Shown here: piece after piece, positions 1 to 64,000 of the stretch
Layout of the letters: each line of letters starts with the position of its first letter
How positions within the stretch are numbered: the stretch's first letter is position 1
DNA from: Pseudomonas putida
GTDB taxonomy: Bacteria; Pseudomonadota; Gammaproteobacteria; Pseudomonadales; Pseudomonadaceae
Reading direction: 5' to 3'
NCBI RefSeq assembly: GCF_016406145.1
Contig: NZ_CP066306.1
Span: 2,914,001 to 2,978,000 of the forward strand
Length of the DNA: 64,000 nt
Program-made: the position numbers and the translations under genes
The notes under the pieces: model-generated
Database searches by the model: none
The model's input: only the letters and a program-made list of their open reading frames with translations
What the model was told of the DNA's origin: nothing

Positions 1-215
1 CGACCGTGGCCTTGAACTGCAGCATCGACTACGTGGCACCGGCTTTCGAGCAGGACGTGCTCACCGCTACCGCCAGCGAAATCACCCGCAAGGGCCGCAC
101 GGGGCTGTATGACGTACGCCTTGAAAACCAGCGCGGCGAACTGATTGCCCTGTTCCACGGAAAATCCTACAAAGTGCGCGGCACGGTGTTGCCGCAGGAG
201 ACCCAGGATGACTGA
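1..215 (+). CDS. paaI: PaaI hotdog thioesterase, 3' end only
   Basis: This is the C-terminal part of a reading frame that enters from the left edge (codons in frame from base 3), so its start is not visible. The visible ~70 residues fit the C-terminal strands of the PaaI hotdog thioesterase, including the '[20 protein letters not shown]' stretch. PaaI releases CoA from ring-hydroxylated or dead-end phenylacetyl-CoA derivatives and so protects the CoA pool. Its stop overlaps the paaJ start by 8 bases, which indicates one operon. The assignment rests partly on this position in the paa cluster. Confidence 0.85.
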
Positions 216-1428
216 CCAGACTTTCGAACAGGCGTTGATCATCGACGCCGTGCGCACGCCGATCGGCCGTTATGGCGGCGCTTTAAGCAGCGTGCGCGCC
301 GACGACCTCGCGGCAGTGCCGATCAGGGCGCTGATGGCCCGCCATCCCGAACTCGACTGGGCCGCCATCGATGACGTGATCCTCGGCTGCGCCAACCAGG
401 CGGGCGAAGACAACCGTAACGTGGCTCGCATGGCTTCCCTGCTGGCCGGCCTGCCCGATGTGGTGCCGGGCACCACCCTCAATCGCCTGTGCGGTTCCGG
501 GCTGGATGCCGTCGGCAGTGCCGCCCGCGCCCTGCGCTGCGGCGAGGCTGGGCTGATGTTGGCCGGCGGCGTCGAGTCGATGTCGCGAGCACCTTTCGTC
601 ATGGGCAAGTCAGAGCAGGCCTTTGGTCGCAGCGCCGAGCTGTTCGACACCACCATCGGCTGGCGTTTCGTCAATAAACTGATGCAGGCGCAGTACGGCA
701 TCGACTCGATGCCCGAGACCGCCGAGAATGTCGCCGCGCAGTTCGGTATTTCGCGTGAAGCCCAGGACGCCTTCGCCTTGCGCAGCCAGCAAAAGGCGGC
801 TGCCGCCCAGGCAAGGGGCCGGCTGGCACGGGAGATCGTGCCGGTCGAGATCCCACAGCGCAAAGGCCCGGCCAAGCTTGTCGAGCATGATGAGCACCCC
901 CGCGCTGACACCACCCTGGACCAGTTGACCAGGCTCGGCACGCCGTTCCGTGAAGGCGGCAGCGTGACAGCAGGCAACGCTTCGGGCGTCAACGACGGCG
1001 CTTGCGCCCTGCTGCTGGCCAGCACTAATGCGGCCCGCCGCCATGGCCTGAAGCCGCGCGGCCGGGTCCTGGGTATGGCCGCCGCTGGGGTCGAACCGCG
1101 CATCATGGGCATCGGCCCGGTCCCGGCGACCCGCAAGGTACTTGCGCAGGCCGGCCTGAGCCTGGCCGACATGGACGTCATCGAGTTGAACGAGGCATTT
1201 GCGGCCCAAGGCCTGGCGGTGCTGCGCGAGCTGGGCCTGGCTGACGACGACAAGCGCGTCAACCCCAATGGCGGTGCTATCGCCCTGGGGCATCCGCTGG
1301 GCATGAGCGGCGCACGGCTGGTGACCACCGCCCTGCACGAGCTGGAAGAACGCGGCGGCCGCTACGCCTTGTGCACCATGTGCATCGGCGTTGGCCAAGG
1401 CATTGCCCTGGTCATCGAGCGCCTCTGA
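208..1428 (+). CDS. paaJ: 3-oxoadipyl-CoA / 3-oxo-5,6-dehydrosuberyl-CoA thiolase PaaJ
   Basis: Thiolase of 406 residues carrying out both beta-ketothiolysis steps of phenylacetate degradation, giving acetyl-CoA and finally succinyl-CoA. The family's catalytic residues are visible: Cys95 in 'NRLCGSG', His362 in 'ALGHPLG' and Cys392 in '[10 protein letters not shown]'. The ATG at 208 was chosen over the upstream GTG at 145 because translation from it begins '[20 protein letters not shown]', the normal thiolase N-terminus, and the upstream extension only covers the paaI frame. It follows paaI with an 8-base overlap and precedes paaK. PcaF of the beta-ketoadipate pathway is a close paralogue; the paa context decides for PaaJ. 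Confidence 0.92.
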
Positions 1429-1534
1429 GCACATCAGACCAATGGCCTGAGACTGAACACGACACGGGCAGTATGCTGCCCGCATGACACTCAAGGCCTT
1501 AGCGCCTACGTACAAGAACAATTCGAGTGAAGCC

Positions 1535-2854
1535 ATGAACATGTACCACGATGCCGACCGCGCCCTGCTTGACCCGATCGAGACCGCCAGTGTCGACGAG
1601 CTGCGCCAGCACCAGCTGGACCGCCTGCGCTGGAGCCTGAAGCACGCCTACGACAATGTACCGCTGTACCGCCAGCGTTTCGACGAGTGCGGTGCCCACC
1701 CTGACGACCTTACCGCGCTGGAAGACCTCGCCAGGTTCCCCTTTACCGGCAAGAACGACCTGCGCGACAACTACCCCTATGGCATGTTCGCCGTGCCCCA
1801 GGAAGAAGTGGTGCGCCTGCACGCCTCCAGCGGCACCACAGGCAAGCCGACCGTAGTCGGTTACACCCAGAACGACATCAATACCTGGGCCAACGTGGTC
1901 GCCCGTTCGATCCGCGCGGCCGGTGGGCGCAAGGGGGATAAGGTGCACGTGTCGTACGGCTACGGCCTGTTCACTGGCGGCCTGGGCGCGCACTATGGCG
2001 CCGAACGGCTCGGTTGCACGGTGATCCCCATGTCCGGCGGCCAGACCGAGAAGCAGGTGCAGCTGATTCGCGACTTCCAGCCTGACATCATCATGGTCAC
2101 GCCCTCGTACATGCTCAACCTGGCTGACGAGATCGAACGCCAGGGCATTGACCCGCACGACCTCAAGCTGCGCCTGGGGATCTTCGGCGCCGAGCCATGG
2201 ACAGATGAGTTGCGCCGCTCGATCGAGCAGCGCCTGGGCATCAATGCCCTGGATATTTATGGGCTGTCAGAGATCATGGGGCCAGGGGTGGCGATGGAAT
2301 GCCTGGAATCCAAGGACGGGCCGACCATCTGGGAAGACCACTTCTACCCCGAGATCATCGACCCGGTCAGCGGTGAGGTGCTGCCGGACGGGCAGCTGGG
2401 CGAACTGGTGTTCACCTCGTTGAGCAAGGAAGCGCTGCCAATGATCCGCTACCGCACCCGCGACCTGACACGCCTGTTGCCGGGTACGGCGCGGCCGATG
2501 CGGCGGATCGGCAAGATCACCGGGCGCAGTGACGACATGCTGATCATCCGCGGGGTCAACGTATTCCCCACGCAGATTGAAGAGCAGGTGCTTAAAATAA
2601 AACAGCTTTCAGAGCTGTATGAGATACACCTGTATCGCAATGGCAACCTGGACAGTGTCGAGGTGCATGTGGAGTTGCGTGGCGAGTGCCAGGCACTCGA
2701 CGAGGCGCAGCGCAAATTGGTGGTGGCTGAGTTGAGCAGGCAAATCAAGACCTACATCGGCATCAGCACCCACGTGCGGCTGCAGCCTTGCGGCACACTC
2801 AAGCGCTCCGAAGGCAAGGCATGCCACGTTTACGACAAGCGCTTGGCTGGCTGA
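1535..2854 (+). CDS. paaK: Phenylacetate-CoA ligase PaaK
   Basis: ATP-dependent ligase of 439 residues converting phenylacetate to phenylacetyl-CoA, the committing cytoplasmic step of the pathway. The adenylate-forming P-loop 'SSGTTGKPTV' lies near residues 98-107 and the C-terminal 'GTLKRSEGKACHV' carries the conserved lysine region. The start at 1535 (MNMYHDADRALLDP) matches the family length; the upstream GTG would add 17 residues unlike PaaK. It is separated from paaJ by about 106 bases and is the last gene before the intergenic REP pair. It is a distant relative of the ligase at 61,097-62,413. Confidence 0.95.
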   Translation: MNMYHDADRALLDPIETASVDELRQHQLDRLRWSLKHAYDNVPLYRQRFDECGAHPDDLTALEDLARFPFTGKNDLRDNYPYGMFAVPQEEVVRLHASSGTTGKPTVVGYTQNDINTWANVVARSIRAAGGRKGDKVHVSYGYGLFTGGLGAHYGAERLGCTVIPMSGGQTEKQVQLIRDFQPDIIMVTPSYMLNLADEIERQGIDPHDLKLRLGIFGAEPWTDELRRSIEQRLGINALDIYGLSEIMGPGVAMECLESKDGPTIWEDHFYPEIIDPVSGEVLPDGQLGELVFTSLSKEALPMIRYRTRDLTRLLPGTARPMRRIGKITGRSDDMLIIRGVNVFPTQIEEQVLKIKQLSELYEIHLYRNGNLDSVEVHVELRGECQALDEAQRKLVVAELSRQIKTYIGISTHVRLQPCGTLKRSEGKACHVYDKRLAG

Positions 2855-2857
2855 TCG

Positions 2858-2880
2858 CTCAGCGCTGAGTCCTTTTTCCG
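2858..2880 (+). terminator. Weak candidate terminator after paaK
   Basis: The perfect 12-base palindrome CTCAGCGCTGAG at 2858-2869 sits four bases after the paaK stop and is followed by TCCTTTTTCC. The palindrome leaves no free loop, so a real hairpin would be shorter than the palindrome. Termination here is an inference. Confidence 0.3.
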
Positions 2881-2922
2881 GGGCCACCAGGTGCTTGGCT
2901 TGGCATTTTCAGCGCCTATCAG

Positions 2923-3132
2923 ATCGAGCGCCGCCCGCGCGGCGCATCGCGACGCAAGGCCGCTCCTACATTTGTTTCGGGCCAGTTATTCCTGAGGGAT
3001 TGGCGCGCGGCCCCTTGGTGCCTGTCCCGATATCGCGCCGGACAAACAAGGCGGTCGCGCGCAAATGCCATAGACCTGACTGGCCCGAAACAAATGTAGG
3101 AGCGGCCTTGCGCCGCGCGGGCGGCGCTCGAT
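2923..3132. repeat. Inverted REP pair (REPIN-like element) between paaK and paaA
   Basis: A left arm at 2923-2986 and a right arm at 3079-3132 are exact reverse complements over 54 bases, except that the left arm carries an extra 10 bases (ATCGCGACGC) in the GC-rich stem. The arms include the GTAGGAGCGGCCTTGCG segment typical of P. putida REP sequences. The 92-base spacer is itself partly self-complementary, so the whole is a roughly 210-base imperfect palindrome. Such pairs are non-autonomous elements mobilised by RAYT transposases in Pseudomonas; none is in this window. It may also insulate or terminate transcription from paaK. Confidence 0.85.
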
Positions 3133-3232
3133 TTCCGCCCCACCTCCAAACCCAAGACAGGCACCTAGCCGCCATCACCCTATCTCCCGACAAGCACATA
3201 GCAGCCGCTGTGGGCACTTCTTCGCGGCAATC

Positions 3233-3289
3233 CGATACAAAAACATTATCCGATACCTAATAATATGTTTGATGTTGTGTTTTGTATCG
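3233..3289 (+). promoter_or_regulatory. Candidate operator/promoter of the paaABCDE operon
   Basis: CGATACAAAA at 3233-3242 is the exact inverse of TTTTGTATCG at 3280-3289; their centres are 47 bases apart, and a third partial copy (CCGATAC) lies at 3250-3256. The region is markedly AT-rich compared with its surroundings and ends 48 bases before the paaA start. Established knowledge: paa promoters are repressed by PaaX, released by phenylacetyl-CoA. Assigning this site to PaaX is an inference. Confidence 0.5.
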
Positions 3290-3337
3290 CTTATAAATGA
3301 CTCATGCCCCACCCAGCCCTGAGGCAGGAGTCAGAAC

Positions 3338-4327
3338 ATGTACGCACAGCTAGTCGATACCGGTGTAAAACGCGTCAAGTCGCTGGACGAAATGTCGCCT
3401 GAAGAGCGTCACTTCCAGGAAAAGATCGACGCCGAAATCAAGATCGAAGCCAAGAACTGGATGCCCGAGGCCTATCGTCAGACCCTCATCCGGCAGATCT
3501 CTCAACACGCCCATTCCGAAATCGTCGGTATGCTGCCCGAAGGCAACTGGGTCACCCGTGCGCCAAGCCTCAAGCGCAAGCTGCAGCTGATGGCCAAGAT
3601 CCAGGACGAAGCGGGTCACGGCCTGTACCTGTACAGCGCCATGGAAACCCTCGGCGCCGACCGTGACGAAGAAATCGCCAAGCTGCACAGCGGCAAGGCC
3701 AAGTACTCGAGCATCTTCAACTACCCGACCCTGAGCTGGGCCGACATGGGCGCGGTAGGCTGGCTGGTCGATGGCGCCGCGATCGTCAACCAGGTGGTGC
3801 TGCAGCGCACCTCCTACGGCCCCTACTCCCGCGCCATGATCCGTATCTGCAAGGAAGAGAGCTTCCACCAGCGCCAGGGCTACGAGCTGCTGCTGACCAT
3901 GATGCGCCACGGCACCCAGGCGCAGAAGGACATGGTCCAGGACGCCATCAACCGCCTGTGGTGGCCGTCGCTGATGATGTTCGGCCCAAGCGACGAGCAC
4001 TCCCCCAATAGCGCCCAGTCGATGGCCTGGAAGATCAAGCGCCAGACCAACGACGAACTGCGCCAGCGTTTCATCGACCAGACCGTGCCACAGCTCGAAC
4101 TGCTCGGCTGCACCGCGCCCGACCCGCACCTGAAGTGGAACGAGGCCCGCGGCCACTACGACTTCGGCGAAATCCAGTGGGACGAGTTCTACGAAGTCAT
4201 CAAGGGCAACGGCCCGTGCAACCTGGAGCGTGTCGCCACCCGGCGCAAGGCTATCGAGGACGGTGCCTGGGTGCGCGAGGCCGCCGTGGCCTATGCGCGC
4301 AAGCAACAGAACAAGAACGCCGCCTGA
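3338..4327 (+). CDS. paaA: Phenylacetyl-CoA 1,2-epoxidase, catalytic subunit PaaA
   Basis: Catalytic diiron subunit (329 residues) of the PaaABCE multicomponent monooxygenase that epoxidises the aromatic ring of phenylacetyl-CoA. The ferritin-like fold is supported by EXXH metal motifs at E91-H94 ('DEAGH') and E174-H177 ('EESFH'). A ribosome-binding AGGAG lies just upstream of the ATG. First gene of the paaABCDE operon, after the candidate operator at 3233-3289; 25 bases separate it from paaB. Confidence 0.97.
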
Positions 4328-4352
4328 GCGGCGATTGATGCGGAGAGCGAAA

Positions 4353-4634
4353 ATGTCTGTCTGGACCCTCTACGAAGTGTTCGTGCGCAGCAAGCACGGC
4401 TTGAACCACAAGCATGTCGGCAGTGTGCATGCCGCCGACGCCGCCATGGCCATCGAGAATGCACGTGAGCTGTACACCCGCCGCAGCGAAGGCGTGAGCC
4501 TGTGGGTGGTGCCTTCGGCGCTGATCACCGCCTCCTCGCCTGACGAGAAAGACCCGTTGTTCGCCCCTTCGGACGACAAGGTCTACCGCCACGCCAGCTT
4601 TTACGAACTGCCCGACGAAGTCGGACACATGTGA
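4353..4634 (+). CDS. paaB: Phenylacetyl-CoA epoxidase subunit PaaB
   Basis: Small subunit (93 residues) that structurally bridges the PaaAC heterodimers of the epoxidase; no catalytic role of its own is known. Translation from the ATG at 4353 gives 'MSVWTLYEVFVRSKHGLNHK', the typical PaaB N-terminus, with GGAGAG upstream. The longer frame from 4230 lies inside paaA and was rejected. Its stop lies 8 bases before the paaC start. Confidence 0.96.
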   Translation: MSVWTLYEVFVRSKHGLNHKHVGSVHAADAAMAIENARELYTRRSEGVSLWVVPSALITASSPDEKDPLFAPSDDKVYRHASFYELPDEVGHM

Positions 4635-4642
4635 GGTTGGCC

Positions 4643-5401
4643 ATGCATACAGAAACGCTTATCCCGTATTTGCTGCTACTGGGCGACACCGCCCTGGTGC
4701 AGGGCCAGCGCCTTTGTGAATGGTGCGGCCATGCGCCGGCCATCGAAGAAGAGCTGGCCTTGATGAACGTCGGCCTCGACCTGGTCGGCCAGGCCCGCAA
4801 CTGGCTGGAGTACGCCGCCGAGCTGCTCGATGACGGCCGTGACGCCGACGCCCTTGCCATGCTTCGCGACGAACGCGCCTACCGCAACCTGCTGCTGGTC
4901 GAGCAACCCAATGGCGACTTCGCTGTGACCATGACCAAGCAGTTCTTCTATGACGCCTGGCATTACGCGGTGCTACAGGGCCTGGCCGTGTCCAGCGACG
5001 AACGAATCGCCGGCATTGCCGCCAAGGCGCTCAAGGAGGTCACCTACCATCTGCGTCGCTCCGGCGAATGGGTGCAGCGTCTGGGCGGCGGTACCGACGA
5101 GAGCCGTCGGCGCATGCTCGATGCGATCCCGGCGCTGTGGCGCTTCACCGTCGAACTGACGCAAGGCAGCGAAAACGAAGTGCGCCTGGCCGAGGCTGGT
5201 ATCGCTGCCGACCCACGCAGCGTCGGCGCGGCTTGGCTCAAGCAGGTGACAGCGATTTTCGAGTCGGTGCAACTGCCACTGCCCAAGGCGGCCAGCCATT
5301 TCTACCTGGACAGCCGCAAAGGCCTGCACACCGAGCACTTGGGGCTGTTGCTGGCCGAAATGCAGTTCCTGCCACGGGCCTATCCCGATGCAACCTGGTG
5401 A
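4643..5401 (+). CDS. paaC: Phenylacetyl-CoA epoxidase structural subunit PaaC
   Basis: Structural partner (252 residues) of PaaA in the epoxidase; it shares the four-helix ferritin-like fold but lacks a functional diiron centre in studied homologues. Start chosen at the ATG at 4643 ('MHTETLIPYLLLLGD'), with GAGG upstream; the GTG at 4631 overlaps paaB and adds four residues. Its 3' end overlaps paaD by 14 bases. Confidence 0.95.
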   Translation: MHTETLIPYLLLLGDTALVQGQRLCEWCGHAPAIEEELALMNVGLDLVGQARNWLEYAAELLDDGRDADALAMLRDERAYRNLLLVEQPNGDFAVTMTKQFFYDAWHYAVLQGLAVSSDERIAGIAAKALKEVTYHLRRSGEWVQRLGGGTDESRRRMLDAIPALWRFTVELTQGSENEVRLAEAGIAADPRSVGAAWLKQVTAIFESVQLPLPKAASHFYLDSRKGLHTEHLGLLLAEMQFLPRAYPDATW

Positions 5402-5921
5402 GCTGATTGCCAGCGACCTCGGCGCCCGTGCGGCCCGCGGCGATGACCTGGCACGGGCCTGGGCGGTCCTGGAGCAGGTCATGGACCCGGAAGTGCCGGT
5501 AGTCAGTGTGGTCGACCTGGGCATCGTCCGCGACCTCGACTGGCGCGCAGGCCACCTGCACCTTGTAGTCACGCCGACCTACTCAGGTTGCCCGGCGACC
5601 GAGGTCATCGAGGCCGACATCCGTGACGCGCTGCAACAGGCCGGTTTCGCTGCACCTGCGCTGGAGCGGCGGCTGACTCCGGCCTGGAGCACAGACTGGA
5701 TCAGCGAGCTGGGCCGGCAACGCTTGCGCGCCTACGGCATCGCACCGCCAGAGGGCAGCACCAGCAAGCGCAGTTTGCTCGGTGAGGCTCCTCAGGTGTG
5801 CTGCCCGCAGTGCGCCAGCACACACACCGAAATGCTCAGCCAGTTCGGCTCCACGGCCTGCAAGGCGCTGTACCGCTGCCGCGAGTGCCTGGAGCCGTTC
5901 GACTATTTCAAATGTATTTGA
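5388..5921 (+). CDS. paaD: Epoxidase maturation factor PaaD
   Basis: Protein of 177 residues with an N-terminal MIP18/DUF59-like domain ('MDPEVPVVSVVDLGIV', 'VTPTYSGCPATEVIE') and a C-terminal zinc-ribbon-like tail with cysteines in 'CCPQC' and 'CRECLEPF'. PaaD is required for epoxidase activity in vivo and is thought to help assemble the iron-sulfur or diiron cofactor. It overlaps paaC by 14 bases, implying translational coupling. Confidence 0.95.
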   Translation: MQPGELIASDLGARAARGDDLARAWAVLEQVMDPEVPVVSVVDLGIVRDLDWRAGHLHLVVTPTYSGCPATEVIEADIRDALQQAGFAAPALERRLTPAWSTDWISELGRQRLRAYGIAPPEGSTSKRSLLGEAPQVCCPQCASTHTEMLSQFGSTACKALYRCRECLEPFDYFKCI

Positions 5922-5936
5922 GCCGTGGAGAACACC

Positions 5937-7013
5937 ATGAGCCAGTTTCACAGCCTGACCATCAAGCAAGTGCGCAACGAGACCCGCGACGCAGTGTCCA
6001 TCGCCTTTGAGGTGCCTGAGCACTTGCAGGCGCAATTCAGCTTCACCCAGGGCCAGTACCTGGTCATGCGTACCCAATTGGACAACGAGGAAGTACGCCG
6101 CTCCTATTCCATCTGCAGTGCGGTACAGGATGGCGAGCTGCGGGTAGCCGTCAAGCGCGTGCCGGGCGGGCGGTTTTCCGCCTTTGCCAATGACGTGCTC
6201 AAGGCTGGCCAGCAGTTGGAGGTGATGCCACCGTCCGGCAGCTTCTACGTACCGCTGGACCCTGCCCGCCAAGGCCACTACCTGGGCGTAGCCGCAGGCA
6301 GCGGCATCACACCGATCCTGTCGATCATCGCCACCACCTTGGCCAGTGAGCCGCGCAGCCGCTTCACCCTGCTGTATGGCAACCGGTCCAGCTCGGGGGC
6401 GTTGTTCCGCGACAAGCTCGAAGACCTGAAAAACCGTTACCTGGACCGTCTGAACCTGATTTTCGTGTTCAGCCGCGAACAGCAGGACGTCGACCTGTAC
6501 AACGGCCGCATCGACGCAGACAAGTGCGGCCAGCTGTTTTCCCGATGGATGGACGTTGCCACGCTGGACGCGGCGTTCATCTGCGGCCCCCAGGCGATGA
6601 CCGAAACCGTGCGCGACGGCCTGCTGGCCAATGGCATGGGCAAGGAGCGCATCCATTTCGAACTGTTTGCCGCCGCTGGCAGCGAAGCACGCCGCGAGGC
6701 CCGTGAGGCGGCGCGCCAGGTCGATTCGGCGCTCAGCCATATCACCGTGATCAGCGATGGCCGCGCCCTGTCGTTCGACCTGCCGCGCAACAGCCAGAAC
6801 GTGCTGGACGCCGGTAATGCCATCGGCGCCGAGCTGCCCTACTCGTGCAAAGCGGGCGTGTGCTCCACCTGCAAGTGCCGGGTGGTCGAGGGCGAAGTTG
6901 AGATGGACAGCAACCATGCGCTGGAAGACTACGAAGTGGCGGCGGGCTATGTGCTGTCGTGCCAGACGTACCCGGTGAGCGACAAGGTGGTGCTCGACTT
7001 CGACCAGTTGTAA
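5937..7013 (+). CDS. paaE: Epoxidase reductase subunit PaaE
   Basis: NAD(P)H-dependent reductase (358 residues) that passes electrons to the PaaA diiron centre. An N-terminal FAD-binding domain ('RRSYSICSA') is followed by an NAD-binding domain ('GVAAGSGITPILSII') and a C-terminal plant-type 2Fe-2S ferredoxin domain with 'CKAGVCSTCKC' and a distant 'SCQTYP' cysteine. The ATG at 5937 is preceded by GGAG at good spacing; the GTG at 5925 would place the ribosome site inside the gene. Last gene of the epoxidase unit. Confidence 0.96.
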   Translation: MSQFHSLTIKQVRNETRDAVSIAFEVPEHLQAQFSFTQGQYLVMRTQLDNEEVRRSYSICSAVQDGELRVAVKRVPGGRFSAFANDVLKAGQQLEVMPPSGSFYVPLDPARQGHYLGVAAGSGITPILSIIATTLASEPRSRFTLLYGNRSSSGALFRDKLEDLKNRYLDRLNLIFVFSREQQDVDLYNGRIDADKCGQLFSRWMDVATLDAAFICGPQAMTETVRDGLLANGMGKERIHFELFAAAGSEARREAREAARQVDSALSHITVISDGRALSFDLPRNSQNVLDAGNAIGAELPYSCKAGVCSTCKCRVVEGEVEMDSNHALEDYEVAAGYVLSCQTYPVSDKVVLDFDQL

Positions 7014-7095
7014 ACCCGCGCCGCTTTTCAACACCGCATGCAACACCCGTGTGACCTCACAAAAAACAACTACAACACCAAGAGATCGCTGACCC

Positions 7096-7404
7096 ATGAC
7101 CCCCGAACGCATCGCTAGCATCGCCAACCACCCCGACTTCCAGCACCTGGTCCGGCGCAAGCGCCGCCTCAACGGCAGCCTGACCCTGGCCATGCTGGTG
7201 ATCTACTACGGCTTCGTCCTGCTGGTGGCGTTCTCGCCCAGCACCCTCGGCCAGTCGCTCAGCGGTGGCGTGACCACCGTCGGCATGCTGGTGGGCGTGC
7301 TCATGGTGCTGTTGTCGTTCGCCCTCACCGGCATTTACGTGCACCGCGCCAACAACGTACTCGACCCGCTCAACGACAAGGTCAAGCAGGAGTGCGCGCA
7401 ATGA
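7096..7404 (+). CDS. DUF485 inner-membrane protein next to the phenylacetate permease
   Basis: Protein of 102 residues with two hydrophobic segments (about 28-50 and 60-82) and the DUF485/YjcH layout. YjcH-type genes commonly sit before ActP-like solute:sodium symporters, as here, and are thought to be accessory to them; the molecular role is unknown. Its stop overlaps the permease start in an ATGA junction. Confidence 0.85.
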
Positions 7405-8963
7405 ACTGGACCGCCATCTCGATGTTCATGGTGTTCGTCTGCTTCACCCTCCTGGTGACCCGCTGGGCTGCCCTGCGTACCCGCTCGGCCAGTGATTTCT
7501 ATACCGCCGGCGGCGGCCTGACAGGTATGCAGAATGGCCTGGCGATCGCAGGCGACATGATCAGCGCCGCGTCGTTTCTGGGCATTTCGGCAATGATGTT
7601 CATGAACGGCTACGACGGGCTGCTGTACGCCCTGGGCGTGCTGGCGGGTTGGCCGATCATCCTGTTCCTGATTGCCGAACGCTTGCGCAACCTGGGCAAG
7701 TACACCTTTGCCGATGTGGTGTCCTACCGCCTGGCTCAAACCCCCGTGCGCCTGACGTCGGCGTTCGGCACCCTGGTCGTGGCGCTGATGTACCTGGTGG
7801 CGCAGATGGTCGGTGCCGGCAAGCTGATCGAGCTGCTGTTCGGTATCAGCTACCTGTATGCGGTGATGCTGGTCGGGGTGCTGATGGTCGCCTACGTGAC
7901 CTTCGGCGGCATGCTCGCCACCACCTGGGTGCAGATCATCAAGGCGGTGATGTTGCTCAGCGGTACCACGTTCATGGCCTTCATGGTGCTCAAGCACTTT
8001 GGTTTCAGCACCGAGGCGATGTTTGCCAGTGCCGTGGCCGTACACGCCAAGGGCCAGGCAATCATGGCGCCGGGTGGCCTGCTGTCGAACCCGGTGGACG
8101 CGATTTCCTTGGGCCTGGGCATGATGTTCGGCACGGCGGGCCTGCCTCATATCCTGATGCGGTTCTTCACCGTCAGCGATGCAAAGGAAGCGCGCAAGAG
8201 CGTGTTCTACGCCACCGGCTTCATCGGCTACTTCTACCTGCTGCTGATCGTCATCGGCTTCGGCGCCATCGTCATGGTCGGCACCGAGCCCTCTTACCGC
8301 GATGCGGCGGGCGCGATCATCGGTGGCGGCAACATGGTCGCGGTGCACCTGGCGCAGGCGGTGGGTGGCAACCTGTTCCTCGGTTTCATTTCTGCCGTGG
8401 CCTTCGCCACCATTCTGGCGGTCGTGGCTGGCCTGGCGCTATCCGGTGCGTCGGCGGTGTCCCACGACCTGTATGCCTGTGTGATGCGCAAAGGCCAGGC
8501 CACCGAGCAGCAAGAGATGCGGGTTTCGCGTATCGCCACCCTGGTGATCGGCCTGCTGGCAGTGGTGCTCGGGCTGGTGTTCGAGTCGCAGAACATCGCC
8601 TTCCTCTCCGGCCTGGTGCTGGCCGTCGCCGCGTCGGTCAACTTCCCGGTGTTGCTGCTCTCGATGTTCTGGAAGGGCCTGACCACCCGCGGTGCGGTGT
8701 GCGGGAGCATGGCGGGGCTGCTTTCGGCGGTCGTACTGGTTGTACTGGGCCCGGCGGTGTGGGTGAACGTGCTGCACAACGAACAGGCACTGTTCCCCTA
8801 CAGCAATCCGGCGTTGTTCTCGATGAGCCTGGCGTTCCTCGGCGCCTGGGTGTTCTCGGTCACCGACAGTTCGGCGCGGGCCACCGAAGAACGTGGCCGC
8901 TACCTGGCGCAGTTCATTCGCTCCATGACCGGTATTGGCGCCGCCGGCGCCAGCAAGCACTGA
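7401..8963 (+). CDS. paaL: Phenylacetate permease, solute:sodium symporter family
   Basis: Protein of 520 residues with about 13 predicted membrane segments and the SSS signature region '[22 protein letters not shown]'-like N-terminus, close to the ActP acetate permease family. Position between paaE and the porin matches the phenylacetate uptake permease (PaaL/PhaJ) of P. putida. The ATG at 7401, in ATGA overlap with the DUF485 gene, was preferred to the GTG at 7392. Substrate is inferred from context. Confidence 0.88.
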
Positions 8964-8977
8964 TTTTGAGAACAACC

Positions 8978-10228
8978 ATGTCGGGTACAACAACAATGAA
9001 CCGCACTCGCTTCTCTTGCCTCACCTGGCTTGCCACGCTCGCCCTGCCCTTGCCGGCCTTGGCGGACTTCGTCGGCGACAGCCATGCGCGCCTGGAACTG
9101 CGCAACCACTACCTCAACCGCGACTTCCGCCAGAGCAATGCGCCGCAGGCCAAGGCCGAGGAATGGGGCCAAGGCTTTACTGCCCGCCTGGAATCGGGCT
9201 TCACCGAAGGCCCGGTAGGCGTCGGCGTGGATGCCATGGGCCAGTTGGGCGTCAAGCTCGACAGCAGCCGTGACCGCCGCAACACCGGCCTGCTGCCGTT
9301 TGGCCCGAACAGCCACGAGCCTGTCGATGACTACAGTGAGTTGGGCCTGACCGGTAAAGTGCGCGTGTCCAAGAGCACCCTGCGCCTGGGCACCTTGCAG
9401 CCGATTCTGCCGGTAGTGGTTTACAACGACACGCGACTGCTGGCGTCGACCTTCCAGGGCGGGCTGCTGACCAGCCAGGAACTCGACGGCCTGACCGTCA
9501 ACGCCGGACGCTTGACCAAGGCCAACCTGCGCGACTCTTCGGGCCGCGACGACATCGGCTACGGCGCCGCCAGCAGCGACCATCTGGACTTCGGTGGCGG
9601 CAGCTATGCCATTACCCCACAGACCAGCGTCAGCTACTACTACGCCAAGCTCGAAGACATCTACCGCCAGCAGTTTGTCGGCCTGGTCGACACCCGCCCG
9701 CTGGGCGAAGGCCTTAGCCTGCGTAGCGACCTGCGGTACTTCGACAGCCGCAATGATGGCGCCGAACGTGCCGGCAACATCGACAACCGCAACTTCAACG
9801 CCATGTTCACCCTCGGCGTCAGGGCACACAAATTCACCGCCACCTGGCAACAGATGTCCGGTGACAGCGCCTTCCCCTTCGTCAACGGCGGCGACCCGTT
9901 CACCGTGAACCTGGTGACCTACAACACCTTCACCCGTGCCGGGCTCGATTCGTGGCAGGTGCGCTATGACTACGATTTCGTTGCCATGGGCATTCCCGGC
10001 CTGAGTTTCATGACCCGTTACACCGACGGACGCCACGCCGAGACCGCGACCGTCAGCAACGGCCGTGAGCGCGAGCGCGATAGCGACCTCACCTATGTCA
10101 TCCAGAGCGGTCCGTTCAAAGACGTCAGCCTGCGCTGGCGCAATGTCACCTTCCGTTCCGGCAATGGCCTGACCAATGCCGTGGACGAAAACCGCCTGAT
10201 CATCGGCTACACCCTGGCGCTGTGGTAA
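8978..10228 (+). CDS. OprD-family outer-membrane porin of the paa cluster (PhaK-like)
   Basis: Outer-membrane beta-barrel of 416 residues with a signal peptide ending near 'LPLPALA-DFVGDSH' and the OprD pattern ('LELRNHYLNRDFR', closing 'RLIIGYTLALW' with a terminal aromatic). It corresponds to PhaK of P. putida, thought to admit phenylacetate across the outer membrane. A TTGAG at 8966-8970 supports ATG 8978; ATG 8996 is a possible shorter start (410 residues) without a visible ribosome site. The frame stays open upstream through paaL, which is a shadow. Confidence 0.9.
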   Translation: MSGTTTMNRTRFSCLTWLATLALPLPALADFVGDSHARLELRNHYLNRDFRQSNAPQAKAEEWGQGFTARLESGFTEGPVGVGVDAMGQLGVKLDSSRDRRNTGLLPFGPNSHEPVDDYSELGLTGKVRVSKSTLRLGTLQPILPVVVYNDTRLLASTFQGGLLTSQELDGLTVNAGRLTKANLRDSSGRDDIGYGAASSDHLDFGGGSYAITPQTSVSYYYAKLEDIYRQQFVGLVDTRPLGEGLSLRSDLRYFDSRNDGAERAGNIDNRNFNAMFTLGVRAHKFTATWQQMSGDSAFPFVNGGDPFTVNLVTYNTFTRAGLDSWQVRYDYDFVAMGIPGLSFMTRYTDGRHAETATVSNGRERERDSDLTYVIQSGPFKDVSLRWRNVTFRSGNGLTNAVDENRLIIGYTLALW

Positions 10229-10252
10229 CAGTGCCCTTCAAAGGAGAACAGC

Positions 10253-12304
10253 ATGTCTGACGCCCCAACCCTGCAGAGCTTCATTGCCGGCCGCTGGATC
10301 GGCCAGCACGGCGCCCAGGCCCTGCGCAGCGCCCTGGACGGTCATGTCCTGGCACACAGCCATGAAGAACGCCCGGACTTCGCCGAGGCAGTGGACTTTG
10401 CCCGCGCCCGAGGCGTGGCTGAACTGATGGCCATGGACTTCCAGCAGCGCGCCGCGCGGCTCAAAGCCCTGGCGCTGTACCTGGCTGAACGCAAGGAACA
10501 GCTTTACGCCCTGTCCCACCACAGTGGTGCCACCCGCGCTGACAGTTGGATCGACATCGAAGGCGGCAACGCCACGCTGTTCTCCTATGCTGGCATCGGC
10601 AGCCGCGAATTGCCTTCAGGCAACCTGGTACACGAAGGGCCGGCGATCCCGCTGGGAAAAAAGGGCCACTTTTCCGGTAGCCATATACTTGTGCCGCGTG
10701 CCGGTGTTGCCGTTCACATCAATGCCTTCAACTTCCCGATCTGGGGCATGCTGGAGAAGTTCGCCCCAACGTTCCTTGCCGGCATGCCATGCATCGTCAA
10801 GCCGGCGACTTCCACAAGCTACCTGACCGAAGCGGTGGTACGCCTGATGGATGCCTCTGGTCTGCTCCCCGCCGGCTGTCTGCAATTGGTGATCGGCAGC
10901 ACCGGTGACCTGCTCGACCGCTTGCAGGGCCAGGATGTGGTGACCTTCACCGGTTCTGCTGACACCGCGGCAAAACTGCGTGTCACGCCCAACCTGATCC
11001 GCAATTCGGTACCCTTCACCGCCGAGGCCGACTCGCTCAATTGCGCCATCCTCGGCCCTGACGTGAGCCCGGACAGTGAAGAGTTCGAGCTGTACCTCAA
11101 GGAAGTGGTGCGCGAGATGACCACCAAGGCCGGGCAAAAATGCACAGCCATCCGCCGTGCCATCGTTCCGGCCAAGCACCTGGATGCCGTGGCCACACGC
11201 CTGCGCGAGCGCCTGAGCAAGGTGGTGGTCGGCGACCCTTCATTGGACGGCGTTCGCATGGGGGCCCTGGCCTCTCATGACCAGCAACGCGATGTCGGCG
11301 AGCGTGTACGTGCCCTGCTTCAAAGCTGCGATCAGCTGTTCGGCGCCAGCGACGGTTTCGCCCCACGTGGCGAGAGCGTTGCCGAGGGTGCGTTCTTCGC
11401 CCCAACCCTGCTTCAGGCACGAGACCCGCATGCCGAAGGCGGCGCCCACGATATCGAGGCCTTTGGCCCGGTCAGCACGCTGATGGCCTACGATGACCTG
11501 GACGAAGCTCTGGTCTTGGCAGCTCGTGGCAAGGGCAGCCTGGTCGCGACGCTGGTCACGGCCGACCGCGCCGTGGCCGCCAAGGCGATCCCGACCGCTG
11601 CAGCCTGGCATGGCCGCCTGTTGGTACTCGACCGTGAAGCTGCGCAAGAATCCACCGGCCACGGCTCGCCGCTGCCGCAACTCAAGCACGGCGGCCCCGG
11701 CCGCGCGGGGGGCGGCGAGGAGCTGGGTGGCTTACGTGCGGTCAAGCATTACCTGCAACGTGCGGCGATACAGGGCTCGCCGAGTATGCTGACGGCAGTG
11801 ACCGGGGAATATGTACGCGGCGCCGAGGTAATCGAGAGCGAGGTACATCCCTTCCGCCGTCATTTCGACGAGCTGCGCATCGGCGAGTCGCTGCTGACCC
11901 ACCGCCGCACGGTCACCGAGGCCGATCTGGTGAATTTCGGTTGCCTGTCGGGCGATCACTTCTACATGCATTTCGACGAGATAGCCGCCAGGCAATCGCA
12001 GTTCGGCAAGCGCATCGCACATGGTTACTTCGTGCTTTCGGCGGCGGCCGGGCTGTTCGTCTCCCCGGGCGAAGGCCCGGTATTGGCCAACTACGGGCTG
12101 GATACCCTGCGTTTTATAACCCCGGTCGCCATTGGCGATACCATTCAGGCGCGCCTGACCTGCAAACGCAAGATCGACCAAGGCAAGACCAGCCCGTTGG
12201 GGCAGCCTCAGGGGGTGGTAGCTTGGGATGTAGAAGTCACCAACCAGTTGGGGGAGCTGGTGGCCAGTTACGACATCCTGACCTTGGTGCTGAAGCAGCC
12301 TTGA
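10253..12304 (+). CDS. paaZ: Bifunctional oxepin-CoA hydrolase / semialdehyde dehydrogenase PaaZ
   Basis: Fusion protein of 683 residues. Residues ~1-520 form an aldehyde dehydrogenase with Glu258 ('FTAEADSLN') and Cys297 ('GQKCTAI'); residues ~540-683 form an R-specific enoyl-CoA hydratase (MaoC-like) with the 'GDHFYMH' and 'RIAHGYFVLS' motifs. It opens oxepin-CoA and oxidises the resulting aldehyde to 3-oxo-5,6-dehydrosuberyl-CoA, the PaaJ substrate. AAAGGAG precedes the ATG. Last gene of the paa block. Confidence 0.95.
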   Translation: MSDAPTLQSFIAGRWIGQHGAQALRSALDGHVLAHSHEERPDFAEAVDFARARGVAELMAMDFQQRAARLKALALYLAERKEQLYALSHHSGATRADSWIDIEGGNATLFSYAGIGSRELPSGNLVHEGPAIPLGKKGHFSGSHILVPRAGVAVHINAFNFPIWGMLEKFAPTFLAGMPCIVKPATSTSYLTEAVVRLMDASGLLPAGCLQLVIGSTGDLLDRLQGQDVVTFTGSADTAAKLRVTPNLIRNSVPFTAEADSLNCAILGPDVSPDSEEFELYLKEVVREMTTKAGQKCTAIRRAIVPAKHLDAVATRLRERLSKVVVGDPSLDGVRMGALASHDQQRDVGERVRALLQSCDQLFGASDGFAPRGESVAEGAFFAPTLLQARDPHAEGGAHDIEAFGPVSTLMAYDDLDEALVLAARGKGSLVATLVTADRAVAAKAIPTAAAWHGRLLVLDREAAQESTGHGSPLPQLKHGGPGRAGGGEELGGLRAVKHYLQRAAIQGSPSMLTAVTGEYVRGAEVIESEVHPFRRHFDELRIGESLLTHRRTVTEADLVNFGCLSGDHFYMHFDEIAARQSQFGKRIAHGYFVLSAAAGLFVSPGEGPVLANYGLDTLRFITPVAIGDTIQARLTCKRKIDQGKTSPLGQPQGVVAWDVEVTNQLGELVASYDILTLVLKQP

Positions 12305-12459
12305 GCGATGGTTTTGACTGCACCGGCAATTGCTCCGCAGCCAACAAGGCAGGTCGCGCCCATGGGCAATGACCCATTGGTCGGTATTTTCAGGACGCAG
12401 GCTGATCATCCGTAGCTCGATCACACTCCAAACTGCATCTGACGCCAAGGAGAACCGTG

Positions 12460-12630
12460 ATGAGCCAACTAATGAAAATGGGTGGCGGTAACGTCCAGGA
12501 TGACTGGCCTGAACTGGATCCGGGCCAGCCCGACGATCGGGTGGACGACCCGGATGCTGACCCGAATGTCACCGACGATGAGGAGAATCGCCCAGGGGTA
12601 CCAGCAAGCGATCCCGAGTCAGGCGCTTGA
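12460..12630 (+). CDS. Small acidic hypothetical protein
   Basis: An open frame of 56 codons begins at ATG 12460 with a strong AAGGAGA site at 12447-12453. The product is very acidic, with many Asp and Pro ('QPDDRVDDPDADPN') and no hydrophobic core, so it is probably disordered. A clear rho-independent terminator follows, which supports a real, independently expressed gene. No family recognised; function unknown. Confidence 0.7.
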   Translation: MSQLMKMGGGNVQDDWPELDPGQPDDRVDDPDADPNVTDDEENRPGVPASDPESGA

Positions 12631-12636
12631 CTATAG

Positions 12637-12662
12637 GGAGCGGGCGAAAGCCCGCTCCTTTT
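12637..12662 (+). terminator. Rho-independent terminator after the small acidic gene
   Basis: Perfect 9-bp stem GGAGCGGGC / GCCCGCTCC with a GAAA tetraloop, followed by TTTT. It lies six bases after the upstream stop and just before the end of the converging gene at 12,666. Confidence 0.9.
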
Positions 12663-12665
12663 CCC

Positions 12666-12935
12666 TCAACTGCTAATCGCAGAGTCACTGACCGGCTGGT
12701 TGGGTTTCCCCCCGGACAGCCGCCAACTCACTGCGGTAATCCCATAGCGCTCAGCCATTGGCTTGCTGACTTTCTTGATTTTTTCGCGGCCAAACTTAGG
12801 AATGATGCCAATACCCGCATCACAACTGGCCCAGTGCCAGGCTTCGGTGTTATCCATCCGCTCCATGCGGATAATGAAACTGCGTGGCTCGCCATGCAGT
12901 TGGTAGTCAATGATGTACAGCTGGGGGTTAGGCAT
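12666..12935 (-). CDS. DUF6555-like small hypothetical protein
   Basis: Protein of 89 residues ('MPNPQLYIIDYQLHGEPRSF', 'WASCDAGIGIIPKFGR'), resembling a family of short Pseudomonas proteins that I recall as DUF6555. No membrane segment or catalytic motif seen. The ATG at 12,935 is used; a GTG one codon upstream is equally close to the GGAGG site. Function unknown. Confidence 0.75.
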   Translation of the reverse strand: MPNPQLYIIDYQLHGEPRSFIIRMERMDNTEAWHWASCDAGIGIIPKFGREKIKKVSKPMAERYGITAVSWRLSGGKPNQPVSDSAISS

Positions 12936-13036
12936 CACGGGGCCCTCCTCTTCTCCATGGATGACTCATTCATTGAGTGATGCCCGCCAGGAAAGATTCA
13001 AAATAATTGTCCAACAATTCCCCTCTGCGACACCCC

Positions 13037-14227
13037 TCAAGGCAACGGGTCGGGTGCAGCGCCAGGTACCAGGATCACCTTGCGGCAGCGCTCCTGCTGC
13101 TCATCGAACATTTCGTAGCCTCGCGCGGCATCTTCCAGCGCCAGCCGGTGAGTGATGATCGCTTGCGGGTTGAGCCGGCCTGCCTCGATGTGTTCGAGCA
13201 ACTCCGGCAGGTAGCGATGGACGTGCGTCTGGCCCATGCGGAAAGTCAGGCCCTTGTCGAATGCGTCGCCGAACAGGAAGCCGTGAATGAAACCGGCATA
13301 GACCCCCGGCACGCTTACCACGCCACCACGGCGAACCGCAGCGATGCTCTGGCGTAAAGCCTTACCGCTGCTACCTTCGAGTTTAAGAGCAGTCAGCACG
13401 GTTTCGGTGGTGCTGCCTTTGGCTTCGAAGCCCACGGCATCGATCACTGCATCGACGCCCCGCATGCCGCGCGTCTGGCGAATGATGGTGTCGGCAGGAT
13501 CGTCGTCGTGGGCAAAGTCGATAGGAATTACGCCGTAGGCCTGATGGGCATAGTCCAGGCGATAGCCGCATTCATCGACCATGAAAATCTGCTCTACCCC
13601 CAGCATTCTTGCACAGGCCGCTGACAGCAGCCCGACCGGCCCTGCGCCATAGATAGCCAGCGATGCGCCCTGCCCGACTTCTGCGTTGAGCACCGCCTGC
13701 CAGGCGGTGGGCAGGATATCAGACAGGAACAGCAGCTGATCATCGGCCAGGTGCCCCGGTACCTTGAACGGCCCGGTGTTGCCTTTGGGAACGCGTACGT
13801 AGTCGGCCTGGCCACCTGGCACCCCTCCGTACAGGTGGCTGTAGCCGAACAAGGCTGCACCCGGCGGGATAACCTTCTTGTTGAGAATCGCCCCGGGGCC
13901 CGTATTGGTGGTTTCACAGGCCGCGAACAGCTGGTGCTGGCAGAAGAAGCAGTCGCCGCACGCGATCACGAACGGGATCACCACCCGGTCACCGGGGCGC
14001 ACGGCTGTCACTGCGCTACCAACGTCTTCGACGATCCCCATGAACTCGTGGCCAAGGATATCGCCCGTCTCGACCAAAGGGATCTTGCCGCGATACAAGT
14101 GCAAGTCTGAGCCGCAGATGGCCGTGGCGGTCACACGCAGAAGGATATCGTCATCTTCCTGCAGCTCCGGCTCGGGTACGTTGTCAACACGGACATCGCC
14201 AGCGCCGTGATAGGTCAAAGCGCGCAT
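13037..14227 (-). CDS. Zinc-dependent alcohol dehydrogenase family protein
   Basis: Medium-chain dehydrogenase of 396 residues. Catalytic zinc ligands are visible in 'CGSDLHLY' (Cys38) and 'GHEFMG'; the structural zinc lobe is '[15 protein letters not shown]'; the NAD-binding site is '[12 protein letters not shown]'. It resembles the formaldehyde-dehydrogenase/threonine-dehydrogenase-like branch found in stress loci. Transcribed alone or with the KGG gene at 14,300. The substrate cannot be read from the sequence. Confidence 0.85.
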
Positions 14228-14299
14228 GCTTGAGTCTCCCTACGAGGACATGGGACGAGGCCGCTGGCAATGCCGACAGGCCTCGGCTAACGCGTCTGT

Positions 14300-14512
14300 T
14301 CAACTAGGCTGGCGGCCTCCACCATGGCTGTTCTGCCCGCCCTTGCGGCCAGCTTGCGAGGCACGCTCTCTGTCATTGGCAAAGTTGCCACCCGACGCCT
14401 GCCCGCCCTTCTGGCCGGCACGGGATGCCCGTTCGCGGTCATTGGCAAAGTTGCCCGGGTTGGTTTCCTTGGTGCCGCCTCGTTGTCCAGTCCGCTCTTG
14501 ATCACGAGCCAT
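14300..14512 (-). CDS. KGG-repeat stress-induced protein
   Basis: Protein of 70 residues made of two copies of the pattern GNFANDRERAS-(R/Q)AG-(Q/R)KGGQ, the stress-induced KGG repeat (YciG/GsiB type). Very hydrophilic and glycine-rich; members are typically made in stationary phase or osmotic stress. The ATG at 14,512 has AAGGAGA at good spacing; the 16-residue upstream extension was rejected. A paralogue lies at 30,704-30,922. Confidence 0.88.
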   Translation of the reverse strand: MARDQERTGQRGGTKETNPGNFANDRERASRAGQKGGQASGGNFANDRERASQAGRKGGQNSHGGGRQPS

Positions 14513-14681
14513 GTCGTTTCTCCTTGCGATGGGATGGTTGGACGCATGAATCTTTGCCATGCCCTGTTTCCGAGCCGCCGATGCGCACGAATGCTCAATT
14601 CAATCGTGGGCAGCCGACCGGTGGCACGAAAAACCGCCCGGGAAAATGTTTGCGCGCTCCCTGATGCCGGTGCTGTGAGCT

Positions 14682-15233
14682 TTACGCATGCACACTCCAC
14701 TGTGTGACTTGTGCCTCGATCGGCATTTCATCGACGGCATGGATCAGGCCGCTCCCCAGTGCCTCCTGAGGATCCAGTATTCGCGGGTCAGCCATCAGGT
14801 AGCGCTGCACATCCAATACTTCGGCGCTGCCAGCGGTTCTTTCGGCAACGATCTGGGCATACAGCCGCAAATCATAATCAAGACTCATCGCATACTCGGC
14901 CATACGCGCGTGGTCGACCGCGCCATGCAGCGTCCAGTGAAACGGGTGAAACAGGAACTTGCTCATGGCGCAGGCGGTACGGTGCTCACCCGCCAGAAAC
15001 AGGATGTTGCCCATCGATTCGACTGTGCCAAGGTTGTGCGTGTGCACGGGTACAGGCAAGGCGCGCAGAAAGTTGTACAAGGTAAACCCATAACTGCATT
15101 CGCCGCCCATCGTGGCGATATTCAACTGAAGTAGATCGGCCCCCTGTTGCATCACCTTGGAGCAGGTACTGATCAGGTTGCCGCAGGTGGATGAGTTGAT
15201 CGGGCCGGTGAAGTGAATGATGTGTCGGGCCAT
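14682..15233 (-). CDS. ClpP-like serine peptidase (solo)
   Basis: Protein of 183 residues with the ClpP/crotonase fold. The nucleophile region is 'GTVESMGNILFLAG' (Ser in SMG) and the histidine region is 'KFLFHPFHW', matching ClpP's SMGA and IHQP motifs; an Asp follows near 'EVLDVQRYL'. No ClpX/ClpA-type ATPase is adjacent, and sequence divergence from housekeeping ClpP is large, so it is an accessory paralogue. It lies in a stress-gene neighbourhood. Substrate unknown. Confidence 0.8.
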   Translation of the reverse strand: MARHIIHFTGPINSSTCGNLISTCSKVMQQGADLLQLNIATMGGECSYGFTLYNFLRALPVPVHTHNLGTVESMGNILFLAGEHRTACAMSKFLFHPFHWTLHGAVDHARMAEYAMSLDYDLRLYAQIVAERTAGSAEVLDVQRYLMADPRILDPQEALGSGLIHAVDEMPIEAQVTQWSVHA

Positions 15234-15434
15234 GCTTACCTCCAGATTGGCGGGTCATTGCCGTATGTCGAACAGGCCTCCCATCGCAACATATTGGTCA
15301 GGTCTGGTTTTCGGTGGAAACGTGTGCGGGTGCAAAGTTCCCTGGCCAGGGCCAGGTCGCCACTGATCAACCATCCTGAACCGTTTGTGGTCGTTGCGTG
15401 TCGCTAGTGAAGGGACAGCAATGAGGACCACAGT

Positions 15435-16352
15435 GTGAGCGAGATCCGCATCGGCATATCCGGATGGCGCTATGGCCCCTGGCGCAAGGACTTCTACCCC
15501 AAGGGGCTGCGGCAGGATAACGAACTGGCATTTGCCTCGCGCGCCGTGAACAGCATAGAAATAAACGGGTCGTTCTATAGCCTGCAAACACCGGAACGCT
15601 ATGAGCGCTGGCGGGACGATACGCCGGAAGACTTCGTCTTTTCAGTCAAAGGGCCCCGCTATATCACGCATGGGCGGCGCCTCAAGGACATCGAAGAGCC
15701 GCTGGCTAACTTCTTTGCATCTGGCCTTTTATCGCTGGGCGATAAGCTGGGGCCGGTTCTGTGGCAGTTCCCGCCGAACATGAAATTCGATGAGGATCGC
15801 TTCGAGCGCTTCCTCGCGCTATTGCCTCACGACCGCCAGGCGGCGAGCGCCTGTGCCCGCAACTGCGCGGAGCGTTTACGGGGCAATGGCGGGACGGCCA
15901 TCGACGGCAATGCACGCATTCGCCACGCAGTGGAAATACGTAATGAGAGCTTTCTGTGCGAGGCGTTCGTCCGGATGCTGCGCAAGTACCGGGTGGCGCT
16001 CGTGGTCGCCGACAGCGCGGGCAAGTGGCCCTATGTCGAAGATGTGACCGCCGACTTCGTCTACCTGCGTCTGCACGGCGATGTCGAGCTTTACAGCAGC
16101 GGATATACAGCCCGCGCATTGCGCCGCTGGAAGCAGCGTATCGAATGCTGGAGCCGCGGCGCACAACCAGACGATGCCCACCTGATCATCGATCAGCCGC
16201 CACCTCGGCGTGCCTCACGGGATATCTATTGCTACTTCGATAACGACCAGAAGGTACATGCCCCATACGACGCACGCCGTCTACTGGACAAAATGGATCT
16301 GAATGGCCACTTGGTGACAGAACCGGGTGTCACACCGCAGGTGGAATTGTGA
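15435..16352 (+). CDS. DUF72 (YecE-like) protein
   Basis: Protein of 305 residues with the DUF72 TIM-barrel start 'RIGISGWRYGPWRKDFYPKG' and the 'NSIEINGSFYSLQTPE' segment; biochemical function of the family is not established. GTG start at 15,435 with ATGAGGA upstream. First gene of a coupled operon: its stop overlaps the next GTG in a GTGA junction. Confidence 0.88.
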   Translation: MSEIRIGISGWRYGPWRKDFYPKGLRQDNELAFASRAVNSIEINGSFYSLQTPERYERWRDDTPEDFVFSVKGPRYITHGRRLKDIEEPLANFFASGLLSLGDKLGPVLWQFPPNMKFDEDRFERFLALLPHDRQAASACARNCAERLRGNGGTAIDGNARIRHAVEIRNESFLCEAFVRMLRKYRVALVVADSAGKWPYVEDVTADFVYLRLHGDVELYSSGYTARALRRWKQRIECWSRGAQPDDAHLIIDQPPPRRASRDIYCYFDNDQKVHAPYDARRLLDKMDLNGHLVTEPGVTPQVEL

Positions 16353-17134
16353 ACAAGACACTGCAAACGCCTGCCAGCATCATCGACCGGGTCACGGCGG
16401 TACATCGTCTCAATGTATTGACGATCAACGTACACAAAGGCTTCACCGCGCTGAACCGGCGTTTCATCCTGCCCGAATTGCGCGAGGCGGTACGTGCCAC
16501 CGATGCCGACCTTGTGTTCCTGCAGGAGGTCCATGGCAGCCATGAGCACCACGCCTTGCGCCATCCCGCGTGGCCCGAAACCCCGCAATATGAATTCCTG
16601 GCCGACAGCATGTGGCCGCAGTTCGCCTACGGCCGTAATGCCATTTACCCGCACGGTGATCATGGCAACGCGCTGCTGTCGAAATTCCCTATCGTCGAGC
16701 ACCGCAACCTCGATGTATCGATCCATGGCAACGAACAGCGCGGCTTGCTGCACTGCCGTCTGGACGTGCCAGGCCACGAATCGGTTCATGCAGTCTGCGT
16801 GCATCTGGGGTTGCGTGAAGCCCATCGGCAGCGCCAGGTAAGCCTGCTGTTCGACTTGCTCGACAGCTTGCCTGCCGAAGCGCCTGTGATTGTCGCCGGG
16901 GACTTCAACGACTGGCGCCTGAAAGCCGATGCCGTGCTCTCGCAACGCCTGGTAGAAGCGTTCGGTGAGCATTTTGGTAGCCCGGCCCGCAGTTTCCCGG
17001 CGCGCCTGCCGCTGCTGCGGTTGGACCGTATCTACTTGCGCAATGCCAAACCGAGCAAAGCGCAAGTGCTGTCCCATTATCCCTGGTCACACTTGTCTGA
17101 CCATGCACCGTTGGCTGCGGAGATCAATCTGTGA
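16349..17134 (+). CDS. Endonuclease/exonuclease/phosphatase-family protein (YbhP-like)
   Basis: Protein of 261 residues with the EEP fold: 'LTINVHKGF', 'LVFLQEVHGS', 'VIVAGDFNDWR' and C-terminal 'HLSDHAPLAAEI', which hold the metal and catalytic Asn/Glu/Asp/His residues. Together with the next two genes it matches the E. coli ybhP-clsB-ybhN arrangement. The partner substrate is unknown; a lipid-phosphoesterase role is suggested by the context only. GTG start. Confidence 0.87.
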   Translation: MNKTLQTPASIIDRVTAVHRLNVLTINVHKGFTALNRRFILPELREAVRATDADLVFLQEVHGSHEHHALRHPAWPETPQYEFLADSMWPQFAYGRNAIYPHGDHGNALLSKFPIVEHRNLDVSIHGNEQRGLLHCRLDVPGHESVHAVCVHLGLREAHRQRQVSLLFDLLDSLPAEAPVIVAGDFNDWRLKADAVLSQRLVEAFGEHFGSPARSFPARLPLLRLDRIYLRNAKPSKAQVLSHYPWSHLSDHAPLAAEINL

Positions 17135-18333
17135 ACAAACCTTGGGTGGAGGGCAACAGCGTCGAGCTGTTGATCAATGGAGAAGGCTATTACCCGCGTG
17201 TATTCGAGGCCATGGCCCAGGCGCGCGAAGAAATCCTGCTGGAAACGTTCATCATCTTCGACGATAAGGTCGGCCAGCAGCTGCAGCGCGTTCTGATCGA
17301 TGCGGCGCGCCGCGGCGTACGGGTGGAACTGGCGGTGGATGGGTACGGCACAGCCGACCTGCCGGATGCCTTCATTTCGGCCATGACCGAAGCGGGTGTG
17401 CGTTTTCACGCTTTCGACCCGCAACCGCGGGTGGCCGGCATGCGGACCAACCTCTTCCGGCGCCTGCACCGCAAGATCGTCGTGGTAGATGGCGAGCGGG
17501 CGTTCATTGGCGGGATCAACTACAGCGCCGATCACCTGGGCGATTATGGCCCGATGGCCAAGCAGGACTATGCGGTGGAAGTGCGTGGCCCGGTGGTGGC
17601 GCAGGTGCACGCCTCCAGCCGACGGCTGATGGCTCCGGTGCTCGAACAGCCCAGTGAGGTACAGCCGCTCACCCAGCCCGCCGGCCAGGTAAGCGCCGTG
17701 CTGGTCGAGCGGGACAACACGCGCCACCGTAGCGATATCGAGGCCTGTTACCTGCAGGCCGTGCGTTCTGCCCGTCAACGCATCGTGGTTGCCAATGCTT
17801 ACTTCTTCCCCGGTTACCGCCTGTTGCGCGAGTTACGCAATGCAGCGCGCCGTGGGGTGCAGGTAACCCTGATCCTGCAGGGTCAGCCGGACATGCGCTG
17901 GGTACGTGCGCTGTCGAGACTGTTGTACAACTACCTGTTGCGCGACGGCGTGCATATTCACGAGTACTGCCAGCGTCCTCTGCACGGCAAAGTGGCGCTG
18001 GTGGACGATGAATGGTCGACGGTAGGCTCCAGCAACCTCGACCCGCTGAGCCTGTCGTTCAATCTTGAGGCCAACCTGCTCATCCGTGATCGGGCGTTCA
18101 ACCAACATCTGTACCAACACCTGGCCTCGCTCGCCAGTGACCAATGCAAGGCGGTGACACTGGAGCGGATGATCCGCGGCTATTGGTGGCGGGCGCCGCT
18201 GATTTTCATCGGTTTTCACCTGACCCGCTACTTCCCGCGCATTGCCGGCTGGTTCCCGGCGCACCGGCAACGCCTGAAATCTGTCCAGCCTGAAGTGCAG
18301 GCCCAGGGCGACCTTCACGAGGGCAATACCTGA
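17131..18333 (+). CDS. clsB: Cardiolipin synthase ClsB (phospholipase D family)
   Basis: Protein of 400 residues with two HKD motifs: 'RLHRKIVVVDGERAFIGG' and 'PLHGKVALVDDEWSTVGSSN'. There is no N-terminal membrane hairpin, as in ClsB rather than ClsA. The family makes cardiolipin or phosphatidylglycerol by phosphatidyl transfer at the inner membrane. GTG start in GTGA overlap with the EEP gene; the stop overlaps the next ATG. Confidence 0.9.
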   Translation: MNKPWVEGNSVELLINGEGYYPRVFEAMAQAREEILLETFIIFDDKVGQQLQRVLIDAARRGVRVELAVDGYGTADLPDAFISAMTEAGVRFHAFDPQPRVAGMRTNLFRRLHRKIVVVDGERAFIGGINYSADHLGDYGPMAKQDYAVEVRGPVVAQVHASSRRLMAPVLEQPSEVQPLTQPAGQVSAVLVERDNTRHRSDIEACYLQAVRSARQRIVVANAYFFPGYRLLRELRNAARRGVQVTLILQGQPDMRWVRALSRLLYNYLLRDGVHIHEYCQRPLHGKVALVDDEWSTVGSSNLDPLSLSFNLEANLLIRDRAFNQHLYQHLASLASDQCKAVTLERMIRGYWWRAPLIFIGFHLTRYFPRIAGWFPAHRQRLKSVQPEVQAQGDLHEGNT

Positions 18334-19292
18334 TGAAGCACAAAGCCTGGCATACCTGGGGCAAGCGCCTGCTGACCCTGCTGTTCATCGTGCTGATTCC
18401 GGCGCTGCTGTACATGCTGGCGCGCAACCTTGACTGGAACGAGGTTCGCCAATCACTGGTTGCCTACAAGCCAAGCACCCTGATCATCGGCTTGGGCCTG
18501 GCGCTGTGCAGCTACCTGACATTCGCCAGCTACGACCTGCTGGCACGCGCCTACACCGGCCACCACCTACCGGCGCGCCAGGTGCTGCCGGTTGCCTTCG
18601 TCTGCTATGCCTTCAACCTCAACTTTACTACCTGGGTGGGCGGTGTTGCCTTGCGTTACCGGTTATACGGGCGGCTGGGCCTGGACACGGGGACCATCAC
18701 CAAGATCCTGACCCTGGGGCTGCTGACCAACTGGATGGGTTACATGCTGCTTGCCGGTACGGTGTTCGCCCTGCGCCTGGTCAAATTGCCGGAAAATTGG
18801 GCAGTGGGCGTAACCGGGCTGCAGATGATCGGTTTTCTGCTGCTGGGTGTGGCGCTCGCCTATCTGCTGGCCTGCGGTTTTGCCAAGCGTCGTACATGGC
18901 GTGTGCGCGAGCATGAAATCACCCTGCCTTCGCTGCGCCTGGCGCTGTGCCAGGTAGCGCTGGGTGCCAGCAACTGGGCATTGATGGCAGCGCTGATTTA
19001 CTGGCTGCTACCCGGCGACCTGTTCTACCCCTCGATTCTCGGTATCTTGCTGATCAGTTGCGTGGCTGGAGTTGTCGCTCACATTCCCGCCGGGCTGGGT
19101 GTGCTTGAAGCCGTGTTTCTCGCTTTGCTGCACGGCCAACTGGGCCAGGGCAGCCTGGTGGCGGCGCTGCTGGGCTACCGCACCCTTTACTACCTGATCC
19201 CGCTGCTGCTGGCGGTTATTACCTATCTGGTGCTGGAAAAACGCGCCCGCGCTATGCGCCAACGCGGTGAAGCGACATTACGCAAGACCTGA
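18333..19292 (+). CDS. ybhN: YbhN-family membrane protein (lysylphosphatidylglycerol synthase TM-like)
   Basis: Integral membrane protein of 319 residues with about eight hydrophobic segments and the family's 'AHIPAGLGVLEAVFLALL' motif, as in the flippase half of MprF/LPG synthases. Translated with ClsB (TGATG junction), so a role in anionic phospholipid handling is plausible but inferred. Confidence 0.85.
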   Translation: MKHKAWHTWGKRLLTLLFIVLIPALLYMLARNLDWNEVRQSLVAYKPSTLIIGLGLALCSYLTFASYDLLARAYTGHHLPARQVLPVAFVCYAFNLNFTTWVGGVALRYRLYGRLGLDTGTITKILTLGLLTNWMGYMLLAGTVFALRLVKLPENWAVGVTGLQMIGFLLLGVALAYLLACGFAKRRTWRVREHEITLPSLRLALCQVALGASNWALMAALIYWLLPGDLFYPSILGILLISCVAGVVAHIPAGLGVLEAVFLALLHGQLGQGSLVAALLGYRTLYYLIPLLLAVITYLVLEKRARAMRQRGEATLRKT

Positions 19293-19321
19293 ACACGGGC
19301 CCAAGGCCCGGGAGGTGGCAC

Positions 19322-19750
19322 ATGCGTTTATCCCTGGTGATGGTGGTGCTGGGCGGCCTGGCCAGCACAGAGGTATTGGCCGAAGCGTGCGAGGTGATGA
19401 CCCGCTCCGCCAGTGAAGCTGTCAAACCCGTTGAAGGACGGACCTGCTACAGCTACAGCAACATGCCCGCTGAAGCCATCGATTGGTCATGCAGCAATGA
19501 AAGCAAGGAGATGCTCAGCACTGAGAAACGTAAAGTCCCGCGCTGCGCCGATGGCAGTGTGGGTAGCTGCATCGCGCCGTTGACGCAGGAGACCCTTGCC
19601 AATCCGAAATCGGCAGGGCGCGACGAGCCCTCTACGCGCCCGACACTGCCCAAGGGGGCACAGGTAATCACCTATTATTACGACACCCCCAGCCTCGGTC
19701 AGGCCCGTACCGACTGCGAGCGCAATGACGGGATCTGGCAGACGCATTGA
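19322..19750 (+). CDS. Secreted hypothetical protein
   Basis: Protein of 142 residues with a signal peptide ('MRLSLVMVVLGGLASTEVLA-EA') and five cysteines in the mature part, suggesting disulfides in the periplasm. It ends in 'RTDCERNDGIWQTH'. GGGAGG lies upstream. Last gene of the DUF72-EEP-ClsB-YbhN unit, 29 bases after ybhN. No family recognised. Confidence 0.75.
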   Translation: MRLSLVMVVLGGLASTEVLAEACEVMTRSASEAVKPVEGRTCYSYSNMPAEAIDWSCSNESKEMLSTEKRKVPRCADGSVGSCIAPLTQETLANPKSAGRDEPSTRPTLPKGAQVITYYYDTPSLGQARTDCERNDGIWQTH

Positions 19751-19763
19751 AGCTCAGGCTTGC

Positions 19764-19802
19764 CGCGCCCCGGGAGCCGGCATTGCCAGTTCCCGGGGCG
19801 CG
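19764..19802. terminator. Bidirectional hairpin between convergent genes
   Basis: Perfect 12-bp stem CGCGCCCCGGGA / TCCCGGGGCGCG with a 15-base loop, between a + strand stop (19,750) and a - strand stop (19,835). There is no long T run on either side. Confidence 0.65.
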
Positions 19803-19834
19803 TGCTGCAACAGATATCGAGCTGTCCAAGAGGC

Positions 19835-20065
19835 TCAGGGGGAAATCGGGTCGCTGGCCGGGAAGGTTTCATCCAAGGCATTGTCGACCTTGTTTTCATC
19901 GGGCTGAGCCGCTTCACCGCACTTGCAATCACTCATACGGCACGGCTCACCGTTGCGGTGCCCTGATGCACAGGCTTCACAGCAATAGGCTTTTTCATTC
20001 TGCATGCGGGCATTCTCGTCCACCGTGCACGAACAGTTCGCACAGGCACATCGACGCTCATTCAT
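19835..20065 (-). CDS. Bacterial metallothionein
   Basis: Cysteine-rich protein of 76 residues: 'CACANCSCTV', 'YCCEACASGH', 'CRMSDCKCG', the pattern of Pseudomonas-type metallothioneins binding Zn/Cd/Cu in a four-metal cluster, followed by a disordered acidic tail. Nine cysteines plus a conserved His are seen. The ATG at 20,065 has AGGAAG upstream. Its start lies two bases after the stop of the acidic 150-residue gene, so both are likely cotranscribed. Confidence 0.92.
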   Translation of the reverse strand: MNERRCACANCSCTVDENARMQNEKAYCCEACASGHRNGEPCRMSDCKCGEAAQPDENKVDNALDETFPASDPISP

Positions 20066-20067
20066 GG

Positions 20068-20520
20068 TCACTTCCTCGGCTCGTTATCAACCACTGCATC
20101 AGTCCAGGGTTCACCGTCCAGCGGAGCGGACCTTGCCAGCTCGGCTTCGTCCAGGCCAATGCCACCACCGATCTCCTGCTCATCGACCTCACGCAGGTTC
20201 TCATCCGCTGGGCCGTCGTCATCGCCCGGTTCGTAGGGGTCGCGTGCGCCGGTTTCATCCAGCAGGGTGCCGGGGCTAAGGTCATCGTCGGTGACGTTGC
20301 CTTCCTGCGCGCTGTCCGTCAGTGTCTCACCACCGGTCATGCCGCCTTCTGCGACACGCCGCGCAGGGAACTCCTTCGCCACTTCAGCCGCCGGGCGTTC
20401 GTCCCCTATGCGCCCCTCAGGGCGGTCATTGAAGTCCAGCTCGTGCACGCTGCCCATGCGGTCCTCGGTGTCATCGATTTCGCTGGGGGTATAGGGCTGG
20501 CGATCATCGGGTCGGCTCAT
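20068..20520 (-). CDS. Acidic hypothetical protein upstream of the metallothionein
   Basis: Protein of 150 residues, hydrophilic and strongly acidic ('DDLSPGTLLDETGARDPYE', 'PGDDDGPADENL'), probably largely disordered. It resembles uncharacterised Pseudomonas stress-locus proteins; I cannot give a function. The stop is two bases from the metallothionein start, and it is divergent from ligD. Confidence 0.75.
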   Translation of the reverse strand: MSRPDDRQPYTPSEIDDTEDRMGSVHELDFNDRPEGRIGDERPAAEVAKEFPARRVAEGGMTGGETLTDSAQEGNVTDDDLSPGTLLDETGARDPYEPGDDDGPADENLREVDEQEIGGGIGLDEAELARSAPLDGEPWTDAVVDNEPRK

Positions 20521-20671
20521 TTGGGATCTCCGTCAGGGGTGTGTCCGGTCGACTGTGAGTGGGCCTGGAAAATTCAGAGTTTTTTCGCCCGCCAGCGTGC
20601 AATCGATTTTTTGAACTACCGCCCGGCCCGCTGCCTCCCAAATGAGAGACCGCGACCCCTGGGAGCCTTAG

Positions 20672-23173
20672 ATGACGGCCAAGCCCCTGCAGGAATATGA
20701 GCGCAAGCGCGACTTCAATGCCACACCCGAGCCCAGTGGCAAGCGCGGCCGTGCAAAACGTAATCATGCCCTGCAGTTCTGCATTCAGAAGCACGACGCC
20801 AGCCACCTGCATTACGACTTCCGTCTGGAACTGAACGGTACGCTGAAAAGCTGGGCCATCCCCAAGGGGCCCTCCCTGGACCCCAAGGTGCGGCGCCTGG
20901 CGGTACACGTAGAGGATCACCCTCTCGACTTTTACGCCGATTTCGAAGGCAATATCCCGGAGGGTCACTATGGCGCCGGCGATGTAATCGTCTGGGATCG
21001 TGGCGTCTGGGAACCAGAGGGTGACGCAAACCAGGCCTATGCCAAGGGCAAGCTGCGCTTTCGCTTGCAAGGAGAGAAGCTGAGCGGCGTGTGGAACCTG
21101 TTCCGCACCCGTCTGGCAGGCAAGAAAGAGCAGTGGATGCTGGTCAAGTCCCACGACGCTCAGGCACGCAGCGAGGCCGACTACAGCATCGTTGAAGCGC
21201 AGCCTGACAGCGTGATCAGCGATCGCACGCTGGTGCCGCGACGCAATGCCAGCGCCAAACCGGCGCCGGCGCCCAAGCGCAAGCGGGCCGGTGCGGGCAA
21301 GAAAGCGGCCTTGCCCGGTCTACTGCAGCCGCAGCTTGCGACCCTGGTGGATTCCCCCCCCGCTGGCGACTGGCGCTATGAAGTCAAGTTCGACGGTTAT
21401 CGCGTGCTTGCCCGGATTGAAGGCGACGACGTGCGGCTGTTCACCCGTAACGGCCATGACTGGAGCCACAAAATGCCACGACAGGTGGCTGCGCTTCGCG
21501 CTTTAGGTCTGGACAGCGCCTGGCTTGACGGTGAGATGGTCGTCAACGGCGACAACGGGGCGACGGACTTCCAGGCCTTACAGAATGCCTTCGACACTGC
21601 CCACGACGAGCAAATCGTCTATTACCTGTTCGACCTCCTCTTCCTGGGTGGCCAGGACCTACGCGCGCTGCCCTTGGAGGACCGGCGCAAAGCATTGGGT
21701 AAACTGCTTGAGCAGGATCAGTCCGAGGTTCTGGAGTTTTCCGCCGACTTCCAGCAACCGGTGGAGTCGCTGCTCGACAGCGCCTGCCGCCTGGAGCTCG
21801 AAGGGTTGATCGGCAAGCGCGCCGGTAGCCCGTATACAGGCCGGCGCAGTGCTGACTGGATCAAGCTCAAGTGCAAACAGCGCCAGGAGTTTGTGATCGT
21901 CGGGTTCACCGACCCCAAGGGGAGCCGCAGCGGCTTCGGTGCGCTGCTGCTCGCCCTGCATGACCCGGACACCGGTGAGCTCCGCTATGCCGGCAAGGTC
22001 GGGACCGGCTTCAGCGCCACCACGCTCGACAGCATCCATGCGCGCCTCAAACCCCTGGAAATCGGCAAACCCGCCCTGCCCCGGCCACCCACCGGGGCTG
22101 AAGCCCGAGGAGTTCATTGGCTCAAGCCAAAACTGATGGCCGAGGTTTCTTATGCGCAAATGACCCGGGACGGCGTGGTTCGCCATTCGGTTTTCCATGG
22201 GCTGCGCGACGACAAACCTGCCAGCGCCATCGACCAGGAGCGTGCCATGCCAGCCAAGACCGTGCCAAAAGCCAAGCGTGCCAAAGCGACAGAAGACCTG
22301 GGCGACCTGCGCCTGACGCATCCGGACAGGATCATCGACGCCAGCATTGGTGCGACAAAGCGGGAGATTGCCGAATACTACGCCGGCGTCAGTCAGTGGA
22401 TCCTGCCGCAACTCAAAGACCGCCCGGTGGCGCTGGTACGGGCGCCGGAGGGCCTCAATGGCGAACTGTTCTTCCAGAAGAACGCCGGCCAGTTGCATAT
22501 CGCCAATGTGCTCAGTTACGACAAGGCCGAAGCCGGCCAGGCGGCGATGGTCATCAACCGTCCTGACACGTTGCTCGGTGCCGTGCAGATGAACATGCTT
22601 GAACTGCACACTTGGAATGCCACCGACAAAGACTTCGACAAGCCCGACCGCTTTGTGCTCGACCTTGACCCGGACCCGGCATTGCCCTGGAAGGCCATGC
22701 TCGATGCTACTCAGCTCGCCCTCACGTTGCTCGATGAACTGGGCCTCAAAGTGTTCCTCAAGACCAGCGGTGGCAAAGGCATGCACCTGGTGGTGCCATT
22801 GACCCGCCGTGCGGGCTGGGACGAGGTTAAAGACTTCAGCCATGCCATCGTCAATTACCTGGCCAAGCTGTTCCCCGACCGGCTCAGCGCCGTGTCCGGG
22901 CCAAAGAACCGGGTCGGACGGATCTTCATCGATTACCTGCGCAACGGTAAAGGCGCGACCACCGCCTGTGCCTACTCCCTGCGCGCCCGGGAAGGCCTGC
23001 CGGTGTCGGTGCCGATCTGGCGCGAGGAACTTGGCCACCTCAAGGGCGCCAACCAGTGGCACATCGGCAACCTGCACGAACGCTTGGCCGAGGTCGATGA
23101 CCCTTGGGCGGACATGAGCAAGACCCGACAGTCAATCACAGCGCGCATGCGCAAACAGATGGGGATGACATGA
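20672..23173 (+). CDS. ligD: ATP-dependent DNA ligase D (LigD)
   Basis: Non-homologous end-joining ligase of 833 residues with three domains: N-terminal 3'-phosphoesterase (residues ~10-180, 'SHLHYDFRLELNG'), ligase (~215-530, nucleotidyl lysine K239 in 'EVKFDGYR') and a C-terminal primase/polymerase (~550-833, 'DLDPDP' near 664). This order is that of Pseudomonas LigD. It partners Ku, encoded convergently at 26,326-27,174, in repair of double-strand breaks, typically in stationary phase. Its stop overlaps the next ATG. Confidence 0.96.
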   Translation: MTAKPLQEYERKRDFNATPEPSGKRGRAKRNHALQFCIQKHDASHLHYDFRLELNGTLKSWAIPKGPSLDPKVRRLAVHVEDHPLDFYADFEGNIPEGHYGAGDVIVWDRGVWEPEGDANQAYAKGKLRFRLQGEKLSGVWNLFRTRLAGKKEQWMLVKSHDAQARSEADYSIVEAQPDSVISDRTLVPRRNASAKPAPAPKRKRAGAGKKAALPGLLQPQLATLVDSPPAGDWRYEVKFDGYRVLARIEGDDVRLFTRNGHDWSHKMPRQVAALRALGLDSAWLDGEMVVNGDNGATDFQALQNAFDTAHDEQIVYYLFDLLFLGGQDLRALPLEDRRKALGKLLEQDQSEVLEFSADFQQPVESLLDSACRLELEGLIGKRAGSPYTGRRSADWIKLKCKQRQEFVIVGFTDPKGSRSGFGALLLALHDPDTGELRYAGKVGTGFSATTLDSIHARLKPLEIGKPALPRPPTGAEARGVHWLKPKLMAEVSYAQMTRDGVVRHSVFHGLRDDKPASAIDQERAMPAKTVPKAKRAKATEDLGDLRLTHPDRIIDASIGATKREIAEYYAGVSQWILPQLKDRPVALVRAPEGLNGELFFQKNAGQLHIANVLSYDKAEAGQAAMVINRPDTLLGAVQMNMLELHTWNATDKDFDKPDRFVLDLDPDPALPWKAMLDATQLALTLLDELGLKVFLKTSGGKGMHLVVPLTRRAGWDEVKDFSHAIVNYLAKLFPDRLSAVSGPKNRVGRIFIDYLRNGKGATTACAYSLRAREGLPVSVPIWREELGHLKGANQWHIGNLHERLAEVDDPWADMSKTRQSITARMRKQMGMT

Positions 23174-24213
23174 GCATCATTCAGGATTTTGACCTGAACA
23201 CCCTCGACAGCCTGTTGCGTACGTTCAGCGAGCGCGCGCAGCCTTTGAACCTGGACACCAAGCTTTCGCAACTGATGCAGGCGCTGTTGGCGGACCATCT
23301 CGACCTGCTCCCGCTGCCGGGCCAAGGACATACCTTGCAGCGCTGGCAGACCTTGGCGCGCATTGCCGGCTGCGACCTGGCACTGGCCAAAGTGTACGAA
23401 GGCCATACCGACGCGCTGGCGATCCTGGCTGAATGCGGCGCTGCTCACCTGGTGGGGGATGCTGTATGGGGCGTGTGGGCCGCAGAGCCCCCTGAAGCGC
23501 GAGCGCGGATCATTGCCCGTGACGGCGATCAGGTGCACCTTGCCGGCAGCAAGGCCTGGTGCTCAGGTGCCTTGCAGATCGACCGTGCGCTGATCACTGC
23601 CTGGGCTGAAGGTGACCAGCCGCAACTGGTGGCGATCGAACTGGCCCACCCCACCCAAGGCTTGCAGGTCGATCACTGGCAAGCAGTGGGTATGGCCACG
23701 ACCGCCAGCATTGAAATCACCTTTGAGGGTTCGCCCGGGATCGCCGTAGGCCAGCCAGGGCAGTACCTTTCGCGCCCCGGTTTCTGGCACGGCGGTGCGG
23801 GGATCGCCGCCTGCTGGTACGGCGCCGCAGAGGCGCTGGCCGATTACTTGCGTGAACGTTGCCGCAAACCACGCCCTGATCCTCATGCCCAGGCACACCT
23901 TGGGGCAGTGGATGCGGCGTTGTACGGTGCCCGTGCAGCACTACGCGAATGTGCCGCGTGGATAGATCGCCAGCCCAGCGCCGACGCCAGCTTCGAGGTG
24001 CGCCGTGTGCGTGCCCAGGTAGAGCATGCTGTAGAGCAGGTGATCCACCATGTGGGGCGTGCGTTGGGTGCAACGCCGTTCTGTCGCAGCAGCCATTTTG
24101 CACGGCTAAGCGCCGACCTCCCGGTCTTCATGCGGCAAAGCCATGCTGAACGCGACCTGGCCGAACTTGGCCAACAGCTGGCCCAGGTGCCGGCAGGAGC
24201 CTGGCAACTATGA
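23170..24213 (+). CDS. Acyl-CoA dehydrogenase-like protein
   Basis: Protein of 347 residues weakly resembling acyl-CoA dehydrogenases ('HLAGSKAWCSGA' in the mid-domain, 'GGAGIAACWYGAAEAL' in the C-terminal helical part), shorter than the usual ~380. ATGA overlap with ligD and with the PIG-L gene. The catalytic glutamate could not be placed with certainty. Its neighbours suggest it acts on a lipid- or sugar-linked intermediate rather than in beta-oxidation; that is inference. Confidence 0.75.
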   Translation: MSIIQDFDLNTLDSLLRTFSERAQPLNLDTKLSQLMQALLADHLDLLPLPGQGHTLQRWQTLARIAGCDLALAKVYEGHTDALAILAECGAAHLVGDAVWGVWAAEPPEARARIIARDGDQVHLAGSKAWCSGALQIDRALITAWAEGDQPQLVAIELAHPTQGLQVDHWQAVGMATTASIEITFEGSPGIAVGQPGQYLSRPGFWHGGAGIAACWYGAAEALADYLRERCRKPRPDPHAQAHLGAVDAALYGARAALRECAAWIDRQPSADASFEVRRVRAQVEHAVEQVIHHVGRALGATPFCRSSHFARLSADLPVFMRQSHAERDLAELGQQLAQVPAGAWQL

Positions 24214-24965
24214 GTGAGAACCTGATCAAGGCCAGTGAAGGCAGGCCGTGGGCCGCGTGGCAGCAGTCTGCACACCTGGCGCGGGCGAGCTGGATCACGC
24301 CGGACCAGTTGCTACCCGCAGGCCGGCGCTTGGTATTGCTGGCTCCGCACCCCGATGACGAAATCCTCATGGCCGGCGGACTGTTGGCAGGGCTGCACGG
24401 CCGCGAGCAGGACGTGCTGCTGATTTCCGCCACCGATGGTGAAGGGAGCCACCCTGAATCCGCGACCTGGACCGAACACCGCCTGCGCCGCCAACGGCCT
24501 CTTGAAAGCAGGCACGCCTTGCAACAGTTGGACCTGGACCTCAACCGGCTGGACTGGCGGCGCCTGCACCTTAAAGACGGTGCGCTGCCGCGAGACGAAG
24601 CGTTTCTGGTCAATCACCTTAACCAACTGCTCAAGCCCGATGATGTGCTGATGACAACCTGGCGCGGCGACGGCCACTGCGACCATGAAGCGCTTGGCCG
24701 GGCGGCAGCGCAAGCCGCACTGGCGCGCCAGGTGCAACTGGTGGAGGTGCCCGTGTGGGCCTGGCATTGGGCACAGCCTGACGACCCCCGCCTACCCTGG
24801 TCGCGGGCGCATCGCATTGAGTTGGATGAAACACGGGTTGCGCGTAAGCGTCGGGCCTTGGCGGCGCATCACAGCCAGCTGGAGCCCGACCAGGGGCGCG
24901 CGCCGGTATTGCCTGCCACCCTGCTCGATTGCCTGCTGCAACCCTTCGAACTGGTGTTCCTGTAA
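24210..24965 (+). CDS. PIG-L family deacetylase
   Basis: Protein of 251 residues with the LmbE/PIG-L zinc motifs 'APHPDDEILMAGG' and 'HCDHEALG'. The family removes N-acetyl groups from GlcNAc-containing substrates (GlcNAc-PI, mycothiol or bacillithiol precursors). Second gene of the four-gene unit; ATGA overlap with the preceding gene. Confidence 0.9.
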   Translation: MSENLIKASEGRPWAAWQQSAHLARASWITPDQLLPAGRRLVLLAPHPDDEILMAGGLLAGLHGREQDVLLISATDGEGSHPESATWTEHRLRRQRPLESRHALQQLDLDLNRLDWRRLHLKDGALPRDEAFLVNHLNQLLKPDDVLMTTWRGDGHCDHEALGRAAAQAALARQVQLVEVPVWAWHWAQPDDPRLPWSRAHRIELDETRVARKRRALAAHHSQLEPDQGRAPVLPATLLDCLLQPFELVFL

Positions 24966-24975
24966 AGGAGTTGTC

Positions 24976-25575
24976 ATGAGTATCGATGCGCAATATTTCG
25001 CCGACCTGTATGCCAACAATGACGACCCTTGGGCGTTTCGTACCCGTTGGTACGAGCGCCGCAAACGCGACCTGCTGATGGCCAGCCTGCCGCGCCAGTG
25101 CTACCAGCGGGTGTTCGAACCCGCCTGCGCCAATGGCGAGCTGAGCGCCTCGCTGGCGGAGCGCTGTGCCGAACTGCTGTGCCAAGACCTTGATCCTACG
25201 GCAGTGGCGTTGGCTCGCCAGCGCCTGGCGGGCTTGCCCAATGCTTCGGTCGTCACTGGCCGCTTACCAGCGGACTGGCCTGGCGGCAGCTTCGACCTGA
25301 TCGTGCTCAGCGAAGTGGGTTACTACCTGAACGCTACCGACTGGTTGCAGGTGATCGAGCAGTCGGTTGCGAGCCTCACTTATGACGGTGGCCTGTTGGC
25401 CTGTCACTGGCGCCATCCGATCGCAGGCTGCCCACAGGATGGGCGTGAAGTGCATCAGTTGCTGGCCAAACACGTGCCGTTGTACCCGGTATTTCGCCAC
25501 GAAGAGGCGGACTTCCTGCTGGAGTACTGGTCAGCCGAGCCTAGCGTGGTCGACCTGGACGAGATATGCCCATGA
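24976..25575 (+). CDS. NodS-like SAM-dependent methyltransferase
   Basis: Protein of 199 residues with the N-terminal 'YFADLYANNDDPWAFRTRWY' block and the SAM-binding 'VFEPACANGELSASLAERC', a layout typical of NodS-type class I methyltransferases. NodS N-methylates the de-N-acetylated glucosamine of Nod factors, which makes its place after a deacetylase notable. AAAGGAG precedes the ATG; the stop overlaps the next gene. Confidence 0.85.
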   Translation: MSIDAQYFADLYANNDDPWAFRTRWYERRKRDLLMASLPRQCYQRVFEPACANGELSASLAERCAELLCQDLDPTAVALARQRLAGLPNASVVTGRLPADWPGGSFDLIVLSEVGYYLNATDWLQVIEQSVASLTYDGGLLACHWRHPIAGCPQDGREVHQLLAKHVPLYPVFRHEEADFLLEYWSAEPSVVDLDEICP

Positions 25576-26237
25576 TTGCTGTCGTCATTCCCGCCCATAA
25601 CGAAGCCCGACGGCTGGGGCGCTGCCTCAAGGCCATGGCGGCGGCGGTTGCCTTGGCCAGGCAGGCAGGCCAGCAGGTCGAGGTGCTGGTGGTGCTGGAC
25701 CGCTGCCGTGATGCCAGTGCCGCTGTGGCCAAGCGCTTCGGGGTACACACGCTGGCAGTGGAGGCTGGCAGCGTTGGCATGGCCCGCCGGCTTGGCGCTG
25801 CGCTGATGCTGGACCGCGGCGCCCGCTGGCTGGCCTGTACCGATGCCGATAGCCAAGTGCCCTCGCACTGGCTGCTTTGGCAACTGGCCTGCACTGCCGA
25901 GGTAGTCTGTGGCACGGTGCACATCGAGCACTGGCAGCCCTGGCAACGCGCTGCGCTACGCAAGCTGTACCGCAGCGGTTATCAGGCATGTGAGGGCCAT
26001 CGGCATATTCATGGTGCAAACCTTGGTGTCTGTGCCCGCGCTTATGAGCGTGTGGGGGGCTTTCAACCGCTGGCGGCGCATGAGGACGTGCAGCTGGTAC
26101 GCGACCTGGAGGCTAGCGGCGCACAGATCGTATGGACGGCCAAGCACAGTGTGGCGACCAGCAGCAGAGGCGACAGCCGGGCTCGGGAAGGGTTTGGGGA
26201 TTTTCTGGGGGGGCTGCAGGTTCGTTTGGACGGGTGA
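25572..26237 (+). CDS. Family 2-like glycosyltransferase
   Basis: Protein of 221 residues with a GT-A start 'IAVVIPAHNEARRLGRCL', the metal-binding 'CTDADSQVP' and an acceptor-side 'HEDVQLVRDLE'. No membrane segment is seen. The ATG at 25,572 gives an ATGA overlap with the methyltransferase; ATG 25,566 would add two residues. Last gene of the unit, convergent with ku. Confidence 0.85.
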   Translation: MIAVVIPAHNEARRLGRCLKAMAAAVALARQAGQQVEVLVVLDRCRDASAAVAKRFGVHTLAVEAGSVGMARRLGAALMLDRGARWLACTDADSQVPSHWLLWQLACTAEVVCGTVHIEHWQPWQRAALRKLYRSGYQACEGHRHIHGANLGVCARAYERVGGFQPLAAHEDVQLVRDLEASGAQIVWTAKHSVATSSRGDSRAREGFGDFLGGLQVRLDG

Positions 26238-26325
26238 TCAGCCTGTCGCAGGGTGGTTAGTGTTCTTGAGAACGGGCGCAGCGTGAGCGGCGCTCGGTCT
26301 CAAGGCAGGCGCCCGCCCCACGCAA

Positions 26326-27174
26326 TCATGAGGCCTTGCGAGTACGCTTGGCAGGCTTCTTTTCGGCAGGTGCTTTTTTCGCAGCTTTACCGCCCAGGCT
26401 GCGCTTGAGCAGTTCGGTGAGGTCGATGATATCGGCGCTTTTCTCCGCTTCGCCCCCTTCGCCCTTGTCCACCACGCTGATCTTGCCTTTGCTGGCCTTT
26501 TCTTCCACCAGGTCCATGATGGTCTGGCGGAACGCATCATGGTACTCATCAGGGGCCCACGAGCCGCTCATGTCTTCGACCAACCGCTTGGCCATGTCCA
26601 GTTCGCGCTTGTCGACCTTGGTGTCGGTCACGCTTTTTTCCAGCTCAAGCGTCTCCAGGCCGCGCACCTCTTCGGGCCAACGCAAGGTGATCATCACCAA
26701 CGCGTCGTCCAGCGGCCGCAACAATGCAAGGTGCTGGCGTGTATGCAGCACCACCGTGGCCAGCGCCACCTTGCCAGTGCTCTCCAGTGTTTCACGCAGC
26801 AACGCATAGACTTTGCCGCCGCGACGATCCGGGCTCAGGTAATACGGTGTATCGAAGTGCTGCAAGGGGATCTCGCTGGCAGCCACGAATGAGAAGATAT
26901 CGATGGTCTGGGTCGCTTCCGGGCGGGCCTTGCGGATCTCTTCCTCGCTGATCACCACATAACGACCTTTCTCGTGCTCCACACCTTTGACGATGTTGTC
27001 TTTGTCGATTTCCTTGCCGGTCACCTTGTTGATCCGTTTATAACCCACCGGCTCCATGCTGCGCTTGTCCAGCCAGTCGAAATCGACGCGCTCGGTGCGC
27101 ACTGCCGTGTTGAGCGAGACGGGGATATGCACCAGGCCGAAACTGATCGCGCCTTTCCAGATTGCCCTAGCCAT
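26326..27174 (-). CDS. ku: Non-homologous end-joining protein Ku
   Basis: Protein of 282 residues starting 'MARAIWKGAISFGLVHIPVS', the bacterial Ku hallmark, with the ring-forming core and a lysine/alanine-rich C-terminal tail ('KKAPAEKKPAKRTRKAS') that binds DNA and recruits LigD. GGAGG sits just upstream of ATG 27,174. A small Cys-rich gene overlaps its start by 8 bases. Confidence 0.96.
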   Translation of the reverse strand: MARAIWKGAISFGLVHIPVSLNTAVRTERVDFDWLDKRSMEPVGYKRINKVTGKEIDKDNIVKGVEHEKGRYVVISEEEIRKARPEATQTIDIFSFVAASEIPLQHFDTPYYLSPDRRGGKVYALLRETLESTGKVALATVVLHTRQHLALLRPLDDALVMITLRWPEEVRGLETLELEKSVTDTKVDKRELDMAKRLVEDMSGSWAPDEYHDAFRQTIMDLVEEKASKGKISVVDKGEGGEAEKSADIIDLTELLKRSLGGKAAKKAPAEKKPAKRTRKAS

Positions 27175-27322
27175 GGCGTGCCTCCGAAGGTTGCAGGGAA
27201 TGGCCCGGCTGGCAGTAACGCAGGGCGCCACAGCGTTCGCAAAGCTGGCATTGCAGCCCAGGCACTTCGGGTTGGGTCATGGCGCGCCAGTGGCAGCCCC
27301 GCAGCAGACAGACAATGGTCAT
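27167..27322 (-). CDS. Small Cys-rich protein overlapping ku
   Basis: A 51-codon frame starts at ATG 27,322 behind a good GGAGG site and ends with TAG inside the first codons of ku. The product begins 'MTIVCLLRGCHW' and carries paired cysteines 'CQLCERCG', suggesting a small zinc-binding fold. It resembles short Cys-rich Pseudomonas proteins that I recall as the PSPA7_2676 family. Overlap with ku suggests translational coupling. Function unknown. Confidence 0.72.
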   Translation of the reverse strand: MTIVCLLRGCHWRAMTQPEVPGLQCQLCERCGALRYCQPGHSLQPSEARHG

Positions 27323-27444
27323 CAGCCACCTCCTTGGCCCGGAAATGTCGGGCGCTTACCTGAAATGACTGCACGGCGCGCTGAAGGTTTAGCCCAAATG
27401 CCCTACGGCTGTCGAAACTACAGTGGCTTGATCGTCATGGCTGA

Positions 27445-28035
27445 TCAGGGTTCGATGGCGAAAAGCACGCGCTTGAACGCCTCGGCGGCCAGATGTACCT
27501 GCACAGACCAGTCCTGGGCCGCATCGCTGCCGGCATCATCGGAGATGTATTTCAGGCACACGAACGGAATGCCTTCATTACGGGCGATCAACGCCAAAAC
27601 GTACGCTTCCATGTCGACGATGTCGTATGGAGCATCGCCGTGGCTGACCTCAAAGCTGTCACCGCTGCCGCAGGTGCCCAGCGGCAGCCCTTCTATCGGC
27701 TGGCCATGCTCGAGCAGCACCGGAACGTCCGACAGCGGCGTCTCGTAGCGGGCGAAGCCCAGCGCAGTAACGTCCATGTCGCGCTGCACGAAGTGCGTGC
27801 AGCACACCACCTCCCCCTTGCCGTATCGCTGGCTGCCTGCCGAACCGAGGTTAACGATCAGTTTGGGGCGCTGGCGCTGAACCGCCTTGGTCAGGGCGAT
27901 GGCAGCATTGACTTTGCCGATGCCGGTGAAAACCGTATTGAGATCAGCGAACACAGTACCGGCTTCAGCCTCGAGGGCGAATACGAACAGGGTGTCGGCC
28001 AGCGTAATGTCGGGGAATTGCTGGGTCAGCATCAT
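27445..28035 (-). CDS. MTA/SAH nucleosidase-like phosphorylase-family protein
   Basis: Protein of 196 residues resembling 5'-methylthioadenosine/S-adenosylhomocysteine nucleosidases: 'FTGIGKVNAAIALTKAV', 'VNLGSAGSQ', 'GSGDSFE' and the purine-binding 'VDMEAYVLA' plus 'YISDDAG'. Shorter than MtnN (~230), so the exact substrate is uncertain. Transcribed separately, about 100 bases from the next gene. Confidence 0.8.
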   Translation of the reverse strand: MMLTQQFPDITLADTLFVFALEAEAGTVFADLNTVFTGIGKVNAAIALTKAVQRQRPKLIVNLGSAGSQRYGKGEVVCCTHFVQRDMDVTALGFARYETPLSDVPVLLEHGQPIEGLPLGTCGSGDSFEVSHGDAPYDIVDMEAYVLALIARNEGIPFVCLKYISDDAGSDAAQDWSVQVHLAAEAFKRVLFAIEP

Positions 28036-28134
28036 GGCGCAGGGCGTTCCAAATGGCTTGCTAAGGGCGCTGCCATTGTCGGTGAACGCTAACTGATTGC
28101 AAGCCCCATCGGGGTGGCAAGCTGCAATAGCGCG

Positions 28135-29088
28135 TCATGCACTGCGGTTGACCGTCAGCGCTACTGCAGCAATACGCTCGACCTGCTCATAACCTGGCTG
28201 CAGCAATTGTTCACCAAATACGTCCGGGTCGACCTCACGGTACACCCAGGCCCATTCAGGCCCCGCCAGGCGCAGGCGAATGGCTTCGAGCAAAGGATCA
28301 CGACCTTCGACGATCGCCACGCCTGTGTATAACAACAGTGATCCGCCGGGGCTCAGACGCTCGCGCGCCTGTTCGATGATGCGCAACGACAGATCGGCGC
28401 CCAGCGTACCGCCGCCATGTCGATACGTGCGCTGGCCGTCATCAAGCATGTAGGGTGGATTGGCTACGATGAGGTCGAAATTGCCACTGATCCCCGCCAG
28501 CAGGTCACTGTGTGCAATGGACACATTGCTCACCCCCGCCAGCGCAGCGTTGATCGCGGTATAGCGCAGTGCCACAGGGTTGATATCGACGGCGCAGACC
28601 TGGGCATGTTGCGCTGCGCGGGCGACCAGCAAGGCACCGACGCCGCTGCCGCAACCAATGTCCACAGCGCGCTCGATCCGTACCGGGCTGCGCTGTAGAT
28701 GGTCATGGATGACCTGGGCGAAGCGATAGCTGTCGGGGCCGAAGAACACCGCATCAGCCGCCTCGGTCGGGTAGGCGGAATGCACCAGCAGTAGATCGTC
28801 AAGGCTGGACCAACGTACTCGGCTGCGCAGGAGTGCGCCGTCCTCGTAAAGCACCTGCGCGGTGCTGAGCTGGTCCAGTTCGTCGGCGCTGATCAATGAC
28901 GCCGGGAACGGGCGGCTCCAGCCGAATACGTCGCGCAGGTTGCCGGCCCGCTCTGCGCCCCGGCGGGCATTGTTGTGTGCATGGGTGGCCGGCGTCACGC
29001 AGGTGAACTGGTAACCGTCAGCACGCAGGCCGCGGCCCAGTTGCAGCAAGGCTTCATCGGCCTGGGCTCGTTGCGGGTTGAGTATCAT
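28135..29088 (-). CDS. HemK/PrmB-like SAM-dependent methyltransferase
   Basis: Protein of 317 residues with SAM motif I 'AVDIGCGSGVGALLVARAA' and the amino-group catalytic motif 'VANPPYM', typical of N5-glutamine or amino-group methyltransferases. The ~110-residue N-terminus is not HemK-like. Its start overlaps the stop of the diiron-oxidase-like gene by one base, so the two are made together. Substrate unknown. Confidence 0.85.
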   Translation of the reverse strand: MILNPQRAQADEALLQLGRGLRADGYQFTCVTPATHAHNNARRGAERAGNLRDVFGWSRPFPASLISADELDQLSTAQVLYEDGALLRSRVRWSSLDDLLLVHSAYPTEAADAVFFGPDSYRFAQVIHDHLQRSPVRIERAVDIGCGSGVGALLVARAAQHAQVCAVDINPVALRYTAINAALAGVSNVSIAHSDLLAGISGNFDLIVANPPYMLDDGQRTYRHGGGTLGADLSLRIIEQARERLSPGGSLLLYTGVAIVEGRDPLLEAIRLRLAGPEWAWVYREVDPDVFGEQLLQPGYEQVERIAAVALTVNRSA

Positions 29089-30422
29089 CAGTGCGGCCCC
29101 TCCTCGCCAAGACCTGTGGCATGCAGGTACGCCCGAGTGGCAGACAACCCCTGCGGCAAGGCGTGCTGATTGCCCGCCATGTCATCGATCAACGTTTCGA
29201 TATCGACGTTCTCATGGTTTTCTTCCCCATGCGGTGCCTGGTGCAGCGAAGCCTCCCAACTGCCTGGCGGCACGCGACGCACTGCGCTCTGCCAGTCGCC
29301 GGCGATCCAGTCGTGCCACAGCTGCTTCTCGTAGGCATTGAAGACTCCGAACATGGGGGCGCCCGGACCATCGACCAGTGACCACCAGCGGCTGTCGGCT
29401 GGATTCTGCCCGCGCTTGATCCAGCCTTGGGTCACAAGCGCCTGCAAAAATGCGGGTAGCGCAGCGGGTTCGGACAGCCATTGGTTGACCGTTCGCTGCT
29501 GCAATCGGCAGCGGTCAGCGTGCATGAACTGCCCGAACACGCGCTTGCGCTCCAAGGCAGCCAGCAGTTGGGCTTCAAGGTCGAAGCCGCTGATCAGCGT
29601 GGGCGTGTCGATGCCCAGATCATTGAGGCGGTAGCCATGCCTGACTCGACGGTAAAACACCTCAGCATCCTGCGCCGGGCACAACTGCTGCACCGCCTGG
29701 ATGGCCTTGCTGGCATGGCCGCTGGCAGCATTGTCGATCGTTACATGGAGCTGGAAATAATGACCGTCGATGCCGAGCTCAGCCAGCTCGTGGGTGGTGA
29801 TCAACAGGTGTAAAGGTGGCTGCTCGTAACCCAGGTTGTACCCAATGACCTCAGGCAGAAACCACTGCGCGCAGTTGCCCAGCGCCAATTGTACTGCCCC
29901 TTGCAGGTAGCGCTCGTCATCCAGAGGCATGCAATCCAGGCAACCCAGCCTGCCGAGCAACCGCTGGTAGATAAGCACGTGATTGCAATGCGGATCGCCG
30001 TCGCCCAGTTCCTCAAGGTAGGTACGGATCAGGCCGTGATAGCGCGGGTCTTGCCAGTGGCCCAAGGTCCCGTGAAGCCAGGCACCATCAACAACCTTGG
30101 TCGGTGCCACCTGTTGCAGGAACCACAAGGCGTGGGCGCGGTTGGCAAAATAACGGCGAGGCGCGCCTTCACGGCGCTCGGCCAGATAGGCAGCGTGCTC
30201 GGCGGCAACCTGTGCGGCGTGTCGTGCACTCCAGTCGTGTAGTTGATCAGGCGCCTCCGGCAGGTCATCGGCCATGGCGTTCGCCTTAGCGAACTGCTCG
30301 GCGAGCCACTGGCGCGCTGCGGTGTAGTCACCGGACAACATCGCGTGGTAGCGGCTGCTCAATTGCCTATGCGCGGTTGGCGCCGGCGTCTTGGATGTGG
30401 TGCTGCGCATCAGGACCGTCAT
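29088..30422 (-). CDS. Iron-containing redox enzyme (heme-oxygenase-like diiron oxidase family)
   Basis: Protein of 444 residues of the heme-oxygenase-like fold; a segment around residues 205-240 reads 'THELAELGIDGHYFQLHVTI', followed by 'DNAASGH', the Glu/His/Asp-rich pattern of this putative diiron group. Studied relatives perform N-oxygenation or C-C cleavage, but this branch is uncharacterised. AGAGGAG precedes the ATG. Translationally coupled to the methyltransferase downstream. Confidence 0.75.
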   Translation of the reverse strand: MTVLMRSTTSKTPAPTAHRQLSSRYHAMLSGDYTAARQWLAEQFAKANAMADDLPEAPDQLHDWSARHAAQVAAEHAAYLAERREGAPRRYFANRAHALWFLQQVAPTKVVDGAWLHGTLGHWQDPRYHGLIRTYLEELGDGDPHCNHVLIYQRLLGRLGCLDCMPLDDERYLQGAVQLALGNCAQWFLPEVIGYNLGYEQPPLHLLITTHELAELGIDGHYFQLHVTIDNAASGHASKAIQAVQQLCPAQDAEVFYRRVRHGYRLNDLGIDTPTLISGFDLEAQLLAALERKRVFGQFMHADRCRLQQRTVNQWLSEPAALPAFLQALVTQGWIKRGQNPADSRWWSLVDGPGAPMFGVFNAYEKQLWHDWIAGDWQSAVRRVPPGSWEASLHQAPHGEENHENVDIETLIDDMAGNQHALPQGLSATRAYLHATGLGEEGPH

Positions 30423-30440
30423 GCCTCGCTCCTCTCTTGA

Positions 30441-30638
30441 CTATTGGCTCTGGCCTTCCCGTGGCATGGGCTCAGGGTCAGGTGCAGGCTGTGGCGCAGG
30501 CTTTTCGTCGGGTTGCTGCATTTGCAGCGAAGGTTTGGTCTGGTCTGCATCCTTGGCCGGATGATCGGTGTCACGATCGAAACAACCGCCGAGCAGCGTA
30601 AGGCTGCTCAGCAGAACAATGATGGCTGTGGTTCGCAT
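30441..30638 (-). CDS. Small lipoprotein
   Basis: A 65-residue product with a lipoprotein signal ending in the lipobox 'LLGGC' (Cys19) and a mature part rich in Pro, Asp and Glu. GAGGA is upstream of the ATG. No known family. It lies 18 bases before the diiron-oxidase-like gene and may be cotranscribed. Confidence 0.75.
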   Translation of the reverse strand: MRTTAIIVLLSSLTLLGGCFDRDTDHPAKDADQTKPSLQMQQPDEKPAPQPAPDPEPMPREGQSQ

Positions 30639-30666
30639 GGCACATCCTCTTTACCAGCTAAGTAAT

Positions 30667-30693
30667 CGCGGTGCCGGAGTACCCGGCACCGCG
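30667..30693 (-). terminator. Hairpin terminator after the second KGG gene
   Basis: Perfect 11-bp stem CGCGGTGCCGG / CCGGCACCGCG with a 5-base loop, 10 bases after the KGG gene stop on the - strand. No strong T tract follows. Confidence 0.6.
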
Positions 30694-30703
30694 TGCTCGT
30701 CAC

Positions 30704-30922
30704 TTACGAGCGGCCGCCTTTTTGGCCTGACTCGCGGTCCTTGTGCATATCGGCATCTTTGCGGCCCGACTCACGGTCTTGAGCCATACCGCCGCCTGAG
30801 GACTGCCCTCCCTTGCGGCCAGCTTCGGAAGCTTTTTGCCGGTCGTTGGCGAAATTGCCGGGGTTTTTGGTGCCACCCTGGCCGCCCTGGCTGCCGGTGC
30901 GGCTGTTATCTTTGTTAGCCAT
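30704..30922 (-). CDS. KGG-repeat stress-induced protein, second copy
   Basis: Protein of 72 residues with 'NPGNFANDRQKASEAGRKGG' and a degenerate second half ('MAQDRESGRKDADMHKDRES'). Glycine-rich and hydrophilic. ATG 30,922 is chosen because the KGG-type N-terminus ('MANKDNSRTGSQGGQGG') begins there; the frame extends 97 codons upstream without support. Paralogue of 14,300-14,512. Confidence 0.85.
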   Translation of the reverse strand: MANKDNSRTGSQGGQGGTKNPGNFANDRQKASEAGRKGGQSSGGGMAQDRESGRKDADMHKDRESGQKGGRS

Positions 30923-31032
30923 GGTCTGAAACCTCATGTGACTGCTGGATGCACGGCAAGCGCCGTACATAGGTTCGGAGTTCAGCGATAGCGAGGCATT
31001 CGTTTTATTGCCAAGCGTTCGGACCGGTGGCG

Positions 31033-32352
31033 TTAAATAACCGGAGGCGGTGTATTTTGCGCACCAGCCGGTTGCGTGTCGCGGGCATCCAGCTTGCGCT
31101 GCCGGCGCCCCAGCCACCCACCGGTCAGGCCCCAGCCCAAGGCAATCGCTGCGCCAATCAACATAGCCAGTTGCGGATGGTCGCCGAGCACATCCAGTGC
31201 ACGCTTGACCCACCCACTCAACGCATCGCCTCCTCGGTAAACCACGGTGTCGATGAAGTTCTTGGCTTTGTATTTATCCTCTGCGGGCAATACGGTGAAC
31301 AACATTTCCCGGCCCGGCCGTACCAAGGCATATTCGCCTGCGCGGCGCACCACCATCACAACCACGAACACCGCAAATACCGGTGCCATGGCCAGCCAGA
31401 GGAAGCCTGCTGCCATCACCAACGGCACAGCCACCAGCAACACCCCTACCCCCATGCGTTTGGCCAGCCGACCGGTGATGAACACTTGGGTGAGGATGGC
31501 CAGGGCCTGAACAACCGTATCGATCAGGCCAAACACCTGAGTCTGACGAGTACGGTCAGTGAACGTTTCGCTGACGATCCGCGCCTGCTCGAAATACAGG
31601 AAGGTACTGACACTAGCCAACAGCACCACGAACAAGGCAATACCCAAAAGGTAAGGCGAACGCATCAAAGCAGTTGCGCCCGCGAATGGGTTACCGCCCA
31701 GTGGCCGCGACGCTGGCTGCTCGCTCAGCGTTGGCATTGGTTGGCAATCACGCCAGCGCTGCAGGTACCCGGCAGCGGCAATGCTGCCCAGTAAAAACAG
31801 AGCGGCCAGCGAGACCAGCCCGGCGTGCCCCAGCGGGGCGACCAGCAGCGTACCCAGTACCGGCCCACTCAGGCCGCCCAGGCTGGCCCCGGCTGCCAGC
31901 AGCCCGAACAGGCGCTTGCCTTGCTCGGTGGAGAACAGGTCGGTCAGGACGCTCCAGGCCAGTGAGATGGTCAGCAGGTTGAACACCGACAACCAGATGT
32001 AAAACGCCCGCGCATTCCACAAATCGTCTGGTTTGCTGGCAAACAGCAGGGCAAACAGCAGCAGGTTGCTGGCAAAAAAACCATAGGTCCAAGGCAGGAT
32101 ATGCCGCCGGCGCACCTTGGAGGCCAGCCAACCGAACAGCGGCAGGCAGATCAGCGTAGCTATGAAGGTGCCAGTGAACAGCCATTGCAGGTTGTCGACG
32201 CCCCCTGCCACGCCCATGGTCTCGCGCACCGGGCGCAGCATGAAATAACCGGTGAACAGCAGGTAGAACAGTGCCAAACCACCGGCCACAGCCGGCCCCT
32301 CGCCAGGCTGGATATTCAGCCCTTGGTCCAGACGCTTGCGCCAGGTGGCCAT
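31033..32352 (-). CDS. MFS-type / NTP-NDP exchange-like transporter
   Basis: Membrane protein of 439 residues with about 12 hydrophobic segments and 'GYFMLRPVRETMGVAGG' near the N-terminus, a feature of the family annotated as NTP/NDP exchange or MFS permease in Pseudomonas. Substrate is unknown. The start lies five bases from the stop of the aldo/keto reductase, so the two are cotranscribed. Confidence 0.78.
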   Translation of the reverse strand: MATWRKRLDQGLNIQPGEGPAVAGGLALFYLLFTGYFMLRPVRETMGVAGGVDNLQWLFTGTFIATLICLPLFGWLASKVRRRHILPWTYGFFASNLLLFALLFASKPDDLWNARAFYIWLSVFNLLTISLAWSVLTDLFSTEQGKRLFGLLAAGASLGGLSGPVLGTLLVAPLGHAGLVSLAALFLLGSIAAAGYLQRWRDCQPMPTLSEQPASRPLGGNPFAGATALMRSPYLLGIALFVVLLASVSTFLYFEQARIVSETFTDRTRQTQVFGLIDTVVQALAILTQVFITGRLAKRMGVGVLLVAVPLVMAAGFLWLAMAPVFAVFVVVMVVRRAGEYALVRPGREMLFTVLPAEDKYKAKNFIDTVVYRGGDALSGWVKRALDVLGDHPQLAMLIGAAIALGWGLTGGWLGRRQRKLDARDTQPAGAQNTPPPVI

Positions 32353-32356
32353 GGTG

Positions 32357-33265
32357 TCAGGCGAACAGCTCGATCAGCGCCTTTTGCTGCGCCTGGCTGA
32401 ACAAAGGCTCGTGGCCGGCCTTTAGCTGGTCGAGTTGGCGGTCAGGGCGGCCGGTTGCCGGGATGACAGTTGTAACAGCCGGATGGCTGAAGGCGAACTT
32501 GAGGAACACTTGCGCCCAACTGCTGACTCCCGCTTCTGCGGCCCAGGCAGGCAGTGGCCGGTCCTTGACCTTGGCAAACAGACGACCGTCATCGAATGCC
32601 CGGTTTATAAGCACTGCCACGCCCTTGTCCTGGCACAGCGGTAACAACTCCTTTGCCGCGTTGGGCGCATTGACCGAATAGTTGATCTGGATGAAGTCCA
32701 GTGGTTCGTTGCGCACGATGCGGGCGACTTCGTCATGGCCGCTGTTCAGGTAATGGGTAATACCTGTATAGCGGGTCTTGCCCTGCTGCTTGAGTTCGCG
32801 GGCATAGGGCAGCTGAGTCTTCCAGTCTCGCAGGTTGTGGATCTGCAGCAGGTCAACCTTGTCAGTACGCAGGCTTTTCAGGGTACCCGCCCATTGAGCC
32901 TCGGCGTCAGCCCGACTGTCGGCGGCGATTTTGGTGGCGATGAAGCACTGCCGGTGCCAGCCCCCCTCCTCCAGTAACTGGCCAAGAATACGGTCTGCCC
33001 CGCCGTAGTTCGGCGAGGTGTCGATGACTTTGCCGCCGCCTTCGAAGAACGCTTTCAGTACGGCCTTTAGCTGCTGGTAATCGGCCGAGCCGGCCTCGAC
33101 CTCGAAACTGCCGGAGGTACCTGCGCCAATAACCGGCAAGGCCTCGCCTGTGGACGGTACCTTGCGGGTCAGCAAGCCGGTGCTTGGGGCAGCGCGCAAC
33201 CAAGGGCTGGTGGCCAACAGCCCCAAAACCGCGCCGGCACGTAGGACATCGCGACGTGCATACAT
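32357..33265 (-). CDS. Aldo/keto reductase with Tat-like signal
   Basis: Protein of 302 residues. The N-terminus 'MYARRDVLRAGAVLGLLATS' has a twin-arginine motif and hydrophobic stretch, predicting Tat export; the body is an aldo/keto reductase barrel ('KVIDTSPNYGGADRILGQLL', 'DLLQIHNL'). Export of a folded NADPH-type oxidoreductase would be unusual unless a cofactor is loaded first. Followed directly by the transporter gene. Confidence 0.82.
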   Translation of the reverse strand: MYARRDVLRAGAVLGLLATSPWLRAAPSTGLLTRKVPSTGEALPVIGAGTSGSFEVEAGSADYQQLKAVLKAFFEGGGKVIDTSPNYGGADRILGQLLEEGGWHRQCFIATKIAADSRADAEAQWAGTLKSLRTDKVDLLQIHNLRDWKTQLPYARELKQQGKTRYTGITHYLNSGHDEVARIVRNEPLDFIQINYSVNAPNAAKELLPLCQDKGVAVLINRAFDDGRLFAKVKDRPLPAWAAEAGVSSWAQVFLKFAFSHPAVTTVIPATGRPDRQLDQLKAGHEPLFSQAQQKALIELFA

Positions 33266-33354
33266 GGCAAAGCTCCCGTCATAAGTCGGAAACTTTCAAG
33301 GCTAGTCGCCCTACCCCCCGATTGCAGGTGATTTCGTTTCTGGATGTTTAGTCC

Positions 33355-34241
33355 TCAGGCCTTCAGCAGGAGGCTCAGGTCCAGGCTGACGTCGGTCATC
33401 GGCGGGCACCAGTAGTAACCACCTGTCAGCGGCCGGCTGAAGCGGTACAAGCCATCAATGATGCCGTCTTCCAGCCCGCTCATGCGCCGCAGTTGCACTT
33501 CGAAGGCATCGAAGCTTCGGCCCAAAGCGACAAACGCCAAGCCTGCGCCACGGTGGTCTGCCCAAGACACCGAGCGACGAACCATGAATGCCTCGGGTGC
33601 GAAGCTTTCCTGGGCAGTGCGCTTGACGTGTGCCGACTCCGGCGCATCGTCGAGCTCCTCGTTATCGCTCAGCCGCCGGCCAATGATGTTGTCCTGGTCC
33701 GTCTGGGGCAGCGACTTGAAGTACTCCAGGTCATGCTTCCACAGCTGGAAAGCAGCAAAACTGGAGCCTGCCAGGCCCGGCTGCTCGCCCGCGACAATGG
33801 CCGCGTCGACAGCATCCTGATCAACCGGATTTTCGGTACCGTCCTCGTAACCGGTCAGGTCGTGGCCGCCACGGTGCAGGAAGCCGTCGATGCTGTCGGC
33901 CAGGCGCAGTGCCGGTGCCAAGGCCTGTTCCAGCGCCTGGGCCTGCAGCAGCAGGTCACCACGTTCGTTGCCACGCAGCCACAGCCACAAGGCACCCCCT
34001 GCTGGGTGCTTGGGTTCTCCACGGCTGCGTCCAATTGGGGGAATGCACGCAAGCCAGGCACTTCGCGGCCCAAGGCCTTTGCCAAAGGCGCGCCTACACC
34101 CATGATCAGGTGTTCGCCATCCACATGCGGCAGCAGCGCATCCAGTGCTGCAGGCAACGCCTCGGGCGACTGCAGAGTGAAGAACAGGTGGCGGGCTTGG
34201 GCCGGCACCGGGGTGGCAAGCAGACCTTGCTGAAACGGCAT
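33355..34241 (-). pseudogene. Dyp-type peroxidase, interrupted by a frameshift
   Basis: Two frames together make one Dyp-type peroxidase. The 5' part (from ATG 34,241, 'MPFQQGLLATPVPAQARHLF') runs to 'AAVENPSTQQG', then continues in another frame from about 33,990 as 'LWLWLRGNERGDLL', with 'GYEDGTENP' (the GXXDG motif) and the heme-ligand region 'AHVKRTAQESF'. The break lies at a run of five C (33,995-33,999 on the + strand). It could be a true inactivating indel, a sequencing error or, less likely, programmed frameshifting. Confidence 0.85.
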
Positions 34242-34433
34242 GACAGGCAAATCCTTGGTAAAAGCGCGAATGCTACTGCGCGCAGCGGCCCGTCGCAACG
34301 CGGTGTGCAGTCGCTTTGCCATCTGGCAACCGGACGCCTCAGTAACAAAAGGTTACCAAGTGCTGGCCCATTGCAATTAGCTATCGTTCAGCACCGGCCT
34401 AGACTGGCTTGATCCCTTGCCCGAGTAGCCATC

Positions 34434-35333
34434 ATGACCGCTTCGCCCTTGCTTACAGCCTTCCTACCTTTGGCCTTGGGCATCATCATGCTTGGCCTTG
34501 GTTTGTCGCTGACATTGGCCGACTTCGCTCGCGTAGTGAAGTACCCCAAGCCGGTGGTCATCGGCCTGGCCTGCCAGCTTCTTCTGCTGCCGCTGGTGTG
34601 TTTCCTGATTGCCAACGGTCTTGGGTTGGAGGCGGCCCTGGCCGTCGGCCTGATGTTGCTGGCCGCCTCCCCGGGCGGCACCACCGCCAACCTGTTCAGC
34701 CACCTGACCCATGGCGACGTGGCGTTGAACATCACCCTGACGGCGGTCAACTCCCTGATCGCCATTCTGACCATGCCGTTGCTGGTCAACCTGTCGCTGA
34801 TGTGGTTCATGGCGTCAGATCAGGCCATCCCGCTGCAATTTGCCAAGGTCATGCAGGTATTCGCCATCGTGCTGCTGCCGGTTGCCTTGGGCATGATGAT
34901 CCGCCACTGGGCGCCAGGCTTTGCCGCACGCATGGAAAGGCCCATGAAACTGGTGGCGGCACTGTTCCTGGCATTCACCATTGTGCTGGCCTTGGCCAAG
35001 GATTGGCAGACCGTGGTTGCGTACGCTCCCGTTGTAGGCCTGGCTGCACTGCTGTTCAACGTGATCAGCCTCGCCGTCGGCTACTGGGTGCCGCGCCTTT
35101 TGAGCATCCCCAAGCGCCAGGCCATTGCCATCGGCATGGAGATCGGTATCCACAATGGCACCTTGGCGATCGCCGTCGCCTTGAGCCCATCGCTGCTGAA
35201 CAACGCCACCATGGCGGTGCCGGCGGCGCTCTATAGTCTGATCATGTTTTTCACGGCAGCAGGGTTTGGTTGGTGGGTGAGCCGTGGGCACGGCACGGAG
35301 CAGGCTCAAAGCAAGGGCGAAACGGTAAATTGA
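34434..35333 (+). CDS. Bile acid:sodium symporter family protein
   Basis: Membrane protein of 299 residues with about nine to ten hydrophobic segments and the family's 'LLAASPGGTTANLFSHL' and 'GIHNGTLAIAVAL' motifs. In bacteria these carry organic anions and are rarely linked to bile acids; substrate unknown. Convergent with the crtZ-like gene, five bases apart. Confidence 0.87.
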   Translation: MTASPLLTAFLPLALGIIMLGLGLSLTLADFARVVKYPKPVVIGLACQLLLLPLVCFLIANGLGLEAALAVGLMLLAASPGGTTANLFSHLTHGDVALNITLTAVNSLIAILTMPLLVNLSLMWFMASDQAIPLQFAKVMQVFAIVLLPVALGMMIRHWAPGFAARMERPMKLVAALFLAFTIVLALAKDWQTVVAYAPVVGLAALLFNVISLAVGYWVPRLLSIPKRQAIAIGMEIGIHNGTLAIAVALSPSLLNNATMAVPAALYSLIMFFTAAGFGWWVSRGHGTEQAQSKGETVN

Positions 35334-35338
35334 CGCCC

Positions 35339-35806
35339 TCAGTTGCGCCGGCGTCGGGCCTGTAACTGGCGTTTGAGCACCTTCATGGGCGGTGCGTAGA
35401 AAAAGCCGAACGACACGCTGCCTGTACGCCCCTTGACCGCATGGTGCAGGCGATGGGCACGATCCAGGCGCTTGAGGTAGCGGTTGATGGGCCGTGGCTT
35501 GCGGGGCCAATGCCGATGGAAGAACCCATCGTGGGCCAGCACGTACAATATCCCGTAACCCGCCACACCCCCGCCCACCCACTGCAAGGGTGCATGGCCG
35601 GCCTTGCCCAGGGCCATCAAAACCGCAGCGATGATCCCCAGGGCCAGCAGATACAGGTCGTTGGCCTCCAGCATGCCCAGGTGGGGCTCATGGTGCGAAC
35701 GGTGCAGCCACCAGCCCCAGCCATGCATGATGTACTTGTGCGCCAGCGTGCCGACGCCTTCCATGGCCACCAGAGTGCCAATCAGCACAACAAAATTGAG
35801 CAGCAT
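35339..35806 (-). CDS. CrtZ-like beta-carotene hydroxylase / fatty acid hydroxylase
   Basis: Membrane diiron hydroxylase of 155 residues with the four histidine boxes in order: 'HKYIMH', 'HRSHH', 'HDGFFHRHW' and 'HRLHHA'. Length and box spacing match bacterial CrtZ, which hydroxylates the beta-ring of carotenoids. No other carotenoid gene is in the window, so the true substrate is open. Confidence 0.83.
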   Translation of the reverse strand: MLLNFVVLIGTLVAMEGVGTLAHKYIMHGWGWWLHRSHHEPHLGMLEANDLYLLALGIIAAVLMALGKAGHAPLQWVGGGVAGYGILYVLAHDGFFHRHWPRKPRPINRYLKRLDRAHRLHHAVKGRTGSVSFGFFYAPPMKVLKRQLQARRRRN

Positions 35807-36215
35807 GTAACGGTCCGGGGGGATGACAAAGAGTGGCGCAAGGGTACCGAGTAACAGCGTTTTTTTCCATGCAGCCGTGGCTTGCTGTAGGGCGTTTCCT
35901 TATGAAGCCATTGTCATGTTTTCGCCCTTGACCCCTGCACAAGCTGCGGCGTAAGGTCCTCCCCGCAATTTCGCACCCTTGAACAGGAGTCCTGCATTGG
36001 ACAGTAGCCCCAGTCGCTTGCGACAGGCCCACACGGCAAGCTAGTCCGGCAGCTTCCTGCCACTGTCTCGCTATTGGCCAGGCGGTGGATTTCTCAGCCT
36101 CTGCGGCTTGAGCCCTCCTCGTTCCTCCTCTTGTGGTCCTGCGTATTCCTGGTCTTTCAACCGCGCCATTCGCGATGGCGTTAGAGCGGGCATGTGCCCG
36201 TGCAAGAGGTTCGCT
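35807..36215 (+). promoter_or_regulatory. Long structured leader and promoter of mgtC
   Basis: A 409-base stretch with no gene over 60 codons. TTGACC at 35,928-35,933 and TAAGGT at 35,952-35,957 (18-base spacer) look like a sigma-70 promoter, leaving a leader of about 250 bases. It contains a possible 15-codon leader peptide from TTG 35,997 to TAG 36,044 behind AGGAG, a hairpin GGCAG-CTTC-CTGCC at 36,048-36,061, and the palindrome CGGGCATGTGCCCG next to the mgtC ribosome site. All roles are inferred. Confidence 0.4.
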
Positions 36216-36929
36216 ATGGATTGGAAAGTATTTCTGCTGCGTGCCAGCATCGCATTGCTGCTTGGCGCCCTGATCGGTGCCGAGCGCCAGCTGCGCCAAC
36301 GCATGACCGGGCTGCGCACCAATGCGCTGGTCAGCACTGGCGCCTGCCTGTTCGTGCTGATGACCCAGGCGGTACCGGGCATGGCCCCCACCGATGCCTC
36401 AAGGGTTGCCGCCTATGTGGTCTCGGGGATCGGCTTTCTGGGGGGCGGTGTAATCATGCGCGACGGTTTCACGGTGCGCGGCCTGAACACTGCAGCCACA
36501 CTGTGGTGCACGGCGGCTGTCGGGGTGCTGTGCAGCCTCGGCCTGCTGCTGGAGGCCACCCTGGGTAGCCTGGTGGTGCTGTGTGCCAACATACTGCTGC
36601 GCGACATCGCCCAACGCCTGGACCGCCAGGGCGTGGTGCCGGCCAGCGAGGCCGAACAACGCTTCGAGGTGCGCGTGGTATGCCGTGCCGAAGATGAAAT
36701 TCAGGTACGCAGCCTGATGCTGCACAGCCTGGGCGACCCGGAACTGCGCCTGCAGTCGCTGCACAGCGAAGACTTGGCCAACCCTGCGCGCCTGGAGGTG
36801 CGCGCAGAGTTGCTCGGTAACCCACAGGCACCGGCGCAACTGGAGCGCCTGGTCAGCCGGGTAAGCCTGGAGAAAGGCGTCAGTTCGGTACGCTGGCAGC
36901 TACAGGCACAAGTCATGGCCACCGATTAA
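36216..36929 (+). CDS. mgtC: MgtC/SapB family protein
   Basis: Membrane protein of 237 residues: four to five N-terminal membrane segments with 'GALIGAERQLRQRMTGLRTN' and 'GIGFLGGGVIMRDG', then a soluble C-terminal domain (~150-237) of ACT-like type. MgtC homologues help growth at low magnesium and regulate F-type ATPase in pathogens. AGAGG precedes ATG 36,216. Convergent with the diguanylate cyclase, 12 bases apart. Confidence 0.9.
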   Translation: MDWKVFLLRASIALLLGALIGAERQLRQRMTGLRTNALVSTGACLFVLMTQAVPGMAPTDASRVAAYVVSGIGFLGGGVIMRDGFTVRGLNTAATLWCTAAVGVLCSLGLLLEATLGSLVVLCANILLRDIAQRLDRQGVVPASEAEQRFEVRVVCRAEDEIQVRSLMLHSLGDPELRLQSLHSEDLANPARLEVRAELLGNPQAPAQLERLVSRVSLEKGVSSVRWQLQAQVMATD

Positions 36930-36941
36930 GCGGGTCTTGGC

Positions 36942-38510
36942 TTAATTACCAGCACTCATCGCCATGCGATCAGCGACGGCATAGCCATCGCGCCCTTGGC
37001 GCTTGGCCTGATACAGCGCCCCGTCAGCCGCAGACATAAGGCTTTCGGGGCTGCTCGCATCCACTGCCGGATGCCCGACAGCAATCCCGGCACTGGCAGA
37101 TACAAGGCCAAGCGGGCTGCCGGCATGCTCGATCATCAGGCGGCGTAGCAGTTGCAGAATTTCATCGACAACCTGTTCGGCCCCCTTTACGTCAGTGTCA
37201 GGAAGTAAAACCGTGAACTCCTCTCCACCATAACGCACCGCCAGATCCGCCGGGCGCTTCAATACCTGCTGCAGCAATTCGGCAAAGCGGCGCAAGCATT
37301 GATCTCCCGCAGGGTGGCCATAGCGATCGTTGTACAGTTTGAAAAAATCAAGATCGATCATTACCAGCGCCACCGCATGCCCCAGTCGCCGCGCCCGGCG
37401 GATTTCCGCATCCAGTACCGCATCCAGCCTGCGGCGGTTTCCCAGCCCGGTCAGGCTGTCGGTCAGGGCCAGCGACCTGAGGGTCTGGTGGGCCTGGTGC
37501 AGCGCCCTTTCGATAGCGATCCGCTCACGCAACTGGCGCAATACCACCCAGCCGAAGCCACTCAACCCAACCAGCAAAAGCAGCAGAATGAAGGCTGACT
37601 TGATGACATCTTGCCGCCAGGGCGCAATGATCGACTCACGCGACAAGCCCGCCTCTACCACCAACGGATATCGCGTCAGGGCGCGATAAGCGTACAGGCG
37701 GGGCGTACCATCAACGACCGCCACCGCTTCAACCAGCCCTTCGCTCGCATGAGGCAGGTGATGTCGGAAGACTTCGCTGTTTGCAAGGCTGTGGCCGACT
37801 ACGTGTTCCACGAACGGCCGGCGTACCAGGATCGTGCCGTCTCGCTTGGCCAGCACCAGGGCGCCTCGCTCGTCGATCTTGAAATCACCGTAATAGCGCA
37901 CGAACCAGTCCACCTTGATGGTGCCGAGCAACACCCCGGCAAAGCTGCCATCGCGATTTTCCAGCCTGCGCGAGATTGGAATGATCAGGTCACCGGTGGA
38001 GCGGCTGCGTACCACCGAACCGATACGCACCTCACGGTCAGTGTGGGTCTGGTGGTAAGCAAAGTAGTCACGGTCGGCATTGTTGGCCTTTGCCGGGATG
38101 GAAGCCTGGTCGGTGACGATCCAGCTGCCATCCGGCCCGTATACGAACAAACCGTGCAGTTGCGGCATGATCGTTTTCTGTTGTGCCAGAAGGGCGTGCA
38201 AGCGGGGGCGATCGAGATGATCGAAACCATCGCCTTCAAGGCGCTCGGCCAGCACAGCGGTAATCGCGTCCACCTGGCGAATGGCATCTTCGGCGTGCTG
38301 CGCCGTGGCCCTGGCCAGGTTGCTGACAATATTCTCGGCATTGATGGAAGCCTGCCTGTAGTCGCGCCAGATACGCCACCCTTCGATCGATACGAAGGTC
38401 AGCAGCACAACCGCCATGAACGACAGCACCAGGCGGAACAGCGCCACCGCGCGAGCCTCACCGGTTACGGTGAAGAGCCCGTCTTCGTCCTGTTTTCCGC
38501 CCGCACCCAT
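36942..38510 (-). CDS. Membrane diguanylate cyclase with periplasmic sensor
   Basis: Protein of 522 residues: transmembrane helix ~25-45, a dCACHE-like periplasmic sensor (~50-300, 'NADRDYFAYHQTHTD'), a second helix (~308-328) and a GGDEF domain with 'RYGGEEF'. The inhibitory I-site RxxD is present ('RPAD', five residues before GGEEF), predicting product inhibition. Start at 38,510 has AAGGA upstream; the frame extends 12 codons further without a site. Confidence 0.9.
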   Translation of the reverse strand: MGAGGKQDEDGLFTVTGEARAVALFRLVLSFMAVVLLTFVSIEGWRIWRDYRQASINAENIVSNLARATAQHAEDAIRQVDAITAVLAERLEGDGFDHLDRPRLHALLAQQKTIMPQLHGLFVYGPDGSWIVTDQASIPAKANNADRDYFAYHQTHTDREVRIGSVVRSRSTGDLIIPISRRLENRDGSFAGVLLGTIKVDWFVRYYGDFKIDERGALVLAKRDGTILVRRPFVEHVVGHSLANSEVFRHHLPHASEGLVEAVAVVDGTPRLYAYRALTRYPLVVEAGLSRESIIAPWRQDVIKSAFILLLLLVGLSGFGWVVLRQLRERIAIERALHQAHQTLRSLALTDSLTGLGNRRRLDAVLDAEIRRARRLGHAVALVMIDLDFFKLYNDRYGHPAGDQCLRRFAELLQQVLKRPADLAVRYGGEEFTVLLPDTDVKGAEQVVDEILQLLRRLMIEHAGSPLGLVSASAGIAVGHPAVDASSPESLMSAADGALYQAKRQGRDGYAVADRMAMSAGN

Positions 38511-38564
38511 GGAAGTCCTTGCCCTCAAGCGTTTGCCGCCTGTCACTATAGATCACTGCTGCTT

Positions 38565-39347
38565 TCACGTACCCAGTTCGATCCATGCCGGTGCATGGTC
38601 GCTGGGCTTGGGCTCGTTGCGCACCCACGCGTCTACGCCGCCGGCCTTGAGGTGCGACGCGATGTCCGGGCTGAGCAACAGGTGGTCGATGCGCAATCCG
38701 GCATTGCGTGCCCAGTGATTACGGAAGTAGTCCCAGAAGGTGTAGATGCGTTCATCGGGATACAGCTGGCGAATGGCATCGGTCCAGCCTTGCTCAAGCA
38801 AGGCCTGGTAGCAGTTGCGCGACTCGGGTTGGAGCAAGGCATCCTTGAGCCAGGATTTGGGGTTGTAGATGTCGAAGTCAGTCGGCACGACATTGAAATC
38901 ACCCGCCAGCACAGTAGGATGGCCACTGCCCAGCAAGTCGTGCGCATGCTTGACCAGGCATTCGAACCAGCGCAGTTTGTACTCGAATTTCGGCCCCGGT
39001 TGCGGGTTGCCATTTGGCAGGTAAAGGCAACCTACCAGTACACCTTGTACTGCGGCTTCCAGATAGCGGCTCTGGCTGTCATCTTCCATGCCTGGCAGGC
39101 CGCGCCGAACTTCCAGCGGCTGGCTGTCGCGCGCGAGGATGGCCACTCCGTTCCACGAGGGCTGCCCCATGTACAGGCAGCCATAGCCTGCGGCTTCGAT
39201 GGCCTCACGGGGGAACTTCGTGTCGGCCGCCTTGAGCTCCTGAAGGCAGGCGACATCGGGCTTTTCCCGCTCCAGCCAGGCGAGCAGCGCCGGCAGCCGG
39301 CTACCGATGCCGTTGATATTGAACGTGGCAATGCGCAATGGCTTCAT
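38565..39347 (-). CDS. xthA: Exodeoxyribonuclease III (XthA family)
   Basis: Base-excision-repair nuclease of 260 residues. Key residues: 'ATFNINGI', 'CLQELKA' (catalytic Glu), 'VLAGDFNVVPTD' and C-terminal 'PSDHAPAWIEL'. It nicks DNA at abasic sites and trims 3' ends. ATGA overlap with the 80-residue gene upstream. Confidence 0.92.
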   Translation of the reverse strand: MKPLRIATFNINGIGSRLPALLAWLEREKPDVACLQELKAADTKFPREAIEAAGYGCLYMGQPSWNGVAILARDSQPLEVRRGLPGMEDDSQSRYLEAAVQGVLVGCLYLPNGNPQPGPKFEYKLRWFECLVKHAHDLLGSGHPTVLAGDFNVVPTDFDIYNPKSWLKDALLQPESRNCYQALLEQGWTDAIRQLYPDERIYTFWDYFRNHWARNAGLRIDHLLLSPDIASHLKAGGVDAWVRNEPKPSDHAPAWIELGT

Positions 39348-39586
39348 GTGCCAGGGTCATCCACATGACTTTGTACCGCCTCCTGCAGTGAGCCCATTTG
39401 GGCCTCGTCTGCCAAGGCCTTGAGGGCCAGCCAGTCATCCCAATCGATAGCGCCGTCATCACGGAGCGCTTCGGCGGTGCGTAGCAATTCGTGATGATAG
39501 GCATCCGGGGACTCACGGCGGTAACTGTCATCATCGTATTGCGCGTACCACGCCTCAAGTTCGGGAATGCTGCGCTCTATGCTCAT
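39344..39586 (-). CDS. Hypothetical protein upstream of xthA
   Basis: Acidic protein of 80 residues ('ELEAWYAQYDDDSYRRESPD', 'IDWDDWLALKALADEAQMG'), predicted helical, no recognised domain. AGGAGCAG lies upstream of the ATG. The 4-base overlap with xthA implies coupled translation. Confidence 0.75.
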   Translation of the reverse strand: MSIERSIPELEAWYAQYDDDSYRRESPDAYHHELLRTAEALRDDGAIDWDDWLALKALADEAQMGSLQEAVQSHVDDPGT

Positions 39587-39769
39587 ACCCTGCTCCTTCG
39601 CGGCAACCTTTGAATGTGTGAGCGTTACTGCTGCGTATCGTTCAACCTAGGCGTCGCGGTGATCACTTGCCCTGACAAAAAGCCCTGAAAAAAATTAAAC
39701 CTATGCTCACCTCCCTGGCTCAACCGTACGCGACACTGAGGTCGCGCCACCGATAGCAAGGAGTGAAAC

Positions 39770-40270
39770 ATGAGCAATCTGTTCATAAAACGCGCAGGTT
39801 TGTCGCTGGTGCTGGGCATGGCGTCGCTGCAGGCCCAGGCGGCTTCCTCCGATGACTTTGTCGATGCAGCCACCGAGGCAGGTATCGCCGAGGTGGTCAC
39901 CGGTAATCTGGCCCTGGAAAAGAGCCAGAACGCTGATATCAAGACCTTCGCCCAGCATGTGGTCACCGATCACACCAAAGCCAACCAGAAGCTCGGCGAC
40001 ATCGCTCGCAAGCTGGATATCAGCGTGCCCGATGAGGCGGCGCTGACCGACAAGGTCAAGAAAATGATCCTTGAATGGCGCGAGGAGTCGTTCGACAAGT
40101 CCTATGTCAACAACCAGGTCGATGCCCACGAAAAAACCGTGGAGCTGTTCAAGAAAGAAGCCGCTTCGTCCGACAAACCAGAGCTTAAGGCTTTCGCCAG
40201 CGAAACCCTGCCAACGCTCGAGAAGCACCTGGAACAGGCCAAAGCCCTGCAGGCCAAGCATGGCAAGTGA
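39770..40270 (+). CDS. DUF4142 periplasmic helical protein
   Basis: Protein of 166 residues with a signal peptide ('MSNLFIKRAGLSLVLGMASL' to AQA-ASS) and a ferritin-like four-helix DUF4142 domain ('FAQHVVTDHTKANQKLGDIA', 'ETLPTLEKHLEQAKAL'). Family often stress-linked; function not established. AAGGAG precedes the ATG. Followed by a small gene 13 bases on. Confidence 0.88.
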   Translation: MSNLFIKRAGLSLVLGMASLQAQAASSDDFVDAATEAGIAEVVTGNLALEKSQNADIKTFAQHVVTDHTKANQKLGDIARKLDISVPDEAALTDKVKKMILEWREESFDKSYVNNQVDAHEKTVELFKKEAASSDKPELKAFASETLPTLEKHLEQAKALQAKHGK

Positions 40271-40283
40271 TCGGAGGACACAC

Positions 40284-40535
40284 ATGACTAACGATACTTT
40301 GCAGACCGAAATACTGACGCGTCTGCTGCACGCCCACCCACAGGGCTTGGGCAAGGAAGTGCTGGATAACTATCGCGGTGAAAATGCCGTTGCCGATGCG
40401 CTCAAGACGCTGCAGGAGCATGGGCTGATTCACGATGGCAGCGTAACGGTCGACAGTAACCGGCAGTTCAGTGTCAACTATCCGATCAAGCTCTCTGCAG
40501 CGGGTGTCGATGCTGCGAAGCGGGTGGAAAGCTAA
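40284..40535 (+). CDS. Small winged-helix-like hypothetical protein
   Basis: Protein of 83 residues. 'TLQTEILTRLLHAHPQGL' and 'ALKTLQEHGLIHDGSVTV' suggest a helix-turn-helix plus wing. ATG 40,284 follows a clear GGAGG. Probably cotranscribed with the DUF4142 gene. Function unknown. Confidence 0.72.
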   Translation: MTNDTLQTEILTRLLHAHPQGLGKEVLDNYRGENAVADALKTLQEHGLIHDGSVTVDSNRQFSVNYPIKLSAAGVDAAKRVES

Positions 40536-40572
40536 ACAACTCTAGCGACCCATCTTTCGATCCTTTGAGCGT

Positions 40573-40608
40573 GCGTTGCGGGAGCCGGCTTGCCGAAACC
40601 TGCAACGC
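40573..40608. terminator. Hairpin between convergent genes
   Basis: GCGTTGCGGG at 40,573-40,582 pairs with CCTGCAACGC at 40,599-40,608 (9 of 10 bases), loop 16 bases. It lies between two stops facing each other; a REP-like AGCCGGCTTGCCG occupies the loop. Confidence 0.55.
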
Positions 40609-40613
40609 TTCCT

Positions 40614-41594
40614 CTACCGTGTGGTTTGACTCTCCCGAAGCACCTTCAGCGCTTCATCACGCCTGAGCAGTTCCTCTTCCAGAAACTGCAACTGCCTGCC
40701 CTGCTCTGCACAGAGCGCACGTTTGTCTTCCAGGCTTTGGCCCTGCGCCTGCAATTGCCTGCGCATTTCGTCACTGGCCCCCTGCGCTTGCGCCAGGATC
40801 GTGCGCAAGCCTTGGATCTGCGTATCACGCTGTTCCAGCAATTCATCCAGCGCCTTGCGCTCGCTACTGGCCTGGCGGTGCTCGCCAAGCAAACGCTCGT
40901 TGTCCCGATGCAGGCGCGTCAGTTCATCCTGCTTGACGATCATGCCTTGCTGAAGCTGGCGTAATTCGAGTTGCAACTGTTGCACCTGTGCCTCATGGCG
41001 ACGCAGGTCTTGGTCGCGCTGCTCGCGGCTGGCGCTTCGGTAATGTTCCAGAGCGTCCCGTGCATGCTGATGTTTTTCTTCCAGCGAGCGCACCTGTTCG
41101 TCCTTGTCGGCCAAACGCAGCTGCAGTTCACCCAGCGACTGGTTCAGGCTGGCGCCACGCAATTGCTCGGCTTGCAGCGTGCTCTGGGTGGCGCTGAGCC
41201 GCTCCGACTCGGCGGCCAGAGCTGCGGCCTGGATCTGCTGTTGCTGATGCGCTGCGGCCAACGCCTGCTGAGCCAGTTGCAGCTGGCTCTGGAGCTGCTC
41301 CTGTTGCTCTTTGAAGGTCGCTTCAATTTGCTCGATACGTGCATCGGCCTCTTCCTGAAGCTGCTCTGCCAGCTGCGCGACCAGCTTGGCCAGTGTATCG
41401 CTCAGGGCCGGCGCGCCTTGAAGCGCCGCAGGCTTCTGGCCTTCCAGCTCTTTCAGGTAACGATGAATGGTGGTTTTGGAGCCGGTATTGCCCAGTTCGA
41501 TACGTACGGCATCGATGCTGGGGTACTCGCCCCGGGCAATCAGCACTTGCCTTGCCTGCTGCACTACCGCCTTGTTTATGCCGCCCCGGGCCAT
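40614..41594 (-). CDS. KfrA-like coiled-coil DNA-binding protein
   Basis: Protein of 326 residues. Residues ~1-60 form the KfrA N-terminal DNA-binding domain ('GINKAVVQQARQVLIARGEY', 'GNTGSKTTIHRYLKELE'); residues ~70-310 are a continuous Gln/Glu/Leu-rich coiled coil. On plasmids KfrA is autoregulatory and aids stable inheritance; this copy sits in chromosomal context. A perfect palindrome lies 23 bases before its start. Confidence 0.85.
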   Translation of the reverse strand: MARGGINKAVVQQARQVLIARGEYPSIDAVRIELGNTGSKTTIHRYLKELEGQKPAALQGAPALSDTLAKLVAQLAEQLQEEADARIEQIEATFKEQQEQLQSQLQLAQQALAAAHQQQQIQAAALAAESERLSATQSTLQAEQLRGASLNQSLGELQLRLADKDEQVRSLEEKHQHARDALEHYRSASREQRDQDLRRHEAQVQQLQLELRQLQQGMIVKQDELTRLHRDNERLLGEHRQASSERKALDELLEQRDTQIQGLRTILAQAQGASDEMRRQLQAQGQSLEDKRALCAEQGRQLQFLEEELLRRDEALKVLRESQTTR

Positions 41595-41616
41595 GATTGC
41601 TCCTACGATTTCGTAT

Positions 41617-41632
41617 CATGGTACGTACCATG
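41617..41632. promoter_or_regulatory. Palindromic operator candidate for the KfrA-like gene
   Basis: CATGGTACGTACCATG is a perfect 16-base palindrome, 22 bases upstream of the KfrA-like start, in an AT-rich region. Since KfrA is known to autoregulate through repeats at its own promoter, autoregulation here is a reasonable inference. Confidence 0.6.
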
Positions 41633-41813
41633 TATTTACGTAGCAATTTTGTCTTTTTCCAGGCAATAACTCAACCCATTTATAAGATGTAATAATCACG
41701 GCTTATCGCATGAGAGGGTGTGCAAAGCGGGTTTTGAATGGGCTGGCGAGGGGATGGCAGTACGAAAGGTGCTGAAAAGTGATTACTGAAGGTGCCTTGA
41801 AGTTGAATAGCGC

Positions 41814-41830
41814 TTGAGTCCACCATGGAC
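41814..41830 (+). promoter_or_regulatory. Shared operator motif, copy 1
   Basis: TTGAGTCCACCATGGAC, with the inverted core GTCCA-CCA-TGGAC, ends 43 bases before the YheO-like start. It matches copy 2 at 42,520-42,536 in TTGAGTCnAnnnTGGAC. Confidence 0.55.
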
Positions 41831-41873
41831 AAAACGGCTATCTGCCAAATCAAGTACCCACGCCCGGCTCAAG

Positions 41874-42488
41874 ATGAACATCGAAAACTACAAGGCAATC
41901 GCCGACAGCATTGCGCTGCTGCTCTTCCCCCATGCCGAAGTGATCGTCCACGAGGTGCAAAGCCAGACGGTCGTCCACATCGCCAATAATTTTTCCAAAC
42001 GCAAGATTGGCGATGACTCGGCACTGGACCTTGAACTGGGCGACTTTCGCAACGCCGCCAAGCTCGGCCCATACGAAAAGCTCAACTGGGACGGTCAAAA
42101 GATCCGCTCCATTACCACGGTGCTTTACAACCAGAACGGTGAAGCCGAACACCTGCTCTGCATCAACCTGAATTTCTCGGTACTGGAACACGCACGCGAA
42201 GCGCTGGATGCGTTTTTCCAGATAAGCCGTTTGGTGCCGCAGCCCGATGCGCTGTTCAAGGATGACTGGCAGGAACGCATCAATACCTTCCTGCACGCGT
42301 GGCTGAAGGAGCGCAACTTGTCGCTGCGAACGCTGAAGATGAAAGAGAAACGCACACTGGTGGAAGCGTTGCACGCAGAAGGCGCATTCGAGGGGCGCAG
42401 CGGGGCCGACTATGTGGCCAATGTGCTGAGCATGGGCCGGGCGACTGTTTACAAGTACCTCAAGGAACTGAGGGACCAACCCGTCTGA
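41874..42488 (+). CDS. YheO/DauR-family transcriptional regulator
   Basis: Protein of 204 residues: YheO-like PAS domain (~5-120, 'LLLFPHAEVIVHEVQSQTVV') and a C-terminal helix-turn-helix (~150-200, 'YVANVLSMGRATVYKYLKEL'). DauR of this family controls D-arginine catabolism. Start at ATG 41,874 fits the family; the upstream 20 codons run through the operator copy. Upstream of the dehydratase and reductase genes, which it likely controls. Confidence 0.88.
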   Translation: MNIENYKAIADSIALLLFPHAEVIVHEVQSQTVVHIANNFSKRKIGDDSALDLELGDFRNAAKLGPYEKLNWDGQKIRSITTVLYNQNGEAEHLLCINLNFSVLEHAREALDAFFQISRLVPQPDALFKDDWQERINTFLHAWLKERNLSLRTLKMKEKRTLVEALHAEGAFEGRSGADYVANVLSMGRATVYKYLKELRDQPV

Positions 42489-42519
42489 TCGAGTGGTCAA
42501 CACTTGTCTGTTATAGATA

Positions 42520-42536
42520 TTGAGTCTATTGTGGAC
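42520..42536 (+). promoter_or_regulatory. Shared operator motif, copy 2
   Basis: TTGAGTCTATTGTGGAC ends 28 bases before the dehydratase start and repeats the motif found before the regulator gene, with 13 of 17 positions identical. Confidence 0.55.
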
Positions 42537-42564
42537 TGAATATCCATGTACGGACGCTACCACA

Positions 42565-43542
42565 ATGCCTGCCGATGCCCCGAACCTGTCTTCCCTGTAC
42601 CAAGCGATCGCTGATGCACACCAGGCACTGCGCCCTGAGGTAAATGTCACCCCGCTCGACTTCAGCCCAGGGCTTTCGGCAATGACCGAATGCAACGTGT
42701 ACCTCAAATGCGAACACCTGCAACACACTGGCTCGTTCAAATTCCGCGGTGCCAGTAACAAGGTTCGCCTGCTGCCGGCCGAGCAACGCGAACTGGGCGT
42801 CATCACGGCCTCCTCTGGCAACCATGGGCAAGCGCTCGCGCTTGCCGGCAAGGTAATGGGAGTGCCTGTCACCGTTTACACCACCACTTCGGCGTCGTCT
42901 TACAAGCTGGGTGCAATTCGCGCGCTCGGCGCCGAAGTGATAAGCCTCGATCTGGATCCTTTGGGTGTGGAGCTTGAAGCGGCGCGTCAGGCTGCCCTCC
43001 AAGGCAAGCCTTTTGTATCGCCCTACAACGACCTTGAAGTGATCGCCGGCCAAGGCACCATCGGGATGGAGCTCTTTGAACAGGCACCGGACCTGGACGC
43101 AGTGTTCGTGGCGGTCGGCGGCGGCGGCATGATTTCGGGTATCGGCGCGGCACTGCGGGCACTCAACCCAGGCATCGAGATCATTGGCTGCTGGCCGGCG
43201 AATGCCCCTACCCTGCAGCGCTCGCTCGAAGTCGGGGAAATCATCGACATGCAAGAGCAGGACACCATCTCCGACGGTACAGCCGGTGGGGTCGAGCCAG
43301 GCTGCATCACCTTCCCCCTCTGCCAGGCGCTGCTGTCGCGTACCGTGCTCGTCAGCGAAGAAGAGATAAAGGCGGCGATGCGCGATGTCGCCAACCACGA
43401 GCGCTGGATCATCGAGGGCGCTGCCGGTGTGGCGGTGGCCGGCATGCAGAAAATGGCCAAGGCATACCGCGGCAAGCGCGTCGCGGTCGTCATTTGCGGC
43501 CGCAACATCGTGCTCGATAAATTCCTCGAGGCTGTTCAATGA
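42565..43542 (+). CDS. PLP-dependent threonine/hydroxyaspartate dehydratase family protein
   Basis: Fold-type II PLP enzyme of 325 residues. The PLP lysine is in 'TGSFKFRGASNK', the phosphate-side loop is 'SSGNHGQALA' and the glycine loop is 'VAVGGGGMISG'. Close families are threo-3-hydroxyaspartate ammonia-lyase (BhcB-like), EutB and threonine dehydratase; it lacks the regulatory domain of IlvA. ATG 42,565 is favoured. The stop overlaps the reductase gene (ATGA). Confidence 0.85.
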   Translation: MPADAPNLSSLYQAIADAHQALRPEVNVTPLDFSPGLSAMTECNVYLKCEHLQHTGSFKFRGASNKVRLLPAEQRELGVITASSGNHGQALALAGKVMGVPVTVYTTTSASSYKLGAIRALGAEVISLDLDPLGVELEAARQAALQGKPFVSPYNDLEVIAGQGTIGMELFEQAPDLDAVFVAVGGGGMISGIGAALRALNPGIEIIGCWPANAPTLQRSLEVGEIIDMQEQDTISDGTAGGVEPGCITFPLCQALLSRTVLVSEEEIKAAMRDVANHERWIIEGAAGVAVAGMQKMAKAYRGKRVAVVICGRNIVLDKFLEAVQ

Positions 43543-44489
43543 AAGTGTTCAGCAAGCAACAGGTCACTGCTGGGCTCGATATGGAGCTGGCGGTGCAATG
43601 CCTGGAGGAAGGTTTCATCGCGTTCTCCCAAGGCAAGGTCCAGGTACCACCGGTACAAGCATTCGCCTTCCCTCAGGCCAACGGTGACTGCTGTATCAAG
43701 TCAGCGCATGTCGAGGGAAGCGACACGTTCACGGTGAAGCTGTCCACCGGTTTTTACGACAACCCGTCAAAGGGGCTACCAAGTAATGATGGCTTGATGC
43801 TGGTAGCCTCCGCCAGCACAGGCCAACCGCTTGCCTTGTTGCAGGATGAGGGCTGGCTGACCTGCATCCGCACCGCGCTGGCCGGGCGCATCGCCGCCCG
43901 CCTGCTGGCCCCCGCAAACGTGAAAGCGATTGGTATTCTGGGCACCGGCACCCAGGCGCGCATGCAGCTGGAGCAACTGGGTGCAGTCACCCCCTGCCGC
44001 ACCGTGGTGGTGTGGGGGCGCGGTGATGCTGAACTGGCAGCCTACAAAACCTTTGCCAACGACCTGGGTTATGAGGTGCAGGTAACGCGCAACGCCGCAG
44101 AGGTTGCACAGGCCGCTAACCTGATCGTCTGCGCAACACCTTCACGTGAGCCGCTGTTGCAGAGTGAATGGGTGCAACCTGGCACCCATATCACCGCCGT
44201 TGGCGCCGATGCGCCGGGCAAACAGGAGCTTGACCCCGCGCTGGTTGCACGGGCCGACCGCATCATCGTCGACTCCCTCTACCAGTGCAGCCAGTACGGC
44301 GAAGTCTCTCACGCCCTGAAGGCCGGCCTGATCGTCGAGCAGCAACTGACCGAGCTTGGTGCCCTGCTTGAGGGCCGCGCCACCGGCCGTGAGCATGACG
44401 CCCAGATCACGCTGGCCGACCTGACCGGGGTCGCCGTGCTGGACGCCCAGATTTCAAGCTGCGTATTGGCGTCGCTCGCTGCGGGTTGA
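43539..44489 (+). CDS. Ornithine cyclodeaminase / mu-crystallin family reductase
   Basis: Protein of 316 residues with the NAD(P)-binding 'IGILGTGTQARMQLEQL' and 'TVKLSTGFYDNP' of the OCD/mu-crystallin family, which includes BhcD iminosuccinate reductase, EutC and pyrroline-2-carboxylate reductases. Coupled to the dehydratase; a paired dehydratase/imine reductase acting on a hydroxy-amino acid is plausible. Convergent with the BCCT gene. Confidence 0.86.
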   Translation: MKVFSKQQVTAGLDMELAVQCLEEGFIAFSQGKVQVPPVQAFAFPQANGDCCIKSAHVEGSDTFTVKLSTGFYDNPSKGLPSNDGLMLVASASTGQPLALLQDEGWLTCIRTALAGRIAARLLAPANVKAIGILGTGTQARMQLEQLGAVTPCRTVVVWGRGDAELAAYKTFANDLGYEVQVTRNAAEVAQAANLIVCATPSREPLLQSEWVQPGTHITAVGADAPGKQELDPALVARADRIIVDSLYQCSQYGEVSHALKAGLIVEQQLTELGALLEGRATGREHDAQITLADLTGVAVLDAQISSCVLASLAAG

Positions 44490-44512
44490 CGGGCGCAGCC
44501 GCGTCAGGTCAC

Positions 44513-46261
44513 TCATGGCTCCGTCACCTGGGCCTTCCTGGGTGCCGGCTTGAGCGAGGATTTCTTCTCCTGCACCACGATGTAGAACTCTTCGCCGTGC
44601 TTGACGGCGCCGTACAGCACGGCCTTTTCGATCAGCTCGCTGCCGCGCAGGTGGCGCAGCATCATCGGATCCTTGCGCAGGTCACGGTACAGCGCCAGGC
44701 ACAGCAGCACCATGACCACCACAAACGGCAACGCTACGACGATGGTCAGGTTCTGCAGGCCGGTAAGCGCTTCCCCGGGGTTACCCGGGTCGCCCAGCGC
44801 GAGCATGATGGCCGCGACGGTCCCGGTCAGTGCCCCCCAGAAAATCACTGTTGCGCGCGAGGGTTGCGTGGTGCCGTGCTCGGACAAGGTACCCATCACC
44901 AGCGATGCCGCATCTGCGCCGGAGACGAAGAAGATCGCCACCAGGATCATGACCAGCACCGAAGTGGCCGAAGCCCAGGGGTAGCTGTCGAGCAACTGAT
45001 ACAGGGCATGGTTGCTGTTCACCGCACCGTCGACGAGTGCGAAGCTGCCTTCGCGCAGGGCATCGATGCCGGCGCCGCCAAAAACGCTGAACCACACCAG
45101 GCTGACCAGGCCTGGCACCAGCAACACGCCGCTGACGAACTGGCGGATGCTGCGCCCGCGGCTGATGCGGGCGATGAACATACCCACAAAGGGCGTCCAG
45201 GAAATCCACCAGGCCCAGTAGAATACGGTCCAGCCGGCCAGCCAGCTGTCCATCGCATCACCACCACTGGCGCTGGTGCGCGCCATCATCTCGGGCAGCA
45301 ACTTGATGTAGACACCGATCGAAGTCGGCAACAGGTTGAGCATCAACAGCGTCGGCCCCACCAGGAAGACGAACAGCGCCAGTGCCAACGCCAGTACCAT
45401 GTTGGTGTTGGACAGCCACTGAATACCTTTGCCGATGCCAGACACGGCCGAAGCAACGAAGGCAATGGTCAACAAGGTGATGATGGTGATGTAGAACAGC
45501 TTGCCGGGCTGTTCGATCCAGCCGTTGTATTCCAACCCGCCCGCAATCTGCAAGGCGCCGAGCCCCAGCGAAGCCGCTGAACCGAACAGGGTGGCGAAGA
45601 TCGCCATCATGTCGATCACCCGCCCGACAGGACCGTTGGCATGCTTGCCGATCAAGGGCCGGAACGCGGTAGAAATCAATTGCGAACGGCCGCGGCGGAA
45701 CGTGCCATAGGCAATTGCCAGCCCGACGATGGCGTACATTGCCCAGGGGTGCAGCGACCAGTGGAACAGCGTGGTCGCCATCGCCACCTGCAGTGCCTCG
45801 TCGGATTGGCCAGCGGCAGTGCCGGGCGGTGGTGAAATGTAGTGTGACAGTGGCTCGGCGACGCCGAAGAACATTAGGCCGATGCCCATGCCCGCGCTGA
45901 ACATCATGGCAACCCAGGAGATCGTGCGAAATTCCGGTGCTTCGCCGTCGCGCCCGAGAGGGATCCTGCCGTAGCGGCTGGCGGCCAGCCACAGCACGAA
46001 GATGACGAACACGGTAGACGTCAGGACGAAAAACCAGCCGAAATTGACGATGACCCAAGATTGCGCAGTGGTAGCGCTCGCGGCGAGGCTGGCTTGGTTG
46101 ACAACACCCCAGGTGATGAAGGCGATCGCCAGCAAGCTGGTGACGCCGAATACCGCCCAGTCGAGCTTGCCTTCAAGGTGGCGGTCCTGCCTGGCCTCGG
46201 CAGTCTTGGACGGGTCGGTGACGCCGAGCGGCGGTGTTTCAACGTTCTCTTGTGTTGCCAT
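44513..46261 (-). CDS. BCCT family betaine/choline/carnitine transporter
   Basis: Protein of 582 residues with 12 membrane segments and the BCCT aromatic signature 'WTVFYWAWWISWTPFVGMFI'; the 'GMGIGLMFFGVAEPLSHY' region is also typical. The C-terminal ~70 residues are a cytoplasmic regulatory-type tail. ATG 46,261 begins 'MATQENVETPPLG'; the further 49 codons upstream are unsupported. The substrate is a quaternary amine or related zwitterion by family only. Confidence 0.9.
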   Translation of the reverse strand: MATQENVETPPLGVTDPSKTAEARQDRHLEGKLDWAVFGVTSLLAIAFITWGVVNQASLAASATTAQSWVIVNFGWFFVLTSTVFVIFVLWLAASRYGRIPLGRDGEAPEFRTISWVAMMFSAGMGIGLMFFGVAEPLSHYISPPPGTAAGQSDEALQVAMATTLFHWSLHPWAMYAIVGLAIAYGTFRRGRSQLISTAFRPLIGKHANGPVGRVIDMMAIFATLFGSAASLGLGALQIAGGLEYNGWIEQPGKLFYITIITLLTIAFVASAVSGIGKGIQWLSNTNMVLALALALFVFLVGPTLLMLNLLPTSIGVYIKLLPEMMARTSASGGDAMDSWLAGWTVFYWAWWISWTPFVGMFIARISRGRSIRQFVSGVLLVPGLVSLVWFSVFGGAGIDALREGSFALVDGAVNSNHALYQLLDSYPWASATSVLVMILVAIFFVSGADAASLVMGTLSEHGTTQPSRATVIFWGALTGTVAAIMLALGDPGNPGEALTGLQNLTIVVALPFVVVMVLLCLALYRDLRKDPMMLRHLRGSELIEKAVLYGAVKHGEEFYIVVQEKKSSLKPAPRKAQVTEP

Positions 46262-46390
46262 CGATGGGCCCTTTTCAGTTTTGCTGCAGGCTTTTGTTGT
46301 TGTAATTGCTAGCGATGCCTGCGCAAGAACCGGGGGCGGCCGCGCTGGAGGCCCCGTGATTATCCTGTGAGCGAAACAGCAGCCCCTATT

Positions 46391-46405
46391 CCAGGACCGT
46401 CCTGG
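46391..46405. promoter_or_regulatory. Palindrome upstream of the BCCT gene
   Basis: CCAGGAC-C-GTCCTGG is a perfect 7-1-7 inverted repeat, 130 bases before the BCCT start and 72 bases beyond the tenA stop. It may be an operator; no factor can be assigned. Confidence 0.4.
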
Positions 46406-46435
46406 CACATCCTCTGAACGACCTGGCGGTCACAT

Positions 46436-46462
46436 TGTGCCGGCCCCGATGGAGCCGGCACA
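46436..46462 (-). terminator. Hairpin after the tenA pair
   Basis: Perfect 9-bp stem TGTGCCGGC / GCCGGCACA with a 9-base loop, beginning 14 bases after the tenA stop on the - strand. No T tract, so a weak or rho-assisted terminator. Confidence 0.5.
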
Positions 46463-46476
46463 GAACCTGAACTGGC

Positions 46477-47136
46477 TCAGACAGCCCCATCCAACCCCAT
46501 CTGCCAGAAGTCCGCCTCCAGCCTCGAAGCCTGGCCAAAAATCGCCGCCAGTTCCACGAACCGTTGCTCGGTCATGCTGCGCGCCGCCAGCTCATCAAGG
46601 TGCTTGCGTGCCGCGGATGCCACGCTCTGGTAGCCCTCGCCGGCGTATTCGCCAATCCACTCGCGGTAAGGGTGATCACTCAGGTCACCGATGTGCGCAG
46701 CGAGCGTGCGGCCGATTTCGGCGTAGCCGATCACGCACGGTGCCAACGCCACATGCAGTTCGAGCAGGTCACCGGCAGCGCCGCAGTCGAGCACGTAACG
46801 GGTGTAGGCGACCGTGGCCTGGTGCTCCGGCGCGGCCTCGACATCGGCCTGCGACAAACCCCAGCGGGCGCACAGGCGCAGGTGCAGTTCGGTTTCGTCG
46901 AGGATTGCAGCCAGGCCAGCCTGGGCCGCGCGGATGTCGGTCGCCAGCCTGCTTTTGTAAGCGGCAAGCGCCCAGGCACGGGCGAACTGGATGAGGAACA
47001 GGTAGTCCTGCACCAGGTAAGTCCGGAACGCGTCTTCGCTCAAGGTGCCCTCACCCATCTGCCGAACGAAGTCGTGGTCCACATAGCTCGACCACTGGGG
47101 CTCGGTGGCGGCCTTCAGGCGCTCGAAGATATCCAT
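46477..47136 (-). CDS. tenA: TenA family protein (aminopyrimidine aminohydrolase-like)
   Basis: Protein of 219 residues with the TenA helical fold. The catalytic cysteine region is 'VALAPCVIGYAEIG', and 'YLVQDYLFLIQFARAWALA' and 'EYAGEGYQ' are conserved. TenA salvages thiamine by hydrolysing amino-pyrimidine breakdown products. Second gene behind the TPP riboswitch, two bases after the first. Confidence 0.9.
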   Translation of the reverse strand: MDIFERLKAATEPQWSSYVDHDFVRQMGEGTLSEDAFRTYLVQDYLFLIQFARAWALAAYKSRLATDIRAAQAGLAAILDETELHLRLCARWGLSQADVEAAPEHQATVAYTRYVLDCGAAGDLLELHVALAPCVIGYAEIGRTLAAHIGDLSDHPYREWIGEYAGEGYQSVASAARKHLDELAARSMTEQRFVELAAIFGQASRLEADFWQMGLDGAV

Positions 47137-47138
47137 CC

Positions 47139-47786
47139 TCAGGCCTCCTGATCGTAGATGGCGTCGAAGAAGGCCAGCTCCAGCGCCACGGTGCGCTGGT
47201 AGAAGTCACTTGCCAGTGCCGGTTCCTTCGGGCCGACGCGGTCCAGTTCGGCCTGCAGGAAGGCGACGAATTCCTGGAATGCCGCATTGTCATGCAGGGT
47301 GATCCACTCGGCGTACACGAAGTTTTCCGGTATCGGTTTTGGTGCCTTCAGCGCCCAGTCCAGGTACAGGCCTTCGGCAACGTTGAGCACTGCCAATGCC
47401 GCCGCATAGGAACGGGTTGCTGCTGCTTCGCGCATGATGGCTTTGAAGCCTTGGGTCGGCACCGTGTCCTTGGGTTCGGTGCGCTGCTGCCGGCTTACGT
47501 CCAGCGCCTGGAAGGCTCGCAGAAAATAGGTGTTTTCATCGCTACTGATCATCCCGGCAAAACGGCCGAAACGCAGGCGGGCATCGAAGGTGTCGGCTGT
47601 GGCGATGGCTGCGCCGAGCAAGGTCAGGAAGCTGTCGAGAAAACGGTGGTCCTGTACCAGGTAGCGGACCATGATCGGGTCCGCCACGCTGCCATTGCAC
47701 AGTTCAGTGACGAAGCGGTGGCCGACAGCAGCCGACCAGGTCGGTTCGCTCTGGCGGCGCAAGGTTTGGGAAAAACGTTCGGTCAT
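47139..47786 (-). CDS. TenA_E-like paralogue
   Basis: Protein of 215 residues of the same fold ('VRYLVQDHRFLDSFLTLLGA', 'NFVYAEWITLHDN') but without the catalytic cysteine motif: the position reads 'VLNVAEGLYLDW'. This is the TenA_E type, thought to act on a different pyrimidine derivative. GGAGGG precedes ATG 47,786. Two bases separate it from tenA, so they form one riboswitch-led unit. Confidence 0.87.
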   Translation of the reverse strand: MTERFSQTLRRQSEPTWSAAVGHRFVTELCNGSVADPIMVRYLVQDHRFLDSFLTLLGAAIATADTFDARLRFGRFAGMISSDENTYFLRAFQALDVSRQQRTEPKDTVPTQGFKAIMREAAATRSYAAALAVLNVAEGLYLDWALKAPKPIPENFVYAEWITLHDNAAFQEFVAFLQAELDRVGPKEPALASDFYQRTVALELAFFDAIYDQEA

Positions 47787-47876
47787 GGTGCTGCCCTCCA
47801 TAGGGTGACAGCGAGGCCGTTATGGTGGAGCATGGAGCGGCCTCGCAGTGAGGCCGGCAAAAAGGCAGGTCGGCAG

Positions 47877-47975
47877 TCCCATCCCTTCGCCGGCATGATC
47901 CGGATCAGGTGCTAAGGGTCACCGCGCTGCAGTGCCAGCGGTTTCTCAGCCCGTTGCCGGGCTCCCCTTGGTGGC
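47877..47975 (-). ncRNA. TPP riboswitch (THI element)
   Basis: On the - strand the conserved THI pieces occur in order: AAGGGGAGCCCGG, GGGCTGAGAAACC, GTGACCCTTAGCACCTGATC and CGGATCATGCCGGCGAAGGG. The aptamer ends about 90 bases before the TenA_E start and lies on the same strand as both tenA genes. It lowers expression when thiamine pyrophosphate is high. A C-G-rich hairpin (CGGCCTC-ACTGC-GAGGCCG) follows and may be the expression platform. Confidence 0.95.
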
Positions 47976-48162
47976 GTGAAGGTATACAGCACCTTCAGGG
48001 CCGCTGTCACGGAGCAAATCACCACAAGCAGCACGTAACAGCCCGACTGCCAGCGCCCTTGTCAGCCAGAAAGAAACCCTGCAAGCAAATGGCCACCAGT
48101 CATTAGCCTGTCATCTTACTGTCGTATTTTCCGGCCTTCACCCAGGGTCGGGAATACCAGCC

Positions 48163-50490
48163 GTGATACGCCGTTTTCTCTCGTCAGCAGGCCTGCTGCG
48201 CCTGTTGATCCTGATGCTCTGTGCAGCCACCCTGACCTTCCTCTGGGGGGTGCACTTCAGCCAGAAGGCCGCCGCGCGCCAGGATGCGCTGATGGCCAAG
48301 GCGGCCGAGCACCAGAACCTCGCCCGCATCGTCGCTGAAAGCCTGCGTCAGCTGGTTGATCGTGCCCAGGCTGTGGGCCGCGTCACCCAGGACGATATGA
48401 AAGCACTGCCCCAAGGCAGCCTGAGCCTGGCACGGTTGCTTGCCGAAGACCCAGTGTTCAAACGCATGGGCCTGTATGACCGTAACGGCAAGCTGCTGTC
48501 AGCCAGCCACGTCAACGAAGTGCCAGAGCTGCCGGACGGCTGGCTGCAGCAGTTGAAACTGCATGTCGCGCACTACGGTTTCAAACCCTTCATGCCGCGT
48601 GTGGAACCGGGCCTCACCCCGTCGGCCCTGCCGAACTGGCGCCTGCCCTTCCTCTTGCCGCTGACCAGCCTGCCAGGCCGCGAGATCGACAAGATCCTGG
48701 TGGTGCAGCTCGATATCGGCTACCTCGCGGTGCTTTTCCAGCACATTGACCTGGGCAATACCGGCCTCATGCGCCTGCTGCAGGACGACGGCCAGGAACG
48801 CCTACGTATCGACACCCGCGGCGTGGTCATGGCTGTTGACGATTTCGAACCCGGCCTGTCGGCACCGGGCAGTGAGTCGGGCCTGCTGATCCAATATGCA
48901 TCCGGCCAGCCCTATCAGAGCCTGTACAGGCGCATAGCCGAGCGCGGTTTCACCATCATCGTCAGCCAGCGCATCGACGAAATCCTCGCCCCCACAGCCC
49001 TGGCGTATTCACGTCAGTTCTGGTTGAACTTGAGCATGACGCTGATGATCCTTGCCAGTCTGGTCTGGACCCTGCGTCTGCTGCACAAGCGCCAAGAGGC
49101 TTTCAGCGCCCTTGAGCATGCGCAACAGGTCAACCAGCAACTGATCGGCCGCCTGGAGGATGCGCACCGTCGCAGCAGCCAGGCGGCCGCCACTGACCAC
49201 CTCAGCGGGTTGCACAACCGCCGCCAGTTCGTCGAGGTGGCGGGCCTTGCGCTGACCCGCCAGCGCGGCAAGCGTCGGCTTATGGCAATCCTGTTCATCG
49301 ACATGGACCGCTTCAAGTCGATCAACGATTCGCTCGGACACAAGATTGGCGACTTGCTGCTGCAGGCCGTGGCCGGGCGCATTCAGCGCCTGCTAGAGCA
49401 AGGCGACGAAGCCTCGCGCTTTGGAGGTGATGAATTCGTGGTACTGCTGGCCGGCGAACGCAGTGAAGAACAGATCAATACCTGGGTGCGCGAACTGGTG
49501 CAAAAACTGTCGGCTACCTACTCCCTCGACGGCCAGGAGGTCAATACCAGCCCCAGTGTCGGCATCAGCATCTGCCCGCGCGACGGCCAGGACATTGACA
49601 GCCTGATCCGCTGCGCCGACGCCGCCATGTATTCGGCCAAGCAGGCCGGGCGTGCCCAGTACCGCTTCTTCGACCCGTCGCTGAACCTTTCCGACATCCA
49701 CGCCTTTACTCTTGAACAAGCCTTTGGCAGTGCCCTGGCCGAGCGTCAGTTCGTGTTGCACTACCAACCGCAAATCCGCCTGGATACCCAGCGCGTGCTG
49801 GGCTATGAAGCCCTGGTACGCTGGGACCACCCGGAATTTGGCCTGCTCTACCCGGACCGCTTCATCGGCTTGGCCGAACGCAGCGGTTTCATCATCGAGC
49901 TGGGCTGGGAAGTGCTGCGCCTGGCCTGCGAAGAGCTGGCACGCTGGGATGTGCAGGGCCGCGACAACCGCCTGGCGGTGAATGTGTCGGCACTGCAGCT
50001 GCGCCAGGCCGACTTCAGCACCCGCCTGCTGAGCAAGTTGCAGTTTTACGGCATCAGCCCGCAGCGCCTGGAGCTGGAAATCACCGAGACCACCATTCTG
50101 GACCCGGAAGGCACAGCGGTTGAACATCTGCACCGCCTGCGCGCGGCCGGCCTGGGCATCAGCCTCGACGACTTCGGGCGTGGCTACGCGGGGTTCGCCC
50201 ACTTGCAGTCACTGCCGCTGAGCAAGCTCAAGATTGACCGGTCGCTGATCGCACCGCTGTCCAACAGCTACGACGACAGCCCGATCGTCTCCTCGACCAT
50301 CATCCTGGCCAAGCGCCTGGGGCTGGAGGTGGTGGCCGAAGGGGTGGAAACCCGCGAACAGGTGGTGTGCCTGAAACTTGCCGGTTGTGATATTGCCCAG
50401 GGCTACCACTTCAGTCGCCCCTTGTCGCCGGCGCAATTGCGTGAATACCCGCCTTTCAACGGCATCGAGGAAAAGCCATGCGTGCTCTGA
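48163..50490 (+). CDS. GGDEF-EAL two-domain c-di-GMP protein
   Basis: Protein of 775 residues: membrane helices at ~10-30 and ~285-305 around a periplasmic region, then GGDEF (~345-505, 'RFGGDEF') and EAL (~525-765, 'GYEALVRWDHPEFG'). The I-site position reads EQGD instead of RxxD, so feedback is likely lost; both active motifs appear intact. GTG start at 48,163. Whether it is mainly a cyclase or phosphodiesterase cannot be told. Confidence 0.9.
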   Translation: MIRRFLSSAGLLRLLILMLCAATLTFLWGVHFSQKAAARQDALMAKAAEHQNLARIVAESLRQLVDRAQAVGRVTQDDMKALPQGSLSLARLLAEDPVFKRMGLYDRNGKLLSASHVNEVPELPDGWLQQLKLHVAHYGFKPFMPRVEPGLTPSALPNWRLPFLLPLTSLPGREIDKILVVQLDIGYLAVLFQHIDLGNTGLMRLLQDDGQERLRIDTRGVVMAVDDFEPGLSAPGSESGLLIQYASGQPYQSLYRRIAERGFTIIVSQRIDEILAPTALAYSRQFWLNLSMTLMILASLVWTLRLLHKRQEAFSALEHAQQVNQQLIGRLEDAHRRSSQAAATDHLSGLHNRRQFVEVAGLALTRQRGKRRLMAILFIDMDRFKSINDSLGHKIGDLLLQAVAGRIQRLLEQGDEASRFGGDEFVVLLAGERSEEQINTWVRELVQKLSATYSLDGQEVNTSPSVGISICPRDGQDIDSLIRCADAAMYSAKQAGRAQYRFFDPSLNLSDIHAFTLEQAFGSALAERQFVLHYQPQIRLDTQRVLGYEALVRWDHPEFGLLYPDRFIGLAERSGFIIELGWEVLRLACEELARWDVQGRDNRLAVNVSALQLRQADFSTRLLSKLQFYGISPQRLELEITETTILDPEGTAVEHLHRLRAAGLGISLDDFGRGYAGFAHLQSLPLSKLKIDRSLIAPLSNSYDDSPIVSSTIILAKRLGLEVVAEGVETREQVVCLKLAGCDIAQGYHFSRPLSPAQLREYPPFNGIEEKPCVL

Positions 50491-50547
50491 AGCCCTCGGT
50501 GGCCTTGCCCGCCAAAGAGCCGGGACAGACGAAACGTTAGGGTTTAT

Positions 50548-50562
50548 TGTGTTGGCAACACA
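50548..50562. promoter_or_regulatory. Palindrome upstream of the tyrosine recombinase
   Basis: TGTGTTG-G-CAACACA is a 7-1-7 inverted repeat ending 18 bases before the recombinase start. It could be an operator or a core site for the recombinase. Confidence 0.45.
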
Positions 50563-50580
50563 CGCTGACACCACCCTCAC

Positions 50581-51531
50581 ATGACTGACATAGAGCGCTA
50601 CGTCCGCGCCGCCACCCGTGACAACACCCGGCGCAGCTATCAGGCTGCCATCGAGCATTTCGAAGCCCACTGGGGCGGTTTTCTCCCGGCCACTGCCGAC
50701 AGCATTGCCCGCTACCTGGCCGATCACGCCGGGCAGCATGCGGTCAGCACCCTGCGCCAACGCCTTGCGGCCCTCAGCCAATGGCACATCAGCCAAGGCT
50801 TCCCCGACCCGACCAAGGCCCCGCTGGTACGCCAGGTCCTGCGCGGTATCCGCACCTTGCACCCGACGCCGCCGAAACAGGCCGCACCGCTGCTGTTGCA
50901 ACACCTGCAAACGGCTGTCGAGCATTTTGAAGAAGAGGCCAGGCTGGCCCGCGAGCAGCATGACCTGCCAGCACTGCGCCGCGCCCGGCGTGACACTGCA
51001 CTGTTGCTGCTGGGCTTCTGGCGAGGGTTTCGCGGTGACGAACTGGCGCGCCTGCGCGTGGAGCACATCCAGGCCGAAGCCGGCGTGGGTATCAGCCTGT
51101 TCCTGCCACGCAGCAAAGGTGACCGTGAAGCGCTTGGCGTACAGCACCGCACGCCGGCACTGAAGGCGCTGTGCCCGGTCGCAGCATACCTGCAGTGGCT
51201 CGAAGTGGCGGGCATCGCCCACGGCCCGGTTTTTCGCAAGCTCGACCGCTGGGGCAACCTGAGCGACACAGCGCTCAACAGCAACAGCCTGGTCGGCCTG
51301 TTGCGGCGCATGCTCCAACGGGCAGGCGTGCCGGCGGCGCTGTACACCGGCCATTCTCTGCGGCGCGGTTTTGCCACCTGGGCCACGGCCAACGGCTGGG
51401 AGTTGAAGTCGCTGATGAGTTACGTGGGCTGGAAGGATGCCAAATCGGCGTTGCGCTATATCGACTCGGCTCAGCGTTTTGGCGAACTGGCCGTATTACC
51501 GGCCAGCCAGGGGCAAGTGCTTATTCCTTGA
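50581..51531 (+). CDS. Tyrosine recombinase / site-specific integrase
   Basis: Protein of 316 residues with a SAM-like N-terminal DNA-binding domain (~1-100) and a catalytic domain holding Arg151 ('GFRGDELARL'), Lys179, His258-x-x-Arg261 ('GHSLRRGFATW'), Trp284 and Tyr293 ('SALRYID'). All five classes of catalytic residue are present. No excisionase, phage gene or obvious att repeat is nearby, so its target is unknown. Ends 11 bases inside the converging fusion gene. Confidence 0.9.
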   Translation: MTDIERYVRAATRDNTRRSYQAAIEHFEAHWGGFLPATADSIARYLADHAGQHAVSTLRQRLAALSQWHISQGFPDPTKAPLVRQVLRGIRTLHPTPPKQAAPLLLQHLQTAVEHFEEEARLAREQHDLPALRRARRDTALLLLGFWRGFRGDELARLRVEHIQAEAGVGISLFLPRSKGDREALGVQHRTPALKALCPVAAYLQWLEVAGIAHGPVFRKLDRWGNLSDTALNSNSLVGLLRRMLQRAGVPAALYTGHSLRRGFATWATANGWELKSLMSYVGWKDAKSALRYIDSAQRFGELAVLPASQGQVLIP

Positions 51532-53245
51532 ACGCGTAGCGGGGAATGCCGCCCACTTCCGGGCGAATCGCATACAGGTCGCCAGCGTCCGGGTAGTGGC
51601 GCAGTTCTGTCGGCGACATGCCGACCCGTGCCGTGGTGATGTACAGCGTACCCATGCCATCGCCACCGAAACAGCAACTGGTCGGGCGCGGTACCGGCAT
51701 CACCACCTGCTCGGTCAAATGGCCGTTGCGGTCATAGCGCAGCAGGCAGCTGCCATTGAACTGACACACCCATAACCCGCCTTCACGATCCAGCGCGATA
51801 CCGTCAGGGCGCCCCAGTTCGGCAGGCGTCTCGGCAAACAGGCTGACCTGCTCCAGCCGCCCTTCGGGCAGATACTCGGCACGGTAGATCGAGCGTGCAG
51901 CGGAGTCGACGAAGAAAACGGTCTGGCCATCGGCCGACCAGGCAATGCCATTGGGCAACGCCATGCCGTCATGGATCACCACATCGTGCAGTTCGCCATC
52001 GAAACGCAGCAGCGCACCGGTCTTGCCACTTGGGCCCTCATCCATCAGGCCGGTGACGAAGCGCCCCTGGGGGTCGCAGGTACCGTCATTGAAGCGGTAA
52101 CTCGGGCGATGATGCACCGGCGCCGAGTACTGGCGCACCTTGCAAGACGACATATCCAGAATGGCAACGCTGGCATCTTCGGTGAAGATCAGGTTGCCCT
52201 GGTCGGTCAGTGCCAACGCACCGATACGTGCAGCGGATTCATAAAGGTTCTCGACCTCGCCATCCGGTAACAGCCGGTGAATCCGCCCGCCGGTAATATC
52301 GATGAAATACAACGCACCCGTGCGCGCATCCCACACAGGGCTTTCACCAAGGTCGGCACGGGTGTTGGCGACCTTGGTCGGTACGTAATGACATTCCTTG
52401 ATGAGGCTCCAGCGTTCAGCCACTTCGCCCAGGCTCGAAGCCTCTACCCGCGCCAGGTCACGCGGGTAGCTCACGCCGCTGTTCTCGCTGAAGCGCGTGG
52501 CGGTGAACTGGCCATTGCTGGCACGCAGGATGTACCCGGTATCCCGGCAAAGCGCACTGGCCAGGTACAGCACGCCCGGTGTCACCCATTGCGGCTTGAG
52601 TTCTTCCGGCGGCTGGGTCACGCCCCACATACGGGTTTTGGCCACTGGCGAGACCGCATTGACCAGGATGCCGTGTTCCAGCCCTTCCATGCTCAATGCG
52701 TTCATGATGCCCACCTGGGCCATCTTGCCCGCCGAGTACGCGACCAGGCCTGGCTGGGCATAGCGCTGATACATGGCGCGGTCCGAGGTGGTGAGGACTA
52801 TGCGTGGTGCCTCGGCTTGCTTGAGGTGCTTCCAGGCATGCTTGGCGAGCCACACCGGGGCGTGCACGCTGATGCCCAGTGCGCGATCGAGAAACGCCTG
52901 TTCCTGTGTCTCGATGCCTTGGTAATCGACCCAGCCGGCGTTGTGGATGAGAATATCCAGCGCGCCGAAATGCGCGATGGCCAGTTCCACCAGTTCTCGG
53001 CATTCTTCTTCGTTTTCCAGGTGGCCGACATGAGCGACCACATCAAAACCCTGGCCCCGCAGGGTTTCGAGTGCGACGCTGACCGCCGCCGGGTTCTGAC
53101 CTTCGCCCGAGCGATCAGTGCCCAGGTCGCTGATGACTACCCGCGCTCCCCGCGCGGCCAGCGCCATGGCGTAATCCAGGCCCAGGCCCTGGGCGGCACC
53201 GGTGACGATGGCGACTTTATCTTTGAATGGGTCTGTGCTTGGCAT
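51521..53245 (-). CDS. SDR dehydrogenase fused to SMP-30/gluconolactonase-like lactonase
   Basis: Single chain of 574 residues. Residues ~8-250 are a short-chain dehydrogenase: 'TGAAQGLGLDYA' NAD site, 'NAG' and the Tyr170-x-x-x-Lys174 pair ('YSAGK'). Residues ~298-574 are an SMP-30 beta-propeller: 'LGESPVWDARTGALYFID' metal Glu, 'RFNDGTCDPQGRFVTG', 'LPNGIAWSADG' and 'RPDGIALDREGGLWV'. A sugar-like oxidation to a lactone followed by hydrolysis would fit, but the substrate is unknown. Divergent from the LysR gene. Confidence 0.9.
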   Translation of the reverse strand: MPSTDPFKDKVAIVTGAAQGLGLDYAMALAARGARVVISDLGTDRSGEGQNPAAVSVALETLRGQGFDVVAHVGHLENEEECRELVELAIAHFGALDILIHNAGWVDYQGIETQEQAFLDRALGISVHAPVWLAKHAWKHLKQAEAPRIVLTTSDRAMYQRYAQPGLVAYSAGKMAQVGIMNALSMEGLEHGILVNAVSPVAKTRMWGVTQPPEELKPQWVTPGVLYLASALCRDTGYILRASNGQFTATRFSENSGVSYPRDLARVEASSLGEVAERWSLIKECHYVPTKVANTRADLGESPVWDARTGALYFIDITGGRIHRLLPDGEVENLYESAARIGALALTDQGNLIFTEDASVAILDMSSCKVRQYSAPVHHRPSYRFNDGTCDPQGRFVTGLMDEGPSGKTGALLRFDGELHDVVIHDGMALPNGIAWSADGQTVFFVDSAARSIYRAEYLPEGRLEQVSLFAETPAELGRPDGIALDREGGLWVCQFNGSCLLRYDRNGHLTEQVVMPVPRPTSCCFGGDGMGTLYITTARVGMSPTELRHYPDAGDLYAIRPEVGGIPRYAFKE

Positions 53246-53322
53246 TGTAGAGCCCTTCCGATTCTCCTTTTTTACGATAACAATAAAAAAATCAATGACT
53301 TAATATTAAAAGCATGCAACTT

Positions 53323-53341
53323 TGATATCTGCTGGATATCA
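53323..53341. promoter_or_regulatory. LysR-type operator candidate between divergent genes
   Basis: TGATATC-TGCTG-GATATCA is a perfect 7-5-7 inverted repeat in the AT-rich 270-base gap between the SDR fusion and the LysR gene, consistent with a LysR T-N11-A box. Confidence 0.6.
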
Positions 53342-53515
53342 CCTGAGACCCGCCACCTTGCGATGCACCCCGACCCTTAGTGTCAAGCCCCGGATGAGCC
53401 GTTTACAGCAGAGGCTTTGTCGCCGCGATGCCACGCACTATCATGGCCGCCTTGCACGGTCGGCCGCCGGAGAACGCTTTCCCGGCCCCCGTTCGACTCG
53501 ATGAAGGAACGTAGA

Positions 53516-54487
53516 ATGATCGAGACACGTTTGCTCAGGCAGTTCATTGCCGTGGCCGAGGAGCTGCACTTTCACAAGGCAGCCATCCGCCTGCACATGG
53601 CACAGCCGCCCCTGAGCCAGGCGATCAACCGACTCGAAGAGAAGCTGGGCTTCAGCCTGTTCCTGCGCAACAAGCGCGGGGTCAAGCTCACCGCCGCGGG
53701 CATGGCCTTCCTGGAAACCGCCTACCGTACCCTCAAGGAGTTGGAACAAGGCATCGAATACGCCCGCAACGTGTCCGAGGGCATCTGCGGCAAGCTGACC
53801 ATCACTGCCATTTCCATCGCTTACTACGAGTCGCTGCTCAATACCCTGAAGAAATTCCGCGAAATCTACCCGAACGTGCGGCTGACCATTCGCGAAATGC
53901 CTTCGGCCTCCCAGGCCAAGGCGTTGATGGCCGGCGAAGCGGACATCGGCTTCATGCGCAAGCTGCCGATGCCACCAGACACCATCGAATCGAGGTTGCT
54001 GCTCAATGAGCAGATCGTCATGGCCCTACCCGCCAACCACGCCAAGGCGCATCAGCCTATGGTCGACCTGCGGGATTTTGCCGAAGAGGACTTCGTATTC
54101 ACCCCGCAGGCGCTTGGCAGCGGCTACCACAGCCAGTTGATTGCGTTGTGCGAATCGGCCGGTTTCTACCCCAAAGTGGTGCAGGAAGCGGCGCAGATCC
54201 ACACCCTGATCGGGCTGGTAGCTTGCGGTTTCGGCGTTGCCCTGGTGCCTGAATCGATTGCCTACTCGACGCTGCGCGAGCGCGTGCAGTTTCGCCCTAT
54301 CCGACCGATCAAGGACCAGCCAACGCCGACCATGGGGCTGTATATGAACTGGAACACACAGAACGCCTCTCCAGCCTTGGGCAGTTTCATATCCATGCTC
54401 GACCTGGGGGCGCCTCGGCGATTTGTCGACACCATCCAGCAACCGTTGATTCTGGATGGCAGCGACAAGCACGAACTACACCGCTAA
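53516..54487 (+). CDS. LysR-family transcriptional regulator
   Basis: Protein of 323 residues with the N-terminal winged HTH ('LRQFIAVAEELHFHKAAIRL', 'QPPLSQAINRLEEKLG') and a substrate-binding domain. AAGGA precedes ATG 53,516, which is preferred over 53,501. It faces the SDR-lactonase gene across a palindrome and its 3' end overlaps the 3' end of asnB by 12 bases. It may control the fusion gene; control of the seven-gene operon is possible but unsupported. Confidence 0.9.
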   Translation: MIETRLLRQFIAVAEELHFHKAAIRLHMAQPPLSQAINRLEEKLGFSLFLRNKRGVKLTAAGMAFLETAYRTLKELEQGIEYARNVSEGICGKLTITAISIAYYESLLNTLKKFREIYPNVRLTIREMPSASQAKALMAGEADIGFMRKLPMPPDTIESRLLLNEQIVMALPANHAKAHQPMVDLRDFAEEDFVFTPQALGSGYHSQLIALCESAGFYPKVVQEAAQIHTLIGLVACGFGVALVPESIAYSTLRERVQFRPIRPIKDQPTPTMGLYMNWNTQNASPALGSFISMLDLGAPRRFVDTIQQPLILDGSDKHELHR

Positions 54488-56311
54488 GCGATATTCGCGC
54501 AGCCAGGCATCCAGTGCCAGAGCGGTCTCCAGGTTGTTACGGCGCAACTGTGAATTGAAATACCCCTCGGGCTGGCGCAGCTCAGCGCCCAGCCGAACAC
54601 GGTCGATCACCTGGAACACCGGGCTGCCCGCCTGCTCCAGCAGGTGCCGGACGCGCTCACGCAGGAACCGTTCATAAGCAAGGTTCGCCGAGGTCGGATA
54701 AGGGCTCTTGCGTCGCTGTAGTACGGCCGCTGGCAGGATATCGGCGCAGGCCTGCTTGAGCAGCCACTTCTCCACACCGTCCTTGCCCTTCATCGACCAC
54801 GGCACGTTGTACACGTACTCGACCAGCTCATGGTCGGTGAACGGCACGCGTACTTCCAGGCTGGCAGCCATGCTCAGGCGGTCCTTGCGGTCGAGCAGAA
54901 TCGGCAGCCAGCGCTGCAGGTGCATGTGGCAGATCTCACGCATGCGCCGCTCTTGCGGGTTGTCGCCCGGCAAATGCTCGACGCTGTCTAGCGCCTGGTG
55001 ATAGCAACCGTCCTGGTAGCTGGCAAAGTCGCACAGCCGGTTAAACTCCGGGTTGATCAGCTCGGGCTGCAGCAACTGCATGCGCGAAAGCCACGGAAAA
55101 CGCTGCGCCGCCAGCGCCTGCGGGTCGCGGAACCAGGCGTAGCCGCCGAACACTTCGTCTGCTGCCTCGCCGGAAATGGCCACTGTTGAATGGCGGCCGA
55201 TGGCCTTGAACAGTAAGTACAACGAGGTGTCCACATCGCCGAAGGTGGCCGCCGAGTCATTGGCCCGGTACACCGCGCTGCGCGCAGGGTCGGCCACCAG
55301 TTCGCCGTTGTCGATGAGGATGGTCTGGTGATGGCTGCCAATGTGCTCGGCAGCTGCCAGCGCGTAGGGCTCATCGCGCTCCGGGCGGAAGGTATCGCTC
55401 TGGAACTGCTCGGCCTGGCCGATGAAGTCCACCGAAAACGAATTGACCCTACCCCCCTGCTCTGCCGTCAGGCGCTGTTGTGCCATGGCCGTGAGGATGG
55501 TCGAGTCCAGCCCGCCGGAGAGCAGCGAACAGACCGGCACATCGGCATGCAACTGCTCGCCCAGCGCGTTGCCGAGCAGCGCTCGGGTGCGCGCCACGGT
55601 GCCGGGCAGGTCATCCTGGTGCTCGCGCCGCTGCAGCTGCCAGTAGCGGCTGAGTTTGGGACGCCCGTTGGGGCGCCAGGACAAGCGATGCCCCGGCGGC
55701 AGTTCGCTGACCCCGTGCAAGGCCGTGCGCGCCGTGCCGCGCGACAGGCTCAGCGCATCCACCAGCCCCACTACATCCAGCGCACTGGCAAACTCCGGGT
55801 GCGCCAGGATTGCCTTGATTTCCGAACCAAACAGCAGCCCCTGCTGGTGGTGGGCGTAGTACAGCGGCTTGACCCCCAGCCGGTCACGTACCAGCAGGAA
55901 GTGGCCGTCGCGCCCGTCGAACACAGCGAAGGCGAACATACCGCTCAAGTGCTCACAGCACTGTTCGCCCCATTCCAGGTAAGCGTGCAGCACCACTTCG
56001 GTGTCGCTGCGGGTATGGAACTGGTGGCCCGCATTGCGCAGGCGCTCACGCAGTGCGTCGTGGTTGTAGACCTCGCCGGTATAGATCAGCGCGACTTCCT
56101 CGCCGCTGGCGCAGCGGTAAGTCATCGGCTGCACGCCACCACTGAGGTCGATGATCGCCAGCCGCCGGTGGCCCAGCAAGGCATTACAATGCTGCCAGCT
56201 GCCACTGGCATCCGGCCCGCGCAGTGCCAGCGTATCGGTCATGGCGCCGATGACCTGGCCGGCCTGGGTCAGGTTGCGGGTGTAGTCCACCCAGCCTGTG
56301 ATTCCGCACAT
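54476..56311 (-). CDS. asnB: Asparagine synthase (glutamine-hydrolysing), AsnB family
   Basis: Protein of 611 residues: N-terminal Ntn glutaminase with Cys2 ('MCGITGW') and a C-terminal synthetase with the pyrophosphate loop 'SGGLDST' at 265-271. Family members form amides from carboxylates with ATP and glutamine; clustered copies often build natural-product amides rather than asparagine. Last gene of the seven-gene operon; 10 bases after the amidase. Confidence 0.92.
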   Translation of the reverse strand: MCGITGWVDYTRNLTQAGQVIGAMTDTLALRGPDASGSWQHCNALLGHRRLAIIDLSGGVQPMTYRCASGEEVALIYTGEVYNHDALRERLRNAGHQFHTRSDTEVVLHAYLEWGEQCCEHLSGMFAFAVFDGRDGHFLLVRDRLGVKPLYYAHHQQGLLFGSEIKAILAHPEFASALDVVGLVDALSLSRGTARTALHGVSELPPGHRLSWRPNGRPKLSRYWQLQRREHQDDLPGTVARTRALLGNALGEQLHADVPVCSLLSGGLDSTILTAMAQQRLTAEQGGRVNSFSVDFIGQAEQFQSDTFRPERDEPYALAAAEHIGSHHQTILIDNGELVADPARSAVYRANDSAATFGDVDTSLYLLFKAIGRHSTVAISGEAADEVFGGYAWFRDPQALAAQRFPWLSRMQLLQPELINPEFNRLCDFASYQDGCYHQALDSVEHLPGDNPQERRMREICHMHLQRWLPILLDRKDRLSMAASLEVRVPFTDHELVEYVYNVPWSMKGKDGVEKWLLKQACADILPAAVLQRRKSPYPTSANLAYERFLRERVRHLLEQAGSPVFQVIDRVRLGAELRQPEGYFNSQLRRNNLETALALDAWLREYRLAV

Positions 56312-56321
56312 GCTGTGCTCC

Positions 56322-57707
56322 TTACACCTGAAGACGACGGGTTGGAAGTAGACCGGTCAGGGCTTGCAGGCGCTTGGCGATATCCAGCAACTGCCGCTCG
56401 CTGTCACGCCGGCCCATGATCTGCACGGCAAGCGGCGCCTTGCCGTCGGCGCTCAGGCAAATCGGCACGGTAATGGCCGGCAGGCCGCTGAAACTGGCCA
56501 GCGGGGTAAAGCTGATCTTCTGCTCATAGCCTTCGTCTGCCGGGGACGGGATGGTCGAGTCCCCTGGCTGCGGGTTGCGCCGGTCGAATGGCCGGTTGGG
56601 GTCCATGGGGAACACCACGAAATCCACTTGGGCGTTGTCGAACCAGGCGTCGATACCCGAACGGATGTTGTCCATGCGCTGGTGGATGCGCCGGTAGTCA
56701 GCGTCGCTGACGCCCTCACCCACTTTAAGGGCGCTGAGTGTCGACCAGTGCAGCTCGCAGTCAAAGCGCCGTGCCCAGGCAGCCGAGGCCAGCCACGCAT
56801 CCCGTGCGCACAGTTGCCAGGCGTCGCCACGGCAGGCCCACAGGTCCGGCATGGCGACTTCGGCGGGCGCCATGTCCAGGTCTGCCAGTGCGCTGCGTGC
56901 CTGGCCCAGCATGTCGAGCATGGCCGCACTGGTCAGCGCCGGGTCCAGCGCGTGCTCCAGCATGGCGACCCGATAGCGCTCTTTGAGTGGCTGTTGCTGG
57001 CCGAGCAGTGGCTCCAGGCCCAGCAACGGGAACAGCAGGTCGAGGTCGTCGGCGCTGCGGGCGACCCAGCCCAGTGCGTCCATGCGCGGTGACAACGGAA
57101 ACACTCCGGCCAGGCTTTCGGCCTTCTGGGTCATGCGCAGGCCGACCATACCGCAGTGCGAGGCCGGCCAGCGCACCGAGCCAAGTACATCGGTGCCCAA
57201 CGAGATATCGCAGAGCCCTGCCGCCACCGACACCGCCGAGCCGGTACTGGAGCCAGACGGATCGATGCTCGGGAAGCGCGGGTTACGGCACCCGGCGCCA
57301 AAGGCAATGTTCAGCTCGGTAGTGGCGACCTTGCAGGTCAGGGCGATGCGCGGGTCGAGGAAGCTCAGCGCCTCGGCGCTGCGCTGGGGGTAGTGGCGGT
57401 AGCTGCGCAAGCCCAGGCGGGTCGGCAAGCCTTGCACGTCGACAGTGTCCTTCACCCCCAGGCGGTACCACGGTGCCTCGACCTCACGGGTGCTGGTCAG
57501 GCAGCGGTAGTGGCTGTCGGCATGCACGGACCATTGTGCGTACTGCGCTGCCCAGTCTGCGGCCATGGCGGGGTTGCGCTGCAGTAGTTCATGGCGTTTG
57601 CGCAGGCTCAGACCGAGGTATTCGGGCTGCTCGCGGCCGTGGGTGGCGTCGGCGCCGCAGTTACTGAGGTAGTGGGCGATGGCATCTTGAGTGTCAACGT
57701 GGTTCAT
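56322..57707 (-). CDS. Amidase-signature family enzyme
   Basis: Protein of 461 residues with the amidase triad: Lys86 in 'GVKDTVDV', cis-Ser154 in 'SGSSTGSAVS' and nucleophile Ser177 in 'GTDVLGSVRWPAS'. Substitutions in the usually GTDTGGS-type motif suggest an unusual acyl pocket. ATGA overlap with the adenylation gene. It could hydrolyse an amide, or release or transfer the ACP-bound product; that is inference. Confidence 0.88.
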   Translation of the reverse strand: MNHVDTQDAIAHYLSNCGADATHGREQPEYLGLSLRKRHELLQRNPAMAADWAAQYAQWSVHADSHYRCLTSTREVEAPWYRLGVKDTVDVQGLPTRLGLRSYRHYPQRSAEALSFLDPRIALTCKVATTELNIAFGAGCRNPRFPSIDPSGSSTGSAVSVAAGLCDISLGTDVLGSVRWPASHCGMVGLRMTQKAESLAGVFPLSPRMDALGWVARSADDLDLLFPLLGLEPLLGQQQPLKERYRVAMLEHALDPALTSAAMLDMLGQARSALADLDMAPAEVAMPDLWACRGDAWQLCARDAWLASAAWARRFDCELHWSTLSALKVGEGVSDADYRRIHQRMDNIRSGIDAWFDNAQVDFVVFPMDPNRPFDRRNPQPGDSTIPSPADEGYEQKISFTPLASFSGLPAITVPICLSADGKAPLAVQIMGRRDSERQLLDIAKRLQALTGLLPTRRLQV

Positions 57708-58690
57708 GGGGTGTATTCCTTGACAGAAGTGGAAGCCGCCCACGGCAGAGGCTTGCCGGTGGCGGACAAAGGCAGGTCGGTGACACGGCGTACCGCAACC
57801 GGCCATGGATGGCCTGGCGGTAGTTGGCGAAATGCCTCCAACACCGCGTGCTCGGTGAGGGTGTCGCAGCTGTACAGCACCTCGAACGCTTCGCCGCGCA
57901 GCGCATCGGCCACGGCAACGCAGGCCAGCTTGGGGCAATTCAGGCGTTGAGCTAGATCACTTGCCAAACGGGCCAGGTCGACGCGCAGCCCATTGACCTT
58001 GATCAGGCTGCTGGCCCGCCCCAGCCACTGGAAGCGCTGTTCGTCCAACACCAATACCTGGTCATCGCAGCAATGCGTGGCTGCTGCGTGTGCCTGGCAC
58101 GGCTGGCGGGCGATGCGCGGGCTGGCCACGTGCAGCGCACAGGGCTGGCCCGGGGGGCTGAGCAGGGTCACATCGCTCAGCAGGGTCCAGGGCTGCTCTG
58201 CATCACTGTGAGCGTCCAGCTCGCGGTAAGCCATGGCCCCGGTTTCGGTGGAACCGAGCAGTTCGACGAAACGCACCTGTGGCCCGGCATGGCGCTGCAC
58301 CGTGGCCAGAGCCCCCGGCGGCAGCAACGAGGCGCTGTGCACCACCAGTACCGCACGCCGGGCGCTCAGCCGGGCCAGCAGCGCCGGCAGCACGCGCCAG
58401 GTACTGGCAATGGCGAGAATCACGCACGGACCTTCCCCGTCGAGCGTTGGCATGCGTTGCTGCTCCAGCGAGCAGGCGTGCAACTGGGCGTTCAAAACCC
58501 GCGACCCGACCTCGCCAAGGATCATGCCGTAGCTGTGGCTGACCGGCGCGAACGAGAAAATCTCCCGAGCATCGGGCGCCCAACGGCCGAGAATCAGGGC
58601 CGCCTCGTGCTCCATCTGCACCTGGCTACGCAGCCATTGCCGGGGCGCACCGGTTGAGCCGGAGGTGGTAAACAGATGCTCGGCGTTCAC
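57704..58690 (-). CDS. Short AMP-binding (adenylation-type) protein
   Basis: Protein of 328 residues that begins directly at the ANL P-loop ('FTTSGSTGAPRQW') and ends with the A10-like lysine ('LPLSATGKPLPW'). The ~150 residues that normally precede the P-loop are absent, and the GTG start overlaps the ACP stop, so this is the natural length. It has 'LLGSTETGAMAY' as the adenylate-binding motif. It may load the ACP, alone or with the PaaK-like protein. Confidence 0.82.
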   Translation of the reverse strand: MNAEHLFTTSGSTGAPRQWLRSQVQMEHEAALILGRWAPDAREIFSFAPVSHSYGMILGEVGSRVLNAQLHACSLEQQRMPTLDGEGPCVILAIASTWRVLPALLARLSARRAVLVVHSASLLPPGALATVQRHAGPQVRFVELLGSTETGAMAYRELDAHSDAEQPWTLLSDVTLLSPPGQPCALHVASPRIARQPCQAHAAATHCCDDQVLVLDEQRFQWLGRASSLIKVNGLRVDLARLASDLAQRLNCPKLACVAVADALRGEAFEVLYSCDTLTEHAVLEAFRQLPPGHPWPVAVRRVTDLPLSATGKPLPWAASTSVKEYTP

Positions 58691-58971
58691 TCGGTGGCCT
58701 GCAGGGTCAGTTGATCTTCCAGTTTTTGCCCGACGAATTGCTCCATCTTTTCCAGGGTTTCGAACCAGAAGCGCACATCGTCGCTGAGGTAGTCCACTTC
58801 GATGTCGAAGCAGCCTTCGATGGCGGTGATCACTTCCACAGCCATGAGGCTATCGAAGCGTTCGCCGAGAAAGTCACGAAAACTGTCGCGTTTATCGATG
58901 GCGTCGACGTGCTCGCCAAGCAGCTGGCCGAGGGTTTGGCGGATACGCTGTTCAATGCTGAGGTGATTCAC
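58687..58971 (-). CDS. Acyl carrier protein
   Basis: Carrier of 94 residues with the phosphopantetheine site Ser41 in 'RFDSLMAVEVI' and helix-rich flanks. A GTG start overlaps the tautomerase stop. The C-terminal tail is longer than in fatty-acid ACPs. Its own adenylation gene follows immediately. A dedicated carrier is the strongest hint of a biosynthetic pathway here. Confidence 0.88.
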   Translation of the reverse strand: MNHLSIEQRIRQTLGQLLGEHVDAIDKRDSFRDFLGERFDSLMAVEVITAIEGCFDIEVDYLSDDVRFWFETLEKMEQFVGQKLEDQLTLQATE

Positions 58972-59375
58972 GAGCCGGTCTTTCCTTGTTGATGGGCAGC
59001 GTTGGTCAATTCCGCTCCAGCACTGAAGAACACGTGCTCGGGCAGGATCGGGTCGAAGTGCAGGTAGATGAAGGCATTCGGGTAATGCGTACGCAGGCAG
59101 CCGTGCAGCCCTTCAGCCAGCGCCTGGTGGGCCTGCCGGTCGCGGGCTTGTGACAGGGTGATGCGCACATGGAACTGCGCCGGTGCGCCGTCGCGGTCGG
59201 CAACGGGCATCGGCATGCCGGCGCTGAACACACTGGCCTCAGGTAACGGGTTAAAGAACACCATGCAATGGGCGGTGTCGGCACCCATTTGCTTGAGCTG
59301 GCGGGTAAAGGCAAGTGCCAGTCGCTTGCGCTCCAGCGGTTGCAGCGGTGCACAACAAACAGTGAGGGTGGGCAT
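58968..59375 (-). CDS. Tautomerase-superfamily-like protein (Pro-1)
   Basis: Protein of 135 residues that begins Met-Pro ('MPTLTVCCAPLQPLERKRLA'), the hallmark of the 4-oxalocrotonate tautomerase superfamily, where Pro-1 becomes the N-terminal base after Met removal. Length matches the two-repeat members (about 120-150). Overlaps the ACP gene. The exact reaction is unknown. Confidence 0.65.
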   Translation of the reverse strand: MPTLTVCCAPLQPLERKRLALAFTRQLKQMGADTAHCMVFFNPLPEASVFSAGMPMPVADRDGAPAQFHVRITLSQARDRQAHQALAEGLHGCLRTHYPNAFIYLHFDPILPEHVFFSAGAELTNAAHQQGKTGS

Positions 59376-59384
59376 GGCGGCTCC

Positions 59385-61100
59385 TTACGACAACTGCAAG
59401 CTGGGCAGCTGCTTACGCTGGCCTTGGGCAAAGGCGTCGAGCAGGCGGCCCAGGCAGGTGGACAACGCATCAACCCCTTGCAAGAACAAGGGTGACCAGG
59501 CATGGCCGGCAGCGCCGCGCACCTTGTCGAGGAAAAAGCGCAGGTGGGCAAGGTCCACAGGCAGGCCCAGGTCGGCAGCCAGTGCCACGGCCTGGTAGGT
59601 GCTGAGCAGGTCGGGAATGCGCTGCCCCTGGTTGGCGAAGCCGCCCTGGCGCACTTTGTGCGCGGCCAGTAACCGGGCGGCAGCCTCAGTGACGTCGTTG
59701 CCGATATGGGCCAGGCAGCCCAGGGCCTGCAACCCCGCGCGCAGTGACACTTCGCCACGGGGGAACGTTGCGTAGCCATGAGCTTGCTGGCAGCTGGCGA
59801 CGTAGCGTTCGATGGCCGCCAAGTCCACGCCGCAGTCATCGCCCAATTGCCGCAAGATCGACACGGCTGATGCGGTGGACACCATGTCAGAGCCGCGCCC
59901 CTCCCAGAAACCGAAGCCGCCGTCAGGGTTCTGCAGCGAGGCCAGCCATCGGCCGATCGCCTGGCGGGGCCCTGCCTGGCCATCGAAAGCGCCCGCTGCA
60001 AGGCCCCAATTGGTGCAACGCACCTCGGCACCACGGCCGGGCATGTACATGATCCCAGGCTCGTTGGGCATTTGGCAGCCTTCGATCCAGCGCAGGGCCG
60101 CACCACGCTGCTGCGGCGCCAGGCATTCGCCCAGCACCGCGGCCGCAGTAGTCAGCACGTCGGCGGCGGTATCTGCCCGGCGATAGGAATAGCCGCCTTG
60201 GGGCATCGATAACGTGGCGATGAACGCAGCCACGCCGTCGGCCAGATGCGCCACCGGCTCTCCCAGTGCCTTGAGCGAACCCACTGCGCAGAATGCCGCC
60301 CAGACGTCCTCACCGTCATAACCGGCCCAGCGCACGAAGGCACCGGTCGGACCGCGCAAGGCATCGATCCATTCAGCGCAGCGCTGACGGCCCAGCGGTT
60401 GCGCCTGCAATGCAGCAAGGCTGGCCGTGGCGCGATAGGTCGCCCACAGGCACGGCACAGCCGCCGCTTCGCTGAACCGGAAACCACCGCAATCCATCTG
60501 CTGTGCCTGTAGCCAGCCGATCAGGCGTGGCAGGTTCCAGTGCGGCGCCGGCAAGCCCTGGCGAGCCAGCGCCCGCGCAGCCATCACGCCGTAGAAACAG
60601 GCACGGGTGTCGGCCAGGTTGCGTCGGGCGAAATCAGCCGACCAGCTCAGGCCACCATTGGCACACTGCAACCCCTCGAGCCAGGCATACAACGGCCCGG
60701 TATCCCGCACCTGGCCCTGGCACACTTCGATCAAGGTGCGCAGCGCATAGTGGCTGGCCCACACGTCCGCCGTCTGGCCCTGGCACATGGCATAAGCGTC
60801 GCCATCGAACAGCGTAGCGATCCAGGCCGCTGTTTCGTCGCACTGTTGAACGCCAACGCCCAGGTCGTGCAGGGTTTCGGTGCAATAAAACGTGGCCCAG
60901 GCATCGGAGGGCATCCCCTTGCTCCAGGCAAAGCCGCCATCGCGGTTGCGCCGAGACAGGATGTAGGCCTGTAATACCGGTACATCAACCTGCTCAAGGC
61001 GCTCAACCCAGGCCAGGCTGCGTATGGCCGCATAGGTGCACCACAGATCCGGTTGGCCGTTGCTCAGGCCCTGCCCCAGGGGGAAGCGTGGCGGCGTCAT
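59385..61100 (-). CDS. Prenyltransferase/squalene-oxidase-repeat protein
   Basis: Protein of 571 residues made of repeated alpha-alpha units with 'DGGFAW', 'NGGLSW', 'CGGFRF', 'QGGYSYR' and 'DGGFGFWEG', the repeat of squalene cyclases and prenyltransferase beta subunits, forming an alpha/alpha barrel. I see no DxDD motif of class II terpene cyclases, so the catalytic mode is open. ATGA overlap with the PaaK-like ligase. Confidence 0.75.
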   Translation of the reverse strand: MTPPRFPLGQGLSNGQPDLWCTYAAIRSLAWVERLEQVDVPVLQAYILSRRNRDGGFAWSKGMPSDAWATFYCTETLHDLGVGVQQCDETAAWIATLFDGDAYAMCQGQTADVWASHYALRTLIEVCQGQVRDTGPLYAWLEGLQCANGGLSWSADFARRNLADTRACFYGVMAARALARQGLPAPHWNLPRLIGWLQAQQMDCGGFRFSEAAAVPCLWATYRATASLAALQAQPLGRQRCAEWIDALRGPTGAFVRWAGYDGEDVWAAFCAVGSLKALGEPVAHLADGVAAFIATLSMPQGGYSYRRADTAADVLTTAAAVLGECLAPQQRGAALRWIEGCQMPNEPGIMYMPGRGAEVRCTNWGLAAGAFDGQAGPRQAIGRWLASLQNPDGGFGFWEGRGSDMVSTASAVSILRQLGDDCGVDLAAIERYVASCQQAHGYATFPRGEVSLRAGLQALGCLAHIGNDVTEAAARLLAAHKVRQGGFANQGQRIPDLLSTYQAVALAADLGLPVDLAHLRFFLDKVRGAAGHAWSPLFLQGVDALSTCLGRLLDAFAQGQRKQLPSLQLS

Positions 61101-62413
61101 TGCTGGCCACCGATAAAGCGCAGATTGGTTTTCTTCCAGCTCTTTTGCGAACCGCCGCTCTTGTTCAGCGCCGACAGGTTGTTGACGAACAGCACGCGGC
61201 TCCAGCGCAGCCCCATGTGCTGCTCGGAGCGCTCCAGCAAATGCGCTTGCAGGCGTGCTTCCTGGCTGCTGTCCCAGACAACGTCACGCTCGAGGATCAG
61301 CGCGGCGCTGTCAGTCTGGCGGTCCACTTCGATGACATAACCTGTGGCATCGCAACTGCCGTATACCACCTCCTCGACCGCGCGGATCTCAAGGCCTACG
61401 CCAGCCACGCGGATGCTGTCGCTGTCACGCCCGTTGATCAGCAGGGTCGGGCTGACGCAGCCTGGCTCCCAAGGCGAGGTGATGGTCACGCTGTCACCGG
61501 TGTCCAGCCGCAACAGCGGGCGTGCATACAGGTTGAGCGGTGTAACCACGAGGCGGCCCGTAAGGCCCTCGGCCGGGGTGACCAGCTTGCCGTCGGGCAA
61601 CAGCAGCTCAAAATAATTGGTAGCCGTGGCCAGGCGCATCTGCAGGTCTTGGCCCACTGCGGCCAGGGTGCCTGTTTCGGTACTGCCGTAGCTGGCATCG
61701 AAAACATCACATTTCCACCAGCGCGCCAGGCGGTCACGCAACGGCTGGGTGTTGACCTCGCCAAGCAGCATGATCGAGCGCACCGACTTGGCGAAGGCGT
61801 GCAGCAATTCGCGCTGTTTCAGGTAGCGGGTCAACTGCACCAGCACCCCGGGGGCAATGAACAGGACCGTAGGCCGATACGTGTCGAAGGTCTTGCACAC
61901 CCGCTCCCAGTCGGTAATACCGGTGGTGAAGGGATAGAGGCGCACGTGGGAAACGTCCAGGTACTCGCAGACGTTGGCGATCAGGTCGCCCACCGGCACG
62001 ATGTCCGATGGCATCAGGTTGGCTACCCGCGAACCCGGGCGCAGCACTGCCCGCCAATGGCTTGCGACACTGACGGCATTCCAGATGATGTCTTCTTTCA
62101 AACGCGGGGTCGGGGTCGGCTCGCCAGTCGTGCCGGTGGTGGCGTAATACTTGGCCGCCTCGCCGAGTTCTACAGTGCAGAACTCAAGCGGTTGGCCTTT
62201 GAGCAATGCCTTGGCGGTTGCGGGCAACTGCTGGAAGGCCGTGAAACTGTAGGGACCTATGTTTGCGTAATGGGCGCTGTGTTGTGCTCGCGTCCAAACT
62301 GCTTGCAACTTGCGTTCATAAAATGCGGCGCTGGGGACATGCCCCGCCTGCAGTTGAAGCTCGCGTTCCGCGGCCTGCAGTACGCCATAATCCTGGTCGC
62401 TATGAACTAACAT
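61097..62413 (-). CDS. PaaK/CapK-like adenylate-forming ligase
   Basis: Protein of 438 residues with the P-loop 'YYATTGTTGEPTPTPRLK', the adenylate motif 'DASYGSTETG' and hinge/ribose region 'ARPLLRLDTGDSVTI'. It is related to PaaK at 1,535-2,854 but clearly divergent. First gene of the seven-gene minus-strand operon. It likely activates a carboxylate for transfer to CoA or the ACP; substrate unknown. Confidence 0.85.
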   Translation of the reverse strand: MLVHSDQDYGVLQAAERELQLQAGHVPSAAFYERKLQAVWTRAQHSAHYANIGPYSFTAFQQLPATAKALLKGQPLEFCTVELGEAAKYYATTGTTGEPTPTPRLKEDIIWNAVSVASHWRAVLRPGSRVANLMPSDIVPVGDLIANVCEYLDVSHVRLYPFTTGITDWERVCKTFDTYRPTVLFIAPGVLVQLTRYLKQRELLHAFAKSVRSIMLLGEVNTQPLRDRLARWWKCDVFDASYGSTETGTLAAVGQDLQMRLATATNYFELLLPDGKLVTPAEGLTGRLVVTPLNLYARPLLRLDTGDSVTITSPWEPGCVSPTLLINGRDSDSIRVAGVGLEIRAVEEVVYGSCDATGYVIEVDRQTDSAALILERDVVWDSSQEARLQAHLLERSEQHMGLRWSRVLFVNNLSALNKSGGSQKSWKKTNLRFIGGQQ

Positions 62414-62775
62414 CGACTCGCCCTCTCGAATAAACAGCGCAGAGAATTGGCGAGCGTCCGGCTCAAGTAAAATACTTATTTGAAACCGCCGGTGATAGCT
62501 ACGAGGTATTATTCAACAACTTCTACGGGTAAATACTGATTAACAAGTGCGTATTTTCCGACCGCAACTCACTCATCGCGCCGTGAATCCGGCCTCATAT
62601 CAGACAAAGATATTTTTGGTATTTCCCAGATGGTGTCCGGCTTGCGCACTATCGCCACGCAGCTCAGCAGGTTGTCGGGGAGGTGAGGTATTGGGGCATG
62701 CCACGGTTTATTTCAGTAACTTTGAGATCGAGCGCCGCACCCGCGGCGCGGCGCCATGGTCTTGCCGCAGATGCT
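62414..62775 (-). promoter_or_regulatory. Control region of the seven-gene operon
   Basis: A 362-base gap, AT-rich next to the operon start. It holds the small inverted repeat AAGTA-AAA-TACTT at 62,465-62,477 and a REP remnant farther out (62,725-62,757). I see no convincing gene and no clear promoter. Confidence 0.35.
62725..62757. repeat. REP remnant
   Basis: AGATCGAGCGCCGC here is identical over 14 bases to the outer end of the REP pair at 2,921-2,934, followed by a similar GC-rich stem, but without the rest of the element. Confidence 0.55.
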
Positions 62776-63915
62776 TTAGCGCCCCTGGGCGCAACGCCAT
62801 ACCCGCGCAATATCACTGGCCCGGGCCTGCAACAAGTGCGCCGCATCGGCGCAGGCCTGCTCCAGGGTCGTCGGCCCGCTGGCAAGGGCGAATGCCGCAT
62901 CGATGCCATGCGCGTACAGTTGCTGATAGCCTTCACCCAAGGTACCCGCCAGCACCACCACCGGCACCCCATGGCGCTTGGCGACCCGCGCCACGCCCAT
63001 CGGCGTCTTGCCCCTCAGGGTCTGGGCATCGAAGCGGCCCTCACCAGTAATCACAAGGTCGGCACCTTTCACCAACGCATCGAGGCCGGCCAACTCCGCC
63101 ACCACTTCCACGCCCGGTCGGAACCGCGCCTCCATGAAGGCCTTGGCGGCAAAGCCCATGCCGCCGGCAGCGCCACACCCTGGCAGTTCTCTCACGTCTT
63201 GGCCCAGCACCTGCGCACAATGGTCGGCAAAGTGGCCCAGCGCTTTGTCCAGGGCCTGGACCTGCGCGGGGCTGGCACCTTTTTGTGGCCCGAAGATCGC
63301 CGAAGCACCATTGGGCCCACACAGGGGATTGTCGACGTCGGCCGCCACTTCGAACCGGACCTGCGCCAGGCGAGGGTCCAGGCCGCTGACATCGATGCGT
63401 GCCAGCCCGGCCAGGGCCAAGCCGCCCTCTTCCAGCGGCTGGCCATCGGTGTCCAGCAAACGCAGGCCTAGGGCACGCAGCATGCCGCTGCCGCCATCGT
63501 TGGTAGCACTGCCGCCGATTGCCAGAACAATGCGCTGTGCCCCTGCGCTGAGCGCGGCGTTGATCAGCTCGCCAGTGCCCCAGGTGCTGCTGCGGCAGGC
63601 ATCACGCTGCGCACTCGGCACCAGCTGGATACCACTGGCCTGGGCCATCTCGATGATCGCCGTACGGCTGTCGGCCAGCCAGCCCCAACCGGCCTGCACC
63701 GGCTGGCTCAGTGGCCCGCGAACGGTCTGCCGGCGCAGCTCGCCGTGGCTGGCAGCGACAATCGCCTCCATGGTGCCTTCGCCGCCATCGGCCATGGGGC
63801 ACTCGAGCAGCTCAGCGCTAGGCAGCGCCTCGGCCAGGCCGGCGGCGATGGCACGGGCGACACCGGCAGCATCAAGGCTGTCTTTGAACGAGTCGGGGGC
63901 GATGACGATCTTCAT
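62776..63915 (-). CDS. Glycerate kinase
   Basis: Protein of 379 residues of the GarK/GlxK family: 'MKIVIAPDSFKDSLDA', 'CPMADGGEGTMEAI', 'IGGSATNDGGSGML' and 'DLVITGEGRFDAQTLRGKTP'. It phosphorylates D-glycerate, feeding glycolate/glyoxylate or tartronate semialdehyde carbon into glycolysis. The partner genes, such as glxR or gcl, are not in the window. The last 85 bases of the window hold only its upstream region. Confidence 0.93.
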   Translation of the reverse strand: MKIVIAPDSFKDSLDAAGVARAIAAGLAEALPSAELLECPMADGGEGTMEAIVAASHGELRRQTVRGPLSQPVQAGWGWLADSRTAIIEMAQASGIQLVPSAQRDACRSSTWGTGELINAALSAGAQRIVLAIGGSATNDGGSGMLRALGLRLLDTDGQPLEEGGLALAGLARIDVSGLDPRLAQVRFEVAADVDNPLCGPNGASAIFGPQKGASPAQVQALDKALGHFADHCAQVLGQDVRELPGCGAAGGMGFAAKAFMEARFRPGVEVVAELAGLDALVKGADLVITGEGRFDAQTLRGKTPMGVARVAKRHGVPVVVLAGTLGEGYQQLYAHGIDAAFALASGPTTLEQACADAAHLLQARASDIARVWRCAQGR

Positions 63916-64000
63916 GGGGATTCTCCTGTCCAGATGGCCGCATGCTGACAGTTGTCTGGCGTCGGGGCCTCGGTCGGATGCACAAACCGGCCGACGGGTT

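Follow-up and report, generated by a model that had tools for sequence, protein, structure and literature searches.

A compact operon without PKS or NRPS modules

The locus raises the question of what a closely spaced set of seven genes in Pseudomonas putida makes, and by which reactions. The genes lie in a 64,000-nt stretch of forward-strand DNA (assembly GCF_016406145.1, contig NZ_CP066306.1, positions 2,914,001–2,978,000), hereafter the window, where they occupy 8 kb of the minus strand at positions 54476–62413 (Table 1). An initial annotation of the window had described them as a tightly packed, undescribed biosynthetic unit lacking any PKS or NRPS module. Both the packing and this absence were borne out. 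Successive spacings are -4, 9, -4, -4, -4 and 10 nt, and Pfam found no KS/AT or condensation domain in the seven proteins, with AMP-binding and PP-binding proteins occurring only singly. By our estimate, chances are about even that the operon is a natural-product cluster, built around a PKS- and NRPS-free core of five proteins that handles an aromatic acid and finishes it as an amide.

Table 1. Features of the cluster in the window (positions in nt from the start of the window).
Feature	Predicted product	Length (aa)	Position	Strand	Domain or fold, remarks
Gene 1	PaaK-like adenylate-forming ligase	438	61097..62413	-	PF00501, 34.4 bits
Gene 2	Tandem alpha/alpha-toroid protein ("prenyltransferase/squalene oxidase repeat")	571	59385..61100	-	
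Gene 3	Fused Pro-1 tautomerase-superfamily protein	135	58968..59375	-	cis-CaaD/MIF fold
Gene 4	Acyl carrier protein (ACP)	94	58687..58971	-	PF00550; GTG start
Gene 5	N-terminally truncated adenylating enzyme	328	57704..58690	-	PF00501; GTG start
Gene 6	Amidase-signature enzyme	461	56322..57707	-	PF01425, 129 bits
Gene 7	AsnB-like glutamine amidotransferase	611	54476..56311	-	PF00733, 298 bits
Regulator	LysR-type regulator, convergent		53501..54487	+	PF00126/PF03466; start set at internal ATG

The LysR gene overlaps gene 7 by 12 nt, with the stop ends facing. It follows gene 7 in all 13 Pseudomonas loci that reach that far, and in P. brenneri (L032) it was kept next to gene 7 despite differing flanks. 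Its product is probably the regulator of the cluster.

A conserved core with variable finishing genes

Genes 1 to 5 are a conserved core, to which the amidase and AsnB-like genes are added as a variable finishing module. A genome scan for the toroid protein found 54 loci in 53 genomes, a lower bound because the scan used only two peptide patterns. The core order (PaaK>PT>TAU>ACP>AMP) was complete in 45 of the 54 loci under the stricter of two counts made for each locus, a tblastn count. The looser count, which added a second round with actinobacterial seeds confined to 4 kb around the toroid gene, placed an ACP relative in 50 of the 54 loci and the AMP gene also in 50; three of the latter (L049, L062 and L073) drop out of the stricter count, leaving 47, and the L053 toroid is likewise absent from it. 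Of 398 Pseudomonas genomes, 11 gave a strong toroid match, and the tautomerase was present in these 11 and in no others. The initial annotation had treated all seven genes as a single unit; the first five are indeed conserved together elsewhere, and the claim narrows to these five plus a module that differs among hosts. Putative finishing modules comprised AsnB with amidase, an aldehyde-dehydrogenase-family protein with a second PaaK-like ligase, or ATP-grasp with aminotransferase.

Taxa carrying the core were Pseudomonas, Streptomyces and other actinobacteria, and alphaproteobacteria, and it was also found on Rhizobium rhizogenes plasmids. In Kutzneria (L066), the toroid gene was accompanied by the ligase gene and an inverted tautomerase gene, with no ACP or AMP gene within the stretch, which we count against the preferred model.

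Neighbouring genes and the likely substrate

Counts of neighbouring genes were taken from tblastn because a simple ORF caller yielded antisense ORFs (family f12). They are raw counts without a background rate, and rare partners will have been missed because the families were seeded from the same loci and the reach was about 10 kb on each side. DAHP synthase genes occurred in 30 of the 54 loci and MIO lyase/aminomutase genes in 23 of the 40 non-Pseudomonas loci, with one or the other at 33 of these 40. Three of the seven with neither (L055, L061 and L064) end at contig ends. The MIO neighbours were of three kinds: one (L040-type) with a very close match to tyrosine aminomutase (663 bits), a second with tyrosine aminomutase as its best solved relative (305 bits), and a third nearest (191 bits) to an entry that bears the title putative histidine ammonia-lyase and that we take to be a tyrosine ammonia-lyase, with histidine ammonia-lyase only slightly lower (186 bits).

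Together, the DAHP synthase and MIO neighbours point to a shikimate-derived aromatic substrate. This is least certain for the window cluster because neither gene lies beside it. In the genome of the window, a single class-II DAHP synthase and a single MIO protein are encoded far from the cluster; across the 11 Pseudomonas genomes that carry the cluster there were 29 MIO matches, and not one adjoins it.

Genes of the PaaK-like, tautomerase, amidase and LysR kinds are characteristic of aromatic degradation, and several cluster hosts are presumably soil or plant pseudomonads. Both points would suit an operon that breaks down or detoxifies aromatic acids from plants, with a CoA ligase, tautomerase and amidase under the LysR regulator. 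We regard this reading as highly unlikely, since an ACP relative recurs across nearly all loci, an amidotransferase is present, and DAHP synthase genes serve biosynthetic and not degradative pathways. SARP-type regulators at 4 loci also argue against it, as do transporter genes, with three Pfam-confirmed MFS families beside 7, 6 and 3 loci. A further neighbour family, in 22 loci, resembles MFS as judged by eye only.

Acyl carrier, activating enzymes and tautomerase-fold protein

Gene 4 has the phosphopantetheine-serine motif of an ACP ([YF]DSL), found in all 50 homologues. Gene 5 starts at a TTSGSTG motif, and its PF00501 match begins at profile position 169. Its best NCBIfam model was 4-coumarate-CoA ligase (48 bits, under the cut-off of 335). 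The motifs TSG..G and [ST][AT].GK were recovered in 42 and 30 of 50 gene 5 homologues, respectively, counts that are low because the ends are divergent or uncertainly called.

Gene 3 has Pro-1 after Met removal and a fused beta-alpha-beta fold, as in the tautomerase superfamily, and received no Pfam or NCBIfam name. The Met-Pro start was shared by all 51 homologues found, with starts picked by alignment to the window protein, and H36 and R78 were at least 90% conserved. For cis-CaaD, PDB titles name His28, Arg73, Tyr103 and Glu114.

Gene 1 scores far below the cut-off of the curated PaaK model (TIGR02155, 49.4 bits against 646.3). In a search of solved structures with profile A4, enzymes of the NatL2/ClxA type were the top four among the 8 distinct sequences matched, with NatL2 and AjiA1 at 142 bits each and 9s3l at 139, compared with 87.5 for the next phenylacetate-CoA ligase. 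Entry 9s3l is titled "Phenylacetate-CoA ligase" and is likely ClxA. Similarity to the group is low (78 bits for 9s3l, 66 for NatL2). NatL2, ClxA and AjiA1 are amide- or ester-forming aryl ligases of benzoxazole pathways, in which the catalytic Lys of NatL2/ClxA-type enzymes comes from a swapped C-terminal extension; a Lys-rich C-terminal end was kept in 51 of 53 gene 1 homologues, and the NatL2-type matches stop short of it. These pathways couple two aminohydroxybenzoates, and the available text of the report describes no ACP, toroid or tautomerase in them (PMC12519233), whereas the operon has all three.

The toroid protein

The label "prenyltransferase-repeat" given in the initial annotation holds for the fold of gene 2, an alpha/alpha toroid; a prenylating role is made unlikely by the sequence. 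Foldseek matched the protein to drimenyl diphosphate synthase and squalene-hopene cyclase, and conserved Trp and Arg residues are numerous in the family. Such features would be expected in a terpenoid or meroterpenoid pathway with the toroid protein as a class-II-like terpene cyclase or aromatic prenyltransferase. We nevertheless consider such a pathway very unlikely. The DxDD motif of class II terpene cyclases is missing from all 22 aligned members; RabGGTase R232, K235 and Y241, which we take to be diphosphate-binding residues, align to Glu, Ala and Ala; and a Pfam scan of 30 neighbour proteins revealed no prenyl-diphosphate synthase family.

A protein-modifying role for the toroid protein, by lipidation or prenylation, is extremely improbable. 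RabGGTase D238, C240 and H290, presumably its zinc ligands, align to Cys217, Trp219 and Ala268 in one segment of low identity, and nine further stretches tried also failed to recover the set. An alpha-subunit family is absent from the seven proteins. Gene 2 thus differs from protein farnesyl/geranylgeranyltransferase beta subunits in lacking the zinc triad and also in having a second toroid, a half that the fold search hardly covered and for which other folds are possible. Our literature searches turned up no reaction for either the toroid or the tautomerase family, which also counts against the preferred model.

The amidase and AsnB-like protein

The gene 6 translation contains GSSTGS and DVLGSVR motifs, and the pattern D..GS.R occurred in 33 of the 35 amidase homologues in the looser count (33 homologues in the stricter). 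Gene 7 keeps a Cys after Met as well as SGGLDS, and all 24 homologues have the MCGI start and SGG.DS.

The hydroxyamidotransferase TsnB9 acts in the trichostatin A pathway. It is the nearest solved relative of gene 7 (7ylz, 511 bits, 43.1% identity over 598 residues), nearer than E. coli AsnB (152 bits), and SGE[AS]ADE, a segment that reads SGEAADE in 7ylz, is conserved in all 24 gene 7 homologues. Gene 7 could accordingly transfer hydroxylamine rather than ammonia, making the Pseudomonas product a metal-binding aryl hydroxamic acid. We judge this variant unlikely. Only nine distinct solved sequences match gene 7, so the nearest one says little; the ordinary asparagine-synthase model also matched (537 bits, cut-off 267); and Pfam revealed no N-hydroxylase gene in the operon, which further differs from the TsnB9 system in having no polyketide synthase domain. 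The name TsnB9 for 7YLZ appears in the available text of PMC13284220. That text also describes the sorbamide synthetase SoaC, a dedicated AsnB-type amide synthetase that belongs to a metabolite cluster and converts a free unsaturated acid to its amide (PMC13284220). By this description SoaC resembles the role we propose for gene 7, and differs in being fungal and tied to a polyketide synthase.

Proposed pathway

From gene content, spacing, conservation, folds, motifs and neighbours, we infer a substrate, an order of steps, individual reactions and a product. Under the preferred reading of an aromatic amide pathway, gene 5 would activate an aromatic acid, most likely a shikimate-derived acid of the hydroxycinnamate or hydroxybenzoate type, and load it onto the ACP. 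The tautomerase-fold and tandem-toroid proteins may then remodel or condense the tethered acyl group, and a conjugated double bond could be isomerised or undergo addition through the action of Pro-1 of gene 3. Gene 1 would adenylate a carboxylate to give an amide or ester, in the fashion of NatL2/ClxA. In the Pseudomonas version, gene 7 would use glutamine nitrogen to amidate a free carboxylate, and gene 6 would cut an amide bond, perhaps taking off a protecting or handle group. The product would thus be an acyl amide. An amide synthetase beside an amidase is hard to rationalise and counts against this model.

A broader possibility, which we put forward tentatively and at somewhat less than even chances, is a third type of carrier-protein assembly core alongside PKS and NRPS: the toroid and Pro-1 enzymes would form bonds on an ACP-bound aromatic acid, and hosts would attach different finishing modules, giving a large unexplored product family.

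Relation to known systems and significance

The andrimid and enediyne beta-phenylalanine/beta-tyrosine pathways use an MIO aminomutase, a stand-alone adenylation enzyme and a free carrier protein. The last two are shared with the core, and the aminomutase with the L040-type locus through its tyrosine aminomutase match; the Pseudomonas version differs in having no MIO gene. We know of no toroid or tautomerase in those pathways.

We found no characterised cluster with this gene set in the open-access literature (mainly titles and abstracts), protein listings or annotated plasmid records, in line with the initial annotation, which had matched the genes to no known product. Its overall reading is supported in part: the gene set is conserved and, within these sources, undescribed, while the unit is reduced to a core plus module and a prenyl role is doubtful. 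Among the matches listed (toroid 120 of 310 and 120 of 271; tautomerase 68 of 68; many unnamed), none was a named pathway gene. Names, shown in truncated form, were of the type "prenyltransferase/squalene oxidase repeat-containing protein" or "hypothetical protein", with one "Phenylpyruvate tautomerase PptA".

The core, present in actinobacteria, pseudomonads and alphaproteobacteria (53 genomes or more) and including two proteins without a reaction found in the literature, probably makes an aromatic small molecule of the amide type, and does so without standard peptide or polyketide machinery. Because mining tools easily overlook clusters that have no KS or C domain, an entire family of products may have escaped notice. 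With the compact Pseudomonas version, heterologous expression and reconstitution are practical.

Agrocin 434 is a cytidine nucleoside, and we claim no link between it and the cassette, which in strain K84 is carried by plasmid pAtK84c. The available text of one review places agrocin 434 on a K84 plasmid of a different name, pAtK84a (PMC4231840). The presence of the core on R. rhizogenes plasmids, including that of K84, a crown-gall biocontrol strain, may point to a function in competition or in association with plants.

Conservation of the five-gene core

Genes 1–5 of the operon, encoding a PaaK-like ligase (PaaK), a tandem alpha/alpha-toroid protein (PT), a Pro-1 tautomerase-fold protein (TAU), an ACP and a truncated adenylating enzyme (AMP), recur as a unit outside Pseudomonas. 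A protein search with gene 2, the toroid protein, found full-length relatives at ~50% identity in Streptomyces, Nocardia and Amycolatopsis. Scanning named genomes gave 54 loci, of which 14 were Pseudomonas-type (including two pieces of the single assembly GM84) and 40 were mainly actinobacterial, with one Rhizobium, one Hyphomicrobiales MAG and one bog MAG. By tblastn, relatives of the ligase were present at 53, the tautomerase at 51, and the ACP and AMP genes each at 50 of the 54 loci. All five genes occurred in the order PaaK>PT>TAU>ACP>AMP in 45/54 loci, at a threshold stricter than that of the per-gene counts. The tautomerase was not seen in L033, L061 and L064, which all stop at contig edges; ACP and AMP genes were missing from these three loci and from L066, and the L058 stretch begins within the toroid gene. 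The L066 cassette (Kutzneria sp. CA-103260) is reduced or rearranged: besides the ligase and toroid genes it has a tautomerase gene that is inverted and precedes gene 1, and the stretch lacks both ACP and AMP genes.

Among 398 Pseudomonas genomes, the toroid search returned 25 matches, 11 strong and 14 weak and partial. The tautomerase profile matched exactly the 11 genomes with a strong toroid match, adjoining the toroid gene every time.

No characterised cluster with this cassette appeared in the literature searched, which was mainly open-access, the listed protein matches or annotated plasmid records. We call the operon a carrier-protein natural-product cluster, a known kind; its core is possibly a new assembly class.

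Putative finishing modules

The AsnB-like gene 7 was present in 24/54 loci (13 Pseudomonas and 11 actinobacterial), accompanied by an amidase gene in 23, although in L068 as fragments only; the exception, L061, ends early. On the toroid tree, AsnB presence required three changes versus 16.8 in shuffles (0/500 as low), so it follows lineages. Lineages around S. galbus carried a second PaaK-like gene and a member of the aldehyde-dehydrogenase family that by eye resembles LuxC, and further lineages ATP-grasp, class-III aminotransferase and PaaK-like genes. Eight loci of S. galbus-type clusters also contained an allene-oxide-cyclase-barrel (dirigent-like) protein gene; its neighbours there were the second PaaK-like gene, the aldehyde-dehydrogenase-family gene and, at most of these loci, a MIO ammonia-lyase/aminomutase gene.

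Pseudomonas flanks

At the 13 Pseudomonas loci reaching that far, including P. brenneri L032 despite its different flanks, gene 7 was followed by a LysR gene, which therefore probably belongs to the cluster. Upstream of gene 1 and divergent from it, 5/14 Pseudomonas loci had an MFS gene together with one for a class-II DAHP synthase, and two more had the MFS gene without DAHP synthase; neither lay between gene 1 and glycerate kinase in the window. The short-chain dehydrogenase/SMP-30 family occupied its window position in 12 Pseudomonas loci and was not beside LysR in L032.

One entry, L024 / G134, is named 'Pantoea sp. Ap-967'; because its position coincides with a genome that the search places in Pseudomonas, this public name is probably wrong. 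P0025 and P0257, which bear the name Citrobacter freundii, may be a similar case.

Positions of features in the window and at related loci
Sequence	Position	Feature	Remark
Window	50581-51531	ORF resembling tyrosine recombinase/integrase (by eye)	~3 kb from gene 7
Window	51521-53245	Gene fusion of short-chain dehydrogenase with SMP-30 (gluconolactonase-like)	Divergent from LysR gene
Window	62776-63915	Glycerate kinase	Next gene upstream of gene 1
L057	15542-16018	Allene-oxide-cyclase-barrel protein	
L078, CP000631.1 (K84 pAtK84c)	6586-19319	All five core genes, accompanied by GNAT, amidase, transporter and regulator genes	
L080, CP000631.1 (K84 pAtK84c)	3330-11863	Annotated indigoidine synthase and phosphopantetheinyl transferase	~17-25 kb from cassette

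Substrate and proposed pathway

Several neighbouring genes point to an aromatic substrate. DAHP synthase was found at 30/54 loci (tblastn), a MIO gene at 23/40 non-Pseudomonas loci, and one or both at 33/40. The 5.85-Mb window genome has only one class-II DAHP synthase, so adjacency by chance seems unlikely, a rough impression rather than a formal background rate. The MIO proteins were of several kinds: L040 and L054 scored 663 and 305 bits against tyrosine aminomutase, and L074 best matched a tyrosine ammonia-lyase entry titled 'putative histidine ammonia-lyase' (191 bits), with histidine ammonia-lyase at 186 bits. The ASG triad was kept in 19/19 extracted MIO ORFs. Gene 5 starts at a TTSGSTG motif, its best NCBIfam model was 4-coumarate-CoA ligase (score far under the cut-off), and 48/50 homologues had the P..H..G motif typical of aryl/acyl ligases. 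Counting against an aromatic substrate, none of 29 MIO matches in the 11 cluster-bearing Pseudomonas genomes adjoined the cluster, and 6 of these genomes had no second class-II DAHP synthase there.

In our model, genes 5 and 4 would load an aryl acid on the ACP, genes 3 and 2 may remodel or condense the loaded group, gene 1 would perform a ligation, and genes 7 and 6 could finish the amide. Least secure are the Pseudomonas substrate, the toroid reaction and the reason that amide synthetase and amidase travel together.

Plasmids and mobile elements

Megablast of a 9.1-kb region against the plasmid collection gave no match, nor did the toroid protein in phages or a 4-kb part of the region in E. 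coli. The five-gene core was found on three Rhizobium rhizogenes plasmids, pAtK84c of the crown-gall biocontrol strain K84 among them, beside GNAT, amidase, MFS, LysR and ATP-grasp genes. At the pAtK84c locus the ATP-grasp-type gene bears the name 'biotin carboxylase', and transposase genes flank the cassette on both sides.
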